A DNA stretch of 64,000 nucleotides from Ignavibacteriales bacterium. Its GTDB lineage: Bacteria > Bacteroidota > Ignavibacteria > Ignavibacteriales > Melioribacteraceae. The stretch spans positions 186,001 to 250,000 of the forward strand of contig JAPLFF010000007.1 of NCBI GenBank assembly GCA_026390775.1. The letters run 5' to 3'. A program made the position numbers and the translations under genes. The notes under the pieces are model-generated. The model ran no database searches. It saw nothing but the letters and a program-made list of their open reading frames with translations, and had not been told where the DNA came from. Of this stretch, positions 1 to 64,000 are shown piece by piece; positions within the stretch are counted from its first letter, which is position 1, and every line of letters begins with the position of its first letter.

Positions 1-46
1 AATTTTTGAATCCAAGTTTAATGAACCTGATAAACTAGACTGCCCA

Positions 47-75
47 CTGACAACTGACAACTGACAACTGACAAC
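47..75. repeat. Four-copy 7-bp tandem repeat (CTGACAA)
   Basis: Four perfect head-to-tail copies of CTGACAA lie 41 bp beyond the stop codon of the minus-strand gene that ends at 117. Read in that gene's direction the word is TTGTCAG, with a degenerate fifth copy (TGGGCAG). No coding sequence covers it. It resembles other short-word repeats found after stop codons in this window. Confidence 0.85.
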
Positions 76-116
76 AATTAATAAATATATTTTTTTCATC
101 TTATCACCCAAAATAA

Positions 117-3100
117 TTATAGACTAAAATCGAAAAGTATTCCGCCATAGAAACTCCATTCTTTGCCGTAAGAAACATTTTCTCCTAAGATCTTTCTGGA
201 AAATTTATCGAATGAATAAGCGGCGTTGAAGAATAAACTTGTCGGGAATAAATAAAATGAATTCATCTTAATTCTTATTTCTGCACCGGCACCCTTCTTA
301 AAATTATTAAGTGATGGAAATTCTCCTGTCCATGCATTTCCAAAATCTCCGTAAACAGATAAGTAAATTTTATCAACGTACAAATGTCCTATGCGTGTAT
401 CAATATTTTTGAAGAGCGGAAACCGATAAGTAAGGTTTATCCACCCGACTTTATTACCGCTAACAGCATAGAAAGGATAACTCTTCATACCGATTAATCC
501 GCCAAGATAGAAATCAAAAAAATCCGGGACTGCTTTGCCGAGAATTGAACCCGCACGGAATTGGGCGGTTAATGTTTGCCCCGATCCTAAAGCAAAATAT
601 TCTCTCCAATTCAATTCAAGTCTGTGAAAATTAAAATCATTGTAAAGCGGTTCAAGAAATCCGCCAACTACAGTGTAATTACCCTCATTATTAAAACGGT
701 TAAATTCATAGTTGTACTGAAACTCAACTTTTCTACCTACCGGATTGATATCGGAATCTATCTGCGGTTTAATTTCTTCGTGTGTGAATTTAATTTGAAT
801 ATTTCTGCCGATATAATATTTATCATCACTTGCCGGATATAAATAATTTCCGCTTTCGGGTAAAATAAAACTGCTTAGTGTTGAAACATATTGGCTGAAA
901 ATAAATCGCGATTCAATATTATTCCCTTCCGAAAAGATTTTGTGCCGAGCAATAAAATCAACTTCAAATAAATTATATGTGACTTCGGCAGGAATGTTAT
1001 AATCAACCCTCGGCGGAATAAATGTAGAATCTATTCCGAAAGGAAGATTAATATTATTTTTACGGCTAATACTGTAAATTTCAAAACCAATCTGAGGTTT
1101 TAATCCGAGATTATAGAGCAACGGAATTTTATTCTTGTATTCGAATTGTAAAAAAAGATCGCGTTCCATTCTTCTGTTCAATGAAGCGCTTCCAAAAATT
1201 GAGAAACGGTTCAACACATCACTTGATGCAACATAAACTCCAGGTTTGATTCTATCTAAACCGGAATTTGATGTATTGTAATTATCGAATCTAATGAACG
1301 GCAATATGCTTATCTTCGAAAAGAAACCGGAATATTTTTCCGGAGTGTAAATTGATAACTCTTTGTCGTCAAAATTTCTTAAAGCATTGATATTAAATTT
1401 AGCTAAGTCCCCTTTTGGTTTATCCTCTCCCAATGGCGGATTACCAATCCAAACATATTTGTTTGCGGGATCAATTTTTAATTCATCATTCTTTGGTAAG
1501 AAAAATATTTTGAATCCATCAGCGTTATAACCGGTATAGACAAGATCTCCATTTGTATTAACAGCCGGCATAAATGCCCCGCCTGTTACATTTGTTATCT
1601 GCTTCTTCTCTCCTGTAGTAAGATCAAGCGAGTAAATATTGAATATGCCGGACTTATCGCTTGAATAATATAATTTTCCGTTTTTTGCTTGAATCGGATT
1701 TCGTTCATCTGCATTTGATGTTGTAATCAGTTTGTAATTTGAACCATCCGAATTGATTCGTGCAACATCGCGGTTATCACTATATGAATAATCAAAAAGG
1801 ATGAATGTATCATCAGTGGAAAATTTCGGATTAAAAACCTGTTCTCCTTTATCAAAAAAAGTAAGTTGCTTAAAACCTGCATGTCCGGTAGGCAGGCTCT
1901 TTCCGTCAATATCAACCATACCAAGATTAACAGTTCCGTCATTCTGAAAAATAAAAACTATTTTCTTACCGTCGTTCGAAACGGAAGGATTGTTAGCACG
2001 AAGTCCGAATGTTAAACGAATTTCTTTCTTCTCATCGAGATCATAAATATATAGATCGTGAATATTGACAAGACGCGGATTACTATCGCTCAACTTTGAA
2101 TATACAATTTTATTTGTTCCGGGAACGACACTTACACTAGAACGAATTTGTGAAATAATTTCTTTTTCTTCTTTTGTTTTCAGATCAAGCATATACAAAA
2201 AAGATGAACTGAAATAGTCGTTCGACTTATTTGAAATGTAAAATATTTTTGAACCATCATTCGAAAAGACAGGATAAAAATTTCCGAATCCTTCTTTGCA
2301 GATCATCTCTCCGGCAACTTGATTTTTTTCAACTTCGGCAATTCTTTTTTTGTAATCGGATTTTAAGAATTTACTCCACTCATCATAAACTTCATTTCCA
2401 TCCTTGCCAAGTACATCTTTGAACGCCGCATCAATCGTGAAGTTTGTTAATTTGGAAAGTTTATTATTAATCTCGCGGAGTTTATCCTCGCCATATTTCT
2501 GTGCTAAATATCTTACAAGTGCAAAACCGGAATTATAAACTGATTCATTACCAAGACTGGTTTTATCAAACACACCCATCTGATTCCATGTTAGCATCTT
2601 ATCATTCAATGCATAACTGCGCAAGATCATATCGCGGTGAGTATCCCAACTATCATAGTTGAATTCTTTGCGCATGTATTGTGCAGTTCCCTCGGCAAAC
2701 CAAGCCGGAACATTTATTCCCGGTATCGGATATGATGCAATAAAATTTGGGAAACCGAAAAGTATATCGGGTCTGCGTTTATCTTCGTAATTCATGAATT
2801 GAAGATAAAGTATTGGAAAAGTTCGCGATAACTTCATTGAAGCCTGAATCTGGACCATGTGTGTAAACTCGTGCGAGATTACATTGCGTAGCCAATTGTG
2901 TGTTCCGCGAAGATCAAAATCGAGCGATGATGACCAGATCTCAATTTTGTTATCAAAGAAATAAGTTGCACCGTTCGAATAATCATCAATGTCTTTAATT
3001 ACAAAATCAATTACATCCGGTTCATATTGATAAAGAGAAGTTATCGGTCCCCAAACTTCATCGGCAATTTTAGCAACTGTCTTTGCGGTGCGTTCGGCTT

Positions 3101-3230
3101 CTTCATGATAATGTACGCGAACATGTTTGCCTTTGATAGTAAGCCAGTTAAAGTCGGGATTATAATCACTGATTTGAGCAAGAACTCTGTAGGATAAAAT
3201 TAAGAACGATATTAGAAATAGTTTTTTCAT
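117..3230 (-). CDS. Surface metalloprotease: peptidase MA-like, beta-propeller and outer-membrane barrel
   Basis: The protein has 1037 aa and begins with a signal peptide of about 20 residues ending in VLAQ. A gluzincin-type zinc site, HEFTH, lies near residues 121-125. A likely third ligand is the Glu of WFAEGTAQY near 181, as in the peptidase MA family. Residues about 310-600 carry repeated TolB/PD40-type blades (for example GSKIFYISN and GKKIVFIFQ). The last ~400 residues are rich in alternating beta strands and end in FDFSL, like a BamA/surface-antigen barrel. I infer that the barrel anchors the protease in the outer membrane. The substrate is unknown. The start is placed at ATG 3230; the codon before it is TTG. 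It lies 6 bp after the next gene upstream, so co-transcription is likely. Confidence 0.8.
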   Translation of the reverse strand: MKKLFLISFLILSYRVLAQISDYNPDFNWLTIKGKHVRVHYHEEAERTAKTVAKIADEVWGPITSLYQYEPDVIDFVIKDIDDYSNGATYFFDNKIEIWSSSLDFDLRGTHNWLRNVISHEFTHMVQIQASMKLSRTFPILYLQFMNYEDKRRPDILFGFPNFIASYPIPGINVPAWFAEGTAQYMRKEFNYDSWDTHRDMILRSYALNDKMLTWNQMGVFDKTSLGNESVYNSGFALVRYLAQKYGEDKLREINNKLSKLTNFTIDAAFKDVLGKDGNEVYDEWSKFLKSDYKKRIAEVEKNQVAGEMICKEGFGNFYPVFSNDGSKIFYISNKSNDYFSSSFLYMLDLKTKEEKEIISQIRSSVSVVPGTNKIVYSKLSDSNPRLVNIHDLYIYDLDEKKEIRLTFGLRANNPSVSNDGKKIVFIFQNDGTVNLGMVDIDGKSLPTGHAGFKQLTFFDKGEQVFNPKFSTDDTFILFDYSYSDNRDVARINSDGSNYKLITTSNADERNPIQAKNGKLYYSSDKSGIFNIYSLDLTTGEKKQITNVTGGAFMPAVNTNGDLVYTGYNADGFKIFFLPKNDELKIDPANKYVWIGNPPLGEDKPKGDLAKFNINALRNFDDKELSIYTPEKYSGFFSKISILPFIRFDNYNTSNSGLDRIKPGVYVASSDVLNRFSIFGSASLNRRMERDLFLQFEYKNKIPLLYNLGLKPQIGFEIYSISRKNNINLPFGIDSTFIPPRVDYNIPAEVTYNLFEVDFIARHKIFSEGNNIESRFIFSQYVSTLSSFILPESGNYLYPASDDKYYIGRNIQIKFTHEEIKPQIDSDINPVGRKVEFQYNYEFNRFNNEGNYTVVGGFLEPLYNDFNFHRLELNWREYFALGSGQTLTAQFRAGSILGKAVPDFFDFYLGGLIGMKSYPFYAVSGNKVGWINLTYRFPLFKNIDTRIGHLYVDKIYLSVYGDFGNAWTGEFPSLNNFKKGAGAEIRIKMNSFYLFPTSLFFNAAYSFDKFSRKILGENVSYGKEWSFYGGILFDFSL

Positions 3231-3236
3231 CAAATA

Positions 3237-6236
3237 TTATTTTACAACCGCAATTTTTATGATCTTGTTCGCAGAATTTCCGCTGCTGCCTTTTACTTCG
3301 AGATAAGCATAATAAATACCGCTTTGAATTTTAGAAACGTCCCAAACAGTTTCGTTATCAAATCCGCCTCTTGCTTTACTATTCAATTCCGCAACCAATT
3401 CTCCGGCAAGATCTACTATTTTTATTTTCACATCGGAATCTTCCGAAACGTAATAACGAATATTTGTTGAGCTGCCGTAAACCGGATTAGGCCAGTTGTA
3501 AGCTTTATTCACAGGAAAGAAATCTGTTACTTGCTGCGATGATGATGGCACCGCAACAAAAGAAGAATTGATTGCATCTCCGTATTCTCCGCTCCAATAT
3601 GATTTCCCTTGCGTTGGTGCAATATTCCAAACATATAGTTGATTTGTTTGATTAATAAGTACAAGGTAAGGTTTGTAAATTGGCAGAGGTCCCATAGTTG
3701 GTAATTCTTCAGCAATCAATATTGGTGTAGTAGAAATTTTAGCGCCGCTTGAAATTGGAAATCCATCAACAAGTTTTCCTGTGATAGGATTAATCGCAAT
3801 GATATTCCCTTTATCTGTGAATCCAATTACTTCGGAAAATCCATCCCGGTTTAGATCAACAGCTAAGGGTGTTCCAATAAAATTTTCTCCCATTGTAATT
3901 GTAAACGGAAAATTTTTGGCCATCACTCCTTCGAAATTGTAAGCTTCAACAGAATTGCCGTTTGAAATCAAAATATAGTTTTGACCATCATTGAACAGAT
4001 CTGCAACTGAAAAATTCTTAATCATCACCGAAGAATTAACTACAAATGTTTTTTGCAATTTCCCATTGACAATTATATCAAAACCATTTTTTTCTGTAAG
4101 AACAATACTGATCGGATTTGAATCTTTACTTTGTGTACTGATCAATTTAATGGAAGGATTTAATAAATGTATTTGCGACTGATTTGCATCAACAAAGTAA
4201 TTTTGAGTTATATAAGAATAATAATTTGGCGCTGCACTAATTTGTTTGATCGGTTCATTTACAGTTTTTGCCACAACAGTAAATTTAAAATTAAAATTGC
4301 TAAAAGCTTCAGCTAAATTATTGCTTACATATAAAGTTCCATCAGAAGTTCCAACGTAAGCTTTAGCATTGCTGCCTGTTTGATCAATAACAGCTGTTGC
4401 GCTGATCTGTGACGGTAGCTGAAGATCTGCCGCAGTACCGCCTCTCAGTTTAACTGTATTGCTGTCGGTACCAACAAACCTAATTTGACCATTAAGATCA
4501 ATTAATGCCGGTGCAGTATTGCTGAAATTCGGAAATGTTGCATACTCACTACCAAAGTAATCATAGACGTAAGTTGTTTTATTGTCCGTTACATAAATAT
4601 ATTTTTTACTGCCAGATACGGCAGCGGATAAATATTTTTGCCCGCTAGTTAAATTTAGATTTGATGAAGAAATCAAGTTTAAGTTTCCGCTGTTGTAGCT
4701 GATATCAAAACTCATCTTATTTGATATTGTAGAAAAATTTTCCATTGTGATCAAACTGTTTGCACCGCTGGTAGAATTTGTATTTGGTTTTGAATCGGGA
4801 CTGAATTTGTTCTTGTATAATTTTGCCTTGTTGCCGGAATACCAAAAATCTTCGTTAGTTCCTTCTCCGATGGCAATCCCAAAAATTGTATCAAACCGTT
4901 TGCCTATATCAAAAATTCCATCGGCTTCTTCAACATAAACACCTCTTGCGTTTGGATCACTGTTGATCTTATTATCTGAAAGTTTATCATTTATTATTTT
5001 TTCATCAATATGCCAAATAACAATTCCGTTTCCGGGAACAGCCGCATCAAATTCATCAACATCAATCACTACACCGCCGTCAATTTTATCCGGTGTTACG
5101 TTGAATAATCCGCTTGTATCGGCTTGAATTATTGTATTAAATGTTTGTCCGTTCCTTTTGTAAGTAATTTTAACTTTATCTTTGTTTGCATCTTGCTGCC
5201 TATTCTCCACTAGAAAATATTCTGATGAATTAATCGGCACTTTTAGAAGAGAAGTATCTTGTATAGAAGCTGTTAATCTTGCCGCAATTTTTGGGTGGAA
5301 ATTATTGATGCTGAGAGTTACCGGTTGTTCCCAACCTAAAAACATTTTTTCCCACGGTGATGGTTCAGGCGGAAACATTCCAAAGTTTGCACTGATTGCC
5401 TGTCCATCCATTAGGCCAAATCTTCCAATAGCGCTAAGCCCCGTTTCCGTATTAAACAAATCCGGCAGACCAAGATAGTTACCGATGTTATTAACCAATT
5501 CGCCGTTAATTGTAATTTGCTGCAACAATTTAGAATTATCAATTGCAGTTAGTTCTCTCGATTCTGTTTCGGGAAGTATTATTGAATTTATGATCTTGCC
5601 ACTTCGAGTGGAAATTCCGGTAAACTGATCTCCGTATACTTTCTTGAAAGCATTTTGTCCTAAATAAAGCGAAGGCAAGTTACGATCAATCGAAAAAGTT
5701 CCGAGGTCTAAACCGCTGCTAACACCGGCGTGGAATATTATGAAGAGATTATAGTCAGAGAATTTAATGTTAGAATATTTTTCGTCTACGAGTTTCCAAA
5801 CTTCACTTGCAAAATTTGCTAGTGGAGTAAAATCTTTTGATTGATATGCCGGGACGTAATCCCGCATTGTTTTAGAAACAGTTATAACATCACGGAGAAC
5901 ATTATAAGTAATATTTAATTTGCCGCGGGAGACTTTTTGATAATAATTTTTAGCGAAGAGGAGGTGATCTGAAAAATAAGTTGAATCATGCGGAAGCGGA
6001 TCTAGTATTGCTTTGCCATAATCTTGAGTATAATGAGAGCCGAATTTTCCGGTACCAATTGTTGCATCGTACTTATCTTCCTGGAAATCTACAATGACAG
6101 CAAGAATTTTCAATGTATCATTAGATTGTACAGATCTGTTTTGATTAAAACCTGAGTTAAACGGTTTTACAAAAGATTGGGCAGATAAACTGCCCAATCC
6201 AATAATCATAAGTATGATCAAAAAAACTTTTTTCAT
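3237..6236 (-). CDS. Secreted M6-like protein with dead protease site and T9SS sorting domain
   Basis: The protein has 999 aa and a signal peptide (cleavage near SLSAQ). The N-terminal 400 residues follow the M6 (immune inhibitor A) pattern: ILAVIVDFQEDKY, then LGLPDLFN, then IGRFGLMDG, then PWEKMFLGW. At residues 249-253, where M6 enzymes have HEFGH, this protein reads NNIGN, so both zinc histidines and the catalytic Glu are absent. The middle holds FG-GAP/propeller-like strands. The last ~85 residues form a type A T9SS sorting domain (NWPNPVYGSSTNIRYY, ending IKIAVVK). It sits 6 bp downstream of porV, consistent with being cargo of that secretion system. I infer a binding or structural role rather than proteolysis. 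Confidence 0.82.
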   Translation of the reverse strand: MKKVFLIILMIIGLGSLSAQSFVKPFNSGFNQNRSVQSNDTLKILAVIVDFQEDKYDATIGTGKFGSHYTQDYGKAILDPLPHDSTYFSDHLLFAKNYYQKVSRGKLNITYNVLRDVITVSKTMRDYVPAYQSKDFTPLANFASEVWKLVDEKYSNIKFSDYNLFIIFHAGVSSGLDLGTFSIDRNLPSLYLGQNAFKKVYGDQFTGISTRSGKIINSIILPETESRELTAIDNSKLLQQITINGELVNNIGNYLGLPDLFNTETGLSAIGRFGLMDGQAISANFGMFPPEPSPWEKMFLGWEQPVTLSINNFHPKIAARLTASIQDTSLLKVPINSSEYFLVENRQQDANKDKVKITYKRNGQTFNTIIQADTSGLFNVTPDKIDGGVVIDVDEFDAAVPGNGIVIWHIDEKIINDKLSDNKINSDPNARGVYVEEADGIFDIGKRFDTIFGIAIGEGTNEDFWYSGNKAKLYKNKFSPDSKPNTNSTSGANSLITMENFSTISNKMSFDISYNSGNLNLISSSNLNLTSGQKYLSAAVSGSKKYIYVTDNKTTYVYDYFGSEYATFPNFSNTAPALIDLNGQIRFVGTDSNTVKLRGGTAADLQLPSQISATAVIDQTGSNAKAYVGTSDGTLYVSNNLAEAFSNFNFKFTVVAKTVNEPIKQISAAPNYYSYITQNYFVDANQSQIHLLNPSIKLISTQSKDSNPISIVLTEKNGFDIIVNGKLQKTFVVNSSVMIKNFSVADLFNDGQNYILISNGNSVEAYNFEGVMAKNFPFTITMGENFIGTPLAVDLNRDGFSEVIGFTDKGNIIAINPITGKLVDGFPISSGAKISTTPILIAEELPTMGPLPIYKPYLVLINQTNQLYVWNIAPTQGKSYWSGEYGDAINSSFVAVPSSSQQVTDFFPVNKAYNWPNPVYGSSTNIRYYVSEDSDVKIKIVDLAGELVAELNSKARGGFDNETVWDVSKIQSGIYYAYLEVKGSSGNSANKIIKIAVVK

Positions 6237-6242
6237 TTCGGT

Positions 6243-7403
6243 TTATATTCCGCGCGGGAAACCCAATGTAGGTTTTATTTGAGATCCCCATCCGACCGAA
6301 AGAGTGAAACGAAGTGTATTTGATAGAGGATGATTTTCAGTTCCTTTAAATATATCTGTAGTTATGTAACTAAAATCAAAACCATATGTTTCATAACGGA
6401 TACCTGCACCAAGTGTTATGAATTTTCTATTTCCATGATCAGGATCTTCGTAAAAGAAACCAGCACGTAATGCAAACTGAAATCCTTCTGCAACATTACC
6501 ATACCAATATTCCAATCCCATAGAAGTAACAACATCTTTCATTACTTCACTGAATGGCCTATCTGTCCAAGATGTAAATATTGCTTTGTAAAAATCGGGG
6601 CGTTTTCCAGTACTATCTGCAACACCAATCAAGAGTCTACTAAAATCTAATGTGTAAGTAAGGGAGTTGTAATCATCTTGAAATATTCTTGCTGCCAACC
6701 CCAGACGTAGATTTGTCGGGATCGGATCTGCTTGAGCTTGGTCTATGTAATAAATTTTTGGTCCCAAATTACTTAAGTTCATACCAAGACTAAATTGATT
6801 TCCAAGATCACCCAAGAACGGTATTTCAAAATGTTCGGGACGCCACATTGCAGCAACATCAAAGCTCACTGAAGTTGCAACGCCTTTGCCTTGTTCTGCT
6901 TCAGTTGGTTTATCTGCCAAACGGCTATGTATTAATCTGAAATTAAATCCAAGTCCCCAACTATTACTTAACTTAGTTGCATAACCCAGAGTCAATGCCG
7001 CATCGAATGATCTAAATGTTCCAATGGGGTCAGGAGAGTTTGAACTTGTTCTTACAAATTCACCAAAGTTCATAAAAGTTACACTAGCAGTTACGCTGCC
7101 GCTTAGATCTTCTATGTATTGACGATAAGTTGCATATTCGTAAAAAAGGTCAAGATTAAATGCCGGAAGCCAATTGCTATGAGTGAAACTGATTTCCGAT
7201 CCGGTTAAAAATGCAATGCCGGCTGGATTCCAAAAAATAGCAGCAGAGTTATCTGCTAATCCGGAACCTGATTCGCCGATACCGCCAGCTCTTGAGTCCG
7301 GAGCTAAAAGCAAAAACGGTACTGCTGCTTCGCCTTGAGCTGAAATCTTGTTAAACCACATTATCAATGCACACACAATCAAAAGCATCGATATTTTTTT
7401 CAT
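6243..7403 (-). CDS. porV: PorV/PorQ-family outer-membrane protein of the type IX secretion system
   Basis: The protein is about 386 aa with a signal peptide (cleavage near NKISAQ). Hallmarks of the PorV (LptO/UPF0164) family include PFLLLAPDSRAGGIGESG and NSAAIFWNPAGIAFL near the mature N-terminus, followed by barrel strands. PorV is known to shuttle T9SS cargo from the translocon to the PorU sortase. The frame extends five codons upstream to a TTG, but a good GGAGG ribosome site lies 8 nt before ATG 7403, which decides the start. The gene follows porU by 49 bp, the same order as in Porphyromonas. The specific name PorV rather than PorQ/PorP relies on that synteny. Confidence 0.85.
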   Translation of the reverse strand: MKKISMLLIVCALIMWFNKISAQGEAAVPFLLLAPDSRAGGIGESGSGLADNSAAIFWNPAGIAFLTGSEISFTHSNWLPAFNLDLFYEYATYRQYIEDLSGSVTASVTFMNFGEFVRTSSNSPDPIGTFRSFDAALTLGYATKLSNSWGLGFNFRLIHSRLADKPTEAEQGKGVATSVSFDVAAMWRPEHFEIPFLGDLGNQFSLGMNLSNLGPKIYYIDQAQADPIPTNLRLGLAARIFQDDYNSLTYTLDFSRLLIGVADSTGKRPDFYKAIFTSWTDRPFSEVMKDVVTSMGLEYWYGNVAEGFQFALRAGFFYEDPDHGNRKFITLGAGIRYETYGFDFSYITTDIFKGTENHPLSNTLRFTLSVGWGSQIKPTLGFPRGI

Positions 7404-7452
7404 TTGTACTACCTCCAAATAAGATATTTTTTTTATTTCGTTAAGATGTATT

Positions 7453-10400
7453 TTATCTAATTACTGCCAATTTTCCAAGTACATTATCTTTATACTTACC
7501 ATCATTTGATTCCACAATTAATTTGTAAAGATAAGTACCGTTGGCAATTTGATTTTCATCCGCGTCGCGCCCATCCCAATCAATACGGACAAATTTATCA
7601 AGAATATTTGATTGCTCTATTTGCTTTATCATTCTTCCAGCAATTGTATAAATTTTTATTTTTACATTTATGGCAGTTGCAACATTATGCTGAAAAGTAA
7701 ATGTTGTATTTGATGAAAACGGATTCGGATAGTTCACAACATCACGCAGAACAATTCCATTATCACTCGATACAACAGAGAAGTTCGCTTCTTGAGAAGA
7801 TAAATTATTGAATACATCCCAAGCTTTAACTTTTATTTTGTAATCGCCAGGTGTCATTCCGGTAAATTTATATTTTATTAATCCGGATTTACCACCGGAA
7901 TTCAAATCGCCGACAAAACTATTTGTAAGATCAATTGGATTAACTTCATCATCATTTAAAATTGCTTCAAGCTTATGACCGATACCGGTTCCTGTAGTAT
8001 TCAATCCGGTTCGATCCGAAAGTTTTGCTATTAACATAAAATCGGGATTAACGAGATATGAACTTTGGAAATTGATATCATCAAAATAGATAGAGATTTC
8101 GGGACCTTTTCCATCATTAACAGCATCCGGGTTTGTACCACCGACAACAACATTAGTTGAATAACCAACACCATCGGATGTGCTGTTAGATATATATGCA
8201 ACTATCTTTCCATTTTTATTTTCATAAGAAATATCTTTTGGTACAACAAATTCTGTTTGGAACTCACCGTTTATAACAGAAGTTCTTCCACGATAAATCA
8301 ATCCGCCCTGCATTGTTACAGTGTAATCCATTTCCTTAAAATAAATTGATCGTTCGGAATCATACATACTGACAATTGCATCGCCATTATATTGGGCTAA
8401 AGTTCCATTAGTGTTTCTGACTGCTCCCTTTATCTTGACAGATCCTAATGCATTGACCTGCACCAAAGATTTTAAGGATTTTCCATTAACAGAATCAACA
8501 GAAGTAGGATTGAGAGGTTCGTCTAAACGTATAGCCGGATCTCCGAACAAATGAAATTTTTCATCGTTCTCTTCGGTTAATAATTGTTTGGCTAACAGAT
8601 AAGCTTTGCCTATTCTGATCGGAAGATTTCCTGCCTCTCTGGTCTGGAAAAGTCTGCTGTAAAGAGAATCATTTATAGTAGCATTTGCAACAGAATAAAC
8701 TACTCTTGAAGCTGAAAAAGCAGCTATCGCTCCACCGCTCATATTCATTAATATTTCTGTTGAACTTTGTTCGGTCGGATCATCATACTTTCCGAAATCG
8801 CAAGTAGCAGCTGTTAAGAAAAAATAATTTGAATTCTTCAACTGAGGTATTGATGCCGATCTTTCAAATACACTTTCATGAGCCCACACACCCGGATTTC
8901 CGTGTCCTACGTAGTTGATAATTAATGTACCGTCGTTAATTGCATTTATTATTGCTTTATTAACTTCCGGTTTTCTTCTGCCCAATCCGGTATAAACTGT
9001 TGGATACGCTACTAAATAGATTTTATCAAGATCAAAATATTTTGGAATTCTTTTATTCGCCAAGTTTTCAGATTGTGATGTATGCAAACTTCCATCATCG
9101 TAACCAACTGCTTGAGGTCCGTCATCCGCTACCAACGTTATATTATTTCTCCACAATCCTTTCTCAAGTCCGGTTTCATATTTTATTATCTTATCAATTA
9201 CAACATCGGCTTCAGCTGCTGTTTGTATGTTTAATCTCCCTATCGCTATATCAATTCGTTTATCATTACCGGAGATACGTGCATAAAAGTCATCTGTGGG
9301 GTAAGATTGTATTTCATCAAGTGATTCAGCCGTTTCGTATACAGGAACAAAATTTTTATTTAATTTTTCCGTATTAAGATAATCATAATCACCATCGCCT
9401 AGAAGTAAAACATAAGAAGGTTTTATTTGCCAGTTCTCATAAGCAAATTTGAGAAAATCTCTTATAGCTGTTGGGTCTAAAGAACCACAAGAAAATTCGT
9501 TTAAAATCTCATCAACATAGAATATTTGTGTTGATAATATATAAGGTGATTGTTGAGATCTATATGCAGCATACCGATCAGCTTGAGTCTTAAAATCTTT
9601 AGCTGTTATTACTATCATTTCACTACCTCTAAGATTACCGCGAATGTTCGAGTTAGTAATCTTTACTCCGTTAATTGGAGTTTTATAGGCAGCCGATGTA
9701 ACCGCAAAATATTTACTTACGTTGCCTTTTGTCTCTGCGGCTTGAAATTTTATTTGACCGAGGCTGATTATAGCATTTGAAATATTTTTCACATTTGCAT
9801 AGTCAGTAATATCAAAAAATTGAATTGAACTGTAATTTGTAAACGTATATTCAATCGTTGCGGTTGTGTCTTTAGAGAAGAGAAGTAAATTATCGACAAA
9901 TGATGTTAATTGTCTTTGGTAAGCTATCTCGAAATAATCTAATAATAATCTTGCACTTGAAGATGATGTGTTGATTGAAAATTTTAGATTACTTCTTTCG
10001 TCCAATGATAATTGTCCGCCGTAAATTCCGGAACCAATATCTTCTATTCCATAGATATAAGAATAAATACCCGGAACAGTGGATGAATAAATCCTACTTC
10101 CGCTTTCTTCAACACTATAAGGAGTTATAGTAGTTGAAGCATTAGCAACCCGGAAATTATATTTTATAATACTTGATGGAACAATGCCGTTTAGAGTTGT
10201 AAGATATGTTCTGCTTTTAGTACTGAGATCTAACTGGTCTCCAAAATAATCTCTTCCGCTTCTTCCAATATTTACACTGTCTTTGTCAAGACTCTTAAAT
10301 GCTAATGTTGAAGTCTGCTGATATGCATTAGTGAAGTTCGTTGATTGCTTGTTCGAAATACGTTTTCCGTTAACACCGCCATAAGTTAGCCAGTAATAAT

Positions 10401-11406
10401 TCTTTTTTGAATAAGGTTGTTTCATCCGGACAATATTTTTTGCAGATGAACTATATTCCCAAAATTCCTGAGGTCTGCCGTAAAAGATTATATAATCGCT
10501 GGGATCAAATCTACCGTCTTCTTCACCAATAACTGTAATAGCATTTTCGATTAGCCCTTGATTATTTGATATACTTAAATCTTCAGGAAGCGTGTAACCG
10601 CCGTTGTTATAAATTTTTATTGTCTTTGGATTAAAATCAGTTGCATTAACATCAATTCCAATTGTTTGTAAAAAAGTTCTATCTATTTTATATATACCTT
10701 CGTCCGGAGCTTCGAATCGGAACCAATCACCTGCAGCTAAAACTGAAGCTGAAGTCTTGAGTATTTTTTTTTCTGAGATTCCCCAATTCTTAGCTATCTC
10801 CCAATTTAGGACGATGGATTGAAAAGTATTATCCTGTATTAATTCTCTATTAGAAGGAGAAGGTGCAAACGAAATTTTTAGAACAATTTTTTTGTAAATC
10901 TTAATAACATTTGATGATACATCAAAAATGACCGGATGAATTTTAATTGATTGCACGGGCAAGTTTCTAAATAATCCATATTCACCAAATGCAGCAATAT
11001 CCGGAGCAGAAAAATTTGAATACTTATCACTTACGATATAATTCTCAACATATGAAATTGAATCTTTTTGTAATTGGGGAACAGGCACATATTGTCCGTT
11101 CAATGTAGAATAATCTGCACTCAAAATTTGAATAGTATTCCCCAATTCTGACGGAACACCGACATTGATTTCCCTCACCGGAATTTGTGGAAGCCCTGAT
11201 TTAGTAATATTCTCAATAAATCCGCCAAGCAGATTTAATTTTTTAAATGAATTACCTGAAACTGAAATAGTTAGAGTGTCTTTATAGATAGGGCGATATT
11301 CAATTACAATAGAAGATCTATCGGAAGATAAAATTCTTAAATCCTGTGCATTGGCAATCAGATTTAAAATAAAAAAGAGAATAACTAAAAAGAATTTGTA
11401 TTTCAT
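7453..11406 (-). CDS. porU: Type IX secretion system sortase PorU (C25 gingipain family)
   Basis: The protein has 1317 aa with an N-terminal signal peptide (cleavage near NLIANAQ). The C25 cysteine-protease core is clear: a catalytic His in YVGHGNPGVW (His835) and a catalytic Cys in TAATCDFG (Cys869), 34 residues apart as in gingipains. PorU cleaves sorting domains from cargo at the cell surface and links the cargo to a surface lipopolysaccharide. The protein itself ends in a type A sorting domain (NYPNPFSSNTTFTF, ending GKLAVIR). It is first in a likely operon with porV and the M6-like cargo gene. A sigma70-like promoter lies about 100 bp upstream. Confidence 0.9.
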   Translation of the reverse strand: MKYKFFLVILFFILNLIANAQDLRILSSDRSSIVIEYRPIYKDTLTISVSGNSFKKLNLLGGFIENITKSGLPQIPVREINVGVPSELGNTIQILSADYSTLNGQYVPVPQLQKDSISYVENYIVSDKYSNFSAPDIAAFGEYGLFRNLPVQSIKIHPVIFDVSSNVIKIYKKIVLKISFAPSPSNRELIQDNTFQSIVLNWEIAKNWGISEKKILKTSASVLAAGDWFRFEAPDEGIYKIDRTFLQTIGIDVNATDFNPKTIKIYNNGGYTLPEDLSISNNQGLIENAITVIGEEDGRFDPSDYIIFYGRPQEFWEYSSSAKNIVRMKQPYSKKNYYWLTYGGVNGKRISNKQSTNFTNAYQQTSTLAFKSLDKDSVNIGRSGRDYFGDQLDLSTKSRTYLTTLNGIVPSSIIKYNFRVANASTTITPYSVEESGSRIYSSTVPGIYSYIYGIEDIGSGIYGGQLSLDERSNLKFSINTSSSSARLLLDYFEIAYQRQLTSFVDNLLLFSKDTTATIEYTFTNYSSIQFFDITDYANVKNISNAIISLGQIKFQAAETKGNVSKYFAVTSAAYKTPINGVKITNSNIRGNLRGSEMIVITAKDFKTQADRYAAYRSQQSPYILSTQIFYVDEILNEFSCGSLDPTAIRDFLKFAYENWQIKPSYVLLLGDGDYDYLNTEKLNKNFVPVYETAESLDEIQSYPTDDFYARISGNDKRIDIAIGRLNIQTAAEADVVIDKIIKYETGLEKGLWRNNITLVADDGPQAVGYDDGSLHTSQSENLANKRIPKYFDLDKIYLVAYPTVYTGLGRRKPEVNKAIINAINDGTLIINYVGHGNPGVWAHESVFERSASIPQLKNSNYFFLTAATCDFGKYDDPTEQSSTEILMNMSGGAIAAFSASRVVYSVANATINDSLYSRLFQTREAGNLPIRIGKAYLLAKQLLTEENDEKFHLFGDPAIRLDEPLNPTSVDSVNGKSLKSLVQVNALGSVKIKGAVRNTNGTLAQYNGDAIVSMYDSERSIYFKEMDYTVTMQGGLIYRGRTSVINGEFQTEFVVPKDISYENKNGKIVAYISNSTSDGVGYSTNVVVGGTNPDAVNDGKGPEISIYFDDINFQSSYLVNPDFMLIAKLSDRTGLNTTGTGIGHKLEAILNDDEVNPIDLTNSFVGDLNSGGKSGLIKYKFTGMTPGDYKIKVKAWDVFNNLSSQEANFSVVSSDNGIVLRDVVNYPNPFSSNTTFTFQHNVATAINVKIKIYTIAGRMIKQIEQSNILDKFVRIDWDGRDADENQIANGTYLYKLIVESNDGKYKDNVLGKLAVIR

Positions 11407-11511
11407 CGCTCTGTTGAATGATTTAGTAATGTTTTCAAAAATTTTCTTCAGTATAGGAATTCAAAGCGGTAAACAAACTCTATATAGTTTTTCTCCAAAT
11501 TTTCTGGGCAA

Positions 11512-11540
11512 AATTTAGGCAAGATATACCAAGATGTCAA
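11512..11540 (-). promoter_or_regulatory. Sigma70-like promoter upstream of porU
   Basis: On the minus strand TTGACA (11535-11540) and TAAATT (11512-11517) are separated by exactly 17 bp. Transcription would start near 11505, leaving a leader of about 100 nt before the porU ATG. No other gene lies between. Confidence 0.6.
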
Positions 11541-11639
11541 GTCAAAACAAAATTACATAAAATCAAATCACATTTAATATATGGAGTTTATTTCCTTTCA
11601 TTTACTATGGATCAAAGACTGAAACATAATCTGTTATCC

Positions 11640-12209
11640 TTATAAACCAAGTAAGGCCTTATTCATTTTCATAGCACTAACACAAAATCCTATATGATCT
11701 TCCAAAGAAATACTTAAAGCTTCGGCGCCTTTTGTAATATCTTCACGGTTAACAGCTCTGGCAAAAGCTTTATCTTTCATTTTCTTGATAACGGACTTCA
11801 CTTCAACTTCTTCAATTGATCTACTCGGTCTTACGTATGTTACAGCGGTAATTAATCCGGCTAATTCATCGCATGCAAAAAGAGTTTTTCTTAAAAGTGT
11901 ATCGCGTTGAATGTTTGTATAATCTGCATGAGACATTATTGCATTTCTGAATTCTTCATCAAATCCTTTTTCTTTTAATATTTCCGATCCTTTGTATGGA
12001 TGTTGTTCTGCTGTTGGAAACATTTCGTAATCAAAATCGTGTAGTAGAGCAACGCAGCTCCAATATTCAACATCTTCACCAAATTTTTCAGCATATGCTT
12101 TTACACAAGTTTCTACGGCATAAGCATGTTTTAACAAACTATCACTCTTAGTATATTCTTGAAGAATAGATAAACAACAATTTCTGTCTCTCATAATATT
12201 AGAACTCAT
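11640..12209 (-). CDS. HD-domain protein (HDIG-type phosphohydrolase fold)
   Basis: The protein is 189 aa. The segment CVALLHDFDYEMFP supplies the HD metal motif, preceded by VETCVKAYAEKFG and followed by HPYKGSEILKEKGFD and the HADYT histidine, as in HDIG hydrolases of unknown substrate. It is probably cytoplasmic, since no signal peptide is seen. The frame is open 14 codons further upstream and would overlap the nth stop. However, a GAAGGAG ribosome site lies 5-6 nt before ATG 12209, so I use that start, 11 bp after nth. The two genes are probably co-transcribed. The substrate cannot be read from the sequence. Confidence 0.8.
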   Translation of the reverse strand: MSSNIMRDRNCCLSILQEYTKSDSLLKHAYAVETCVKAYAEKFGEDVEYWSCVALLHDFDYEMFPTAEQHPYKGSEILKEKGFDEEFRNAIMSHADYTNIQRDTLLRKTLFACDELAGLITAVTYVRPSRSIEEVEVKSVIKKMKDKAFARAVNREDITKGAEALSISLEDHIGFCVSAMKMNKALLGL

Positions 12210-12220
12210 TTTTACTCCTT

Positions 12221-12868
12221 CTATTTTGATCGCGGATTGAAAGAAGGACAATCATCCGCCAGTATACAAGCAAAGCATTTCGGTTTTCTAGCAAAACAAA
12301 TATTTCTTCCGTGTGTTGCTAACCAGTGAGACGCATTAATCCAATAACTTTCTAGTAGTAATTCTTTTAAGCGGTACTCAATTTTTTCAGGATCGTTTGA
12401 TTTGATAAATCCAAGCAAGTTAGATAATCTCTTAACATGGGTATCAACTGCAATTGCAGGAATTCCGAATGCATTGCCCGCAACAACTGACGCTGTCTTT
12501 CTGCCTACACCGGATAACTTTGTTAACTCGTCAAAATCTTTGGGGACTTTACCGTTATAATTTTCAATAAGTTGTGTACAGCAGTTACGAATACTTTTTG
12601 CCTTCTGTCTGTAAAACCCTGTTGAAAAAATATCTTTCTCTAATTCCTTTGCAGATACTTTTAGATAATCCTGAGGCTTTTTATATTTTTTGAAAAGTTT
12701 TATTGTAATAATATTTACACGCTCATCGGTACACTGAGCAGATAAAATTGTTGAGATTAATAATTCGAATGCAGATGTATATTCTAATGCAGGACGGACA
12801 CCAGGATATTCTTTAGAAAGAATATCAAATATTTTTCTTGCACGAGATTTATCTTTTTTGTTAATCAC
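12221..12868 (-). CDS. nth: Endonuclease III (DNA glycosylase/AP lyase)
   Basis: This 215-aa protein matches Nth over its full length. The helix-hairpin-helix LSGVGRKTASVV carries the catalytic Lys, VDTHVKRL carries the catalytic Asp, and the C-terminus has the 4Fe-4S pattern C-x6-C-x2-C-x5-C (from CFARKPKC to DDC). It removes oxidised pyrimidines and cleaves the abasic site in base excision repair. The start is GTG at 12868, overlapping the last 8 bp of the upstream ferredoxin-like gene, which suggests translational coupling. Confidence 0.93.
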   Translation of the reverse strand: MINKKDKSRARKIFDILSKEYPGVRPALEYTSAFELLISTILSAQCTDERVNIITIKLFKKYKKPQDYLKVSAKELEKDIFSTGFYRQKAKSIRNCCTQLIENYNGKVPKDFDELTKLSGVGRKTASVVAGNAFGIPAIAVDTHVKRLSNLLGFIKSNDPEKIEYRLKELLLESYWINASHWLATHGRNICFARKPKCFACILADDCPSFNPRSK

Positions 12869-13193
12869 TTAAAAATCTCTTATCCTTAATCAACAATCTT
12901 TTTACCGGATTACTATTGATAATATGATTCTGAATTATTTCTTCTACATCTTCACGTTTCACTCCACCATACCAAATTTGTTCCGGATAAATTACAACAG
13001 TAGGACCAAACTCACATGCATCCAAACAACCGGAACTATTCACCCGGACTTTTGTATTGAGTCGAAGTTCTTTTAATCTTTTTTTAAATAACACACGGAC
13101 CTCAGCCGAACCTTTATCCACACAACATCCTTTAGGATGCCCCGTTTCCCTTTTGTTCTCACAAATAAAAATATGTTTTTCGAATCTTGGCAT
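12861..13193 (-). CDS. Thioredoxin-like 2Fe-2S ferredoxin
   Basis: The protein is 110 aa from ATG 13193 (MPRFEKHIFICENKR). It has the fold signature of the 2Fe-2S thioredoxin-like ferredoxins related to NuoE. Cluster cysteines are FICEN, then GCCVDKG, then SSGCLDACEFGP, followed by the typical PTVVIYPEQIWYGGV segment. It is a small soluble electron carrier with unknown partner. The frame is open for 43 more codons upstream, but those codons read through the tRNA-Glu gene and are not protein. It overlaps nth by 8 bp. Confidence 0.88.
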   Translation of the reverse strand: MPRFEKHIFICENKRETGHPKGCCVDKGSAEVRVLFKKRLKELRLNTKVRVNSSGCLDACEFGPTVVIYPEQIWYGGVKREDVEEIIQNHIINSNPVKRLLIKDKRFLSD

Positions 13194-13246
13194 TTGATTT
13201 ATTAAAAATATTTTACAAAAAAGGGAAATAATAAATTTCCCTTTAG

Positions 13247-13320
13247 TAGCGCGTACGGGGGTCGAACCCGTGATCTCCGCCTTGAGAGGGCGGCGTCCTG
13301 GACCACTAGACGAACGCGCC
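13247..13320 (-). tRNA. tRNA-Glu (anticodon CTC)
   Basis: The minus strand folds as a cloverleaf with acceptor stem GGCGCGT/ACGCGCT (one G-U pair at position 1). The anticodon stem is CCGCC/GGCGG around loop CTCTCAA, and the T-loop is GGTTCGAACC. The anticodon is CTC, reading GAG. The discriminator base is A and the 3' CCA is not encoded. Confidence 0.93.
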
Positions 13321-13476
13321 ATTTAATTTAATTGCTACACAAAAATAACTTAATGGAGTGAATTAACAAATATTAGTTCATCTCGTAAATAATTTTTGAT
13401 ATCTATTAATTACATAATCGAGCTGAATATTATTATCAGTTTGGTTAGACACTAAATCAATTTCCCATTAGCTTTA

Positions 13477-14421
13477 TCATTGAAACTCTTCTAAGTATTT
13501 ATTTATTTCTTCCATCTCATCTTCACTTAAAATATAATCCGCAGCTTTAATATTCTCTCTGCACTGTTCGGCAGTTCTATCGCCCACAATAGCTGAAGTT
13601 ATTGCCGGGTTCTTTAATACCCATGCGACCGCAAGTTGTCCTACAGTTTTACCAGTTTTTTTTGCGATGGGTTGTAATTTTTTAACCAATGATAAAGCTT
13701 TACTTAAATAAGGTTCTTTGAAGAAGAAATTTTTTCTCCGCCAATCGTCTTCTGCTAATTTATTAATATCAAACTTTCCGCTAAGAAGGCCGGCTTGCAT
13801 AGGACTGTAAGCTACCACTCCGATATTCTTCTTTAAGCAGTACGAAAAAATTGATTCTTCATAGTCGCGCTTAAGCATACTATATGGAGGTTGTAAGGAT
13901 TGTACTTGTTCGATCTTTATACATTTTTCAAGAAGAGAATTATCATATGTGCTAACTCCAATAAATTTTGTCTTCCCTTCTTTTTTCAATTCAACCAAAG
14001 TTCCCCAAGAATCTTCTACCGGTACTTTGGGATCTGGTTTATGAATTTGATAAAGATCAATATAATCTGTTTGAAGACGTTTTAAGCTCTCTTCAATTTC
14101 ATTTCTTATACTTTTTGGATCTAGATTATTAATTGCATTTCCAAAACCATCATTTACTAATCCGCATTTTGTAGCTAAGAACACATTTTCACGAATTCCT
14201 TTTAAAGCACCTCCGACAACTTTTTCAGAATGACCAAACCCATAAACAGCGGCAGTGTCGATCCAGTTAATTCCATTATCTAGAGCTGCATGTATTGCTT
14301 TGATTGAAACATTATCATCAACTTTTCCCCAACCGAACTGCCAAGGACCACCTATTGCCCATGTACCAAAACCAATATTTGTAAGTTCCGGTCCGTTTTT
14401 TCCTAATTGTCTTTTATTCAT
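13477..14421 (-). CDS. Aldo/keto reductase
   Basis: This 314-aa protein begins MNKRQLGKNGPELTNIGFG, typical of the AKR family. The catalytic tetrad is visible: Asp in WIDTAAVYG, Tyr in the same segment, Lys in VFLATKCG and His in LYQIHKPD. The NADP-binding end AIVGDRTAEQCRENI is present. It reduces carbonyls with NADPH in the cytoplasm; the physiological substrate is not predictable. Its 5' region contains two copies of the dyad motif described at 14621 and 14738, so it may be controlled by the neighbouring NarL-type regulator. Confidence 0.9.
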   Translation of the reverse strand: MNKRQLGKNGPELTNIGFGTWAIGGPWQFGWGKVDDNVSIKAIHAALDNGINWIDTAAVYGFGHSEKVVGGALKGIRENVFLATKCGLVNDGFGNAINNLDPKSIRNEIEESLKRLQTDYIDLYQIHKPDPKVPVEDSWGTLVELKKEGKTKFIGVSTYDNSLLEKCIKIEQVQSLQPPYSMLKRDYEESIFSYCLKKNIGVVAYSPMQAGLLSGKFDINKLAEDDWRRKNFFFKEPYLSKALSLVKKLQPIAKKTGKTVGQLAVAWVLKNPAITSAIVGDRTAEQCRENIKAADYILSEDEMEEINKYLEEFQ

Positions 14422-14505
14422 TTTTAATTACTGATTAATCAATAAACATATTTTCTGTTTATGAATATAATATTAAAAGCAGAAATGATGATCGGCGTTT
14501 AAGAA

Positions 14506-14536
14506 TATCTTCCCCACCCCCCTCTGGGGTAAGATA
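14506..14536. terminator. GC-rich hairpin, possible terminator
   Basis: TATCTT-CCCCA pairs with TGGGG-(T)-AAGATA around an 8-nt C-rich loop. In either direction only a loose T-rich tail follows, so terminator activity is uncertain. It would separate the two-component genes from the aldo/keto reductase gene. Confidence 0.45.
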
Positions 14537-14620
14537 TATTTTATTTGAGAGGCTTTAAGATTTGATTTATACAGAGATTTATTTTCTCCATTCAATGTAA
14601 ATATGAATGAATAAAATTAC

Positions 14621-14638
14621 ATCAGTAGAATTACGGTA
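14621..14638. promoter_or_regulatory. Dyad motif copy 1 (candidate regulator site)
   Basis: The 18-mer ATCAGTAGAATTACGGTA is one of four related copies in 14.6-18.1 kb. It starts exactly 117 bp before copy 2. Confidence 0.6.
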
Positions 14639-14737
14639 TATTTTTAAAAAGATTAGGTCTTGAATTATCCGTTTTTTACAAAATTTTGCATTTTTTTGCT
14701 AAAGTTATTAGAGACTCTATAAAATTTACTCTTATTA

Positions 14738-14755
14738 TACCGTACAATTACGGTA
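14738..14755. promoter_or_regulatory. Dyad motif copy 2 (perfect inverted repeat)
   Basis: TACCGTA-CAAT-TACGGTA is a perfect 7-4-7 inverted repeat, the arrangement expected for a dimeric helix-turn-helix protein. It lies 317 bp before the aldo/keto reductase start. Confidence 0.65.
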
Positions 14756-14814
14756 TTGGGACCAATAGTCTTATTATATTTTTTTACTGTGAACTACGAA
14801 GTCGGAATTACATA

Positions 14815-15384
14815 TTATGATAACTTTGAGGAGATAGGAAAATTTTTGGTGGTAATTGTTATGAAAGAAAAAGTAATTCCGAAAAATATTTGAGTAAATG
14901 TCGCTAGATAATAACTAATACTTCCTTGAGATAAATTAAGTGCAATAGCAATGAATTTAAGTTCATTTATTAAAGTATAAAATAATAACAGACTTAGAAA
15001 TAAATTCAATAGCCTTTTCTGAATTAAAATTTGTATTAGTTTATTTATAATTTGAAACAAAACAACTGTAAACAAAATTATACATAAAAAATAAAGTCTT
15101 GTCGGATCATTGTTGAAAATATAAGTAAGAATAAGAATTACTAGGGAAGATGTAATCCATAAAAAATGTTTTTTAATATTACTAAAAGAAATAATTAGTA
15201 AAAAAGTCATGATAGGATAAAATCTTAAAGCTTGGATTCCAAAAATTAAATAAATAGAATAAAGAATCGGATCGGACAGAGCAAGTATCAAAAAGAAAGT
15301 AAAATACTGTGTCTTGTATTGTCTGATCGGCGGCACTAACCAGATTAAAATTGAAAGATACTGTATGAGAATAGGAATGTTCAT
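14815..15384 (-). CDS. Multi-pass membrane protein of unknown function
   Basis: I do not recognise this 189-aa protein. It is almost entirely hydrophobic, with about six predicted membrane spans (for example IPILIQYLSILIWLVP, LWITSSLVILILTYIF and SLLLFYTLINELKFIAIAL) and very few charged residues outside short loops. It follows the response-regulator gene by 84 bp on the same strand, so it may belong to the two-component operon as a sensory or accessory membrane component. That role is inferred from position only. Confidence 0.6.
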   Translation of the reverse strand: MNIPILIQYLSILIWLVPPIRQYKTQYFTFFLILALSDPILYSIYLIFGIQALRFYPIMTFLLIISFSNIKKHFLWITSSLVILILTYIFNNDPTRLYFLCIILFTVVLFQIINKLIQILIQKRLLNLFLSLLLFYTLINELKFIAIALNLSQGSISYYLATFTQIFFGITFSFITITTKNFPISSKLS

Positions 15385-15468
15385 TAATAAGTTATAATGA
15401 GTTTTGATCTAGTTAATTTGCCCAAAAATAGATAGGCCAAAAATTTTTCCCTAAAACAAAAAAGCTAA

Positions 15469-16143
15469 TCAATTATCACCATTCGTTTTTCTAGAAAATG
15501 AATATTGTACAGCATACTTAATAAGTTGTGGTAAAGTTTCAAGATTTAATTTATTCATAATTATTGCTCTGGAAGAATCAATTGTTCGCTTTGCTTTATG
15601 TAAAATATCAGCAATTTCTTGACTTGTTTTTCCTTCAGCTACAAGCAGTAAAATCTTTTCCTCCAATGAATTTAAGTTCAACGATTTTTTGCTTTCATAT
15701 ACTCCTTTCAAATTGCTGAATCTTGCTTTAATTTTTTCAACCTCTTGATCTGATTTGCCCATAAAATATTTTTCACCTTTGGCTACAGCTCGAATAGAAG
15801 TGACTAATTCATTTTTAATTATTTCTTTGGGGATTAAACCGTATGCGTTAATTTGAAGAATCTTATAAACGTATTCATCGGAGTTGTGCATGGAGAGAAA
15901 AATAATCTTTGCATCTTTATCTTTTTCCAAAATTTCTTGTGCTGCTTCAAGACCGTTCATACCAGGCATTTCAATATCACATAAAACTACATCTGGATGA
16001 AAACTGAAATATTTATTTACCATACTATATCCATCTTCAGCTTCAGCTACAATACAGAAGTCATCATATCTTTCAAGTATATTTACTAATCCTTGTCTTA
16101 GAATATTATGATCGTCAGCTAACAGCAATCTTATTTTTCGCAT
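15469..16143 (-). CDS. NarL/FixJ-family response regulator
   Basis: The protein is 224 aa. It has an N-terminal receiver (RLLLADDHN acidic pocket, phospho-acceptor Asp in DVVLCDIEMPG, conserved Lys in GLIPKE). A C-terminal LuxR-type helix-turn-helix follows (SLEEKILLLVAEGKTSQEIADIL ... TIDSSRAIIMNKL). It is a DNA-binding regulator activated by phosphorylation. ATG 16143 is preferred over a GTG three codons upstream because an AAGG ribosome site lies 8 nt before the ATG. It overlaps the end of the kinase gene by 29 bp, so the pair is a cognate system. Dyad sites flanking the island are plausible targets. Confidence 0.92.
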   Translation of the reverse strand: MRKIRLLLADDHNILRQGLVNILERYDDFCIVAEAEDGYSMVNKYFSFHPDVVLCDIEMPGMNGLEAAQEILEKDKDAKIIFLSMHNSDEYVYKILQINAYGLIPKEIIKNELVTSIRAVAKGEKYFMGKSDQEVEKIKARFSNLKGVYESKKSLNLNSLEEKILLLVAEGKTSQEIADILHKAKRTIDSSRAIIMNKLNLETLPQLIKYAVQYSFSRKTNGDN

Positions 16144-17266
16144 GCACTGCACCTTCTTTGGGAAGTTTAATAACTAGTACCGTTCCTTCATTTTGATTTG
16201 AATTTATTTTTAATTTTCCACGTAACTTCTCAATTCTTTCTTTAATACTAAAAAGACCTGTCCCTGCACTCTTCAACTCTCGTGCGTTAAAGTAATCTTC
16301 GGGAATCCCAATTCCGTTATCTGAAATAACAATGTTAACATATTTCTCATTTAGCTCTATCTGCACCGAAAATTCATTTGCTTTAGAATGTTTAATAATA
16401 TTATTCAATGATTCCTGAATAACTCGATATATACATATTTCCAATTCAGAACTGAGTTTTTCTTCTTTACCAAGAAATTCAAATGATCCATTGATCTTAG
16501 AACTTTCTGATATATAATGTACTAAACTCTGAATACTAATTTTAAGACCTAAGTTAGTAACTTCAGATAATTTTAAAGTTCTTGATATTTCTCTAACCCT
16601 TTGATAAACAGCTTCCAAATCAGTTTGAATTACGTCCTTTTCGTAGTCTTCCAGGTTGGATAATTTTAATTTAATTATTATTAACTTTTGTCCAATGTCA
16701 TCATGTAATTCGGCAGCAATAGACTTTTTCAATTCATCATAATCTTTATCGAGTTTATCAGCGAAATTTTTTAATCGATTCTTATAATTTTCAAGATCTG
16801 ATTCATATCGTTTTAATCGGGTTATATCATGAAGATAAAAATTTGTAATCCCTAGTTGAGGATATTCTTTTGCAATAACTGAAAAAATTTTCCCACTGAT
16901 ATTTTCTGTAAATGTACCGTTTGCGGATTTATTCTTGAGTGACGGTAAAATTTCATTAATCTTTATCTCCTTTTCTTCAATATTGGAAAATATTTTTCTA
17001 GATGCTTCATTTGTTTGAATAATATTTCCGGATGTATCCGTTCTGATCAATGGTTCCGGATCCATTTCTGCAAAGAGAGCCATTAATTCTGCTTTCTCTA
17101 ATAAAAATCTTTGATTTTCAGTAACGAATTTTTTTTGAAGCGGAAGAATTACTTTATAAAAGATTAGAATAATAACACCAATAACACTTATACTTAATAT
17201 AAATGCAAAGAATAGAGGGTTCTCAAAGGTTAAGAATTGCTTAAAATAATTATCCAAACTATTCAT
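16115..17266 (-). CDS. PAS-containing NarX-type sensor histidine kinase
   Basis: The protein is 383 aa. One N-terminal membrane span (FAFILSISVIGVIILIFYKV) is followed by a PAS-like region (PEPLIRTDTSGNIIQTNEASRKIF). A HisKA_3 dimerisation domain carries the phospho-accepting His in AAELHDDIGQKL, and a HATPase_c domain follows (QESLNNIIKHSKA, ISDNGIGIP, GTGLFSIKERI). The lack of a large periplasmic domain suggests sensing in or near the membrane or through the PAS fold. It partners the overlapping NarL-type regulator downstream. Confidence 0.9.
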   Translation of the reverse strand: MNSLDNYFKQFLTFENPLFFAFILSISVIGVIILIFYKVILPLQKKFVTENQRFLLEKAELMALFAEMDPEPLIRTDTSGNIIQTNEASRKIFSNIEEKEIKINEILPSLKNKSANGTFTENISGKIFSVIAKEYPQLGITNFYLHDITRLKRYESDLENYKNRLKNFADKLDKDYDELKKSIAAELHDDIGQKLIIIKLKLSNLEDYEKDVIQTDLEAVYQRVREISRTLKLSEVTNLGLKISIQSLVHYISESSKINGSFEFLGKEEKLSSELEICIYRVIQESLNNIIKHSKANEFSVQIELNEKYVNIVISDNGIGIPEDYFNARELKSAGTGLFSIKERIEKLRGKLKINSNQNEGTVLVIKLPKEGAVHAKNKIAVS

Positions 17267-17445
17267 AGTCGTTTCTATTCATCTTATAAAAATTTTTATC
17301 TAAAAAAAATTAACACTTCTACTTTAATCTTTTCAATGACAATTTACTATTAAACTAATAGTTATAAACAAATAAACCCAATTCCAAATTATGGATTATG
17401 AAAAATCTTGAAACAGTGCAGTATTTATTGAAACTGTAGATCAAA

Positions 17446-17871
17446 CTAATTTCGGTCAAATATTGATAAATGCTTATCATCATTTGATTCTTTAACCAAC
17501 TTAAAAAGTGTATTAAGCAAAATATTATAATTGGTCGGTTTGCTGATATACGCATCACAACCGGCTTCAATTGCATTTATTCTATCTTCATTATATGCAT
17601 GAGCGGTGTAACAAACTATTGGAATCTTTGAGAACAAGGGATGGCTCTTTAGTTCTCTGGTTAGATCTAATCCATTTTTGTAACCTTTAATAGAAATATC
17701 CATTAATATAATATCCGATCGTTCCTTAAATAAAAATTCATAACACATTTCTGCTGAATCACAAATTTCAATTCTAAAATATTTTTTTAAGAAAAAGAGT
17801 AAAAATTTTTGATTTTCAAGATCGTCTTCAACGATTAATAATTTTGGTAATGGTTTGAGTTTGCTTAACAT
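17446..17871 (-). CDS. Single-domain CheY-like response regulator
   Basis: The protein has 141 aa with only a receiver domain: LLIVEDDLEN (acidic pocket), ILMDISIKG (phospho-acceptor Asp), CYTAHA (conserved Thr/Ala) and YISKPTNY (Lys-Pro). With no output domain it probably relays phosphate or acts through protein contact. It lies 179 bp upstream of the kinase gene on the same strand and is preceded by a pair of dyad motifs. It may therefore be the first gene of the two-component cluster and subject to its control. Confidence 0.88.
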   Translation of the reverse strand: MLSKLKPLPKLLIVEDDLENQKFLLFFLKKYFRIEICDSAEMCYEFLFKERSDIILMDISIKGYKNGLDLTRELKSHPLFSKIPIVCYTAHAYNEDRINAIEAGCDAYISKPTNYNILLNTLFKLVKESNDDKHLSIFDRN

Positions 17872-17963
17872 AAACTAATTTTCACTTAAGAATTTATAAT
17901 TAAAATAACTTCAGTGGAGATGTTTCATATATACCAAATTTACAAAGCTTTCAATTTTAGAAC

Positions 17964-17981
17964 CTCAGTAGAATTACTGTA
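17964..17981. promoter_or_regulatory. Dyad motif copy 3
   Basis: CTCAGTAGAATTACTGTA contains the perfect dyad CAGTA-GAAT-TACTG. It lies 92 bp upstream of the receiver-domain gene and exactly 117 bp from copy 4. Confidence 0.6.
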
Positions 17982-18080
17982 AATTTTTTAGTGTATTTTT
18001 CCCACATTCAATGGTGAAGATGTGAAAATCAGTCATTTTGAGGACTTTAATTTGAGACAGAGTCATTTCCCCAGATTTCA

Positions 18081-18098
18081 TACAGTAGAATTACGGTA
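18081..18098. promoter_or_regulatory. Dyad motif copy 4
   Basis: TACAGTAGAATTACGGTA differs from the perfect dyad at 14738 at only two positions. It lies about 210 bp upstream of the receiver-domain gene. The rest of 17872-18203 is AT-rich and shows no gene. Confidence 0.6.
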
Positions 18099-18203
18099 TT
18101 GTAAATCTGAATTATTATCGAAAGATCATGGAGAGAGAACTTTAGCGATTATAGGTATAGTAAAGATTTAAGGTAATGAAGTTGCCTGAGATTTTGAAAT
18201 TTG

Positions 18204-18276
18204 CTGCCCTGTCAGGGTTCGAACCTGAAGTCTTCTGATCCAGAGTCAGACGTGTTGCCAATTACACTACAGGGCA
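18204..18276 (-). tRNA. tRNA-Gln (anticodon CTG)
   Basis: The cloverleaf has acceptor stem TGCCCTG/CAGGGCA, anticodon stem TCTGA/TCAGA with loop CTCTGGA (anticodon CTG, reading CAG), and T-loop GGTTCGAACC. The discriminator is G and CCA is not encoded. Confidence 0.9.
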
Positions 18277-18371
18277 ATAAAACTTTATTCAAAATTAACT
18301 AACATTATTCAAGAAACCAAAATGTGTTGATCGTTTCTATTTTCTAAAAATTAATCAAATTTCTTCTGGAT

Positions 18372-18403
18372 AATGAAAAGGCGCTTCCATACCGGAAGCG
18401 CCC
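18372..18403 (-). terminator. Rho-independent terminator of the Ig-repeat lipoprotein gene
   Basis: On the minus strand GGCGCTTCC pairs with GGAAGCGCC around a 5-nt loop and is followed by TTTTCATT. It lies 28 bp past the stop codon at 18431. Confidence 0.8.
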
Positions 18404-18430
18404 TTATGATTATACAAAACTAAATCAAAA

Positions 18431-21400
18431 CTATTTTGCTGCGTTAATCAAACTGAAGAATCCATCAGATTCATCCGTTACTGTTGCATCGCTCGCGTCT
18501 GTTATTCTTATCTTGCCTAAAGAAGAAACAGTCGCAGGGGTTGTCCAATCGTATGCGCCGGTGCTCTGTACATTGCTTATAATATTCGTCCACGTTTGAC
18601 CATTGTCTAAAGTATAATCAATGTTTACGTTATTAACACCTTTCGATAGCCATTCGATGCGTTTCGGTGTACTTATCGGCCATTGTTCTCCACCATTAGG
18701 TGTAACTACACGGATGAATTTCTTATAGATTGAAAATACATTGGCCGATTCACCGAACGCACCCGCAACCGTTGGATTGGCTGCATCGTATTCAGATACT
18801 CGTATTTTGCAAAGCTCCGAGCCTATGAAGCCGCCGGTAGTAGTTGGTAAAGTTAAGTCTGTCGGTACAACCCAATCGTAAAATCCTGTATTATCCAAGT
18901 TCTGGCCAATAGCCGTCCACCCCATTCCTTCATTCAATGTGTATTCAATTTTAACTTTGGCAACATTAACCGAGGTCCATTGAATCTGGTATTTTTCTCC
19001 TAGGATCCAACTCTCACCGCCATTTGGGAATGCAACTGTAATTGATGTTTTGGGTAATACAGTAAATGTACCTGCACTCGTAACAGATGGAGAACCGGTT
19101 ATGGCTTCAGAAATTCTTACTTTGTATTCGGTAGATGGTTTTGGAAACGCGAATGAATAGGAACCGACAGCGGCAGGTGTGCTCGATACGATAGTGAACC
19201 AATCGTTAATGGTTACACCATTGTTCATTGTGTATTCGATTTTTACATTATCTATTCCCACGGCTGTCCAGGTGATGTTGTATGCTTCACCTGCTCTGAT
19301 AACTTCGTTCCCGTTCGGACTAATCAAAGTAATTGAAGCAGCCGGTTTGATTGTGAAAGTACTTGGACTTTCGGAAGAAGGATTGCCGCTAACATCGCTT
19401 ACTTTCACTTTACACTGAGTTGATTGAGTGCTGGGAACCGCCCAGTTGTACGAGCCGGTATTAGATATTGAGTTCTGGATTGTACTCCACATTAATCCGT
19501 TATTGGTTGTGTATTCTATCTTTACGTTAGTAACACCATCAGCTGCCCAAGTTATGGTCTTCGATGTATTGGCCTCCCAAACTTCACCGCCGACGGGACT
19601 TGTTAATGTTATCGACTTAATCACTTGATTGGTGATCGTAAAATTATTATCCGATACATCGGATGGACTTCCATACATTGCGTCGCTAACTCTAACTTTG
19701 CATTGGTAGGAAGTGAGGTCAGGAATATTATTCCAAGCATAAGCGCCGATGGTTGGTGTCGTAGAGTTAGTGAGAGTTATCCAGCTGGCTCCTCCATCGG
19801 TTGTGTATTCTATCTTCACATTAGAGACGTTCACGGAAGTGTATTTTATTGTTTGATTTGAGCCGCTTGCCCAGACTTCACCACCGTTAGGAGAGGTTAC
19901 TAATATAGACGGTGCCTGTGTGATGGAGAATAAATTATCACTGTCATCTGATGGTGTTCCGTCTAGCGCATCGCTAATGCGAATTTTACAATTTGGTGAG
20001 ATTGCATTTGGAATTGGATCCCAAGTATAAAAACCTATACTACTTGGTGTGCTTAAAGTAATTGGATTCCAGGATAATCCATTGGTGATTGTATATTCGA
20101 TCTTAACATTGGTTATGCCGGATGAATTCCACGTAATGTTTTGCATTGAACCAACAGACCATTTCTCACCGCCGTTTGGACTTGTCACCGTTATCAACTG
20201 GCTACCGGGCGAAATAATCGTAAAATTATTATCCGATATATCGGATGGACTTCCATACATAGCGTCGCTGACTCTAACTTTGCATTGGTAGGAAGTGAGG
20301 TTAGGAATATTATTCCAAGGATAAGCGCCGTCGGGTGGTGTAGAGTTAGTAATAGTTGTCCAGTTGGCTCCTCCATCGGTCGTGTATTCTATCTTCACAT
20401 TAGGAACGCTCTGGGAAGTGTATTTTATTGTTTGATTTGAGCCGCTTGTCCAGACTTCGCCGCCGTTAGGAGAGGTTACTACTATAGACGGTGCCGGTGT
20501 GATGGAGAATAAATTATCACTGTCATCTGATGGCGTTCCGTCTAGCGCATCGCTAATGCGAATCTTACAATTTGTTGAAGGTGTATTCGGTAATTGCGTC
20601 CATGTATAAAAACCTGTGCTCGGTGTGCTTAAAGTAATTGTATTCCAGGATATTCCATTGGTGATTGTATATTCGATCTTAACATTGGTTATGCCGGATG
20701 AAGCCCAAGTAATATTTTGTGTTGAACCGGCAGCCCACTTCTCGCCACCGTTTGGACTTGTCACCGTTATCAACTGGCTGCCAGGCGAAGTAATCGTAAA
20801 ATTATTATCCGATACAGCACTTGGAGTTCCATTAGTTGCATTACTGATGCGAATTTTGCATTGTAGCGAACTGACATTTGGAATTCCATTCCAACTATAA
20901 ACGCCCGTACTTGGTGTACTTGAAACTATTGTTGTCCATGTAGCGCCGCCGTTTATTGTATACTCGATCGTTACATTCTCGATATTGGTTGATTGCCACT
21001 TTATGTTATTGCTGGAACCGGCGTACCATTCCTCGCCACCGTTTGGAGAAACAACTTTAATTGTCTGTTGAGGTAAAATCTGAAATGGGTTGGGACTTTC
21101 GGTTGCTGTAACTCCATCCTGCGCGTCTCGGATTCTAACTTTTGCGAGCGTGGTCGGAGTATTTGGAATCGGTTGCCAAAAATAAACGCCTGTGTTTTTA
21201 CTTGAGTTTGAAAGTACTATCCAATTCTGACCGTTATCAATTGTATATTCAATCTTGACTGAATCTATACCGGAACTGTACCATGTAATTTGTTTGGAAG
21301 AACCAGCTTGCCATGTTTCGCCGCCAATAGGAGAAGTTATTTTTAAACTTTTATTAGAATTCTTTACTATTGCAAAAACTAGATTACTTTGCGCGCTGCT

Positions 21401-21739
21401 TACACCATCAAGTGATGAAACACGAACGCGGCATTGATTGGAAACCGTATTGGGAATCGGGAACCAAGTATAAATTCCTGTGTTTTTTAAGCTATCTTTA
21501 ATGAGTGACCAGCTTGTTCCGTTATCTATGGAATATTGAACCCGGACTAAAAGTGTACCGGTTCCAGTCCATTGAATTTGGTAACTTGAACCCTCTGCTA
21601 ACGTTTCTCCTCCATTTGGAGAAATCACCTTGATATTAGTATCGCCGGTACCGGGCTGAGGAGAGGTGACACTGTCTTTTAACTTACATGAGGAGAGAAT
21701 TAACAAACCAACCAAACACGATATTAATAATCTTTGCAT
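18431..21739 (-). CDS. Lipoprotein with eleven Ig-like (Kre9/KNH-type) repeats
   Basis: The protein has 1102 aa. The signal peptide ends in a lipobox (LILSSCKLKD), so it is probably lipid-anchored to the outer membrane. The rest is eleven tandem ~95-aa modules. Each starts with a TSPNGGExW-type strand, continues with xITWxSxGxxNVKIEYTxxNGxxW and ends CKIRISDAxxGxPS. This pattern matches the Ser-Thr-rich/Kre9-KNH beta-sandwich family of surface proteins. Modules 4-5 and 6-7 are nearly identical pairs. No catalytic domain is seen, so adhesion or a structural role is the best guess. A terminator follows the gene. Confidence 0.85.
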   Translation of the reverse strand: MQRLLISCLVGLLILSSCKLKDSVTSPQPGTGDTNIKVISPNGGETLAEGSSYQIQWTGTGTLLVRVQYSIDNGTSWSLIKDSLKNTGIYTWFPIPNTVSNQCRVRVSSLDGVSSAQSNLVFAIVKNSNKSLKITSPIGGETWQAGSSKQITWYSSGIDSVKIEYTIDNGQNWIVLSNSSKNTGVYFWQPIPNTPTTLAKVRIRDAQDGVTATESPNPFQILPQQTIKVVSPNGGEEWYAGSSNNIKWQSTNIENVTIEYTINGGATWTTIVSSTPSTGVYSWNGIPNVSSLQCKIRISNATNGTPSAVSDNNFTITSPGSQLITVTSPNGGEKWAAGSTQNITWASSGITNVKIEYTITNGISWNTITLSTPSTGFYTWTQLPNTPSTNCKIRISDALDGTPSDDSDNLFSITPAPSIVVTSPNGGEVWTSGSNQTIKYTSQSVPNVKIEYTTDGGANWTTITNSTPPDGAYPWNNIPNLTSYQCKVRVSDAMYGSPSDISDNNFTIISPGSQLITVTSPNGGEKWSVGSMQNITWNSSGITNVKIEYTITNGLSWNPITLSTPSSIGFYTWDPIPNAISPNCKIRISDALDGTPSDDSDNLFSITQAPSILVTSPNGGEVWASGSNQTIKYTSVNVSNVKIEYTTDGGASWITLTNSTTPTIGAYAWNNIPDLTSYQCKVRVSDAMYGSPSDVSDNNFTITNQVIKSITLTSPVGGEVWEANTSKTITWAADGVTNVKIEYTTNNGLMWSTIQNSISNTGSYNWAVPSTQSTQCKVKVSDVSGNPSSESPSTFTIKPAASITLISPNGNEVIRAGEAYNITWTAVGIDNVKIEYTMNNGVTINDWFTIVSSTPAAVGSYSFAFPKPSTEYKVRISEAITGSPSVTSAGTFTVLPKTSITVAFPNGGESWILGEKYQIQWTSVNVAKVKIEYTLNEGMGWTAIGQNLDNTGFYDWVVPTDLTLPTTTGGFIGSELCKIRVSEYDAANPTVAGAFGESANVFSIYKKFIRVVTPNGGEQWPISTPKRIEWLSKGVNNVNIDYTLDNGQTWTNIISNVQSTGAYDWTTPATVSSLGKIRITDASDATVTDESDGFFSLINAAK
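19638..20795. repeat. Recent tandem duplication of a two-module unit (~580 bp)
   Basis: The block beginning GTAAAATTATTATCC recurs at 19638, 20220 and 20796 (582 and 576 bp apart). The sequence beginning GATGGAGAATAAATT recurs 579 bp apart. Long stretches between copies are almost identical, so modules 4+5 and 6+7 of the lipoprotein arose by duplication. Boundaries are approximate. Confidence 0.75.
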
Positions 21740-21880
21740 TGCTTCCTCGGTTATAAATTTAGTACGTATATTCTACTTGAAGTAAAGTTAATAAATTTTA
21801 TTATTTTTATTAAGGAATTTCTTTCAGAAAGTGTGCCTAACTTTGTACCCGAAATTAGGTTAGTTCAAGGATTCATAGAG

Positions 21881-22741
21881 ATGAAATTTAAACTTTACCT
21901 GTCAATTTTACTTTTTTCATCTGTAAATTACATATTACCACAAACCATTATTTATTCCGGTCAAATTGGGTCATTCAATTCTGCAAAATCTTTCTCAATC
22001 AATTCTCTAGGATATATTTATGTTTCTGATGTTTCTTCCAATGAAATAATAAAATTGGATACACTCGGAAAAGTAATTAAATCAATTGGTGGATACGGTT
22101 GGAAAGAATCTTCATTCGATTACCCGATTGATGTTTTTGCTGCACCATTGAATATTTATGTGGCTGATAAGAATAATAACCGGATTCAGTTATTTGATAA
22201 AGATTTGAATTTTCTTTCTTACTTCTCGACTCAGGATTCTGATGATGATAGGATTAAGTTCAGATATCCTCTAAGTTCTGCGATATCATCACAAGGTGAT
22301 ATATTTATCTTGGACTCCGATAATAGAAGAATTTTGAAATTTAATCAAAGATGGGAATTTCAAACATCAATTGGCAATTATGAAGCCGGTCCATTTGCAC
22401 TTGTAAATCCTAAACATTTTGCAATTACAAGTAATACAAAAGTATTAGTTGCGGATTCTCAAAACCTTATTATGTTCGATCAGTTCGGGAACGGTATTAA
22501 GAAAATTCAATTACCATTTGAACCGGTAAATATTAATGCAACATTCCAAACAATTTGTGTCAACGATAAATCACAAATCGCTTACTTTGCTGATTCCGAT
22601 CTTGAATCAAATAATTTCAATCCGACAATATTCAAGCCGAAATTAGAAGATGATATCGAAGATTCATTTTTATACAACTCAAAAATATATCTTCTCACAA
22701 AGAGCACGATCCTTATTTACAAAATTGTTCAATCTAATTAA
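21881..22741 (+). CDS. Secreted NHL-type beta-propeller protein
   Basis: The protein is 286 aa with a signal peptide (KLYLSILLFSSVNYILPQ). It contains about five propeller blades resembling NHL repeats: SINSLGYIYVSDVSSNEIIKL, APLNIYVADKNNNRIQLF, SSQGDIFILDSDNRRILKF and TSNTKVLVADSQNLIMF. It is a likely ligand-binding or scaffold protein with no visible enzyme motif. The frame is open 49 codons further upstream, but that stretch overlaps the divergent lipoprotein start and has no signal-peptide character, so I use ATG 21881. It leads a four-gene plus-strand cluster. Confidence 0.75.
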   Translation: MKFKLYLSILLFSSVNYILPQTIIYSGQIGSFNSAKSFSINSLGYIYVSDVSSNEIIKLDTLGKVIKSIGGYGWKESSFDYPIDVFAAPLNIYVADKNNNRIQLFDKDLNFLSYFSTQDSDDDRIKFRYPLSSAISSQGDIFILDSDNRRILKFNQRWEFQTSIGNYEAGPFALVNPKHFAITSNTKVLVADSQNLIMFDQFGNGIKKIQLPFEPVNINATFQTICVNDKSQIAYFADSDLESNNFNPTIFKPKLEDDIEDSFLYNSKIYLLTKSTILIYKIVQSN

Positions 22742-22750
22742 GCCAGATTA

Positions 22751-23203
22751 ATGAAGCGCAGTTATAGTTTGATCTTATTTTTTCTATTCTTGATTTGGTT
22801 CTTAGGGATTTTCATCGAATGGTTTATTAAAATAGACGAGCATTTTGTTTTTGCTCTTCCTTATCTACAAAAAACTTATTCATTAGTTTGCCATCAAGAA
22901 AAAAATAAATTATTACTTTTTGATGGAATCGAGACATTAACTTGCGCTCGTTGCACAGGAATATATTTAGGATTGTTACTTTCTTCATTGCTTGTATTAT
23001 TTAAATTACCAAAACGGAAATTGCACATTAAAATTCTTCTTGTTGCGGCAGCACCAATGATTGCCGATGTATTACTTACCTCATTAAACATTTATGCCTA
23101 TTCCAAATTAATTGCGTTTTTCACAGGATTGCTTTTAGGTTCTTTTGGATTTTTTTATCTTTACGCCGGCTTGAATAATTTAATTCTAGAACTTAAAAAA
23201 TGA
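22751..23203 (+). CDS. DUF2085 membrane protein
   Basis: The protein has 150 aa. It has the DUF2085 signature: YSLVCHQEKN followed by LTCARCTGIYLGLLLSS, that is, a His and three Cys flanking a membrane span. There are about four membrane helices. The family's function is unknown; the conserved CHQ and CARC groups could bind a metal or haem, which is speculation. It starts 9 bp after the propeller gene and ends 7 bp before the next one, consistent with an operon. Confidence 0.82.
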   Translation: MKRSYSLILFFLFLIWFLGIFIEWFIKIDEHFVFALPYLQKTYSLVCHQEKNKLLLFDGIETLTCARCTGIYLGLLLSSLLVLFKLPKRKLHIKILLVAAAPMIADVLLTSLNIYAYSKLIAFFTGLLLGSFGFFYLYAGLNNLILELKK

Positions 23204-23210
23204 GATTAAT

Positions 23211-23726
23211 TTGAAGAAATATTTAGCGGCACTTATATGCGGTTTTGGAGCCGGGGTTTTACAGATCGTTCCTTTTGTAAAAAGTTTTTCCTGCTGTATG
23301 ATTTTACCTCTTGCTGCATTCATTTCTTTGTTATTAGATCAACGAGCAACAAGAAATTTCGAAAAAATTCCAATGAAAAAAGCTCTGCTATTTGGTTTAT
23401 TCACCGGATTATTTGCTGCTTTATTCGGATCTGTTTTTGAAATACTTATAACTTTCATTACAAAACATAATGATGTAATAGCATCCTTTACCGATCTTCA
23501 GCGTATAGTTCAAAACCTGCCGCTTAGTGAAGATATAAAAAAAGAAGTACTCAATATCTTTCAATCAGTGAGAGAAGATATTCTGAAAAACGGATTTTCC
23601 ATTCTTTATACCTTTTCTGTAATTGTAAATAATTTTATTGTTAATTCAATTTTTGGATCCGTTGGCGGTTTAATAGGCGCACAAATAATTAATAGCAGAC
23701 TTCATAATCAATCGAACGGTAGATAG
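23211..23726 (+). CDS. Small multi-pass membrane protein, unknown
   Basis: I do not firmly recognise this 171-aa protein. It has about four membrane segments (LAALICGFGAGVLQIVPF, CCMILPLAAFISLLL, ALLFGLFTGLFAALFGSVFEIL, IVNSIFGSVGGLIGAQII) with a ~50-residue amphipathic loop between the third and fourth. The layout resembles DUF4199-type proteins, but that is tentative. The start is TTG at 23211 (encoding MKKYLAAL), as no ATG fits. The next gene starts 1 bp after its stop codon. Confidence 0.65.
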   Translation: MKKYLAALICGFGAGVLQIVPFVKSFSCCMILPLAAFISLLLDQRATRNFEKIPMKKALLFGLFTGLFAALFGSVFEILITFITKHNDVIASFTDLQRIVQNLPLSEDIKKEVLNIFQSVREDILKNGFSILYTFSVIVNNFIVNSIFGSVGGLIGAQIINSRLHNQSNGR

Positions 23727-23727
23727 A

Positions 23728-24030
23728 ATGATAACCGCATTAATTTTTAGTGCTCATTTAGTTTTTATCCTGGTCATCTTCACAAAAAAATGGCAGGATG
23801 AATCCTTAAGTTCAGCATTTACAAATTTAGCTTTGCTTATAATTTTATTTGCAGTCGGCTGGTCCATTTCAACTTCTGTTGTAAAAATATTTGTTGACAG
23901 TAAAGGTTTCGGGATTCAATTCGATTCAGATGCAATTTCATTAACTCTTCTTTCAATTGCAGAATTTTTCTTCTATAGATTTTATTATAGGGATGATCAA
24001 CCAGCTACTGAAGCCGGTACGGAAAAGTAA
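23728..24030 (+). CDS. Small membrane protein, unknown
   Basis: The protein has 100 aa with three hydrophobic spans (ALIFSAHLVFILVIF, FTNLALLIILFAVGWSI, ISLTLLSIAEFFFYRFYY). It has no recognised domain. It closes the plus-strand cluster, and its last 26 bp overlap the end of the convergent tonB-like gene. No terminator separates them. Confidence 0.6.
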   Translation: MITALIFSAHLVFILVIFTKKWQDESLSSAFTNLALLIILFAVGWSISTSVVKIFVDSKGFGIQFDSDAISLTLLSIAEFFFYRFYYRDDQPATEAGTEK

Positions 24031-24691
24031 TTACCACAGTTTGATCAATTTGTTTTGCATTTCTTGGTAACGGTTCAAACCGCCAATTTTTTAATGAATT
24101 GATTGCGGTAAATTCCAATCGTGCATCTGCTTTAATGAGCGGGAATATTTTACTAACTGTTCCATCAGGCAATATTGTAAATCTTAGTTTAACATCTATT
24201 TCTTTTGAAACTCCTTCCGGATATTCCGGTAAATTATAACTATAAATACGTCTCTTCCCTGTTCCGCCAAAATCTAATTCAAAACCAAAACCACCGCTCC
24301 CCTCGCCTCCTAATTCACTTCCTTCTTTTCTTGAGTTTCCTTGAACAAGCGGTTTAACCTTTGAATTATTTACTTCATCTTTTTCTTTCTTCTTATCTGA
24401 TGCAATCAAATTATCTTCATCTGTTTGTTTTGATTTTGGCAATTCTATTTTTTTAAGTTCTTCCTTCTTTTTAATTGATTTTTCTTCGGGAGTTTTATTT
24501 TTATCATCCGCTGTATTTTGGAATTGTGCGCCCGGACTTCCAAACCCGCTCCCCGAACCAAATCCAACCAGCAAATATTCCTGAGGATTAGATTCACCGG
24601 ACATTTTTACGAAAAGAAATATTAATGCAAGTATCAAATGAAATGAGATTGAAACCAAATATGAAATATTTCGAGGTTCTTTTATAAACAT
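24005..24691 (-). CDS. tonB: TonB-family energy transducer
   Basis: The protein has 228 aa. It has one N-terminal membrane span (YLVSISFHLILALIFLFV) and a charged Lys/Glu/Pro-containing periplasmic linker (about residues 60-125). The TonB C-terminal domain ends it (RLEFTAINSLKNWRFEPLP ... VVITFPYRLQ). It couples the proton-motive force, through ExbB/ExbD, to outer-membrane transporters or to an envelope machine. It overlaps exbD by 1 bp. No full TonB receptor is in the operon, but a plugless barrel is. Confidence 0.85.
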   Translation of the reverse strand: MFIKEPRNISYLVSISFHLILALIFLFVKMSGESNPQEYLLVGFGSGSGFGSPGAQFQNTADDKNKTPEEKSIKKKEELKKIELPKSKQTDEDNLIASDKKKEKDEVNNSKVKPLVQGNSRKEGSELGGEGSGGFGFELDFGGTGKRRIYSYNLPEYPEGVSKEIDVKLRFTILPDGTVSKIFPLIKADARLEFTAINSLKNWRFEPLPRNAKQIDQTVVITFPYRLQ

Positions 24692-25092
24692 TAGAAAGAA
24701 ACTTTTTCGGTTTGAATTGTGAATTTATCAATTCCAATTCCTTTTGCTGCATCAATTACTTTAATAATGATATCAATCTTAACAGATTTATCAGCACGTA
24801 TTGTAAGATTTTCACTCTGATTTTTTTTAATTGTGGAGAGCTTTCCGGCAAGTGCATTGAGCGAGATCTCATCGGATCCTATATAAATTCTCCCTTGATC
24901 TGTTATAGTAACGGAAAAATTTGTTGCTTGAGCTTGTTCGTTATTTTTTGCGCCCGGCAATTTTACTTTGACACCGGTTTGAAGAACAAACTGCGATGAC
25001 AAGAGAAAAAATATTAATAGCAGCATCACAATATCAGTCAAAGAAGAAAAGTTGAAAGCGCTTATTAATTTATGAGGGGATTCAAATTTCAT
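24691..25092 (-). CDS. exbD: ExbD/TolR-family protein
   Basis: The protein is 133 aa. A single membrane span (SLTDIVMLLLIFFLLSSQF) carries the conserved Asp needed for proton use. The periplasmic TolR-like domain contains VTITDQGRIYIGSDEI and LTIRADKSVKIDIIIKVIDAAKGIGI. It works with the adjacent ExbB/TolQ homologue as a proton-driven motor energising the TonB-like protein. It begins 8 bp after exbB and overlaps tonB by one base. Confidence 0.92.
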   Translation of the reverse strand: MKFESPHKLISAFNFSSLTDIVMLLLIFFLLSSQFVLQTGVKVKLPGAKNNEQAQATNFSVTITDQGRIYIGSDEISLNALAGKLSTIKKNQSENLTIRADKSVKIDIIIKVIDAAKGIGIDKFTIQTEKVSF

Positions 25093-25100
25093 TTTTTCAC

Positions 25101-25748
25101 CTATAGCTCTATTTCTTCATCATCCGAAAAATCTTTACCCGTTTCATCTAAGACATCAAGAATATCAGTTGCAACTCTTTCCATATCCAAAACTATTTTA
25201 CTTATTAGATTTACAAAATAATTATATAAAGCAAGCGCAGGAATTCCTACGAACAGACCAAATGCAGTTGTAAGTAATGCTTCCCAAATACCGGAAGCAA
25301 GATCAGCCGGGCTAGCACTTCCTTGAAGTTCTTGTATTTTCATAAATGCAGCAATCATTCCGGTAACAGTTCCAAGAAAACCCAGCATCGGTGCAGCTCC
25401 GGCGACTGTAGCCAAAGTTGCTAATCCTTTTTCGAGTTTACTTATTTCCTGTTTACCAGCTGATTCAATTGATTCAATTACTCTTTTGCGTCCAAACTTG
25501 TGTTTCTTTAATCCCCTGCGGATAATATTTGAGATTGGCGATTTCTCCTCCATGCAATAATTGATAGCTCCGGCAAGATCTTTTCTTTTTAGTATTCCTC
25601 TTATCTTAATAGAAAATGCCGGCACATTAATTTTTGCTTTTTTTATAACCAAAAATTTTTCTATCACAATCGCTAAACCAATAATTGAACATGCAAGGAT
25701 CGGCCACATTACTAATCCGCCCTTCAAAAACATTTGTATTAAATTCAT
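25101..25748 (-). CDS. exbB: MotA/TolQ/ExbB proton-channel protein
   Basis: The protein is 215 aa. It has an N-terminal span (GGLVMWPILACSIIGLAIVIEKF) and the conserved pair of spans in the C-terminal half (TVAGAAPMLGFLGTVTGMIAAF and LASGIWEALLTTAFGLFVGIPALALYNYF). These carry the Thr/Gly-rich signatures of the family. It forms the stator ring around ExbD. The last residues are acidic (DETGKDFSDDEEIEL). It lies 20 bp downstream of the SPOR-protein gene. Confidence 0.93.
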   Translation of the reverse strand: MNLIQMFLKGGLVMWPILACSIIGLAIVIEKFLVIKKAKINVPAFSIKIRGILKRKDLAGAINYCMEEKSPISNIIRRGLKKHKFGRKRVIESIESAGKQEISKLEKGLATLATVAGAAPMLGFLGTVTGMIAAFMKIQELQGSASPADLASGIWEALLTTAFGLFVGIPALALYNYFVNLISKIVLDMERVATDILDVLDETGKDFSDDEEIEL

Positions 25749-25768
25749 ATCTAACCTTCAGGGATATA

Positions 25769-27991
25769 TTAAAATTTATTTTTATTGATATAATCTTGCG
25801 CTTCTTTTTCTGAATTAAAAGAACCAACACGTACACGGTACCATGTTCCTCCTTTTTGAGGAAGATAAGCTTCAACAATAAACGCATTAATACCGAGAGA
25901 GCGCAATCGTTTAACCTCTTGTTCGGCTCTAAGTTTCCGAGGCCAAGATGAAGTCTGATAGCTATAACTCTTTCCATCGTAGTAAATTGATTTGTTTACA
26001 CGCGTATCTGTAGCCGGAGTTTTATACAAATCATTATTCACCGATTTTGTTTTTGGTTCTGTTCTTAAATTATTTGAAGTTGTTTTTGATCCTTGATTTT
26101 GAAGAGCTTTCTCTTGTTTGATCGGAACAGGCGGAGTTGCAGAAATTGGAAAATCACTTAACTCATCGTTTATCGGTTGTGAAGTAACATTTTTATTCTG
26201 TGTAGAATTATTTTGTTTAGCAATTGTTTGGTTTGGTATTATAGTCTTTGGTGAATCAATAGTATTTTGAATCGGTTGCTGAGAATTATTAGCATCCAAT
26301 TTTGTCTGCTGAGGTTCATTCGGATTATTTCCTCTCATAATCAGATAAATTATTATTGAGGTTACTAAAACAAATGCAGAAAAGATCAAAATAAATGTTT
26401 TATTAAAATAATTATCTTTTTCTTTCATGACTGGTTTTATCCTCAGCTTATTATAATCATCATCATATCTTTTATCATCCTCATCAATAAGTGTTATTGC
26501 TTTATTTTTTTCTCTGCCAATTCTCAGGTCTTCAACAAATTCATACTTAACAGGAGGACCGGAAAACTCCAATACAACTTTTTTAGGATGATCGGAATAT
26601 TCATCTGTTGGTTTCTTAAATCTGAATGATCTTTCGTTAGTTAATCGTCTGCTATATTTAAGTCTATCTCCATTTAACCGTTCGCCTTCTTCAATGATTT
26701 CGCGCTCAAGTGTTTTCTCTAATTCTTTGAATAGATCCTTTGTAAATTTTTTATCGGTACCAACTTTTTGATCAATTAATTCCAAGTTATCATCATCATT
26801 AAATTGATCAACCATTTCGAAGTTAGCTTCTTCTTCTATAATTACACCGAATTCATCTTTTAATTCGTCACCCCAATTCCATTCGATCTTCTCATCAAGT
26901 TGCGGTTGTTCCCTTTCTAAATCTTCATCTTCTGTTTCAACATCAACATTTTCTTTTTCATCAACTATTGTTTCTGTAACGTCCTTTTCTTCTTGATCAA
27001 TTATTTTTTTCCCCGTCTCTGTCTCTTTAACTTTATCTATTGGTATTTCCAGTGGGCTACTAATTTCCGGCTCAGACACTTCATTTTGAACATGTAAATT
27101 CTCTTTAGGGATTGATATTGAATCATCCAACAGATCGGCAACGGTTAATGATCCTGCTGAGACCTCCGTTTCTTCAAGTGCAGAATAATCGTTTTGTTCT
27201 TCTTCCGTAGTAGAATTTGATTTCAGTGAACTTGTTTCACTGTCTGCTTCTTCTTTAATAATATTAATTTTCTCTTCTTTAATAATTTTATCGAGGTCTG
27301 AAAATTTATTTTCTTCATTTGCTTGAAGAGAAATTTTATCTGATGTTTTGTCATCAAATGTATTTATTCGTTCATCGTTTATTGTTTTAGAAACATCATC
27401 CTCAAAAAAATTATTTGGTATACTTCCCGGTTCGGTTTGATCTTTATAATTAATATCAGCCGTCAACTCTGCTAGTTGCGATTGTATATCACCAAGTTTT
27501 TCGGTTTCATAATCTTCAGGCGATTTATAGTAATCATCCCAAATACTGAAGTTTGGAATTTGATCTGACTCAGCGATTAATTCTTTAACTCTTTCTTCAA
27601 TTGATTTTCTCAACATAGCATAAGAAGTTTCTGTATCTGGAAATTCATCTATTGATAGAGGCAGCAGAGGTTTACCAACACCAATGCTGAATACCGTAGC
27701 ATCAAATTCAAGTTTGGTTTTTACTTTGGGAAGAACTTCAATTGTTAAATAAAGATTATGCATTTCATGAGTAAAATCTTCGGGGAGTGGGGAAAATATT
27801 AACTGACTTACATCATTACCGGTTGAAACAGCTTTTTGCTGGAAGAAACCGATGCGAGGAACTTTCAAAGTAATTCCCTCTCCAAGAACCTCGGAAATGT
27901 TTTCTATAAATATCTCAAATGATAATTCTTTTTGAGATACGGAAACTCCGAGTACATCGGTTACTTTTTTTTGCAGTTCGGCTAGTTTCAT
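25769..27991 (-). CDS. HU-like/SPOR membrane protein
   Basis: The protein has 740 aa. The N-terminus (about residues 1-75) resembles the HU/CCDC81-like domain (VLGVSVSQKELSFEIFIENI ... GITLKVPRIGFF). A very acidic, low-complexity, probably disordered region of over 350 residues follows. One membrane span lies near 530-553 (FILIFSAFVLVTSIIIYLI). After a Gln/Asn/Thr linker comes a C-terminal SPOR domain (about 665-740; WYRVRVGSFNSEKEAQDYI). SPOR domains bind denuded septal peptidoglycan. I infer an inner-membrane protein linking cytoplasm to the cell wall, acting with the surrounding TPR, barrel and ExbBD-TonB genes. Confidence 0.8.
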   Translation of the reverse strand: MKLAELQKKVTDVLGVSVSQKELSFEIFIENISEVLGEGITLKVPRIGFFQQKAVSTGNDVSQLIFSPLPEDFTHEMHNLYLTIEVLPKVKTKLEFDATVFSIGVGKPLLPLSIDEFPDTETSYAMLRKSIEERVKELIAESDQIPNFSIWDDYYKSPEDYETEKLGDIQSQLAELTADINYKDQTEPGSIPNNFFEDDVSKTINDERINTFDDKTSDKISLQANEENKFSDLDKIIKEEKINIIKEEADSETSSLKSNSTTEEEQNDYSALEETEVSAGSLTVADLLDDSISIPKENLHVQNEVSEPEISSPLEIPIDKVKETETGKKIIDQEEKDVTETIVDEKENVDVETEDEDLEREQPQLDEKIEWNWGDELKDEFGVIIEEEANFEMVDQFNDDDNLELIDQKVGTDKKFTKDLFKELEKTLEREIIEEGERLNGDRLKYSRRLTNERSFRFKKPTDEYSDHPKKVVLEFSGPPVKYEFVEDLRIGREKNKAITLIDEDDKRYDDDYNKLRIKPVMKEKDNYFNKTFILIFSAFVLVTSIIIYLIMRGNNPNEPQQTKLDANNSQQPIQNTIDSPKTIIPNQTIAKQNNSTQNKNVTSQPINDELSDFPISATPPVPIKQEKALQNQGSKTTSNNLRTEPKTKSVNNDLYKTPATDTRVNKSIYYDGKSYSYQTSSWPRKLRAEQEVKRLRSLGINAFIVEAYLPQKGGTWYRVRVGSFNSEKEAQDYINKNKF

Positions 27992-28011
27992 TTTTTTTAC
28001 TTATTACTCAT

Positions 28012-29601
28012 TTACCATCTGTATTCAATACCAAAAAATAGATCAAACGGTTTTTCTTGATATTGTTTCCATACAAAGTTACCTTGATTCAAAATATTTT
28101 GAAAGTCGGCTGTGAGTTTAAATCCTTTTAATAATTCATAAAACAACGAAAAAGAAATGTTGTGATAATTGTCTAATTTATTTGAATTAATAATATCAGT
28201 ATAAGAATTTAGTTCCAATAAATATTTTACATTGAACCCGAAACTTGAACTGAAATTGTAACCGTAAGAAAGAGTTGAGGAAATCTTTGGCTCATATGGA
28301 ACTGTCCTATCAAAATTATCCTTTACATCTTTGAATTTAATATTTGCTGAAAAAGTACCATAGTAAGATGGGTTTATAATAAAATCTATTCCGGCAGAGA
28401 AGATTGATACTTCAGGAAGTACTAATAAATCAAATTTGCCAATATCAACCGCATCTTGAAAACAAAAATAATTTTCAATTTTAGAATACCCGCCGGATAA
28501 AGATAATGAATACATTTTTTTGTATTCGTACTTCAATAAAATACTTAAGTCTGTTTTATACTTAAGAAATACATTATCCGTCACACCCTGATTAAAATAT
28601 CTATTTATATTAAAAATATCTGTTGTATTGAAGTAGCCTACATGCGGTTTATATTCACATGAAAGAGTGAATCCATTTTCAAAATTAAATTCAAATAAGC
28701 CAAATGGTGAAAAGAACGAATTCGAAGAATTCGATGCATAATCAATTCCAAAAGTTAGTAGTAAAGATCGAATTGGTAATATTTTTACATAACTCTCAAT
28801 TGAATAAAAACTGTTACCATTACTACCACTAATATTATTTTCAAGCGACTGCTTTTTATAATTCCCAAGTGCACCGATAGTAAAATTGTCTAATTTGAAT
28901 TCGAATAAACCATTAGCATTTAAGTTAGTTTCTTTCAATCCGCTTTCACTTAATGAATAAATATTTCCCTTAAGACCAAATCCATAACTGACCCAACGAT
29001 TGTATGAACTCTCGATAGAAATATTTGCTGAACCGTTGTTCCGCTCTCGCAAAAAGGATGGATCCTTTGTTGCAAATAGATGATACGAATCGCGAAAATA
29101 ATTTGCACCAAATTTAATTTTAGATCCTGGCAGAAGATCTGATCTTGTACTTAAGAATAATTCATTACTTAATGAGAAACCAATATTATTATAACCCGAG
29201 TTTGGAATGTACTCTCGTATATTTGAGCCCCAGATACTTGCATTGAAAAGATAATTATCAAAATTTTGGTTCATACTTAACATACCGGTTGGAAGTGAAT
29301 ATCTACCGGCTTGAATTTTTATAGTTCCATTATAATAATCATCGAAAAGTTTAATACCGGGTTGAATCTGAACCGGCAGAGAAGAAAATAACAAAGGAAA
29401 TTCTTCCGGTGAATATTGTGGTGTTAAGAAATCTTTAGAAATTGTTGAAACAAAATCCGGTTTTCTTTTTACAGCAATAGGTATATCAATATTCTGTCTT
29501 CCGGTAATTACAAAATCCGGCAGTTCAATACTTTGCTGTTCCGTTTGAGCAAATAGAAATGTGTTCAAGAATAATATTATTAGAATAAAATATTTTTTCA
29601 T
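28012..29601 (-). CDS. Outer-membrane beta-barrel protein, TonB-receptor-like but without plug
   Basis: The protein has 529 aa with a signal peptide (ILFLNTFLFAQ). Directly after it is IELPDFVITGR, which looks like a TonB box. It is followed not by a ~130-residue plug but within ~70 residues by amphipathic barrel strands that run to the C-terminus (aromatic end FFGIEYRW). The start overlaps the end of the TPR gene by 4 bp (ATGA), so translation is coupled. With ExbB, ExbD and TonB two to five genes downstream, it is a natural candidate partner of that motor. Its substrate is unknown. Confidence 0.72.
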   Translation of the reverse strand: MKKYFILIILFLNTFLFAQTEQQSIELPDFVITGRQNIDIPIAVKRKPDFVSTISKDFLTPQYSPEEFPLLFSSLPVQIQPGIKLFDDYYNGTIKIQAGRYSLPTGMLSMNQNFDNYLFNASIWGSNIREYIPNSGYNNIGFSLSNELFLSTRSDLLPGSKIKFGANYFRDSYHLFATKDPSFLRERNNGSANISIESSYNRWVSYGFGLKGNIYSLSESGLKETNLNANGLFEFKLDNFTIGALGNYKKQSLENNISGSNGNSFYSIESYVKILPIRSLLLTFGIDYASNSSNSFFSPFGLFEFNFENGFTLSCEYKPHVGYFNTTDIFNINRYFNQGVTDNVFLKYKTDLSILLKYEYKKMYSLSLSGGYSKIENYFCFQDAVDIGKFDLLVLPEVSIFSAGIDFIINPSYYGTFSANIKFKDVKDNFDRTVPYEPKISSTLSYGYNFSSSFGFNVKYLLELNSYTDIINSNKLDNYHNISFSLFYELLKGFKLTADFQNILNQGNFVWKQYQEKPFDLFFGIEYRW

Positions 29602-32564
29602 AATTGTTTGATTTTCTTTTTCGCTTCATCGGCAAATTCACCGGAATCATGTCTGCTTAAAACAGCGCGGTACATTTCCCTCGCTTGCTTTTTGTCCTTA
29701 AGCTTTACATAGCAATCGCCTAGCTTTAATAATGATTTTGTATACCACTCATCGTAAGAAGCAAAAACAGAACGCACACGTACAAGGGATGTGATTGCAT
29801 CATCAATTTTGTTTTGATTATACAATAATACTCCGTAATAATATTGTGCTTCTGCACCAATATCGTCCGTTCTCTTTTCACTGATTTCCTTAAAAAGCGT
29901 TTGTGCATTTTCATAATTATTATTCTGCAATTCAATTACACCTAATTCTACTTTTGCTTTGGAAGCGAAAATCGAACCATCGTAATAAGTTATGATCTGA
30001 TCGAAAGTTGATGATGCTTCAACAATTTTATTATCCTTTGCTTGATTAACACCTTGCTGATATAACAATTCGGGAACACGATTTGAAGTTGGAACTGCAT
30101 CTGAAGCTTCCTTTAAAACATTTACTGCTGATGAGTATTGTTTTTTATCAGAATAAATCCGCGCAAGTTCTATAACCGAGGAAATACCTATTTCCGATTT
30201 CAGCGAACGTATCTTAGCAAGAGTAAAATTATTAATTGCTTCTGTCTCGTTTTTCATATTAGCAGCACTTTTACCAATCCAATAATATGCATTCGGAATA
30301 AGTGAACTATTTGGATAGTTTGCTATAAACTCCTTATATGATCTTATTGCTGAATTATAATCCTGGATGCTATAGTAGAGATCACCTTTCTTAAAAAATA
30401 TTTGGTCGCTGTATTTCGAATTAGGATTTGATGTTATGAATTGATCTATAAATTTAATTGCTTCACCGGGTTGTTCTTTCGCAACATAAGCATACTGAAT
30501 CCCGCTAACAGCATCAAATATATATTGCGTAGCCGGATGTTCAGCTAATACTTTTGAATAAAAAACAATTGAAGAATCGTATTGACCTGAATTATAATAT
30601 GAGTCACCGATCGAATTATAAACGATTGGTCTCATGGATGATCGTGGATATTTATTAAGAAGTAATTTGTACGAACGTATTGCATTATTAAAATCGTTCT
30701 GTTGAAAATGAATCCACCCGATTATATACTGAGATTGGTCCGTGTATTTTGAAGTGGGATATTTCTCTTGAAGTTTTTCAAAAGCATCTATTGCTTCATT
30801 TGCTTTGCCCGATTTAAATAGTGACTGTCCATATTGATAATAAGCCAGGTCGTTATTCAAGACAGCTTTTTCTTTTGAAAATAATTCTCGATAAATAGTA
30901 CTGGCTTTTGCAAAATTTTTAATCCCGAAATAACTATCGGCAAGACGGAGTGTATATTCGTTCGTATTCGGATCATTTTTATATTTTGATAAATACTCAT
31001 TGAAATAGTAGATCGAATTTGTAAAGTCTTTAAGATTGAAATAGGTGTATGCTTTTCCTAAAAGAGTTTGCTGTTTTAGCAATTCAGAATTGGGATTGAT
31101 GGAATTATAACTTTTTAAGGCGTCAGAAAATTTTGCTTGCTGGAAATAAACTTCAGCTAAATAGAAATTTACTTTATCCGGTTCAAATTCTTTTGAGCGA
31201 GATCTCAACTCTTCTAAATATTTAATTGAAGTATCATAATCGTTCAGGTAATAATCCGAAACTGCGAGTCCGAGTAGAGACCTATTCTTTAATTCAGATT
31301 GTTCCTGAGTTAGCTTTAACGCTTCAGAAAAATATTTTTTGGCATCGTTGTAATTCTTTTTATTTAATCTCGATTCACCAAGCAAAGTATATGCTTTGCT
31401 ACGTGTTTGTATATCATTTGAAATTGTTGCATTCAGCAAAGCTTTTTCTGCATCCGGCCCTTCGCTCTGACCAATTAATGTAGAACCGATCCCTAACTGA
31501 GCTCTTGAAGCAAGTCTATGACCGGGATATTTTGCAATGAAGTTGTTGAAGATTTCACCTGCCATTTTTGTATCGCCTAAATATCTCTTGCTTTCTCCAC
31601 TCCAGAATAAAGCATCCGCCTTTAACGAATCAAATCCAGCATCGGCAAGCTCTTTAAATAATTTGTATGCATCATCATATCTTTCCTGCTGGAAATTTAT
31701 CCAAGCCAAACTATAATTGATCTTATCTTTGTTAGATTTATCGCTTACAGTGGTAAGTAACTCATTGTAAACTTGCGAAGCTTCTTTATATTCTTTCAAC
31801 CGGACAAAAGAACTTGCTAGAAAATATTTTGATTCGATTAATTCTTGTTTTGGAAGCTGCTTAATCAAAGGATCATTTAATTCAATAATAGCATTATCAT
31901 ATTCTTTTAGAATGAAATAACAGATTCCAATCCTCATCTGAGATTTAGGACCTAACTCGTGATCTTTGTAATAAGCAAGTAGTTCATCATATTCTTCAAC
32001 CGCTTTCTTATAATTATCAGATTTTTCATAGACTTGAGCGAGAGAGTAGATAGAGTTGACAATAAATTTATTTGTTCTTTCATGAGTTATTGCATTTTTA
32101 AAATTTTCTTCAGCATCTATATATTTCTCTTCGGCTAAGTATGATTCACCAATCCAGTAATATGATGTACCGGTAAATTCATTTGATGGATATTCATTAA
32201 GCAGCGAGGTTAACCGTTCACGTGCTTTTCTATATTCACCTTTTTTATAATAAATAGTTCCAAGAGTATATAAAGCAGATTCACGATAATTAGAAAACTT
32301 ATTTTGATCTATGAAAGATTCAAATTCTGATGCCGCACCATCGAGCTGATCCAAATTTAGAAGACAATTAGCCGAGTAGAATTTTGCTGAGACAATTTGA
32401 AGATCATTTAATTCATTTTGTTCAGCGGCTGTCCTGAAAAGTTGGTAAGCAGTTCCAAAATCACGACTGTTGTACGCATTTAACGCATTTGTAAAATTAT
32501 CGGGAAGATCTTGAGCCGAAATAGAAATAATATATGTTAATAAAAGGATTGTAATTTTTTTCAT
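29598..32564 (-). CDS. Large periplasmic TPR-repeat protein
   Basis: The protein has 988 aa. The signal peptide (LLTYIISISAQ) is followed by some 25 tetratricopeptide repeats across the whole length, with classic pairs such as ALYTLGTIYYKKGEYRKA and AYYWIGESYL. The repeats resemble YbgF/CpoB- and BamD-like scaffolds. In Gram-negative bacteria such proteins coordinate outer-membrane constriction or barrel assembly with Tol/TonB motors. I infer a similar scaffold role here from the same-operon ExbBD-TonB and SPOR genes. It starts 5 bp after the DUF92 gene. Confidence 0.85.
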   Translation of the reverse strand: MKKITILLLTYIISISAQDLPDNFTNALNAYNSRDFGTAYQLFRTAAEQNELNDLQIVSAKFYSANCLLNLDQLDGAASEFESFIDQNKFSNYRESALYTLGTIYYKKGEYRKARERLTSLLNEYPSNEFTGTSYYWIGESYLAEEKYIDAEENFKNAITHERTNKFIVNSIYSLAQVYEKSDNYKKAVEEYDELLAYYKDHELGPKSQMRIGICYFILKEYDNAIIELNDPLIKQLPKQELIESKYFLASSFVRLKEYKEASQVYNELLTTVSDKSNKDKINYSLAWINFQQERYDDAYKLFKELADAGFDSLKADALFWSGESKRYLGDTKMAGEIFNNFIAKYPGHRLASRAQLGIGSTLIGQSEGPDAEKALLNATISNDIQTRSKAYTLLGESRLNKKNYNDAKKYFSEALKLTQEQSELKNRSLLGLAVSDYYLNDYDTSIKYLEELRSRSKEFEPDKVNFYLAEVYFQQAKFSDALKSYNSINPNSELLKQQTLLGKAYTYFNLKDFTNSIYYFNEYLSKYKNDPNTNEYTLRLADSYFGIKNFAKASTIYRELFSKEKAVLNNDLAYYQYGQSLFKSGKANEAIDAFEKLQEKYPTSKYTDQSQYIIGWIHFQQNDFNNAIRSYKLLLNKYPRSSMRPIVYNSIGDSYYNSGQYDSSIVFYSKVLAEHPATQYIFDAVSGIQYAYVAKEQPGEAIKFIDQFITSNPNSKYSDQIFFKKGDLYYSIQDYNSAIRSYKEFIANYPNSSLIPNAYYWIGKSAANMKNETEAINNFTLAKIRSLKSEIGISSVIELARIYSDKKQYSSAVNVLKEASDAVPTSNRVPELLYQQGVNQAKDNKIVEASSTFDQIITYYDGSIFASKAKVELGVIELQNNNYENAQTLFKEISEKRTDDIGAEAQYYYGVLLYNQNKIDDAITSLVRVRSVFASYDEWYTKSLLKLGDCYVKLKDKKQAREMYRAVLSRHDSGEFADEAKKKIKQL

Positions 32565-32569
32565 AATAA

Positions 32570-33391
32570 TTAGGTTTTTATTGCTGCTTTCAAGAATAGC
32601 AAGAAAAGGGCTCCTGCAATTCCCGAGAAAAAATTAACAACATCATTGTTAATCCATCTATAGCCACTGAAATGATCTGCATCAAAACCGCAGTGAATAT
32701 TTCTTTCAGTTACTTTATTGCAAACCAAACATTTATTTTGAGCTTGTATTGTAGCGCCAAGAATACTATCAATCATACTGCCGAAAACTCCGGTGGTTAT
32801 TATTAAAATTGTATAATGAATGTAAGAAATATCTATCCATAAAATACCCGAAAACAAAATCGCTATTGATCCTAGGACTGCACCAATTGTTCCGGGGACT
32901 GAAATTCCACCTGAAACACCTTGAGCTACCGGCTTTAGATTTAAAATATTATACGTAGCCGTTTTTTTCCAAGTTCCAATTTCAGTTGCCCAAGTGTCTG
33001 CACATACAGCAGAAAGGGTCGCTAAATAAATCAAATAATATATTTCATTGGGATTGATGGTGTTAATAATTACAAGTATTCCTCCCAATCCACCGTTGGC
33101 AATAACTTGTAAGTAATCTCTAACTCCGCTTTTTTCAAAATAGATTTCAACACTTTCATTTTTCTTTTTTCGAAGCTTAGAGAGTATGCTTGATAAAATG
33201 AAAAATGTTAAAATTGGAATAGACCATTTTATTCCACCTAATCCAAAAATAAAACTTGCTAAAATAAATGTAGCTATAGATCCGCTAAGTGTTAAGAACT
33301 TAACTCTAAAAGAAATTCCGGCGATCAATGCTGCAAATAAAATCCCGATTAACACCGTATTAACTGATACTACATTTGCATTTAAGATCAT
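32570..33391 (-). CDS. DUF92 (TMEM19-type) integral membrane protein
   Basis: The protein is 273 aa with about six membrane segments. The DUF92 signature ADTWATEIGTW (32.9 kb) is followed by VSGGISVPGTIGAVLGSI and GSMIDSILGATIQAQNKC. Some relatives in phototrophs act in prenyl or phytyl metabolism (VTE6-like), but the bacterial role is not established. It appears to be the first gene of the envelope operon. Confidence 0.85.
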   Translation of the reverse strand: MILNANVVSVNTVLIGILFAALIAGISFRVKFLTLSGSIATFILASFIFGLGGIKWSIPILTFFILSSILSKLRKKKNESVEIYFEKSGVRDYLQVIANGGLGGILVIINTINPNEIYYLIYLATLSAVCADTWATEIGTWKKTATYNILNLKPVAQGVSGGISVPGTIGAVLGSIAILFSGILWIDISYIHYTILIITTGVFGSMIDSILGATIQAQNKCLVCNKVTERNIHCGFDADHFSGYRWINNDVVNFFSGIAGALFLLFLKAAIKT

Positions 33392-33423
33392 TTTGAACTG
33401 TTTGGTTAGATAATTACAATAAA

Positions 33424-33452
33424 TTCTTAAAATTTTTTACGAATATAAACAA
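33424..33452 (-). promoter_or_regulatory. Possible sigma70-like promoter of the DUF92-to-tonB operon
   Basis: TTGTTT and TAAGAA on the minus strand are 17 bp apart and lie about 35-60 bp upstream of the DUF92 ATG. The match is weaker than at porU in a region that is AT-rich overall. Confidence 0.35.
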
Positions 33453-33549
33453 ATGAGGTTTTATCTAAAAGGTTTTTAGTTAAGATGAGAATTACGAAAT
33501 GTTAATTGAAAAAATGAAGAATAGATTTAATGAAATGCTTTTATGAATT

Positions 33550-33636
33550 TGGTGCGGAAGAGGGGACTTGAACCCCTACGCCCTTACGGGCACTACCCCC
33601 TCAAAGTAGCGTGTCTGCCAATTTCACCACTTCCGC
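33550..33636 (-). tRNA. tRNA-Leu (anticodon GAG)
   Basis: The 87-nt class II tRNA has acceptor stem GCGGAAG/CTTCCGC, D-arm AAATTGGCAGAC, anticodon stem CTACT/GGTAG with loop TTGAGGG (anticodon GAG), long variable arm GCCC-GTAA-GGGC and T-arm AGGGGTTCAAGTCCCCT. The 3' ACCA is encoded, unlike the other two tRNAs here. Confidence 0.93.
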
Positions 33637-33710
33637 AAAAATCCGAGCCAAAAATATTAGAGAACAAAACAAAACGCAACAGCATTTACGGAAGATTCGT
33701 TTAATTGGTA

Positions 33711-34190
33711 TTAATTATCTTTTGGTTGTCTTCCTTTTCCCATCAACGTTTCGCGGATTTCTCTTCTAAATCTATTTTCAAATACCATCATTTTTGCAAT
33801 TTGCATGGGAGAAAGAAGATCGCTCAATGATCTGAGAAAATTTTCTCTCTCTTTACTAATACTACCTTCTAATAAAAGTAAATTATTAACTTTATCTTTG
33901 TAAGAAGCATCATTTTGGTTACCATTTTTGATTTCATCCTCTATGCTTTTTATCGCATCATCTCTTTGATCTAGAATCTCTTTCATCTTTTTTTGATTCT
34001 CGTGTCTTCTGGCAAAAAACCTTATTGCTGTATCTTCGTCGAGGTTTAATGCGTCAATCAATTTTATCTTTTCCCATTGTTCAATTCTTTGAAGAGGTCT
34101 CTGATCTTTTCCCTGCCTCATTCTTTCTTGAGAATATGATATTGACAGTAATATTGAGAATAAAAAGAGCAGTAAAAATATTTTTTTCAT
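33711..34190 (-). CDS. Spy/CpxP-like periplasmic protein
   Basis: The protein has 159 aa with a signal peptide (LLFLFSILLSISYSQ). The mature part is all-helical and highly charged (KLIDALNLDEDTAIRFFARRHENQKKMKEIL ... LRSLSDLLSPMQIAKMMVFENRFRREIRE). It matches the LTxxQ-type helical layout of Spy/CpxP and CnrX. It overlaps the anti-sigma gene by 4 bp. Such proteins are periplasmic chaperones or stress/metal sensors. Its operon position suggests that it modulates the anti-sigma factor. Confidence 0.78.
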   Translation of the reverse strand: MKKIFLLLFLFSILLSISYSQERMRQGKDQRPLQRIEQWEKIKLIDALNLDEDTAIRFFARRHENQKKMKEILDQRDDAIKSIEDEIKNGNQNDASYKDKVNNLLLLEGSISKERENFLRSLSDLLSPMQIAKMMVFENRFRREIRETLMGKGRQPKDN

Positions 34191-34810
34191 TTTAGTACCT
34201 TTTGAGAGGTTGTCGAATTTAATTTTTTATAAACCGTTTCTAAATCATTATCAGTAAGATTTCTTAAAGTTGAATATTCATTTGCTAAAGGATCACCAAT
34301 TAATCTTGTATAAGAATCACTATTCAATTCTAAACTAGATGGTATTTGAACGCTAAGTTCATCGTTATTCTGATTTAATACATAATCACTCGGATCTATT
34401 TCCAATTCAGTTAAATATTTATCAGATACTTCCTGATCAGATAAATTATTTACTACTTCATTTGCTAAATCTTTGTATCCGGTATCATAATTAGTCTTAG
34501 TATTAAGTAAGAATAAGAATAAAACTACGACCGCGGAAGCTGTTGGAACTAAATAATAAATATTTCTGAATTTCCGGAATTTCTTTTTCTTATCAATTCT
34601 TTGATAAACTCTTGGAAGTAAATTTGCAAAATACATTTCATCAGTCTTAGACTCTCTAGTTATAGTAATTTCATCAAGCTGAAATTTTATATTATCATAA
34701 TCTGTTTTAAGCTGATCAGATTTTTTCAGTTCTTCTTCAAACATTATCTGATCTTCCTGAGTAAGTCCACCAGAAATATATTTTAGAATTTTCTCTTTAT
34801 TTGTTTTCAT
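34187..34810 (-). CDS. Anti-sigma factor-like membrane protein
   Basis: The protein is 207 aa. Its N-terminal ~90 residues (EKILKYISGGLTQEDQIMFEEELKKS) have the look of an anti-sigma domain with the typical x-L-T-x-E-E pattern, but without a zinc HxxxCxxC motif. One membrane span follows (IYYLVPTASAVVVLFLFLL), with a ~110-residue periplasmic tail. It overlaps the sigma-factor gene by 14 bp, the usual arrangement for a cognate regulator. Assignment rests on architecture and position. Confidence 0.72.
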   Translation of the reverse strand: MKTNKEKILKYISGGLTQEDQIMFEEELKKSDQLKTDYDNIKFQLDEITITRESKTDEMYFANLLPRVYQRIDKKKKFRKFRNIYYLVPTASAVVVLFLFLLNTKTNYDTGYKDLANEVVNNLSDQEVSDKYLTELEIDPSDYVLNQNNDELSVQIPSSLELNSDSYTRLIGDPLANEYSTLRNLTDNDLETVYKKLNSTTSQKVLK

Positions 34811-35351
34811 TTGTTAACTCCAATACTTTTTTCAAAGCATGAAAATAATTTGCTTTCAAACCACCGACACTTTTACCTGTGATCTCTGAAATTTCATCAT
34901 AAGAAAGATCTTCGAAATTTCTCATAATAAATATTTGTCTTTGTTTTGGCGGAATTTTCTCCAACACTTTTTTCACTCTTTCCAATTTTTCTTTTGAATC
35001 CATGTCTTCGACGATATCATGCTTGTCTTGTAACTCAGTTGCGTCATTATCATCAATAGAGAAAAATCTTTTGATTTGTTTCTTTCTTATTTGATTTAGA
35101 CTTCTAGTCGTTACAATTTTATATATCCAAGTATATAAAGAACTATTGAAATTAAAATTTTTCAATTTATTGAAAATAACAATTAATACTTCTTGCGTAA
35201 CTTCATCTGCATCAAGATGGTTTCCCATCATTTGCCGTGCATGCCAATAAATTTTTTTTTGATACTTTTTTACTATCAGATTAAAAGCGACTTCTTCTCC
35301 GGATAGAAATCTGTTGATTAATTCAAAGTCGTTATCCTGCACAGTTCTCAT
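34797..35351 (-). CDS. ECF-type RNA polymerase sigma factor
   Basis: The protein has 184 aa. Region 2 is clear (FNLIVKKYQKKIYWHARQMMGNHLDADEVTQEVLIVIF, then YTWIYKIVTTRSLNQIRKK). Region 4 has PPKQRQIFIMRNFEDLSYDEISEITGKSVGGLKANYFHALKKV. It directs RNA polymerase to envelope-stress type promoters. It forms an overlapping operon with the anti-sigma and Spy-like genes. A 9-bp inverted repeat lies 38 bp upstream of its start, between it and a divergent Spy-like gene. Confidence 0.93.
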   Translation of the reverse strand: MRTVQDNDFELINRFLSGEEVAFNLIVKKYQKKIYWHARQMMGNHLDADEVTQEVLIVIFNKLKNFNFNSSLYTWIYKIVTTRSLNQIRKKQIKRFFSIDDNDATELQDKHDIVEDMDSKEKLERVKKVLEKIPPKQRQIFIMRNFEDLSYDEISEITGKSVGGLKANYFHALKKVLELTNENK

Positions 35352-35388
35352 ACAATGTTTCTTATAATAGACACTAGTTACTTAAATG

Positions 35389-35414
35389 TGGTTTAATGAG
35401 AATTTATTAAACCA
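35389..35414. promoter_or_regulatory. Inverted repeat between divergent sigma-factor and Spy-like genes
   Basis: TGGTTTAAT (35389-35397) and ATTAAACCA (35406-35414) form perfect 9-bp arms with an 8-bp spacer. The site is 38 bp from the sigma-factor start and 64 bp from the divergent gene. It could be an operator serving both. Confidence 0.5.
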
Positions 35415-35477
35415 AAGAATTAAAACTACTGTCAAAATTGCAAAAGAAATAATTCATAACAAAAAAAAGAAGTTATA

Positions 35478-35972
35478 ATGAAAAAGCAATGGTTTTTAAT
35501 ACTCAGTTTAATTTTTCTAACAAATTTTTCGCTCTTTTCGCAGCAGAGGCAAGACGAGCCACCAATGGGACAAAGAGAAGGCGGTATTAAAATGCTGTTA
35601 AAATTAACTGCGGAACAAGAGAAAAAATTTGATGATCTTACATATCAGCATAAACAAGATGCAGTTGATATTCATGCTAAGATACAAAAAAATCGTCTTG
35701 AGTTGGAAAGAATGGTTAAAGACAATAAGATTGATGAGAAAAATCTTTTCCAATTAACTGATGAGAATAGTAAACTTCAGGGTAATTTGAAAAGTTCTGC
35801 AGTTAGGAATTGGTTTGAAATTTATAAATTACTTAACGATGAGCAGAAAGCTATTTGGTCTAAACATATTTTACAAATGACTAATCCGCAAGCAATAAGA
35901 GAAAGAATAAAAGGTAAGATTAAAAATTTCATGATGAATCGAAGACCAATGCGAATGAATCGCAATTTCTAA
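35478..35972 (+). CDS. Spy/CpxP-like periplasmic protein (divergent)
   Basis: The protein has 164 aa. The signal peptide (LSLIFLTNFSLFSQ) is followed by a charged helical domain: LLKLTAEQEKKFDDLTYQHKQDAVDIHAKIQ, containing an LTxEQ-type Spy motif. The C-terminus is rich in Met and Arg (MMNRRPMRMNRNF). It is likely a periplasmic chaperone or metal-binding stress protein. It sits divergently from the ECF operon and is a plausible target of the sigma factor. A strong terminator follows. Confidence 0.8.
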   Translation: MKKQWFLILSLIFLTNFSLFSQQRQDEPPMGQREGGIKMLLKLTAEQEKKFDDLTYQHKQDAVDIHAKIQKNRLELERMVKDNKIDEKNLFQLTDENSKLQGNLKSSAVRNWFEIYKLLNDEQKAIWSKHILQMTNPQAIRERIKGKIKNFMMNRRPMRMNRNF

Positions 35973-35979
35973 AATGGCA

Positions 35980-36003
35980 AACCCCGCTTTTGCGGGGTTT
36001 TTT
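35980..36003 (+). terminator. Rho-independent terminator (also usable by the convergent gene)
   Basis: AACCCCGC pairs with GCGGGGTT around TTTT, followed by a T-run on the plus strand. It lies 7 bp past the Spy-like gene and 9 bp from the convergent SDR stop codon, so it may act in both directions. Confidence 0.9.
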
Positions 36004-36012
36004 ATTTTAAAA

Positions 36013-36726
36013 TTACAAGTCACCCTTAGCCGGACGCAAAATAATATCCTCAACAACCATATTACTTTTTTCAGAAAAAATCCTAAACACAAACTTAGCT
36101 ACATCATCAGCATTCATCATTGAATCATTATGTTTGTTTCTTATTTCGTTCGACCACATTTCTGTTGAAGTTGCACCGGGTAAAACATTTATTACTCTAA
36201 TATTTTTATCACGAACTTCTTCACGTAAAACTTTTGCATAACCCAGCAATCCGGATTTTGAAGCTGTGTATGCACTGCTGGAAGTAAATACTTTTTGAGT
36301 AACCATAGATAAAATATTAATTATTGTTCCGGATTGTCTTTTAATCATTCCAGGTAAAACTGTTTTAATTGTGTAAATGCCGCCAAATAAATTTACACGT
36401 AAAATATTTTCAATATCGGCAATTGAATCATCTACAGCCTTTTTGAATGATGTCGTACCAGCATTATTAATCAGACAATCAATTTTATAATGGGATAGAA
36501 TATTTTTGTGGAATTTATCTATTGCAGCATAATTAGTTACATCCAACTGATGGGGTTCAAAATTATTTCCGTAATCAGCTAATTCTTTTTTTATTCTGTT
36601 TAGTAATTCTAACCGTCTAGCTGTTCCGATAACAAATATATTATTTCTGGTAAACTCAAATGTAAGCGCTTTACCAATTCCTGAACTTGCACCGGTTATC
36701 CAAACTATTTTTTTTTTGTCAGCCAT
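36013..36726 (-). CDS. Short-chain dehydrogenase, candidate sepiapterin reductase
   Basis: The protein has 237 aa with the SDR features TGASSGIG (NADP-binding), NNAG, a catalytic Ser in ILSMV and the YxxxK motif in SAYTASKSG. Its start codon shares one base with the folE stop (TGATG), so translation is coupled. In the order PTPS-folE-SDR it is the natural candidate for the last, NADPH-dependent step to tetrahydrobiopterin. By itself the sequence would only be called a generic SDR. The codon before the ATG is TTG and is ignored. Confidence 0.82.
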   Translation of the reverse strand: MADKKKIVWITGASSGIGKALTFEFTRNNIFVIGTARRLELLNRIKKELADYGNNFEPHQLDVTNYAAIDKFHKNILSHYKIDCLINNAGTTSFKKAVDDSIADIENILRVNLFGGIYTIKTVLPGMIKRQSGTIINILSMVTQKVFTSSSAYTASKSGLLGYAKVLREEVRDKNIRVINVLPGATSTEMWSNEIRNKHNDSMMNADDVAKFVFRIFSEKSNMVVEDIILRPAKGDL

Positions 36727-37289
36727 CAAATCTTTTTTGAAATAAGATTTAGAAATTCACTACGTGTTCGGGCATCTTCAGTAAAAATTCCATGCATCGC
36801 ACTTGTAGTAGTTATGGAGTTTTGTTTTTGTACACCGCGCATCATCATACACATATGATAACCTTCAGCAACAACTGCAACGCCGCGGGGATTAAGATAC
36901 TGTTCAATCGTATCTGCAATTTCCTGTGTCATTCTTTCTTGTACTTGCAGCCGTTGTGCATACATATCAACTATCCTTGGTATTTTACTCAACCCGACTA
37001 TCTTTCCATTCGGTATATAAGCAATGTGGATTTTTCCATAGAATGGAAGCAAATGATGTTCGCACATACTGTAAAAATCAATATCCTTTACAATAACCAT
37101 TTCGTCGTATTTCTCAGTAAAAATTGCACCATTAAGAATTTTATTAATATCTTTTTTATAACCTTGAGTAAAGAATTCATACGCTTTGGCAACACGATGT
37201 GGTGTTTTTTTTAATCCTTCTCGTTCTGAATTTTCACCAACTTCATCAAGAAGATTCTTGACATATTTTTCAATTATTTCGTAATTCAA
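36726..37289 (-). CDS. folE: GTP cyclohydrolase I
   Basis: This 187-aa protein is a full-length FolE with [17 protein letters not shown], the zinc motif around [38 protein letters not shown] and [15 protein letters not shown]. It converts GTP to 7,8-dihydroneopterin triphosphate, the precursor of folate and biopterin. The start is TTG at 37289, overlapping the stop of the upstream PTPS gene by 4 bp; no better start exists in frame. Confidence 0.96.
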
Positions 37290-37702
37290 TTGATCGCCTT
37301 TCCTTTATATTCAACAAAATTATTTTCAGTCTCATAAAGTTTAATCGAGTAAAGTTTACCGGACGGTAGTTTATCAACTAATTGATACCAAATGCCTATA
37401 GCTATGTTCTCAGCGGTCGGTATCTTCCCTTTTAGGAAACCAACATCGAGATTCAAATTTTTATGATCTACTTTACTTATCACATTTTTTTTAATTATTT
37501 CTTTTAGAACTTTAAGATCTATTACATAACCGGTATTCGGATCAACTTCACCTGCTACTACAACTTCTAAAATATAATTATGTCCGTGACCGTTTAAGTT
37601 GTTGCATTTGCCGAATAGCCGATCATTTTCTTCATTGGAAAAATTTGGATTAAATAACCGGTGCGATGCACTAAAAGTTTCTCGCCTTGTTACGAAAATC
37701 AT
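37286..37702 (-). CDS. 6-pyruvoyl-tetrahydropterin synthase (PTPS, biopterin type)
   Basis: The protein has 138 aa. Zinc-binding histidines lie in FSASHRLF and NGHGHNY. The catalytic Cys is in [11 protein letters not shown], a Cys-x5-HGH spacing typical of animal-type PTPS. QueD enzymes of queuosine synthesis have Cys-x3-HGH. It therefore probably makes 6-pyruvoyl-tetrahydropterin from dihydroneopterin triphosphate. Overlap with folE and the coupled SDR gene support a biopterin pathway. Confidence 0.87.
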
Positions 37703-37706
37703 TTCA

Positions 37707-38165
37707 CTATCCTTTGAGTGCTTTCAATACTTCTTCAACATGTCCCACTACTTTAACTTTTGGGAATATTTTTTTAATTAAACCATTTTCATCAATAATA
37801 AATGTTGTACGTTCAATCCCCATATATTTTCTACCGTACATACTTTTTTCTTTCCAGACTCCATATTTAGAAACAACTTCTTTTTTCTCACCACTTAAAA
37901 GTGTGAAGGGAAGATTGTATTTACTCTCAAACTTTTTGTGTGATTCTACAGAATCGGCACTTATTCCAATAACAACTGTTTTTATTCTCTTGAAGTTTGG
38001 AAAAATATCTCTAAAATCGCACGCTTCTTTTGTGCAGCCTGATGTCATATCTTTCGGATAAAAATAGAGAACAACTTTCCATCCCTTGAAATCATTGAGA
38101 GATACCTTTACTCCATTTGAATCCAGTAATGAAAACGAAGGTGCTTTTTTCCCGACCTCTAACAT
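37707..38165 (-). CDS. bcp: Thioredoxin-dependent thiol peroxidase (BCP-type peroxiredoxin)
   Basis: The protein is 152 aa. KAPSFSLLDSNG and YFYPKDMTSGCTKEACDFRD carry the peroxidatic Cys with a second Cys five residues on, the atypical 2-Cys BCP pattern. ERTTFIIDENGLIKKIFPKVK follows. It reduces hydroperoxides using thioredoxin in the cytoplasm. It ends 4 bp before the PTPS gene, so peroxide defence and pterin synthesis seem co-transcribed. Confidence 0.93.
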   Translation of the reverse strand: MLEVGKKAPSFSLLDSNGVKVSLNDFKGWKVVLYFYPKDMTSGCTKEACDFRDIFPNFKRIKTVVIGISADSVESHKKFESKYNLPFTLLSGEKKEVVSKYGVWKEKSMYGRKYMGIERTTFIIDENGLIKKIFPKVKVVGHVEEVLKALKG

Positions 38166-38266
38166 TTTTTCTCCATTAAGAATTTATATTAAACTGCTTT
38201 CTCTAAACAATCTAAATAAAAAGTAGAGGACTAATTTATTCCATCCCGTAAAAACGATTAACTTAA

Positions 38267-38749
38267 TTATAATAATTTTTTTAATGTTTCTTGAATCGTT
38301 GCATAGTTCGGTTCATTACCGGCAACCTCTAAAACTTCAGCATATTGGATAACTCCCTTCTTATCAACAACGAATGCTGATCTCTTGGAGACACCTTTCA
38401 AATCCCACTTGCCAGGAAGCCAAACATCATAAAATGATCCATACGCAGGTGATACTTCTTTATTAAAATCGCTGAGAACAGGAAAGTTAAATTGATGTTT
38501 GTCTGTCCAAAGTTTTTGTGCGAATGGACCATCAACGCTAATTGCTAAAACTTGAGCATCCAGATTTTCATAATCTTTCATCCCATCTCTGGTTGAGCAA
38601 AGCTCTTTTTCGCAAACTGAAGTTCCTACAGCCGGGAAAAAAAGTATAACCACGTTCTTCTTTCCTTTAAAGTCAGATAACGAAACGGATTCATTATTTG
38701 TATTCTTTAAACTAAAATTTGGTGCAACATCTCCTACTTTCAATGACAT
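38267..38749 (-). CDS. Peroxiredoxin (AhpC/TSA redoxin family)
   Basis: The protein is 160 aa. It has DVAPNFSLKNTNN, then VVILFFPAVGTSVCEKELCSTRDG with the peroxidatic Cys and a second Cys five residues later, then RSAFVVDKKGVIQYAEV. It is distinct from the BCP next door and closer to AhpE-like one-domain peroxiredoxins. The AGGAG ribosome site 6 nt before ATG 38749 is strong. It follows the dodecin gene by 20 bp. Confidence 0.88.
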   Translation of the reverse strand: MSLKVGDVAPNFSLKNTNNESVSLSDFKGKKNVVILFFPAVGTSVCEKELCSTRDGMKDYENLDAQVLAISVDGPFAQKLWTDKHQFNFPVLSDFNKEVSPAYGSFYDVWLPGKWDLKGVSKRSAFVVDKKGVIQYAEVLEVAGNEPNYATIQETLKKLL

Positions 38750-38769
38750 ATAATTCTCCTTTCGTGAGA

Positions 38770-38973
38770 TTATTCTTTAAGTTTTCTGCCAATTCGAACT
38801 TTAACCTGGAATTCAACTTTTCCTTCTGAAGTTACTCTGCCTCTTTGTTCCACAACTTCAAACCAACCCACTTTTATTTCTGAGTTAGCTTCAAGAACAA
38901 TTTCTTTAATTGCTTCAGTAACTCCTTCTGTTGAAATTCCAACTCTGTCTATTACTTCGAACGTCTTTGACAT
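38770..38973 (-). CDS. Dodecin (flavin-binding dodecamer)
   Basis: This 67-aa protein matches dodecin throughout: TFEVIDRVGISTEGVTEAIKE, then IKVGWFEVVEQRGRV with the flavin-stacking Trp, then EFQVKVRIGRKL. Dodecins store flavins and limit their photochemistry. A GAGG ribosome site precedes the ATG. It heads a run of redox genes (two peroxiredoxins, then pterin synthesis). Confidence 0.95.
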   Translation of the reverse strand: MSKTFEVIDRVGISTEGVTEAIKEIVLEANSEIKVGWFEVVEQRGRVTSEGKVEFQVKVRIGRKLKE

Positions 38974-39138
38974 ATTAACCTCATTATTTGATTAAAAAGT
39001 TCAATTCAATTAATAAGTGAATAATTCTTGAAATTAAAATAGCTTATTAGGAAGTAAGATTAAAGAAAGTGATCCTCAATAACGTTTCTCTTTTATGAAT
39101 CATTATTTTTTTGCTTTTCATGGTAGCAGTTTCTATTT

Positions 39139-39161
39139 TTATATAGACTAAATCTAAATAA
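39139..39161. promoter_or_regulatory. Inverted repeat, candidate Fur operator
   Basis: TTATATAGA and TCTAAATAA form 9-bp arms with one mismatch and a 5-bp spacer. The site ends 13 bp before the fur start codon. Position and AT-rich dyad character suit autoregulation of fur-feoAB, but the sequence is not a textbook Fur box. Confidence 0.4.
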
Positions 39162-39173
39162 TGGTTGGTTTAA

Positions 39174-39629
39174 GTGGAAATAGAACAAGCACACGAACAA
39201 TTCAGACGATTTCTAAAACGAGGTGACAATCGGGTTACACCGGAACGCTTTGAAGTTCTTGACTTTGCAATGGATTATGAAGGACATTTTGGAGCGGATG
39301 AATTGTACATTAAGATGAAGAGTAGTGATTCCAATATTTCCCGTGCAACGGTTTACAATACGCTTGAACTTTTAGCTCAATGTGAGCTTCTCTCAAAAAG
39401 AAATTTCGGAGAGAACAAAACTCGTTATGAATCTAATGTCGGAAAGACAAGTCACGATCATTTAATTTGTACTAATTGCGGAGCTATCAAAGAATTTTCA
39501 GAACCAAAAATTCAAAAAATAGTTAAAGAAATTTCATCTGAGATCGGCTTTGATTCTACAGGTTATTCATTTAACATTTTTGGAAAATGCACTAATCCTA
39601 ATTGCGGTCAAAACAAAAATGCCAAATAG
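39174..39629 (+). CDS. fur: Fur-family transcriptional regulator
   Basis: The protein has 151 aa. The winged-helix part reads RVTPERFEVLDFAMDYEGHFGADELYIKMKSSDSNISRATVYNTLELL. The dimerisation and metal part has HDHLICTNCGAIKEF and a final CTNPNCG, so both CxxC-type pairs are present. It begins with GTG at 39174; no ATG fits the frame. Co-location and overlap with feoA and feoB indicate an iron-responsive Fur rather than PerR or Zur, which share the fold. Confidence 0.9.
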   Translation: MEIEQAHEQFRRFLKRGDNRVTPERFEVLDFAMDYEGHFGADELYIKMKSSDSNISRATVYNTLELLAQCELLSKRNFGENKTRYESNVGKTSHDHLICTNCGAIKEFSEPKIQKIVKEISSEIGFDSTGYSFNIFGKCTNPNCGQNKNAK

Positions 39630-39846
39630 CACATTAGATAAAGCTAAAAAGGGAAATCCTATTACTGTAGTTAAACTACCATCCGGAAATATTAAATCTC
39701 AATTGATACGACTTGGAATCTCTGAAGGAGATACATTGAAATGTATACAACGTCTTCCCGGAGGAACAATCGTGGTTCAAAAAAATAGGCAAGAAATTGC
39801 AGTAGGATTTGATCTCGCGAAAAAAATTCACGTACTTATTCAGTAA
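39619..39846 (+). CDS. feoA: FeoA ferrous-iron transport accessory protein
   Basis: The protein is 75 aa from ATG 39619. It has the SH3-like FeoA pattern: VVKLPSGNIKSQLIRLGISEGDTLKCIQRLPGGTIVVQ and EIAVGFDLAKKIHV. It overlaps the fur stop by 11 bp and ends 8 bp before feoB. The frame is open 23 codons upstream within fur, but that extension would be hydrophobic read-through and is not used. Confidence 0.92.
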   Translation: MPNSTLDKAKKGNPITVVKLPSGNIKSQLIRLGISEGDTLKCIQRLPGGTIVVQKNRQEIAVGFDLAKKIHVLIQ

Positions 39847-39854
39847 GAAAGTTT

Positions 39855-41888
39855 ATGAAAACAGATAATGTAGTTAATCTTGAAAATGATAAAATAGTCT
39901 CACCCTTAAAAACTTTCATTGAGCCTGAAAAACTTCAGAAAGTTGTCCTCGTTGGCAATCCGAATGTGGGTAAATCTTGTTTCTTTAATTTCATGAGCGG
40001 TATGTATGTTGATGTTTCCAATTTCCCCGGCACGACAGTATCAATAACAAAAAGTCATTTTCAAGGTAATGATGTTTTTGATACACCGGGAATATACGGT
40101 GTCGGTTCGTTTAATGATGAAGAAAAAGTAGCGCGCGATATAATTCTTTCCGCTGATATAATTCTTAATGTAGTCAATACTCTTAATCTCGATCGTGATC
40201 TTTTTCTCACTCTTCAATTAATTGATATGGGAAAAAAGGTTTCAGTACTTTTAAATTTCAGCGATGAACTCAAGAAAAGAAAAATTAAAATTGATACTAA
40301 AAAACTTTCCGACTTACTTGGCGTTGAAGTTTACCAGACTGCTGCAGTTGATAAATTAGGATTTGATAAACTCGGAGAGGCAGTTAAATCTGCAAGAGTT
40401 GGTAAGCAAGAACTCGATCTTCATTTTTTACTAAATCAGGAAATGGAAAGATCGGTCCCTCAATCCGATTCACTTTTAATATTAGAAGGCGACGAAGCGA
40501 TTGCACAAAAAAATAATGTATTGTGCGGCACCGCAGATGAACGCGAAAGAATTTACATCAGCAGAAGAAATCGTGTAAATGAGATTGTGGATCTTGTTGA
40601 ATATGAAGATTCAAAAAAGGGAGAGATCTTCAATCAGCTTGGCAGATTATGTTTAAATCCAGTGACCGGCATACCAATCTTACTGTTTATGCTTGTTCTA
40701 ATGTACTTTTTCATTGGCGATTTGGTTTCTCAAAGGATTGTTAATTTTACAGAAAATAAAATTGGTAAAGATTTTTTCGAATATAATATTAAATCGTTTT
40801 CAGGAAATTACACTCCTGTAAATGTTGACGTAACAATTTTTGATGGTAACAATATTGAGATCGGCAAAAAAACTTTCAACTTCCCTTCCGGTATAAGTGC
40901 TAATCCGACTCTTCAAAAAGAATTCTCTGAATTATCGAAACAAAAAAACGCACGGACGAATTTTTATTTTCAAAATCCATTTGTAAAACTTTTCTTCGGT
41001 GAATTTGGTGTTATAACAATGACAGTAACTTACTTACTGTTTTTACTTCTACCATTAGTAATTGGATTTTATTTTGTAATGGCTTTATTAGAAGACAGTG
41101 GTTACCTTCCTCGTCTTGCAACTATGCTTGATCGTTCATTTAATAAAATCGGTTTAAATGGTAAAGCTGTAATTCCGATAATGCTTGGTTTCGGTTGTAT
41201 TACAATGGCAAATATTACTACACGTATGCTTGGAACAGAAAGAGAAAAATCAATTGTTACAGCAATTCTTCAATTTGTAATTCCGTGCTCAGCACAATTA
41301 GCTGTAATCGCTGCTCTTCTAAGCGGAGCCGGATTTGCACCGATGATGCTTTATATCTCAGTTATTTCAACTGTTCTTATTGTTCTTTCAACTGTCTTAA
41401 ATAAAATGCTTCCCGGCGAAAGTTCTCCCCTATTAATTGATCTTCCCATGATTCGTTTTCCAAGAATGAGTAATGTTTTCAAAAAAACTTTTTTTAGAAG
41501 TTTTGGTTTCATGAAAGAAGCTAGCTTTTGGTTTTTTATCGGTGCACTTGCAGTTGGTATTATGGAAATAAGCGGAATGTTAAAAGTTTGGCAGGATGTT
41601 TTAGCACCTTTTACAACAACATGGTTAAAGCTTCCTAAAGAAGCCGCAAATGCTTTTGTAATGGGAATGGTTCGTAGAGATTTTGGTGCGGCTGGACTTT
41701 TCCATATGAATTTATCAATAATGCAAAAGACAGTTTCAATTATTACAATTACTCTTTTCGTTCCGTGTATCGCTTCGTTCGTTGTTATGCTTAAAGAAAG
41801 AGGTTGGAAAGAAGGAATGATGATATGGTTTGGAACTTGGATCGCTGCTTTTTTAGTCGGTGGAATCGTTGCACAAATAGTAATCTGA
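39855..41888 (+). CDS. feoB: FeoB ferrous-iron transporter
   Basis: This 677-aa protein has the N-terminal G domain: G1 GNPNVGKS, G2 NFPGTTVS, G3 DTPGIYG and G4 NFSD. The guanine-nucleotide dissociation-inhibitor region follows. About eight or nine membrane spans come next, including the gate segment around GFGCITMANITTRML. It imports Fe2+ across the inner membrane. The G4 reads NFSD rather than NxxD with Lys, which is common in FeoB. No FeoC gene is seen. Confidence 0.95.
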   Translation: MKTDNVVNLENDKIVSPLKTFIEPEKLQKVVLVGNPNVGKSCFFNFMSGMYVDVSNFPGTTVSITKSHFQGNDVFDTPGIYGVGSFNDEEKVARDIILSADIILNVVNTLNLDRDLFLTLQLIDMGKKVSVLLNFSDELKKRKIKIDTKKLSDLLGVEVYQTAAVDKLGFDKLGEAVKSARVGKQELDLHFLLNQEMERSVPQSDSLLILEGDEAIAQKNNVLCGTADERERIYISRRNRVNEIVDLVEYEDSKKGEIFNQLGRLCLNPVTGIPILLFMLVLMYFFIGDLVSQRIVNFTENKIGKDFFEYNIKSFSGNYTPVNVDVTIFDGNNIEIGKKTFNFPSGISANPTLQKEFSELSKQKNARTNFYFQNPFVKLFFGEFGVITMTVTYLLFLLLPLVIGFYFVMALLEDSGYLPRLATMLDRSFNKIGLNGKAVIPIMLGFGCITMANITTRMLGTEREKSIVTAILQFVIPCSAQLAVIAALLSGAGFAPMMLYISVISTVLIVLSTVLNKMLPGESSPLLIDLPMIRFPRMSNVFKKTFFRSFGFMKEASFWFFIGALAVGIMEISGMLKVWQDVLAPFTTTWLKLPKEAANAFVMGMVRRDFGAAGLFHMNLSIMQKTVSIITITLFVPCIASFVVMLKERGWKEGMMIWFGTWIAAFLVGGIVAQIVI

Positions 41889-41889
41889 T

Positions 41890-42612
41890 ATGAAAAAAAA
41901 CGAATATCAAAAATATCCAATAATTTGGCGCAAAGAAGATTTCTTCATAAAGATTTACTGTTCTATTCCTAACATAGCAACAGGAATATTAATTACAACC
42001 GACAGAGTAACATTTATTGCTGATCCGGGCGATGGAATTTTGCGCGATCTTAATAAAGATGTTGGTGCTGTTATAATTCTAAAAGTTTCCGATATTTTCA
42101 TCAGCCATGGTCATCACGATCATGTTGGAGGCGTTTGGTCGCTTCTTACATATTTATCTGTTATGAGGAAAAAAAGCCCGCTCAATATTTTTTATCCAAA
42201 GGGCTGTAAGGAGATCGAAAGTATTTATCGCGCATTTATTAAAGTTTACAGCAAAGAAGTTTCTTATCAAATAAATTTAAAACCAATTGATTCGGTGAAA
42301 AGTTTTAAGCGCGATTCAGTTACGATCAAACCATTCAAAGTTAATCATAGAGAACCATCGGAAGACGGCAATTCATCAGAATTAATTCCATCTCTTGGAT
42401 TTAAATTCATTTATGACGGCAAATCAATTTGTTACGGCGGCGATACTGCCTATTGCGAATCTTTAGTCCAAAATGCGAAAGATTCAAATCTTGCAATTAT
42501 TGAAGCTGGAGCTAAAGATGATTCGACTTCTGATCTACACATGACTATCAAACAAGCAACACAAATCGGAAAAACTGCTAAGGAATATTTCTTGGTGCAT
42601 GTGCCCCAATAA
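41890..42612 (+). CDS. Metallo-beta-lactamase-fold hydrolase
   Basis: The protein is 240 aa. The metal motif ISHGHHDHVGG (HxHxDH) is followed by an RNase Z-like insertion, KVNHREPSEDG, YGGDTAYCES (metal Asp) and the terminal EYFLVHVP His. The start lies 1 bp past the feoB stop. The fold fits tRNase Z-like or phosphodiesterase activity, but the family is broad and the substrate is not predictable. Confidence 0.82.
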   Translation: MKKNEYQKYPIIWRKEDFFIKIYCSIPNIATGILITTDRVTFIADPGDGILRDLNKDVGAVIILKVSDIFISHGHHDHVGGVWSLLTYLSVMRKKSPLNIFYPKGCKEIESIYRAFIKVYSKEVSYQINLKPIDSVKSFKRDSVTIKPFKVNHREPSEDGNSSELIPSLGFKFIYDGKSICYGGDTAYCESLVQNAKDSNLAIIEAGAKDDSTSDLHMTIKQATQIGKTAKEYFLVHVPQ

Positions 42613-42654
42613 TATTATTTTGGCAACCACAATATTAAACTACAGAGGAAAATC

Positions 42655-44460
42655 ATGAAGAGAATTTCATTTCTATTGATAATTCTATTTGTCGTTTCAA
42701 TTCAAGCACAAAATAAAATTCACAGACCTGAAATAACTGCAGAAGAAATTAAAGCCAACGTCTTCTATCTCGCATCAGATGCAATGAAAGGAAGATTCAC
42801 CGGAAGTCCTGAAGAAAGAATAGCAGGAGATTATATTAAAAGTGAATTTCAACTTTACGGATTAAAACCTGCTTTCAATGGAAATTGGTTCCAAGAATTT
42901 CCTTTTATTGAAAGAGTTGAAATGACAAAAGCTAATTCCCTTTCTTTTGACGTAAAGGGTAAAAAGCAAAACCTTAAAACCGGAAATGATTATACAACCG
43001 TTGCCTATTCCGGAAAAGGAAAAATTAATGGAGATTTAGTTTTTGCAGGATATGGTATTTCCGCACCTAAATTAAATTACGATGACTATGAAGGTATTGA
43101 TGTTAAAGGAAAAACCGTAGTTGTTATGAGGTATCATCCCGAACATGACAGTTCCAGATCAGAGTTTGATAAATATGCTTCCTTTAGAAACAAAGCTACA
43201 GTAGCAAAAGAGAAAGGTGCAGTTGCAATTATCTTAGTCAATGGATTCGCACCCAAAAACTATGATGATCAATTGATGGAACTCCACTACGATGGTGCAC
43301 CCGCAATGAAAGGTATTTCTGTTCAACATGTAAAAAGAAGTTTTGTAGAAGATCTTTTTAAGATTGATGGGCTGAGCTTCGTCGAAGCCCAGAAACAAAT
43401 TGATGCTTTAAAAAAACCATCTTCATTTGCATTTAAAAATGCCAAAGTTTCTCTTTCAACCGAAGTAAAAGAAATTGAGAAGAAAGGAAGAAATGTTGCG
43501 GGGATGATCGAAGGAAGTGATCCGGTTTTGAAAAATGAATTTATTGTAATCGGCGCACATTACGATCATCTTGGAATTGATCAGCTTAAAGAATCTTCGA
43601 TGTATAAAGGTAATGACAAACAAATTCACAATGGCGCTGATGATAATGCATCCGGTACAACAGGAGTGTTGGAAGTCGCTGAAAAATTTGGCTCTATGCA
43701 AGGACTATTGAAACGCAGTATAATCTTTGTTGCTTTCTCCGGTGAAGAACTTGGAATTCTTGGTTCAACTTACATGACGAATAATTTTCCTGTTGATATT
43801 AAAAATGTTGATGCAATGTTAAACATGGATATGATCGGACGTTTGAATGAAGAAAATAGTTTGACCATCATTGGTTCAGGTACTTCTTCAATGTGGAAGG
43901 AATTGTTAAATCAAAAAAACAGTTACAGTTTTAAATTAGGAATGAGCGATGGCGGATCGGGCGGCAGTGATCATCAAGCATTCTCAAATAAAAACATTCC
44001 GGTTCTTTTTTTCTTTACCGGAACACATTCGGATTATCACAAACCATCTGATAAACCTGAAAAAATAAATTGCGACGGCGAAGCTAAAGTTGCTAACTAT
44101 GTTTTTGATATTGCTCTTGCAGTTGATAATTTAGAAAAACGGCCGGATTATGTTAAAGTTGAAGAACCCGCACAAAGAGGCGGTGACGGAGGAAAAACTC
44201 GCGTTACAGTAGGAACAATTCCTGAATTTGGCTTTAGTGGAACAGGTTATAAACTATCCGGAGTAACTGAAGGAAGTCCTGCAGCTAAAGCCGGAATGAA
44301 AGCGGGTGATATCATTGTAAAATTTGGTCCTAAAACAGTTGCCAATATTTATGATTTTATGTATGCTGTTCAAGATTACAAAGCCGGTGATAAAGTTGAT
44401 GTTGTTGTCCAACGAGATGGAAAAGAAATGACTTTCAATGTCGAATTGATTGCGAAATAG
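42655..44460 (+). CDS. Secreted M28 aminopeptidase with PA and PDZ domains
   Basis: The protein has 601 aa with a signal peptide (VVSIQAQ). A PA-type insert (LVFAGYGISAPKLNYDDYEGIDVKGKTVVVM) precedes the di-zinc M28 core: GAHYDHLG, NGADDNASGT, FSGEELGILGS, MDMIGRL and HSDYHKPSDK. A C-terminal PDZ domain follows (GVTEGSPAAKAGMKAGDIIVKFG). It degrades peptides in the periplasm or at the surface. A GAGGA ribosome site precedes the ATG. A small palindromic element (43369-43390) is read in frame as part of a loop. Confidence 0.92.
   Translation: MKRISFLLIILFVVSIQAQNKIHRPEITAEEIKANVFYLASDAMKGRFTGSPEERIAGDYIKSEFQLYGLKPAFNGNWFQEFPFIERVEMTKANSLSFDVKGKKQNLKTGNDYTTVAYSGKGKINGDLVFAGYGISAPKLNYDDYEGIDVKGKTVVVMRYHPEHDSSRSEFDKYASFRNKATVAKEKGAVAIILVNGFAPKNYDDQLMELHYDGAPAMKGISVQHVKRSFVEDLFKIDGLSFVEAQKQIDALKKPSSFAFKNAKVSLSTEVKEIEKKGRNVAGMIEGSDPVLKNEFIVIGAHYDHLGIDQLKESSMYKGNDKQIHNGADDNASGTTGVLEVAEKFGSMQGLLKRSIIFVAFSGEELGILGSTYMTNNFPVDIKNVDAMLNMDMIGRLNEENSLTIIGSGTSSMWKELLNQKNSYSFKLGMSDGGSGGSDHQAFSNKNIPVLFFFTGTHSDYHKPSDKPEKINCDGEAKVANYVFDIALAVDNLEKRPDYVKVEEPAQRGGDGGKTRVTVGTIPEFGFSGTGYKLSGVTEGSPAAKAGMKAGDIIVKFGPKTVANIYDFMYAVQDYKAGDKVDVVVQRDGKEMTFNVELIAK
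43369..43390. repeat. Palindromic element inside the M28 peptidase gene
   Basis: The 22-bp element starts GGGCTGAG and ends GAAGCCC, with the palindromic core GCTTCG-T-CGAAGC. It is close to a dispersed palindrome with core CTTCGACAAGCTCAG that I recall from many bacterial genomes. Here it is translated in frame as part of GLSFVEAQ. Confidence 0.55.
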
Positions 44461-44472
44461 TTCGCAGTAAAC

Positions 44473-44510
44473 AGAAAGGCGAATCATAATTGATTCGCCT
44501 TTCTTTATTT
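44473..44510 (+). terminator. Rho-independent terminator after the M28 peptidase
   Basis: AGAAAGGCGAATCA pairs perfectly with TGATTCGCCTTTCT around TAAT, followed by TTATTTAT on the plus strand. It lies between convergent genes. Confidence 0.85.
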
Positions 44511-44527
44511 ATATAACTAAGTAGTAA

Positions 44528-46660
44528 TTAATAACTAAACGAAACTGACAACACTACATTTCTCGGCATTCCGGGTTCAAGGTACACAGCTTCGTTGTTA
44601 ACAATATCCGGATTAATAAAAGCAGACGACACAAATTTTAAATCAAATAGGTTATTGATTGTCAAAAATCCTGTAAACGAAAGATCACCAATTAACTTAA
44701 TCGGTTTGTTCAATCCAATTGTTGTGTTTAAGACATTGAACGATGGAACCGATAAAGTATTAGCATCATCAACAAAATATTTTCCAATTCCATTTAATGT
44801 AACTGAAACAAAAACTCCGTTCAGTTCAACAGGTGCGTATGTTAATCCAACATTATAAAAGAAATCCGGAATGCCGGCAACTTTATTGTCTTTGTAATTA
44901 GCAAACTTACCTGCCTTGTTCAAATCATAATGGACCGAATCAACAAAATATTCTTGGTACTTGTTGCTCGAGAATGTAAAAGCGCCATTGAATGAAAATC
45001 CACGAGTAAATTGAACAGATGTGCCTAGTTCAATACCCATTCTTCGAGTCTTACCGGCTGTAAAATAAAATCTTCCGCCTCTATACGGAATTATATCATT
45101 CTTTACGTCTATGTAGTAAAGAGCTAAGTCATAGGATAAATATTTTAACAGATCATTATTCTCAAGAGCTATTAAATGTTTTGTCCCGACTTCATAAGTA
45201 GTAGAGATGATTGGATCAAGTAAAGGATTTAATAAATAGATTAGATCTTGTCCGTATGTACCGGCGGGATCGGTTTCATTTCCTGCCGGGACTTCAATTC
45301 CTCCGCCTAAATTTGCATACAAACTTTGCGTAGGAGATAAACGATATGTAATTCCAGCTTTTGGAGTAAAATGTTCAAACGATTTTGTCTGTAATCCGTA
45401 TCCGGATGTTATAAAACTTTCACTGTAATAAGTAATATTATCATATCGTGCACCAACTATAATACTCAACTTTTCATTGAAGAGAATTTCATCTTGAACA
45501 AAAGCACCAAATGTATTAGCCCCTTCCCTTTTATTATCCTTTAATACATCACCGCGCGAATTGGTCGGTGACAAACTGTAAAATAAAATTGCACCGTCTT
45601 GGTATGCTTCATCGGCTCCAACTACGAATTTATTTTGTATTGTAGAAGAAAGCTGGGAATAATTATTATACATTAAATTTCCACCGACATGATAACGTGT
45701 GAAATCTCGGAAGGTCCCGCGTTCCGAACGCTGTAAATATTTTGGATTTATAAAAACCATTCCCGAAATACCATTTGAATTATCAAAATCATGATTCAAA
45801 GTAATTCCAATTTTACCCAAGCGATTGAAACGACGTTCATCTCTTTGTTCGTATGCTGGATTTGATTGAGTAGGATCAGCGTCGAATTGTTTCTGCGTTA
45901 ACGGTCCGGGAATATGAAATGTATTTGAGACACCCGAAAGAAATACTCCGAGTTTTGTTGCTTCACCAAGATTAGAAATCAATCCTAAATTAAATAGAGT
46001 TCTAAAACTAGAAGAATGATCTCTCCAACCATCTAAATTACTATTTGAGAGTGATGAGAAAATCTTTCCGTTCTGAAAATTGGTATTAGCTTTCACTTGG
46101 AGCTGATTGAATCCAAAACTTCCCACAAGAGAACGCAATGAAATTCCTTCATCTATACCTGTAGGAACAGTAGAAAGATTTACGACTCCTCCGGCAGCAT
46201 TGCCCCAAATTGCAGAAGCATTTGAGCGTATTACTTCTATGTTATCGGCAATGCTCAAATCAATTTGATCGAAAGAAGTTCTTCCATCAGGTTCTGTTTC
46301 GGGAATTCCATCAACCATAACACGGATTCCTCGTGATGTACCTGAATTAGATCTGTCACCGGCACCACGAGCTCCAAATCCGCGAATCACAAGCCGTACA
46401 TCTTGATTACCCGACCTTGACTGCGCTAATACTCCGGGAATTGTAGAAAGAGCTTCATCCAATCCGTAACCGCGTAAGTTTTTCAACTGTTGCGATTGAA
46501 GTATTGAAACTGCGTAAGGAATTTCCAAAAGATTTTCAGCATAGCGAGTTGCAGTAACTGAAATTTGCTTCATCTCATAAGTTAAAGTGTCTGTTTGAGT
46601 TTTTTGCTGTGCTTGTACAAATGAAATTGATATAAGAATAAAAAGAATAATTCTTTTCAT
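44528..46660 (-). CDS. TonB-dependent outer-membrane receptor (iron-type)
   Basis: The protein is 710 aa with a signal peptide (ISISFVQAQ). A TonB box-like MKQISVTATRY precedes the plug (LDEALSTIPGVLAQSR, VRLVIRGFGARG, GIRVMVDGIPETEPDGRT, IEVIRSNASAIWGNAAGGVVNL). The rest is a 22-strand-type barrel ending in VVLSVSFSY. It resembles FecA-like ferric-chelate receptors, consistent with the facing fur-feo genes, but the ligand is not proven. A GGAG ribosome site lies 5 nt before the ATG. Confidence 0.9.
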   Translation of the reverse strand: MKRIILFILISISFVQAQQKTQTDTLTYEMKQISVTATRYAENLLEIPYAVSILQSQQLKNLRGYGLDEALSTIPGVLAQSRSGNQDVRLVIRGFGARGAGDRSNSGTSRGIRVMVDGIPETEPDGRTSFDQIDLSIADNIEVIRSNASAIWGNAAGGVVNLSTVPTGIDEGISLRSLVGSFGFNQLQVKANTNFQNGKIFSSLSNSNLDGWRDHSSSFRTLFNLGLISNLGEATKLGVFLSGVSNTFHIPGPLTQKQFDADPTQSNPAYEQRDERRFNRLGKIGITLNHDFDNSNGISGMVFINPKYLQRSERGTFRDFTRYHVGGNLMYNNYSQLSSTIQNKFVVGADEAYQDGAILFYSLSPTNSRGDVLKDNKREGANTFGAFVQDEILFNEKLSIIVGARYDNITYYSESFITSGYGLQTKSFEHFTPKAGITYRLSPTQSLYANLGGGIEVPAGNETDPAGTYGQDLIYLLNPLLDPIISTTYEVGTKHLIALENNDLLKYLSYDLALYYIDVKNDIIPYRGGRFYFTAGKTRRMGIELGTSVQFTRGFSFNGAFTFSSNKYQEYFVDSVHYDLNKAGKFANYKDNKVAGIPDFFYNVGLTYAPVELNGVFVSVTLNGIGKYFVDDANTLSVPSFNVLNTTIGLNKPIKLIGDLSFTGFLTINNLFDLKFVSSAFINPDIVNNEAVYLEPGMPRNVVLSVSFSY

Positions 46661-46788
46661 GTAAACTCCGCCAAATTCATATATTATTTTTTTGATTAAT
46701 AATCATTCCTGTTTAACGAGTTGAAGCAAAAAGAAAATACTTCATTCTTGTTACGATAGAAGAGGAATGATTTAATTAAAAGTTTTGT

Positions 46789-47331
46789 TTAGATGAGTGA
46801 AAACTTTGGAGGCGGAGTTAATACTTGCGGTGTGTTTAGATGGTAATTATTATTCATATAGTTTGAATATTTTACTTTTTGAATTGGCGATTCAATTCCC
46901 GGCACTCTTCCATATTCGGCATACTGAATCAGATGATTAAAATTTATAAATGTGTTTGTTACAGTTTTTTGGTTCAGATTTTTGTTAATAGTGTTGGCAA
47001 ACTCATTTTCAAGTTTGTCTTCTTTTTCGTCATGAACACAATAAAAAATTATATTATCTGCCTGCTTTTCTTCCTTAACAATATCATACATCTTTCCTTC
47101 ATATCTAATTTCCTTTTTATTGATACGTTGAAAAACTTTGCCTTCATTGATCACGGATTTAGAAATAGAAAGAACTTCAATCTTATCTTTAGATTTTAAC
47201 AAAGTTATTTCCTCAAATGCTTCTTCCTTTGCATTCTCTCTTTCGATCAAAAAATAATAAATGAATCCAAACGAATTGAACACAAATATGAAGGCAACTA
47301 AAAGAAACATGATATTTCTAATTCTTGTCAT
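46789..47331 (-). CDS. Membrane-anchored protein of unknown function
   Basis: I do not recognise this 180-aa protein. It has one N-terminal membrane span (FLLVAFIFVFNSFGFIYYFLI) and a charged, mostly hydrophilic region. The C-terminus is Asn/Pro-rich (NYHLNTPQVLTPPPKF). It lies 128 bp upstream of the TonB-dependent receptor on the same strand and could be a small accessory gene of it. Alternatively it may be independent. No metal-binding Cys pairs are visible. Confidence 0.55.
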   Translation of the reverse strand: MTRIRNIMFLLVAFIFVFNSFGFIYYFLIERENAKEEAFEEITLLKSKDKIEVLSISKSVINEGKVFQRINKKEIRYEGKMYDIVKEEKQADNIIFYCVHDEKEDKLENEFANTINKNLNQKTVTNTFINFNHLIQYAEYGRVPGIESPIQKVKYSNYMNNNYHLNTPQVLTPPPKFSLI

Positions 47332-47365
47332 CTATCTATCTTTGAGATTGATTTACCAGTTATTA

Positions 47366-47394
47366 AATAATAAAGGCGAACCAAAGATTCGCCT
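47366..47394 (-). terminator. Terminator of the nuoA-F operon
   Basis: On the minus strand AGGCGAA and TTCGCCT pair around a 7-nt loop, followed by TTATTATTT. It lies 11 bp after the nuoF stop. The stem shares its AGGCGAA arm with the terminator at 44473. Confidence 0.75.
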
Positions 47395-47404
47395 GCATTC
47401 TCAA

Positions 47405-48727
47405 TTATTTTTGTATTTCTGCTAAAGGAACTGCGGTTCCTCTCATCGAGTGAACTTTGTTAGGAACGGGAATGGAAATATTTTTATTCACATATTTTTC
47501 AAATTCATCACGGAAACGTGTGATCATAAACTTTACAGGCCATGCCGCTGCTTCTCCAAGAGCGCAAATCGTATTACCTTCAATATTATTCGCAACACTT
47601 ATAAGTAAATCCAAATCTGCAGATGTTCCATGTCCTTCGTCTATTCTATGCAGAATCTTTTCCATCCAACCGGTACCTTCCCGACAAGGAGTGCATTGCC
47701 CACAACTTTCATGATGATAAAAATGAGCGATCCGGATTAGAACTTTTAGAAGATTGGTATCTTCATCCATCACCATTACTCCGCCGGTGCCGATTGCAGA
47801 ACCCGCTTCCTTAAGTGATTCTGCATCCATGCGTACACCTTCTAGTTGGTCACCACGCAATGGCGGCATTGATGAACCACCCGGAATTACACATTTAATT
47901 TTTTTGTTATTGGAAACTCCTCCCGCTACATTGTAAATTAAATCAGTTAGAAGAGCACCTGATGGTAATTCATAAACACCGGGTTTGTTAACATGTCCGC
48001 TTATACCAAATAAAATTGTACCGGGATGTTTTGGTGCACCGATTTTCGAGAACCATTCCCAACCGTTTTTAATTATTGCAGGAACGTTTGTAATTGTTTC
48101 GACATTATTGATAGTGGTTGGACAACCCCACAAACCACGCTGCGCAGGAAACGGCGGTTTAACGCGCGGATAACCTCTCAGTCCTTCAATGGAATTCATC
48201 AAGGAAGATTCTTCACCGCAGATGTAAGCACCGGCACCTTTATGAATGAAAAGATCACAACTAAAATTTATTCCAAATGTTTCCTTCATCTTCTCACCGA
48301 GAAATCCGCGAGAGTAAGCTTCATCAACAGCTTTCTGCATAAGCTTAATCCATTTATGATATTCACCGCGGATGTATAGATATGCAACCTTAGCACCGAT
48401 TGCATAACTTGTTATGATTGCACCTTCAATAAGTTGAAACGGATTGTCTTCAAAAATTTGTCTGTCCTTAAAAGAACCGGGTTCGCTTTCGTCGCCGTTG
48501 ACGCAAAGATACTTCGGCTTATCTGTAGTCTTCGGCATGAAACTCCACTTCAATCCGGCAGAAAATGCAGCACCGCCTCTACCCCGCAATCCGGATTTTT
48601 TTACTTCATCAATAATTACATCGGGAGTTTTTGCAAATGCTTTTTTTGCAGATTCAAATCCACCGTTAGCAAGATAGACTTCTATCTGATTGAAATTTTC
48701 TATTTGTGGTAAAACTATTTTTTCCAT
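47405..48727 (-). CDS. nuoF: NADH-quinone oxidoreductase subunit F
   Basis: The protein is 440 aa. It has GLRGRGGAAFSAGLKW (NADH site), NGDESEPGSFKDR and GAGAYICGEESSLMNSIEG (FMN site), and the N3 4Fe-4S ligands in ESCGQCTPCREGT plus NTICALG. It is the NADH-oxidising subunit of complex I. Its ATG shares a base with the nuoE stop (TAATG). The operon ends here at a terminator, so nuoG-N must lie elsewhere. Confidence 0.97.
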   Translation of the reverse strand: MEKIVLPQIENFNQIEVYLANGGFESAKKAFAKTPDVIIDEVKKSGLRGRGGAAFSAGLKWSFMPKTTDKPKYLCVNGDESEPGSFKDRQIFEDNPFQLIEGAIITSYAIGAKVAYLYIRGEYHKWIKLMQKAVDEAYSRGFLGEKMKETFGINFSCDLFIHKGAGAYICGEESSLMNSIEGLRGYPRVKPPFPAQRGLWGCPTTINNVETITNVPAIIKNGWEWFSKIGAPKHPGTILFGISGHVNKPGVYELPSGALLTDLIYNVAGGVSNNKKIKCVIPGGSSMPPLRGDQLEGVRMDAESLKEAGSAIGTGGVMVMDEDTNLLKVLIRIAHFYHHESCGQCTPCREGTGWMEKILHRIDEGHGTSADLDLLISVANNIEGNTICALGEAAAWPVKFMITRFRDEFEKYVNKNISIPVPNKVHSMRGTAVPLAEIQK

Positions 48728-49200
48728 TATTTGAGCGAATCCAAAATTTCAAAAACTTTTTCTTTATTTAGATTTTCAAAATAATCTTCGTTAACAGCGA
48801 TCATAGGCGCATAACCGCAAGCGCCCATACATTCAACTTCCTCGAGAGAATATTTTCCATCCGGAGAAACTTTCATGTGATCAAGTTCCAATTTATCTTT
48901 AACACCATCCCAAATTTCATAAGCGCCACGTAGCATACATGAAACATTGGTACAAACTTGGATGTGATATTTACCCATCGGTTTGGTGTGATACATTGTA
49001 TAAAATGTAACAACACTTAGAACATTTACTTTATCAATACCAAGAACATTTGCAATCTCTTCCATTACTTCATTGCTGATGAATCCATTCTGTTCTTGAG
49101 CGATATGAACAGTATCCATAACGGCAGCAAGTGAGGTAGGATATTTTTTCCTTGCCGCTTCTATTCGTCTAATACTTTCTTCAGTAAACTTAAATGGCAT
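48727..49200 (-). CDS. nuoE: NADH-quinone oxidoreductase subunit E
   Basis: The protein is 157 aa with a thioredoxin-like fold. The N1a 2Fe-2S ligands are CTNVSC and, further on, VECMGACG. The upstream helix region (AALMDTVHIAQEQNGFIS type) and VLSVVTFYTMYHTKPMGKYHI are typical of NuoE. It is separated from nuoD by 49 bp that contain a short-word repeat. Confidence 0.95.
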   Translation of the reverse strand: MPFKFTEESIRRIEAARKKYPTSLAAVMDTVHIAQEQNGFISNEVMEEIANVLGIDKVNVLSVVTFYTMYHTKPMGKYHIQVCTNVSCMLRGAYEIWDGVKDKLELDHMKVSPDGKYSLEEVECMGACGYAPMIAVNEDYFENLNKEKVFEILDSLK

Positions 49201-49249
49201 ATTACTCTAAACCTTTGTTCTTACTCTTTCTCTTAATCTTACTCTTAAT
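49201..49249. repeat. 6-bp word repeat between nuoD and nuoE
   Basis: Read on the coding strand, the stretch after the nuoD stop is a run of hexamers such as TAAGAG, TAAGAT, TAAGAG and AAAGAG, then TAAGAA. No fold-back is seen here. Confidence 0.6.
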
Positions 49250-50500
49250 TTATTTATCTGCTTCGCCCATTACAGGATCAAGACTTCCAATAATTGCGAT
49301 AACATCGGAAACCATGGCTCCTTTGCACAATTGTGATAATGCTTGAAGATTGCAAAATGAAGGAGAGTGAATTTTCAATTTCCAAGGTTGTCCGCTTCCA
49401 TTACTTACAATATAAAATCCCAACTCGCCTTTTGGGTTCTCTACAGAAAAATATGTATCGCCAACCGGAGGATTAATTCCAAAATTGATAATCATAAAAT
49501 CATGAATTAGCTCTTCCATCTTGGAATAGATTTCTGTTTTATGTGGAAGAACTTTCTTCGGATTGTTTGCAATTACTTCGCCTTGTGGAATTTTATCCAA
49601 ACATTGTCGTAATATTTTTATGCTTTCTTTTACTTCATCACCCCTTTGGAAATATCTTGCAAGGCAATCACCTTGAGAGAAAGTTGGAATTTTAAAATCT
49701 ATTTCGTTGTAAAATAAATAAGGTTTCGCTCGACGAACATCATATTCGACTCCACTTGCACGTAAGTTTGGACCAGTAACACCAAGTGCAATTGCATCTT
49801 CCTTGGGAAGAATTCCAATTCCTTCAAGACGGTCAATAAAAATTCTATTAGAGAGCAACAGCTTATCCATTTCAACCAATGCTGGTTCCAGCTCAGATAA
49901 AAACTTTATAATTTCTGCAATTGACTGATCATCAATATCTGAAGCAACGCCACCGATGCGTGTATAACTTGTAGTAAATCTTGCACCGGCAATTCTATCG
50001 AAAATACTATTAACCTTTTCACGTTCACGGAATGTCCACATTACCATAGTTACAGCTCCAACATCCATTGCAAATGTTCCAATTGCTACCATGTGTGCCG
50101 CAATTCTTGAAAGTTCAGAAACTATCATTCGAATATATTGTGCGCGTTTTGGTGCTTCGATTCCAGCAAGTTTTTCTACTGCAAGAACGTATCCAACATT
50201 ATTACACATAGTTCCAGTATAATCAAGACGGTCTGTATGAGGAATAAATTCGATGTAGCTCATGTTCTCAGCCATCTTTTCATAACCGCGATGCAGATAA
50301 CCAAGTTCCGGTACAATTCCAACAACCGTTTCACCATCAAGACGCAACACAAGTCGAAGTACACCGTGAGTTGCCGGATGTTGTGGACCCATGTTGATTA
50401 CCATTTCGTTTTCAAGAACATCTTCAATAGTAAGGTTTTGATCTTCTTGAAGTTTCTTCAGAAGTTTTTCGTCATTATATATTTGTTTAATTCTATCCAT
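49250..50500 (-). CDS. nuoD: NADH-quinone oxidoreductase subunit D
   Basis: The protein is 416 aa. It has MGPQHPATHGVLRLVLRLDGE, PELGYLHRGYEKMAE, TDRLDYTGTMCNNVGY, RIGGVASD and a C-terminal DPVMGEADK, so it is a full-length 49-kDa-type subunit forming the quinone site with NuoB. It begins 1 bp after nuoC. Confidence 0.97.
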   Translation of the reverse strand: MDRIKQIYNDEKLLKKLQEDQNLTIEDVLENEMVINMGPQHPATHGVLRLVLRLDGETVVGIVPELGYLHRGYEKMAENMSYIEFIPHTDRLDYTGTMCNNVGYVLAVEKLAGIEAPKRAQYIRMIVSELSRIAAHMVAIGTFAMDVGAVTMVMWTFREREKVNSIFDRIAGARFTTSYTRIGGVASDIDDQSIAEIIKFLSELEPALVEMDKLLLSNRIFIDRLEGIGILPKEDAIALGVTGPNLRASGVEYDVRRAKPYLFYNEIDFKIPTFSQGDCLARYFQRGDEVKESIKILRQCLDKIPQGEVIANNPKKVLPHKTEIYSKMEELIHDFMIINFGINPPVGDTYFSVENPKGELGFYIVSNGSGQPWKLKIHSPSFCNLQALSQLCKGAMVSDVIAIIGSLDPVMGEADK

Positions 50501-50501
50501 T

Positions 50502-50996
50502 CTATTCTGCTTTAAAAGGAAGTGGCAATGAACCGGGAATACCCAGAACAGGAAAATCTTTTCTCAACGGGTGGTATTCAAATCCTTCGGGCATATACAT
50601 TCTTCTAAAATCGGGATGGTTGATAAATTTAATTCCGTACATATCCCACGTCTCGCGTTCATACCAATTAGCACTTTGCCAAACAGATGAGACAGTTTCT
50701 ATTGTTGGAGGATCATCATCAATATTCGATTTAAGTCTTAACGAGTAATTTAATTTGAAAGAATAGATGTGGTAAACTGTTGTAAATCTTTTTTTGCGGG
50801 TTGCCCAATCAATTGCAGTTACATCTTTACACATAATGAATTGAAGATCGGGATCTTCTTTCAAAAACTTTCCAAGATTAACAATCTGATCCTTCTTAAT
50901 TGTAATACAGAGATCGTCTCTAAAATCTGAAACTTCTTCTACGGATTCGCCAAATTTTTCTTTTACTTTTTCAACAATTAGTTCTTTGGTATTCAT
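50502..50996 (-). CDS. nuoC: NADH-quinone oxidoreductase subunit C
   Basis: The protein is 164 aa of the 30-kDa-type subunit. VYHIYSFKLNYSLRLK, ANWYERETWDMYGIKFINHPDFRRMYMPEGFEYHPLRKDFP is the family signature. It is separate from NuoD (not fused as in enterics) and lies 3 bp after nuoB. Confidence 0.96.
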   Translation of the reverse strand: MNTKELIVEKVKEKFGESVEEVSDFRDDLCITIKKDQIVNLGKFLKEDPDLQFIMCKDVTAIDWATRKKRFTTVYHIYSFKLNYSLRLKSNIDDDPPTIETVSSVWQSANWYERETWDMYGIKFINHPDFRRMYMPEGFEYHPLRKDFPVLGIPGSLPLPFKAE

Positions 50997-50999
50997 CGG

Positions 51000-51518
51000 T
51001 CAGTTTTGAGAGTGTTCAAGTTCAGCAAGTGATCTGTTTTGAAAATCGCGTGCTTTGGTTTTTCCAATTTTATCTTGAATTGTCATTAATGCATTTAATA
51101 AATTTTCCGGACGAGGCGGACAGCCGGCAGTGTAAACATCAACCGGAAGAAATTGATCTATCCCTTGCACAACGCTATATGAACGGTACATTCCGCCGGA
51201 AGAAGTACAAGCGCCCATTGCAATAACCCATTTTGGTTCCGGCATTTGATCATAAATTCTTCTAACAACTTGAGCCATTTTATATGTTACGGTTCCGGCT
51301 ACAATCATAAGATCGGATTGACGCGGGCTAAAACGCATTACTTCGGAACCAAATCTTGCTATATCATATTTAGGATCTGCAGTAGCTATCATTTCAATTG
51401 CACAGCAGGAAATTCCCATCGGCATTGGCCATACCGAACTTTTGCGAGACCACGCAACTATTGCATCTATTGTAGTTGTTAAAAATCCATCCTTTTGAAG
51501 TACCGCTTCTAATCCCAT
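51000..51518 (-). CDS. nuoB: NADH-quinone oxidoreductase subunit B
   Basis: The protein is 172 aa. Ligands of cluster N2 are seen in [24 protein letters not shown] and [23 protein letters not shown] and DQFLPVDVY are also typical. It passes electrons to quinone with NuoD. It overlaps nuoA by 10 bp. Confidence 0.97.
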
Positions 51519-51877
51519 TTCAATCCGCCTTTCATATAGACATAAAGAAATCCCAATTCAAGTACAATTAAGAAGATAAGCATTGGCATAAAAGCAAAAA
51601 TTCCAAGATCGGCAAATAATTTTTTGAATTGTACCGCCCATGGATAAACATAAATTACTTCGATATCAAAAATGATGAACATCATTGTAACAAGATAATA
51701 CTTAATCGAAATCCTTTCGTGTGTTGAACCAACAGGATCTTTACCGCTTTCATAAGTCATTGTTTTAATTTTATTGGGACGCTGTGGGCCAAAAAGAGTT
51801 GAGGAAAAAACAACTATTCCTCCAAAAGCAGCAGCTACAATTATTACTAGAATAATAGGTATGTAATCAAATATCAT
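51509..51877 (-). CDS. nuoA: NADH-quinone oxidoreductase subunit A
   Basis: The protein is 122 aa with three membrane helices. The conserved loop [25 protein letters not shown] is followed by [20 protein letters not shown]. It is the first gene of nuoABCDEF, with a candidate promoter about 27 bp upstream. Confidence 0.96.
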
Positions 51878-51903
51878 AGAAATATTTCATTTTTTGCACG
51901 GGA

Positions 51904-51932
51904 AAAATAAACGAATTGGGGTTATAAAGCAA
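51904..51932 (-). promoter_or_regulatory. Sigma70-like promoter of nuoA-F
   Basis: TTGCTT (51927-51932) and TATTTT (51904-51909) on the minus strand are 17 bp apart, placing the start about 20 nt before the nuoA ATG. No clear Shine-Dalgarno site follows. Confidence 0.45.
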
Positions 51933-51940
51933 AACGGAAT

Positions 51941-52009
51941 GTAGAGTGTAGAATGAACGAGTGTAGAGTAAAATTCCATTTTATACTCTACACTCTAAAC
52001 TCTACACTT
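51941..52009. repeat. 7-bp word repeat folding as a hairpin after lysJ
   Basis: On the lysJ coding strand the stretch right after the stop reads in heptamers AGTGTAG, AGTTTAG, AGTGTAG. It is followed by the reverse complement of the same words. AGTGTAGAGTAAAAT (51960-51974) pairs with 51978-51994. It may terminate lysJ transcription or be a mobile word-repeat element. Confidence 0.7.
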
Positions 52010-53164
52010 TTAAGTAAGAATTTCAATTAATTTTTCTACCACAGTATCTAGGTCTTCATAACTAATTACCAATGGCGGTAGCATACGTAATACAGTTGTT
52101 CCGGCAGGTAAAGAAAGTATTTTATGATTAAGTAATTCAAGTATTACCGGCTGAGATTTATCTTTTAATTCTATGCCGATCATCAATCCGATGATTCTAA
52201 TCTCACGGACTTTTGAGAGCGGATGTTTTTCCAATTTCTCTTTGAAATATTTTCCTTTTGCTTCGGCTTGTTCCCACAATTTATTTTCAAGCATAAAATC
52301 TATTGCAGCTATTCCCGCGGCGCATGCAAGCGGGTTGCCGCCAAAGGTTGAGCCGTGTTTACTTTTTTCAACTGTTATTTTATCAGAACAAAGTAATGCA
52401 CCCATCGGAAATCCGCCGGCGATTGATTTTGCAAGCGTCATCATATCTGCTTCGATTTCTAGATACTCAATCGCAAACATTTTTCCGGTTCTGCAGAATC
52501 CAGTTTGTATCTCATCAATAATCAGAAGAATATTTTTTTCATCGCAAAGCTGTCTAACTTTTTGGAAATATTCTTTCTGCCCAATATTAATTCCGCCTTC
52601 GCCCTGGATCGGTTCTAGAATGATCCCTGCGGTATCATCATCAACGGCTTCTGCAAGCTTTTCAAAATTGTTGAAAGGAACGAAAGAGAAACCCGGCACA
52701 AGCGGTTTAAATCCTTCGCGGTACTCTTTTTTATAAGTTGCGCTTAACGCACCCATTGTTCTGCCGTGAAAGCCTTTCATTGCTGCAATGAATTTTGTTT
52801 TCTTTGTGTTCAAACGTGCAAACTTTATTGCCGCTTCAATTGCTTCGGTTCCGCTGTTCGTTAGGAATGTCTTAGTTAAATTCTTAGGTACTATACTGAA
52901 AAGTTTTTCCAAAAAGATTGCTTTAGTATCATTGTAAAAAGTATTTGGGCAAGTAATAAGAGTTGCAGCCTGTTTAGAAATTGCTTCAACAACTTTATCA
53001 TTAGCATGTCCGACATTTGCTACACTTATTCCCGCCGCCATGTCGATATATTCATTGCCTTGATCGTCCCACACTCGCGCTCCTTTACCTTTTACCAATA
53101 CAATATCGCGGCGCGGATAAACATCAATTTCGTATTGCTGGGTGATTGCTTTGTAATCTTTCAT
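52010..53164 (-). CDS. lysJ: LysW-aminoadipate semialdehyde/acetylornithine aminotransferase
   Basis: The protein has 384 aa and is a class III PLP aminotransferase: GKGARVWDDQGNEYIDMAAGISV, TFLTNSGTEAIEAAIKFAR, GFHGRTMGALSAT, LIIDEIQTGFCRTG and LAKSIAGGFPMGALL with the PLP Lys. ArgD and LysJ cannot be told apart by motif. The LysW operon context favours LysJ, making LysW-lysine, perhaps with ArgD activity as well. It overlaps lysZ by 4 bp. Confidence 0.88.
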   Translation of the reverse strand: MKDYKAITQQYEIDVYPRRDIVLVKGKGARVWDDQGNEYIDMAAGISVANVGHANDKVVEAISKQAATLITCPNTFYNDTKAIFLEKLFSIVPKNLTKTFLTNSGTEAIEAAIKFARLNTKKTKFIAAMKGFHGRTMGALSATYKKEYREGFKPLVPGFSFVPFNNFEKLAEAVDDDTAGIILEPIQGEGGINIGQKEYFQKVRQLCDEKNILLIIDEIQTGFCRTGKMFAIEYLEIEADMMTLAKSIAGGFPMGALLCSDKITVEKSKHGSTFGGNPLACAAGIAAIDFMLENKLWEQAEAKGKYFKEKLEKHPLSKVREIRIIGLMIGIELKDKSQPVILELLNHKILSLPAGTTVLRMLPPLVISYEDLDTVVEKLIEILT

Positions 53165-53952
53165 TGTATTGTTGTTCCCTTTCCATTTAGTGCATCTTTA
53201 ATTGGATTTTCTGTTCTGCCGTCTGAAAGAATAACAGTTGTATCTCCCGACTCGAATAATTTTCTTAGAGCAAGAATTTTTCTTTTCATTCTTCCTTCCA
53301 CCTTTTGTTCCATTACTTCAAGTTCAGCTTTTGAAATATTAGAGACAAGTGATGAAGGATCGTTTTTGTCTAATAAAAATCCCGGAGCTTCAATTAGAGA
53401 AATTATTTTTTCAGCCTTGAATTCTTTTTGAAGCAAAGCTATAATGTCATCGTTCTCGGAATTTATCGCGAAATTATTTTCATCAATCAACGGAACACTA
53501 AGAACAGGAGTGTAACCATTATATAACAACAAATCTAAGAGTTGCTTATTTATCGCCTTCGGTTTACCGGAAAAATCTCTTAACAATAATGTCTTCCCGC
53601 CTTCACGGACCTTGATACCACTATTTCGTTTACCCTGTATAACTTTGCCATCTAAACCGGAAAGACCAACTGCATTAACTCCATTCTTCTGAAATAATTC
53701 TACTATTCTTTTATTCCTTAAACCGGCATATGCCATCATAGCAAGATCAATTGTATTCTCGTCACTAAAGACAGAATCATAACCGGAAAGCGAAGTAATA
53801 ACTTTTTTTTCAATACCAAGTTTTTTTGCAAGATCATCACGCAAAGCATTGGCACCATGAACAATAATAAATTTTTCGTTAAGTGCCGCTAAATCTTTTA
53901 CAATCCCAACAAGATTTAAATCCTTCCCTCCGCCAATCTTAATTAAAAGCAT
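53161..53952 (-). CDS. lysZ: LysW-aminoadipate kinase (acetylglutamate kinase family)
   Basis: The protein has 263 aa of the amino-acid kinase fold: LLIKIGGGKDLN at the N-terminus, FIIVHGANALRDDLAKKLG, GLSGLDGKVIQGKRN and a C-terminal VEGRMKRKILALRKLFESG. It phosphorylates the side-chain carboxylate of LysW-bound aminoadipate. It overlaps the amidotransferase gene by 10 bp upstream and lysJ by 4 bp downstream. Choice of LysZ over ArgB rests on the neighbouring lysW and lysX. Confidence 0.87.
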   Translation of the reverse strand: MLLIKIGGGKDLNLVGIVKDLAALNEKFIIVHGANALRDDLAKKLGIEKKVITSLSGYDSVFSDENTIDLAMMAYAGLRNKRIVELFQKNGVNAVGLSGLDGKVIQGKRNSGIKVREGGKTLLLRDFSGKPKAINKQLLDLLLYNGYTPVLSVPLIDENNFAINSENDDIIALLQKEFKAEKIISLIEAPGFLLDKNDPSSLVSNISKAELEVMEQKVEGRMKRKILALRKLFESGDTTVILSDGRTENPIKDALNGKGTTIQ

Positions 53953-54587
53953 GGAATCTCCGTTAATGAATTATTCTGAATAGGTATCCAATCATTTTCA
54001 TTCGATAATTTTTCTGAACAGACAATTAACATGTTATCGTTTTTTATAAGCTTCATCGTAAAATAGTCTTCATCTTCATTGAAATGAGAATAGACATACG
54101 CTGATTTATCGTTAGTCATAATAATATTCATCGCACGGATATAACTGGATTTCTTTTTAATTATCTCAGTCCCTTTGCTTAAAGCGTCCTTGATATTACC
54201 TTTATCAAATCTTTTTATATAATTAAAGATTTTATCTGCGCCGATCTTCCCTTCTTCTTTAATTTTTACACCTTTTAGTTCACCGTTGAAAATAAATATA
54301 TACTTGTCATCATAGAACGGCATATTATTTTCGACAGCTATTCCTTCATCTTTGAATGCACTTCTGGCATGTGCAATCAAGCGATTTGAATCACCGAATT
54401 GTGAAAGATCATCTTCCCAAATAGGATTTACATTTTTATAATAATTCCATTTCCCGTTTTGAAAATACGCACATCCCCAGCCGTGTCCTTGAAATTCTTT
54501 ACTGTTCTTGGAAATCTCTGAAAACTTATTGAGATACTCTGAACATGAAAATTTATTTTTTGAATTAACGTAAAGTAATCTGCACAT
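53943..54587 (-). CDS. Class II glutamine amidotransferase (YafJ/EgtC-like) in the LysW operon
   Basis: The protein has 214 aa. The Ntn-hydrolase nucleophile is Cys2 (MCRLLYV), exposed on Met removal. HGWGCAYF (residues 35-42), RLIAHARSAF and FIFNGELKG are the glutamine-site motifs of class II amidotransferases of the YafJ/EgtC group. No synthase domain is attached. It overlaps lysZ by 10 bp and follows lysY in the operon. EgtC-type relatives cleave gamma-glutamyl amides, the same bond type that joins lysine to LysW. I infer a possible role in releasing product from LysW; a plain ammonia-donor role is the alternative. Confidence 0.82.
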   Translation of the reverse strand: MCRLLYVNSKNKFSCSEYLNKFSEISKNSKEFQGHGWGCAYFQNGKWNYYKNVNPIWEDDLSQFGDSNRLIAHARSAFKDEGIAVENNMPFYDDKYIFIFNGELKGVKIKEEGKIGADKIFNYIKRFDKGNIKDALSKGTEIIKKKSSYIRAMNIIMTNDKSAYVYSHFNEDEDYFTMKLIKNDNMLIVCSEKLSNENDWIPIQNNSLTEIPCF

Positions 54588-54599
54588 GTTTTAATCTTT

Positions 54600-54664
54600 A
54601 TCTTGATCATGTTCTTGCTCGTGCTCGATAGATCAAGATTAAGATCAAGAGCATGAGCATGATA
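54600..54664. repeat. 6-bp word repeat with reverse-complement half after lysY
   Basis: Directly after the lysY stop the coding strand runs in hexamers ATGCTC, ATGCTC, TTGATC, TTAATC, TTGATC. It then continues in roughly complementary words GAGCAC, GAGCAA, GAACAT, GATCAA. The two halves can fold into an imperfect hairpin. Confidence 0.7.
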
Positions 54665-55708
54665 TTAAATTGGATGAAGTCCCGGAAATTCTAATCCGGT
54701 TCGCTCATCAAAACCATTCATTATATTAAATGCTTGAAGCGCTTGACCTGCGGCGCCTTTCATTAAATTGTCAATCGCACTTATAACAACAAGGCGATTT
54801 GAAAACTCATCTTTCTTAAATCCAATATCGCAGTAATTTGTACCGATCAATAATTTCGGTTCGGGATAACGGTAAATGCCTTCACTCTCTTTAACTATTC
54901 TTATGAACGGTTCATTACCGTATGCATCGCGGTAAACTTTCCAAATATCTTTTTCTTGAAGATCATCTTTCAAGAAAACATGACAAGTAGCGAGCAACCC
55001 GCGAACCATATCTATCGCTGTTGCAGAGAAGTGAATTGTAAGTTTTTGTCCAAACGATAGTTCTTGAAGCATCTCAGCAGTATGTCTGTGTTGAGTGGGT
55101 TGATAGGAACGCACAACATTGGCTCTCTCCGGATGATGTGATCCTTCGTTTCCTTTATTACCGCCTTCACTTGATCCAACTTTAACTTCAATAACCGTTC
55201 TATCTAATTCAACTAAATTATTTTTATAGAGTGGATACAAACCAAGTATGGTGGCTGTTGCATTGCACCCCGCACTCGAAATGTAATTTGCTTTCTTCAT
55301 TTCTTCGCGGTGAAGTTCTGGAATACCGTAAACAAATTCATTCAATAAATCCGGACGTGCATGTTTATGTCCGTACCATTTTTCATATTCATTAACATCT
55401 TTCAGTCGGAAGTCAGCACTAAGATCAATAATCTTTGGTGCCAATTTTTTAAATTCATCAATTTTATTCTGGGATCTGTTATGGGGTAGACATAAAAATA
55501 AAAGATCGCACGGCTGAAGTTCGTTTGCAGAACTGAATTTTAGCATTGTTGATTTACGTAAGTTCGGATGAATCTTATAAACAAATTTTCCTGTATAGCT
55601 TTCAGATGTAACTTGATTTACCTCAACCTTAGGATGAAATAGTAAAAGTCTAAGTAATTCTCCTCCTGTATAACCTGAAGCGCCAATGATCGAAACTTTT
55701 AATTTCAT
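54665..55708 (-). CDS. lysY: LysW-aminoadipyl phosphate reductase (ArgC family)
   Basis: The protein has 347 aa. The NADP fold is at the N-terminus ([18 protein letters not shown]), the catalytic Cys lies in [17 protein letters not shown], and [28 protein letters not shown] is typical of ArgC/LysY. It reduces the acyl phosphate made by LysZ to the semialdehyde. It overlaps lysX by 4 bp. ArgC activity cannot be excluded. Confidence 0.88.
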
Positions 55709-56553
55709 TTTCTACCTTCAGCAACTTGCAAAATATATTCTACCATTTTCTGCGGAATATTTACTCCTGTTGTTGTGATACTGTTTTTATATTCCATAGT
55801 ATAGTTCACTTCGTTTACCATTAATCCTTGTGCAGTTTCAAAAACATCTATTGCAACAATTCCACCGCCGACAGCTTTTGCCGCGCGTACCGAGATATGA
55901 TTTAATTCATCTGTAACCGGACAATTAGTTGCAACACCGCCGCGCGCAGTATTTGTTATCCAGTGAGAAGATGTTCTGTAAATCGCAGCTATACATTTAT
56001 CACCAACAACAAAACTGCGAATATCTTTTCCTTTTTTCTCAACATACTTTTGCATATAAAAAATCGAATGATGATATGAACCAAGGACAGCTTTATGTTC
56101 CAAGATTGCTTCAGCAGCATCGCGGTCATTTACTTTTGAAAGCAATCTTCCCCAAGAACCCACAGCAGGTTTTAATACAACCGGGTAACCCATCTCTTCA
56201 ATTGTTTTTAGTGCCGATTCTTCTGTGAATGCTACACGAACTTCAGGTTGAGGAACTTTGTAATCTGCCAAAGCACAAGATGTTAGTAATTTATCGCCGC
56301 AAATGGTTGCTACACTATATGTGTTCACACATTTAATTCCGGCTGTTTCAAATAACTTCAAACCATGCAATGCTCTTGAGTGATTAATACACCGTTCAAC
56401 AACAATATCAAGATCAAATTTATCTTTACCGATATTAAATTTAATTTCACGGTCATCTATCATTACCAATTCAATTCCCTTTATCTTATTGAATTCATCA
56501 ATAAGAAATTTTTCATCTTTTCTAATCAACGAATGAAGCAACCCGATTTTCAT
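55705..56553 (-). CDS. lysX: Aminoadipate-LysW ligase
   Basis: The protein has 282 aa of the RimK/LysX ATP-grasp family: [70 protein letters not shown] and [19 protein letters not shown]. The last segment resembles LysX of Thermus. It ligates the alpha-amino group of aminoadipate to the C-terminal Glu of LysW. AGGAG lies 7 nt before the ATG. Confidence 0.92.
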
Positions 56554-56606
56554 TTTTACTCTCCTAGTTCAAATAAATTTAAAAAGGTAGAGCTGAGAAA
56601 ATTATC

Positions 56607-57773
56607 TCAGCTATTAAATGACTTGTGATGTTTAACTGCATCAACTATATGTTTAAGTTCGGCAAGATCAACTGTACGACCGCGCTGACCAACAGATTTT
56701 ACTTCTTTAAGAACATCCATTTGATGAGGTTCATCTAATGAGTCTTCATCAATCAAGTTTAATGCATATCTCAATGATGCTATACCGGACATATGGTCAA
56801 GTGCAAAGTTTCTTGGTCTCCCAAGAATTTCGGGATTCAAACTTTCATAATGCATTGGATTGATCGAAGCCGCATGTGTATGTACACCTGCACAATGCGT
56901 GAAAGCATTCTTTCCGGTGATCGGAAAATTTGCCGGAATTGGAATCCCGGAATGTTTACTAACTAAATCGTAAAGTTCAACAAGTTTTAAAAGATTCCAT
57001 CTAGTTTCATTATAATCTACAGTTAACACAACTAAAAGCGAAGCGAGATCAACTATACCAGCTCGTTCACCCAAACCTAAAGCTGCGGCATCAATTATAC
57101 TTGCACCGGCTCGATATGCATCTAGTGCATTAGCAAGTGCTAAACCGCGATCGTTATGGCAATGTACAGCAATTCTTGGATGTAAATTTAATTTGTCTAA
57201 TTCTTGAATCAATCGTGATATATAATCATACATACTTCTAGATGTTCCCGGAACCATATAACCTGTTGTATCTGCAACACTAATAATATCTGCACCAGCT
57301 TCAACTGCAGCAGATGCGGCTTTAACTACATTTTCAAATTGAGAACGAACCGTGTCTTCCGGTGTGTAACGAATTAATAAATCCGGTTTCTGTGATTTTG
57401 CATATTTAATTACATCTGTAATCTGTTTGATTGCAGCATCTAAATCTTTTTTGAAAACTGTTGTTAATCTTTCATCTGAGACACAATAAAAAATTCCGAG
57501 GAATCCGACACCGCATTCAAGAGCAAGATCAACATCGCTTTGAAGTGAACGAGCGTGAGCTCCAACTATTGCTTTGTATCCTTTTTGTGCAATTGATTTT
57601 ACAGCAGCATGAATTTCGGGTGTAACCATCGGGTGGCCGGATTCGATAATGTCTATACCGATTTCATCAAGCAGACTTGCTATTGCAAGTTTTATATGTT
57701 TATCGAAATAAACACCCGGAGTTTGTTCGCCTTCGCGTAAAGTTGAATCTAATACCCAGATCAATTTACTCAC
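56607..57773 (-). CDS. lysS: Homocitrate synthase
   Basis: The protein has 388 aa of the HMGL-like TIM barrel: VLDSTLREGEQTPG, RYTPEDTVRS, SVADTTGYMVPGT, AVHCHNDRGLALANALDAYRAG, and ITGKNAFTHCAGVHTHAASINPMHYE. It condenses 2-oxoglutarate and acetyl-CoA as the first step of the aminoadipate route. 2-isopropylmalate synthases share the fold. Placement directly behind lysW and the short C-terminus argue for homocitrate synthase. The start is GTG, overlapping lysW by 8 bp. Confidence 0.87.
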   Translation of the reverse strand: MSKLIWVLDSTLREGEQTPGVYFDKHIKLAIASLLDEIGIDIIESGHPMVTPEIHAAVKSIAQKGYKAIVGAHARSLQSDVDLALECGVGFLGIFYCVSDERLTTVFKKDLDAAIKQITDVIKYAKSQKPDLLIRYTPEDTVRSQFENVVKAASAAVEAGADIISVADTTGYMVPGTSRSMYDYISRLIQELDKLNLHPRIAVHCHNDRGLALANALDAYRAGASIIDAAALGLGERAGIVDLASLLVVLTVDYNETRWNLLKLVELYDLVSKHSGIPIPANFPITGKNAFTHCAGVHTHAASINPMHYESLNPEILGRPRNFALDHMSGIASLRYALNLIDEDSLDEPHQMDVLKEVKSVGQRGRTVDLAELKHIVDAVKHHKSFNS

Positions 57774-57933
57774 CCCAGTCTTCTTCTTCTTGAGGTGCTT
57801 CTTTTACTTGCGGTGGATTAACAGAAACTACTTCCAATTCAGTTCCGCAATCGGGGCACCCAATTAATTCACCTTGAACTGCATCAGAAGCGAGTTCGAT
57901 CTGCGCACCGCATACCGGGCATTCTGTTTTCAT
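57766..57933 (-). CDS. lysW: Amino-group carrier protein LysW
   Basis: This 55-aa acidic protein is easy to miss because of its length. It has two zinc-ribbon pairs, ECPVCG and GCPDCG, and ends in EEDWGE, the invariant LysW C-terminus whose final Glu carries the substrate. AAGGA lies 6 nt before the ATG. It is first in the lysine operon and overlaps lysS by 8 bp. It carries aminoadipate through activation, reduction and transamination. Confidence 0.95.
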   Translation of the reverse strand: MKTECPVCGAQIELASDAVQGELIGCPDCGTELEVVSVNPPQVKEAPQEEEDWGE

Positions 57934-57963
57934 AACATATCCTTAAGTTTATAAAGTGATGCA

Positions 57964-57992
57964 AAACTATGAAACTAATTTTTTCAATGCAA
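57964..57992 (-). promoter_or_regulatory. Sigma70-like promoter of the lysW operon
   Basis: TTGCAT (57987-57992) and TAGTTT (57964-57969) on the minus strand are 17 bp apart, with a ~25-nt leader to lysW. No riboswitch-like structure was recognised in the leader. Confidence 0.4.
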
Positions 57993-58097
57993 TGATTTTG
58001 ATGAGAGATTAAAAAAAATTAATTCGAAGTTTAGTGAGGCAAATTTCGGTCAATCGCTTAATGAATAATTATTCATAATGGTGCAAGAAGATGCAGA

Positions 58098-58137
58098 GCA
58101 GCTTTCGGCCGTCGGCAATAAGCTTTCAGCTTTTTGA
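58098..58137. repeat. 7-bp word repeat overlapping the M23 peptidase stop
   Basis: On the coding strand heptamers AAAGCTG, AAAGCTT, ATTGCCG, ACGGCCG and AAAGCTG follow one another and include the stop codon at 58126-58128. It belongs to the same class as the other word repeats in this window. Confidence 0.6.
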
Positions 58138-59382
58138 TTTCGATTTAGTTGCGATTTCTGAAAAATTATTTTCGACTGACACCAGTCTTTTCATCCAATC
58201 ATTTTTGACTACATCAAATTCTTGTTTATATTTTTTACCAACTGGACCCGATGATTGATATTTTTCTCTTAACGGATTTACCTGTCTTCCGTTTTTCCAA
58301 AAACGGAAACATACATGTGGACCGGTTGCTAGTCCGGTGCTTCCGACATAACCGATCACTTGACCCTGAGTAACCGAAACGCCTCGATGAATTCCTTTTG
58401 CAAAACGTGACATGTGTAAATATTGTGTTGTGTAAGTAGCGTTGTGTTTAACTTTGACATAATTGCCGTTACCACTCGTGTAGCTTGCCTCTATTACAAC
58501 TCCATTACCCACTGTCATGATCGGTGTTCCAGTTGGTGCGGCGTAATCCGTTCCTAGGTGTGCTTTGGTTCTATGCAGTATTGGATGATAACGGTTCATG
58601 GAAAAACGCGAACTGATTCTGTTGTATTTCAAAGGTGCTTTTAAGAATAGTCTTTTAAGGCTATTGCCTTTTTCATCGAAATAATTTTCGCCTTTTTCTT
58701 TATCAAAGTAAAAAGCGAAATGATTTTCATTATTGGAAAAGAAATTTGCAGCACGGATTTTTCCAACATCAACGGATTCACCATCAACTAAAATTTGTTC
58801 ATAAATTACTTTGAAGCTGTCCGTCGGTTGAATTCTAAAGAAATCAATCTGCCATGCGTAAATATCTTCCAGTCTCGCTGCAACTTGCAATTCAATCTTT
58901 TTTTCTTGTAGTGTTTGATATAAAGAATTACTGATCACCCCTGAAACTGTTCTTTCTCTAATCGTAACCGGTTTTTGTTTTTTGTAAATATTAACAGAGT
59001 CGCCAATATCAAACACCACATAATTCACCGGATCTTGTACATACACAAAATATTTAACGGTTTCTACAGAATCCCACTTTGCATAAATATACAATTCGTC
59101 ATATGCTCTAAAACTACGAAGTGGAAATATATCACGAGCCGCTTTTTCAATTTGATTGATCTTTTGCTGAGTTACTCCATGAGGGATCAAAATATCGGAA
59201 AGAGTTTGATCTGCTTCTATTGTATCGCGTACCTCAATAAGATTTGTAACACTTAGTCCAAATTGATTTGGTTTTAACTCTTGGTTCTTAGTTTTTTGCT
59301 TTTCACTTTTACATGAAGTAAAAAATAAAACAAGTGAAAGTAAAAAAAATATTTTTAGGTAGAATTGAGTTCTATTTCGCAT
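58126..59382 (-). CDS. M23 peptidoglycan endopeptidase lipoprotein with HxC motif
   Basis: The protein has 418 aa. The lipobox (FFTSCKSE) suggests membrane anchoring. After a ~250-residue N-terminal region comes the LytM domain: HLGTDYAAPTG (His275, Asp279), VKVKHNATYTTQYLHMS and STGLATGPHVCFRF. The usual HxH pair is His356-Val-Cys358 here, so a Cys replaces a zinc histidine. It should cleave peptide cross-links if the Cys binds zinc. Its ATG shares a base with the moxR stop. Confidence 0.88.
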   Translation of the reverse strand: MRNRTQFYLKIFFLLSLVLFFTSCKSEKQKTKNQELKPNQFGLSVTNLIEVRDTIEADQTLSDILIPHGVTQQKINQIEKAARDIFPLRSFRAYDELYIYAKWDSVETVKYFVYVQDPVNYVVFDIGDSVNIYKKQKPVTIRERTVSGVISNSLYQTLQEKKIELQVAARLEDIYAWQIDFFRIQPTDSFKVIYEQILVDGESVDVGKIRAANFFSNNENHFAFYFDKEKGENYFDEKGNSLKRLFLKAPLKYNRISSRFSMNRYHPILHRTKAHLGTDYAAPTGTPIMTVGNGVVIEASYTSGNGNYVKVKHNATYTTQYLHMSRFAKGIHRGVSVTQGQVIGYVGSTGLATGPHVCFRFWKNGRQVNPLREKYQSSGPVGKKYKQEFDVVKNDWMKRLVSVENNFSEIATKSKSKS

Positions 59383-60368
59383 CAGATTAATTTCTTAATT
59401 ATCTCAACCGAATTTATACCTTCAGCTTCAGCAGAGAAATTTGGAATTATCCTATGACGAAGAACCGGTGTTAGAAATTCTTTTACATCATCAATTGAAG
59501 GAGTGAATCTTCCTTCCATAACAGCTTTAGTTTTAGCCGCTAATATCAAATATTGAGAAGCTCGCGGACCGGCTCCCCAAGCTACGTGTTCTTTTATAAA
59601 AACATGTTGGTTGTTAGTTGTTGGCCGTGTGTTGTTAACAAAATTAACTGCAAATTCAATTACGTTTTCAGCAACAGGGACTCTTTTAATTAAATTTTGA
59701 AAATTTATCAGTTCATATGAACTAAGTACTTTTTTTAGTTCTGGTTTATAATCACTTGTAGTGGATTTTATAATTTCTATTTCTTCCTTAAAGCTTGGAT
59801 AATCTAACCATAAATTGAACATGAAACGGTCGAGTTGAGCTTCTGGTAAAGGATAAGTCCCTTCTTGTTCGATTGGATTTTGTGTTGCTAGAACAAAGAA
59901 TGGTTCTTCAAGCGTTCGTGTTACACCTGCTGCGGTTACTTTGTGTTCCTGCATTGCTTCAAGAAGTGCACTCTGTGTTTTTGGCGGAGTTCTGTTTATC
60001 TCATCAGCTAAAATAATATTTGCAAAAACCGGACCTTGAATAAATCTGAATATACGTTTCTTAGTTACTGGATCTTCATCAATAATTTCTGTGCCCGTAA
60101 TATCGCTCGGCATTAAATCCGGTGTAAACTGAATTCGGTTGAATTTTAGATCGAGAACTTCCGAAAGAGTTTTTATTAATAAAGTTTTTGCTAAACCAGG
60201 AACACCTACAAGCAGACAGTGGCCACGCGCAAGAAGACTAACAAGAAGATCATTAACAATTTGATGCTGACCAATAATTACTTTTGCAATTTCTTGTTTA
60301 ATCTGTTTTACGGAATAAGCTAACTGCTCAACAGTCCGTACATCATTTGTGTTCTTTTGATCAGTCAA
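59382..60368 (-). CDS. MoxR-family AAA ATPase
   Basis: The protein has 328 aa. It has Walker A GVPGLAKTLL, Walker B LADEINRTPPKTQSALLEAM, sensor 1 LATQNPIEQEGTYPLPEAQLDRF, and a C-terminal AGPRASQYLILAAKTKA lid. These chaperone-like ATPases often act with VWA proteins, but none lies nearby. The start is TTG, supported by AGGAA about 6 nt upstream. The segment NTRPTTNNQHV (59606-59639) is encoded by a 7-bp word repeat. Confidence 0.92.
   Translation of the reverse strand: MTDQKNTNDVRTVEQLAYSVKQIKQEIAKVIIGQHQIVNDLLVSLLARGHCLLVGVPGLAKTLLIKTLSEVLDLKFNRIQFTPDLMPSDITGTEIIDEDPVTKKRIFRFIQGPVFANIILADEINRTPPKTQSALLEAMQEHKVTAAGVTRTLEEPFFVLATQNPIEQEGTYPLPEAQLDRFMFNLWLDYPSFKEEIEIIKSTTSDYKPELKKVLSSYELINFQNLIKRVPVAENVIEFAVNFVNNTRPTTNNQHVFIKEHVAWGAGPRASQYLILAAKTKAVMEGRFTPSIDDVKEFLTPVLRHRIIPNFSAEAEGINSVEIIKKLI
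59606..59639. repeat. 7-bp word repeat read in frame inside moxR
   Basis: On the coding strand the heptamers ACACGGC, CAACAAC, TAACAAC and CAACATG follow one another and are translated as part of the loop before the lid domain. Confidence 0.5.
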
Positions 60369-60414
60369 AATTGTTCCTATGATTATACTTTAGAGAATGA
60401 AAAATATTTTGTTA

Positions 60415-61683
60415 TTATAATTTAATTTCCCAATAAATTTTATTTTTAATTTCGTCCATCCACTTAGCATATAATTTTTGTTTTTTGTAATACTCAGCAA
60501 TTCGTTTTATTTCCGGATAGTCAATATCTAGGTTTGCTTTATGAGCCGGAATTCTTTTTACCAATTTAACGATATGATAACCGTAAACATTTTTATCTAC
60601 TTCAAGTCGTTTTGGAAAACTTATTTCACCTTCTTTTAATTTATAAATAACATCAAGAAGAGATTTGTCAAGCTGGCTTGCTTCAAACGTTCCAAGTTCT
60701 CCACCGAACTTAGCAGATTCTTTATCATCACTATATTGGCGTGCATAATGCTCAAAAGTATTTTTACCTCGAACAACACTGTCCCTTAAGTCAGTTAGAA
60801 ATTCAATCGCTTTAAGATCGGATTCGTCATCGCTCTTAACTTTAATAAGAATATGTCTGCAATGGATAGATTCGCCGCGTCTTTCCAAAAGTTGAATTAT
60901 ATGAAAGCCAAAAACAGTTTCTACAACGCCCGAAATTTGATTTGGAGCTAATGCAAATGCAGCCGCTTCAAACTCCGGCACTAATGCACCTCTTTTAACG
61001 GAACCAAGATCGCCGCCTTGCGATGCATTGCCGGTATCATCAGAATATTTTTTTGCAAGTGAAGCAAAATCAGCGCCGTTCTTTAGTGAATCTAATAAAG
61101 ATAGCGCAAAATCTTTTGCTTTCTTTTTTATTCGTTCCCCGGTTTTAGGATTTTGGAAGATATGCTGTATAACAAATTTCTCCTGTACGTCCGGCAAAGA
61201 ATCACGGAAAGTTGCAAAAAAATCCTCAACTTCTTTTCTAGTAGCATCAAGTTGACCGAATTTTTTTTGCTGAAGCATATAAGACATTAATCCTTTACGA
61301 GTATCATCTTGGAGTGATCGTTTGATTTTTTCATAAGGCATACCGTAAATTTGTTCAAGTCTCTCACGTGAGCCGTATTGCTGAATAAAATAATTCATCT
61401 GGTCTTCAAGACGTTGTTTCACTTGATCATCAGTAACAGTTATCGAATCAAGTTCTGCTTGTGCATAAAGCAGTTTTTCTTCGATCATTGCATTTAGAAT
61501 CTGATGACGTAAATTTATATCTGCCGGATTCAGATTCTTTTGTGCAGCTTCCATATTAGTTCTGAAATCAAGTTCTGATTGTAAAATGACTTCATTATCA
61601 ACAGCAGCAACAATTTTATCTATTACTTGCTGCGCATTTATTACTCCGGCAATTACCAACATGATTAAAAATATTTTCTTCAT
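60415..61683 (-). CDS. surA: SurA-like periplasmic peptidyl-prolyl isomerase
   Basis: The protein has 422 aa with a signal peptide (MLVIAGVINAQQ). The SurA N-domain (IVAAVDNEVILQSELDFRTN) is followed by two parvulin domains: about residues 170-280 (FVIQHIF ... GADFASLAKKYSDDTG ... GFHIIQLLERR) and 280-390 (HCRHILIK ... YGYHIVKLVKR). It chaperones outer-membrane proteins in the periplasm. It overlaps the upstream gene by 4 bp. It follows the moxR-m23 genes on the same strand by position. Confidence 0.88.
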   Translation of the reverse strand: MKKIFLIMLVIAGVINAQQVIDKIVAAVDNEVILQSELDFRTNMEAAQKNLNPADINLRHQILNAMIEEKLLYAQAELDSITVTDDQVKQRLEDQMNYFIQQYGSRERLEQIYGMPYEKIKRSLQDDTRKGLMSYMLQQKKFGQLDATRKEVEDFFATFRDSLPDVQEKFVIQHIFQNPKTGERIKKKAKDFALSLLDSLKNGADFASLAKKYSDDTGNASQGGDLGSVKRGALVPEFEAAAFALAPNQISGVVETVFGFHIIQLLERRGESIHCRHILIKVKSDDESDLKAIEFLTDLRDSVVRGKNTFEHYARQYSDDKESAKFGGELGTFEASQLDKSLLDVIYKLKEGEISFPKRLEVDKNVYGYHIVKLVKRIPAHKANLDIDYPEIKRIAEYYKKQKLYAKWMDEIKNKIYWEIKL

Positions 61684-62525
61684 TCTGAATACCTCTCAAT
61701 TTCCAAATTATGATCTGCAATTAATTTGTCTATATACTCTTTTATATACTGATTTCTTTTTATGATTGATAATCTTTCTTTTACTTCATTCTTCACAATA
61801 TCAAGCTGCGGGATAAGATCTTTACCAATCTTTTCAAGAAGTTGAACAACCGTGAATTTCATCGGTTCCGTTTCGAAGACAACACTTACTTCGTTTATAC
61901 CTAAAGTTGTGATAACGCGAAGCAATGTAGTCGGTTGAATCTGATATTTCAATAATAATTTTTGTGGTTGTAATTCGATTATTGATTGATCATTACGGTA
62001 TTGATTTAATGCTCGATTCCATTCGGTTTCAAGTAAAGAATTTCTGAATTCAACTGCTTTATTATAATCGTTAAATTTAATTTCATTAAATCTATATGCA
62101 TCATCAACTAGTTTGAAATCATCTTTATTGTTATCAAAATATTTTTTTATTTCGTCATCAGTCGGTTCGATTTTATTCTCATCAACTATTTTCCTAATGA
62201 ATAAAGCAGAAGCTAATTCTTTTTTAGTGCGGTCCAACAATGATTTGAACTCTTTATCATTTAATAATCCTTTATTAGCCGCTTCTTGAAATAGAATTTC
62301 AGTTTGTATCCAGTTGTTGATATACTCTTCTCTATATATACCTTTATTACGTTCTTCCGATAAAGCAGATTTTACATCATCCTCCGTTAATACGGACTTG
62401 TTCACTTTTGCAACATGCTTTGATGGTTTCTCTTCTTTAGAACAACCATACTGAGTGAAAGCAAAAGCAAAAATTATTATAATATAATAATTGTTACTTC
62501 TTAAATGCTTTGCTGAGTTCTTCAT
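61680..62525 (-). CDS. SurA-type lipoprotein without a clear isomerase core
   Basis: The protein has 281 aa. A lipobox (FTQYGCSKEE) implies a lipoprotein. The SurA N-terminal chaperone region is recognisable (AKVNKSVLTEDDVKSALSEERN ... NWIQTEILFQEAANKGLL). The parvulin part is degenerate, with only weak similarity around KFTVVQLLEKIG. It may be a chaperone without isomerase activity. It overlaps the upstream parvulin gene by 32 bp and the downstream one by 4 bp. Confidence 0.75.
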   Translation of the reverse strand: MKNSAKHLRSNNYYIIIIFAFAFTQYGCSKEEKPSKHVAKVNKSVLTEDDVKSALSEERNKGIYREEYINNWIQTEILFQEAANKGLLNDKEFKSLLDRTKKELASALFIRKIVDENKIEPTDDEIKKYFDNNKDDFKLVDDAYRFNEIKFNDYNKAVEFRNSLLETEWNRALNQYRNDQSIIELQPQKLLLKYQIQPTTLLRVITTLGINEVSVVFETEPMKFTVVQLLEKIGKDLIPQLDIVKNEVKERLSIIKRNQYIKEYIDKLIADHNLEIERYSE

Positions 62526-64000
62526 AATAGAGTTTTGGTTTATAAATATTTTTCAGTTTATTCAAATACTCATCTTCAAGACGTTTGCTTTCGCTTTCCT
62601 GTAATTGACTGCTTGCTTCTGCTTTTGCTTCATCAAAAGTTTTTAAGCGGGCTGAATCGCGTTTAATTAGTTTTACAATTGACCAACCTTTTTCAAAATG
62701 GAAAGGTTTGGAAATATCACCTATGTTCTTCAATTCGTTTGATTGTTTTGATAATTCATTGGAATCAATATCTACTAAACCATGATAACCGGGAGTATTA
62801 TCATATCCGGTTCTTTGATTGTACTTTGCAAACAAAGTATCATAGTTAGTACTTGATGTTACAAGTGAATAACACTTGTTCATCAAAGAATCTGATTGAC
62901 AGAAGATCTCTTTGAACTCAACTCGATTTTTCCATTTATAGTTTTGTTTATTCTGTTCCCAAAAAGAATAAGCTTTTGCACTGTCAACAGAAATTTTAGA
63001 CCATACTTCCTCTTCAAGAATTTGGAATAAATAAATTCCTTTTTCGTATTCGTCAATCAGTTTTGCAAATTCGGGATTCTCATTATCGTATATCAAAGCT
63101 TTTTCTTTGATTGATACGTCTCTGGAATATATTTTTAACGATTCTTCAAGTACCGATGAATTTATAACCATATTTAAGCTGATACCATGTTTGATCATAT
63201 AAGCGAACAAACTATCGCATGGATAAGATTTATTATTGATTTTAAATAGTTCTTGGCTTCCAACTACTTTTTGCAGTTTACTTTTCCAGTAACTCTCTGC
63301 GATTTTTGTTGTATCGCTGTTAGCCATTATCTTGGCAAATGTTTCTCTATTTATGGAATACTTCAATTCCACTTTTAATTTTTCAGTTAATTGTTCATAA
63401 TCTGTTTTATAACGCATCCGGTCGTAAATCTCTTTAAGCTCTTCTTTCTCTTGATCGTAGGTGGGATATGGTGATTCATCAGCTAATCTTATTAAGTGAT
63501 AACCATATTGCGTTTTAACAATTGGAGAAATTTCACCTTTCTTTAGTTTGAAAGCAGCTTCTTCAAATTCTTTTACAGTACGTCTACGTGAAATTGATCC
63601 TATAGAACCTCTCTGCACAGCGCTTCCTTTATCTTGAGAATATTTACGCGCCATTTCACCAAAGTCAGCACCACCTTTAATTTTCTGCTCTATATCTTGA
63701 ATTGTTTTGAATGCATTGGCAGTATCCGCTTTGCCTGTTGAATCGGCAAAAGTAATTAGGATATGTTCTAATGTAAGTGATGGTCTGCGTGGATGTTTTT
63801 CTGTTATCTTTATTATATGAAACCCTGAACCGGAAAAGACTAATTCAGGATAAATTTTTCCTAGTTCGGTCCCGTAAACAGCATCTTCAATTGCAATATT
63901 ATTTACTAAACCGGCAGTAAAATAGTAAACATCTCCACCATTATTTTTTGAATAGGTATCTTTGGAATATTGTTTAGCCAGCGTTGCAAAATCTTCTCCG
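62494..64000 (-). CDS. Parvulin-type peptidyl-prolyl isomerase (5' end beyond window)
   Basis: The reading frame stays open to the window edge, so the gene is 5'-truncated here and at least 502 codons remain. Two parvulin-like modules can be read in the visible part: a first with EDFATLAKQYSKDTYSKNNGGD and a GFHIIKITEK end, and a second with LEHILITFADS, GADFGEMARKYSQDKGSA and YGYHLIRLADE. A long C-terminal region of unknown fold follows. It heads the foldase cluster. An internal ATG at 63654 is not the true start. Confidence 0.82.
   Translation of the reverse strand, partial: GEDFATLAKQYSKDTYSKNNGGDVYYFTAGLVNNIAIEDAVYGTELGKIYPELVFSGSGFHIIKITEKHPRRPSLTLEHILITFADSTGKADTANAFKTIQDIEQKIKGGADFGEMARKYSQDKGSAVQRGSIGSISRRRTVKEFEEAAFKLKKGEISPIVKTQYGYHLIRLADESPYPTYDQEKEELKEIYDRMRYKTDYEQLTEKLKVELKYSINRETFAKIMANSDTTKIAESYWKSKLQKVVGSQELFKINNKSYPCDSLFAYMIKHGISLNMVINSSVLEESLKIYSRDVSIKEKALIYDNENPEFAKLIDEYEKGIYLFQILEEEVWSKISVDSAKAYSFWEQNKQNYKWKNRVEFKEIFCQSDSLMNKCYSLVTSSTNYDTLFAKYNQRTGYDNTPGYHGLVDIDSNELSKQSNELKNIGDISKPFHFEKGWSIVKLIKRDSARLKTFDEAKAEASSQLQESESKRLEDEYLNKLKNIYKPKLYYEELSKAFKK

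Follow-up and report, generated by a model that had tools for sequence, protein, structure and literature searches.

An EgtC-like Ntn amidohydrolase in LysW lysine operons, a candidate C-terminal γ-glutamyl amidase of LysW

The window, a stretch of 64,000 nucleotides from the genome of an Ignavibacteriales bacterium (3.01 Mb, 99.94% complete), carries a LysW-mediated lysine operon, as indicated by the joint presence of lysW, lysX, lysY, lysZ, and lysJ. In the direction of the minus strand, the gene order is lysW, homocitrate synthase, lysX, lysY, GAT, lysZ, and lysJ, where GAT denotes the EgtC-like Ntn hydrolase studied here. The features are as follows.

57766-57933, minus strand: lysW, amino-group carrier protein of 55 amino acids (TIGR01206, 78.8 bits; cutoff, 53.2)
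56607-57773, minus strand: homocitrate synthase-like protein of the HMGL family (top NCBIfam scores under the curated cutoffs)
55705-56553, minus strand: lysX, LysW-aminoadipate ligase (TIGR02144, 349.9 bits; cutoff, 275.6)
54665-55708, minus strand: lysY (ArgC family), LysW-aminoadipyl phosphate reductase, assigned by context
53943-54587, minus strand: GAT, EgtC-like Ntn amidohydrolase with class II amidotransferase fold, 214 amino acids; candidate LysW C-terminal γ-glutamyl amidase
53161-53952, minus strand: lysZ, [LysW]-aminoadipate kinase (NF010659, 249.2 bits; cutoff, 223)
52010-53164, minus strand: lysJ, LysW-aminoadipate semialdehyde transaminase (argD/lysJ family), assigned by context

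An earlier note on this DNA had placed GAT between lysY and lysZ in an otherwise complete LysW operon. The gene is real and lies where it was described: its open reading frame has an ATG start and the N terminus MCRLLY, begins 77 nucleotides past lysY, overlaps lysZ by 10 nucleotides, and matches Pfam GATase_4 with 36.8 bits (gathering score, 23), with no M20 match in the Pfam scan. The description of the operon as otherwise complete holds for the LysW-dependent genes and homocitrate synthase but not for homoaconitase and homoisocitrate dehydrogenase, genes for which were not seen within the window operon. GAT is the only hydrolase of this operon, and its close relatives are found in records of Melioribacter and Stygiobacter (Ignavibacteriales). 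We rejected an origin of GAT on mobile DNA, given that neither plasmids nor viral contigs (the latter searched for close relatives only) contained a match. The LysW of the window terminates in EEEDWGE, so that its last residue is Glu. Sequence inspection of LysX revealed the motif GSWGR together with ITNTARGG, in which Asn-Thr precedes Ala-Arg; with the meaning of the GSWGR and Asn-Thr signature taken from the available text of PMC10433800 and its place in the sequence assigned by our own reading, this would be the lysine-type signature.

To the extent that a predicted structure can tell, GAT has an Ntn-hydrolase fold. Its AlphaFold2 model (pLDDT, 92.4; pTM, 0.91) has EgtC (PDB 4zfj, 4zfk, and 4zfl) as its top structure match, with a Z score of 26.1, a root mean square deviation of 1.8, and 201 of 214 residues aligned, and Foldseek agrees in placing EgtC nearest. 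The fold is shared with GlmS (Z, 21.8) and with the stand-alone class II amidotransferases 1te5 and 3mdn (Z, 18.7 and 19.9, respectively), which presumably resemble YafJ and for which we know of no tie to LysW. Like EgtC, GAT is a stand-alone protein with an N-terminal Cys, in which the fold extends over nearly the whole chain. Unlike EgtC, with which it shares 17% identity, it scores far under the cutoff of the EgtC model TIGR03442 (50.2 versus 218.65 bits), carries a Gly in place of an active-site Asp (see below), and is flanked by lysY and lysZ instead of egtA, egtB, and egtD, the usual neighborhood of egtC. By score and by neighborhood it is therefore not an EgtC. According to the available text of PMC9103826, the ergothioneine genes form a five-gene cluster, and the amidohydrolase EgtC acts in this synthesis by removing a glutamyl residue.

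The catalytic residues of the family are fully retained. Cys2, the nucleophile directly behind the initiator Met, is present in 91 of 91 GAT sequences, as are Arg75 and Asn101-Gly102, which correspond to the α-carboxylate Arg and the oxyanion Asn-Gly. The Arg that holds the α-carboxylate of glutamine is Arg73 in GPATase, and in simulations of that enzyme Arg73 and Gly102 contact a glutamine analogue (available text of PMC7953260). The position of Asp123 in GlmS (numbering of the mature protein, position checked) is occupied by Gly116 in 91/91 GAT sequences of a MAFFT alignment, as opposed to Asp in GlmS and in 12/12 EgtC/YafJ-like proteins, a label of our own for sequences that score between 181 and 207.5 bits and thus under the EgtC cutoff. 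This Asp is, as we assume, the residue binding the free α-amino group of glutamine, and GAT accordingly lacks the feature expected of a glutamine-using class II amidotransferase. The assignment comes from sequence alignment, the structure comparison having given no residue-level alignment, and its register is provided by MAFFT and the EgtC-like set, for which hhalign returned the same register with a probability of 98%, compared with 1% for GlmS alone. HMMER searches against PDB sequences produced only EgtC and 3mdn alignments too short to cover the Asp site, and literature searches on the role of the α-amino-binding Asp returned nothing useful. A Gly at this position would fit a C-terminal Glu within a protein, which has a free α-carboxylate and no free α-amino group, so that the loss of Asp is as might be expected for a peptide-linked Glu substrate.

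These features bear on the possibility of GAT acting as an ordinary glutaminase, either to supply the operon with ammonia or to sense glutamine for it. The class II amidotransferase fold and the catalytic residues would permit such a role, since GlmS and PurF use this fold on glutamine, but the Gly in place of the α-amino-binding Asp in all 91 sequences and the absence of a fused synthase domain from the 214-amino-acid protein speak against it. To our knowledge, neither LysJ (a transaminase) nor LysX (an ATP-grasp ligase) needs ammonia, and the alternation of Glu and Gln at the end of LysW described below would be left unexplained, making an ordinary glutaminase extremely unlikely.

The earlier note had proposed comparing gene neighborhoods across LysW operons, and the link turned out to be conserved in two samples. 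Of the 96 nearest genomes, a set that includes the window genome itself, 36 contain GAT, always with lysY on one side and lysZ on the other (36 of 36 loci). LysW passed its cutoff in 32 of these 96 genomes, all of which contain GAT; it gave no hit in four GAT genomes, all of them assemblies of 240 to 460 contigs. Two weak LysW-like hits without GAT were seen among the 96, one in G028, where nothing but lysW and lysJ remains, and one in G043, where the LysW-like gene stands among unrelated genes. The second sample, drawn with one genome per GTDB species, yielded 247 GAT relatives, of which the best 80 were kept; some of their genomes are also among the 96 nearest, so the samples overlap. In all of these best 80 of 247, GAT adjoins LysW-pathway genes, the neighbors being lysZ in 78 loci, lysY in 74, lysJ in 72, lysX in 70, lysW in 56, and homocitrate synthase in 39, with many loci cut by contig ends (the two loci without lysZ, for example, end at a contig edge). 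In L095, a piece of lysX is located directly ahead of GAT. The operon is split in 4 of the 80 loci (L100, L125, L129, and L141), where GAT heads a lysZ-lysJ cluster and no lysY, lysX, or lysW occurs in the 1.5 to 8 kb ahead of it. L141 has an argC-like gene further on, which is not counted among the 74 lysY genes.

The hosts of the best 80 loci include Ignavibacteria, Calditrichota, KSB1, Delta- and Gammaproteobacteria, and SAR324, as well as an Acidobacteria metagenome-assembled genome, a Woesearchaeon, and archaeon GW2011_AR15 (AR15). In a draw of 236 genomes from the phylum of AR15 (DPANN), LysW scored over the cutoff in five, and all five contain GAT in a stretch with lysX, lysY, lysZ, and lysJ, with other genes between lysY and GAT in one of them (L144). 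A draw of 395 genomes from the phylum of the window genome gave 20 with LysW over the cutoff. The association of GAT with LysW operons is far beyond chance, although within one clade it is partly due to inheritance.

LysK, the [LysW]-lysine hydrolase of Thermus, Deinococcus, and archaea, is an M20 metallopeptidase. We searched for it with TIGR01902 (cutoff, 163.1 bits), which in the control set was passed in 4 of 14 genomes and gave 329 bits for the Deinococcus plasmid LysK. No lysK was found in the window, in line with the earlier note, its sole M20-like match (42655-44460, plus strand) being an M28 peptidase. The genome-wide check for an M20-type LysK suggested at the time also found no protein over the cutoff: the top hit, G000:C8 with 89.6 bits, was rejected as a LysK because it is a YgeY-type hydrolase (455 bits; cutoff, 321) encoded beside a carbamoyltransferase. 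The genome holds 13 M20-like matches, 11 of which were scanned (two long frames, L007 and L010, were left out); five are true M20 proteins (YgeY, a dipeptidase, two β-Ala-His dipeptidases, and PepT), and six are M28 peptidases. LysK over the cutoff was likewise absent from the 96 nearest genomes and from the 43 genomes reached via GAT loci, at least 4 of which are also among the 96. Sub-cutoff relatives of LysK occur in 38 of these 43 GAT genomes, and one of them could release lysine. The other five, AR15 among them, have no TIGR01902 match even at an E value of ≤0.001. In AR15, represented by a 1.16-Mb archaeal chromosome record (CP010425.1), the operon comprises lysW, homocitrate synthase, two homoaconitase genes, homoisocitrate dehydrogenase, lysX, lysY, GAT, lysZ, and lysJ, the homoaconitases and the homoisocitrate dehydrogenase being named from our reading of the sequences.

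The phylum Acidobacteriota, to which G124 belongs, holds both operon types. LysW passed the cutoff in 32 of its 347 genomes, and within ∼10 kb of lysW we found LysK after lysJ in 23 regions, GAT in 5, and both in none, while 4 were undecided (three regions stop at a contig end, and in L201 neither gene occurs in the 1.7 kb past lysY). In G435 (L211), a diverged GAT of 251 amino acids follows lysJ, at the place of LysK in other Acidobacteriota operons. A wider tally (L062 to L219), extended by three control plasmids and by two genomes in which LysW scores lower, gave 27 LysK loci and 66 GAT loci and none with both. The LysK side of this sample is narrow, with 24 of the 27 loci from Acidobacteriota; another two, on Streptomyces plasmids, encode an M20 hydrolase. 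Neither type was assigned to L213, L214, and L216 to L219 (weak LysW-like genes with no lysX nearby) or to the cut or undecided L180, L201, L202, and L208, of which L180 and L201 were kept in the tree without a group. LysK and GAT are thus mutually exclusive in the operons read. When LysX, LysY, and LysZ were used to build a tree by a quick method (93 rows), a single branch with an SH-aLRT value of 100 separated the GAT systems from the rest, suggesting that a single operon lineage spread widely, as opposed to independent swaps of the hydrolase.

The two proteins share the predicted reaction and pathway step, and one replaces the other in the operon, but they belong to unrelated families, a metal-dependent M20 peptidase versus a Cys Ntn hydrolase. 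The median pI of GAT is 7.7, compared with 4.1 for LysW, but Deinococcus LysK has a pI of 5.5, so overall charge is not decisive. One could also imagine GAT as an auxiliary editing enzyme of the pathway that returns the carrier to use by clearing LysW loaded wrongly or incompletely, e.g., with glutamate or aminoadipate. Editing would involve the same chemistry at the same location and would account for GAT staying linked to the operon, but LysK-type operons manage without GAT (27/27) and GAT operons would be left without any release enzyme, which makes such a role very unlikely.

The window genome has no LysA hit at an E value of ≤0.001, leaving the diaminopimelate route to lysine without its last step. 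LysA passed its cutoff in 14 of 36 GAT genomes versus 50 of 60 genomes without GAT (Fisher's exact test, P = 1.4e-5, kinship ignored). The GAT genomes with LysA include four of the window genome's own genus (G003, G005, G010, and G011), showing that lysine need not come from LysW everywhere. Since ArgJ is present in the window genome (483 bits; cutoff, 298), arginine need not come from LysW, and use of the pathway for arginine was rejected on the basis of ArgJ, the second arg cluster of G042, and the lysine-type LysX signature (by our reading). The G042 cluster, an argC-argJ-argB-argD-like set of genes, lies beside the LysW operon, its argJ being placed from length and order only. Taken together, the absence of LysA, the presence of ArgJ, and the putative lysine-type LysX imply that lysine must be freed from LysW by something.

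According to the available text of PMC10433800, the substrate is carried on the γ-carboxyl group of the C-terminal Glu of LysW, and replacing this Glu by Ala in a haloarchaeal LysW homologue makes the cell require arginine. In view of this role, the last residue was compared across operon types. Among 64 GAT genomes, LysW ends in EDWGE in 44 and in EDWGQ in 20 (L145 and L212, second copies from the genomes of L101 and L127, were left out of both count and tree). Stygiobacter electus 09-Me (L088) is a named strain of the Gln type. LysW of the LysK loci in this sample is Glu-ended only (27/27, Gln 0/27), and five further plasmid LysW proteins accompanied by M20 hydrolases are also Glu-ended, giving Gln in 0 of 32 M20-type operons. 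The difference between 20/64 and 0/27 corresponds to a Fisher P value of 3e-4, kinship ignored. Gln is written with both of its codons and followed by any of all three stop codons, so it is not a sequencing artifact of one kind. Two Gln-ended LysW genes stand outside these counts: L208, whose contig stops before the place of GAT, and L239, whose region stops before GAT; the latter is one of three loci (L238 to L240) kept outside every tally, the other two being GAT-type with Glu.

A careful tree built for the GAT genomes requires at least 15 switches between Glu and Gln, 11 of which are forced by well-supported branches. Shuffling the labels gave a similar number (mean, 17.2 switches), with 63 to 67 of 500 shuffles as low as the observed 15. 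On the LysK side, no switch was observed versus 8.1 expected at the GAT-side rate (P = 3e-4, assuming one rate and with a narrow LysK sample). A Gln-ended LysW cannot take substrate unless it is deamidated, and deamidation of LysW-Gln and release of lysine are the same reaction at the same atom. The pattern of Glu and Gln is thus the one expected if an enzyme tied to the operon hydrolyzes γ-amides at the last residue of LysW.

Taken by itself, the Gln evidence is also compatible with a role in maturation only, i.e., a GAT that does no more than deamidate LysW-Gln, with lysine freed by an M20 peptidase encoded elsewhere. In line with this alternative, Gln-ended LysW is found only with GAT wherever the operon can be read to its end, and 38 of 43 GAT genomes carry the sub-cutoff LysK relatives described above. 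However, 44 of 64 GAT genomes keep GAT despite a Glu-ended LysW that needs no deamidation, LysK and GAT never occur in one operon, five GAT genomes including AR15 lack even a distant TIGR01902 relative, and release and deamidation share both chemistry and atom, so that we consider maturation without release unlikely. The 44 Glu-ended genomes that keep GAT, together with the absence of LysK, favor a role in release.

We therefore propose, and consider quite probable, that GAT is a C-terminal γ-glutamyl amidase of LysW that both releases lysine and matures LysW-Gln, with the two activities and the contact with LysW inferred from the comparisons above. GAT would act on the γ-carboxyl group of the C-terminal residue of LysW: Cys2, N terminal after removal of Met, would attack the amide between this group of the terminal Glu and the α-amino group of lysine, freeing lysine, and hydrolysis of the thioester would restore LysW-Glu. 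GAT would in this way do the job of LysK although the enzymes are unrelated. In lineages with Gln-ended LysW, it would also strip ammonia from the Gln, making the carrier ready for loading by LysX. The suggestion in the earlier note that this protein is a LysW-lysine hydrolase thus appears well supported by operon linkage, the mutual exclusion with LysK, the Gln found at the end of LysW in about one-third of GAT genomes, and the predicted loss of the Asp. Of the observations that the note had named as speaking against it, neither a clear lysK elsewhere in the genome nor a missing link of the family with lysW operons was encountered.

This proposal recalls the Dop/Pup system. Dop itself is related to PafA and glutamine synthetase, a family to which GAT, a GATase_4 protein with an EgtC fold, does not belong. 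As described in the available text of PMC8223512, Pup of Actinobacteria ends in Glu or Gln depending on the species and is joined via the γ-carboxyl group of this terminal residue, and Dop serves both to deamidate Pup-Gln and to detach Pup from the targets. Both systems would thus combine a small carrier or tag, linkage via a γ-carboxyl group, and a last residue that is Glu or Gln (44 and 20 genomes, respectively, for LysW). The carriers themselves differ, LysW being a zinc ribbon and Pup disordered, as do the substrates, a metabolite for LysW and a protein for Pup; the likeness is one of logic, not of kinship. We regard it as plausible and moderately likely that LysW systems of the GAT clade run on such a Pup-like logic, in which a Gln-ended pro-carrier form of LysW may be synthesized, a single Ntn amidohydrolase activates and unloads it, and the last residue is free to switch between Glu and Gln. 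The Dop/Pup scheme would then have been invented twice, independently and in this case for a metabolite, and LysW-product hydrolases would comprise two families. The taxa covered by this Pup-like reading are Ignavibacteria, Calditrichota, KSB1, Acidobacteriota, Delta- and Gammaproteobacteria, SAR324, and DPANN archaea.

If correct, the assignment of GAT likely names the last enzyme of lysine synthesis for LysW operons without LysK, which occur in many bacteria and in some archaea, and the annotation of these genes as glutamine amidotransferases would be corrected. It would also offer a clear parallel to Pup and Dop. The comparison of C termini shows that a pathway-critical residue of LysW is not fixed, with Gln found where an amidase that could mend it is at hand. 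The carrier pathway is already known; the new variants would be a release enzyme of the GAT type, which very likely also matures the carrier, and a Pup-like, Gln-ended carrier. Among the papers listed in literature searches, titles and the opening parts of abstracts yielded neither a link of the EgtC-like family to LysW nor a Gln-ended LysW, a weak negative given that much LysW work is published in subscription journals. For Caldithrix abyssi, the available text of PMC5317091 describes a genome with LysWXZYJ and Hcs in one locus and the other genes scattered.

Complete or nearly complete lysine operons of the clade that carries GAT, the EgtC-like Ntn amidohydrolase, were also found in DPANN archaea (loci L101, L130 and L142 to L145), and in the tree of LysX, LysY and LysZ these are placed among bacterial operons. 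Because of this placement, transfer of the operons between domains is likely. Two of the archaea (L142 and L144, from genomes G156 and G242) have two adjacent lysX-like genes inside the GAT operon:

L142, 4193-5859, lysX-like gene pair
L144, 10081-11965, lysX-like gene pair

By our own pattern, the Asn-Thr signature of lysine-type LysX is present in just one gene of each pair, and the LysW carrier may have a dual use here, for lysine and ornithine.

At L211, from an Acidobacteriota genome, a diverged GAT (251 amino acids, ∼29% identity, 3871-4623, minus strand) that has no NCBIfam match follows lysJ, where lysK usually sits. Four loci (L100, L125, L129 and L141) have split operons, with GAT as the first gene of a lysZ-lysJ cluster and no lysY, lysX or lysW in the 1.5 to 8 kb preceding it.

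Among the 80 GAT loci, drawn from the best 80 of 247 GTDB relatives, homocitrate synthase was not seen in 41, some of which are cut by contig ends. GAT-type LysW operons without this gene include L090, L092, L102, L104, L106 and L112, together with others in Delta- and Gammaproteobacteria and Calditrichota. Downstream of the window's lys operon, directly and on the same strand, lie genes that we read as follows:

47405-51877, minus strand, NADH dehydrogenase (nuo-like) genes

By our reading of gene names, clusters of genes recur after lysJ in ∼20 of the 80 loci, which suggests that the gene order beyond lysJ is conserved.

An operon remnant at L053 (genome G028; 7039-8593), in which no lysX, lysY, GAT or lysZ was found, consists of lysJ and a LysW ending in EDWDE. 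At L054 (genome G043; 7738-7908), a LysW-like gene with the end EDWDD lies amid unrelated genes (TerC, BadF/BadG ATPase, MFS transporter and a GH3-beta-lactamase fusion). Orphan LysW-like proteins at the Acidobacteriota loci L213, L214 and L216 end in DDWEE, DEWEE and EDWTE, respectively; no lysX was found near their genes, and they possibly represent other carrier systems. A LysW-family gene is also present on a 54-kb plasmid of Staphylococcus epidermidis (NZ_CP043848.1, 33374-33535).
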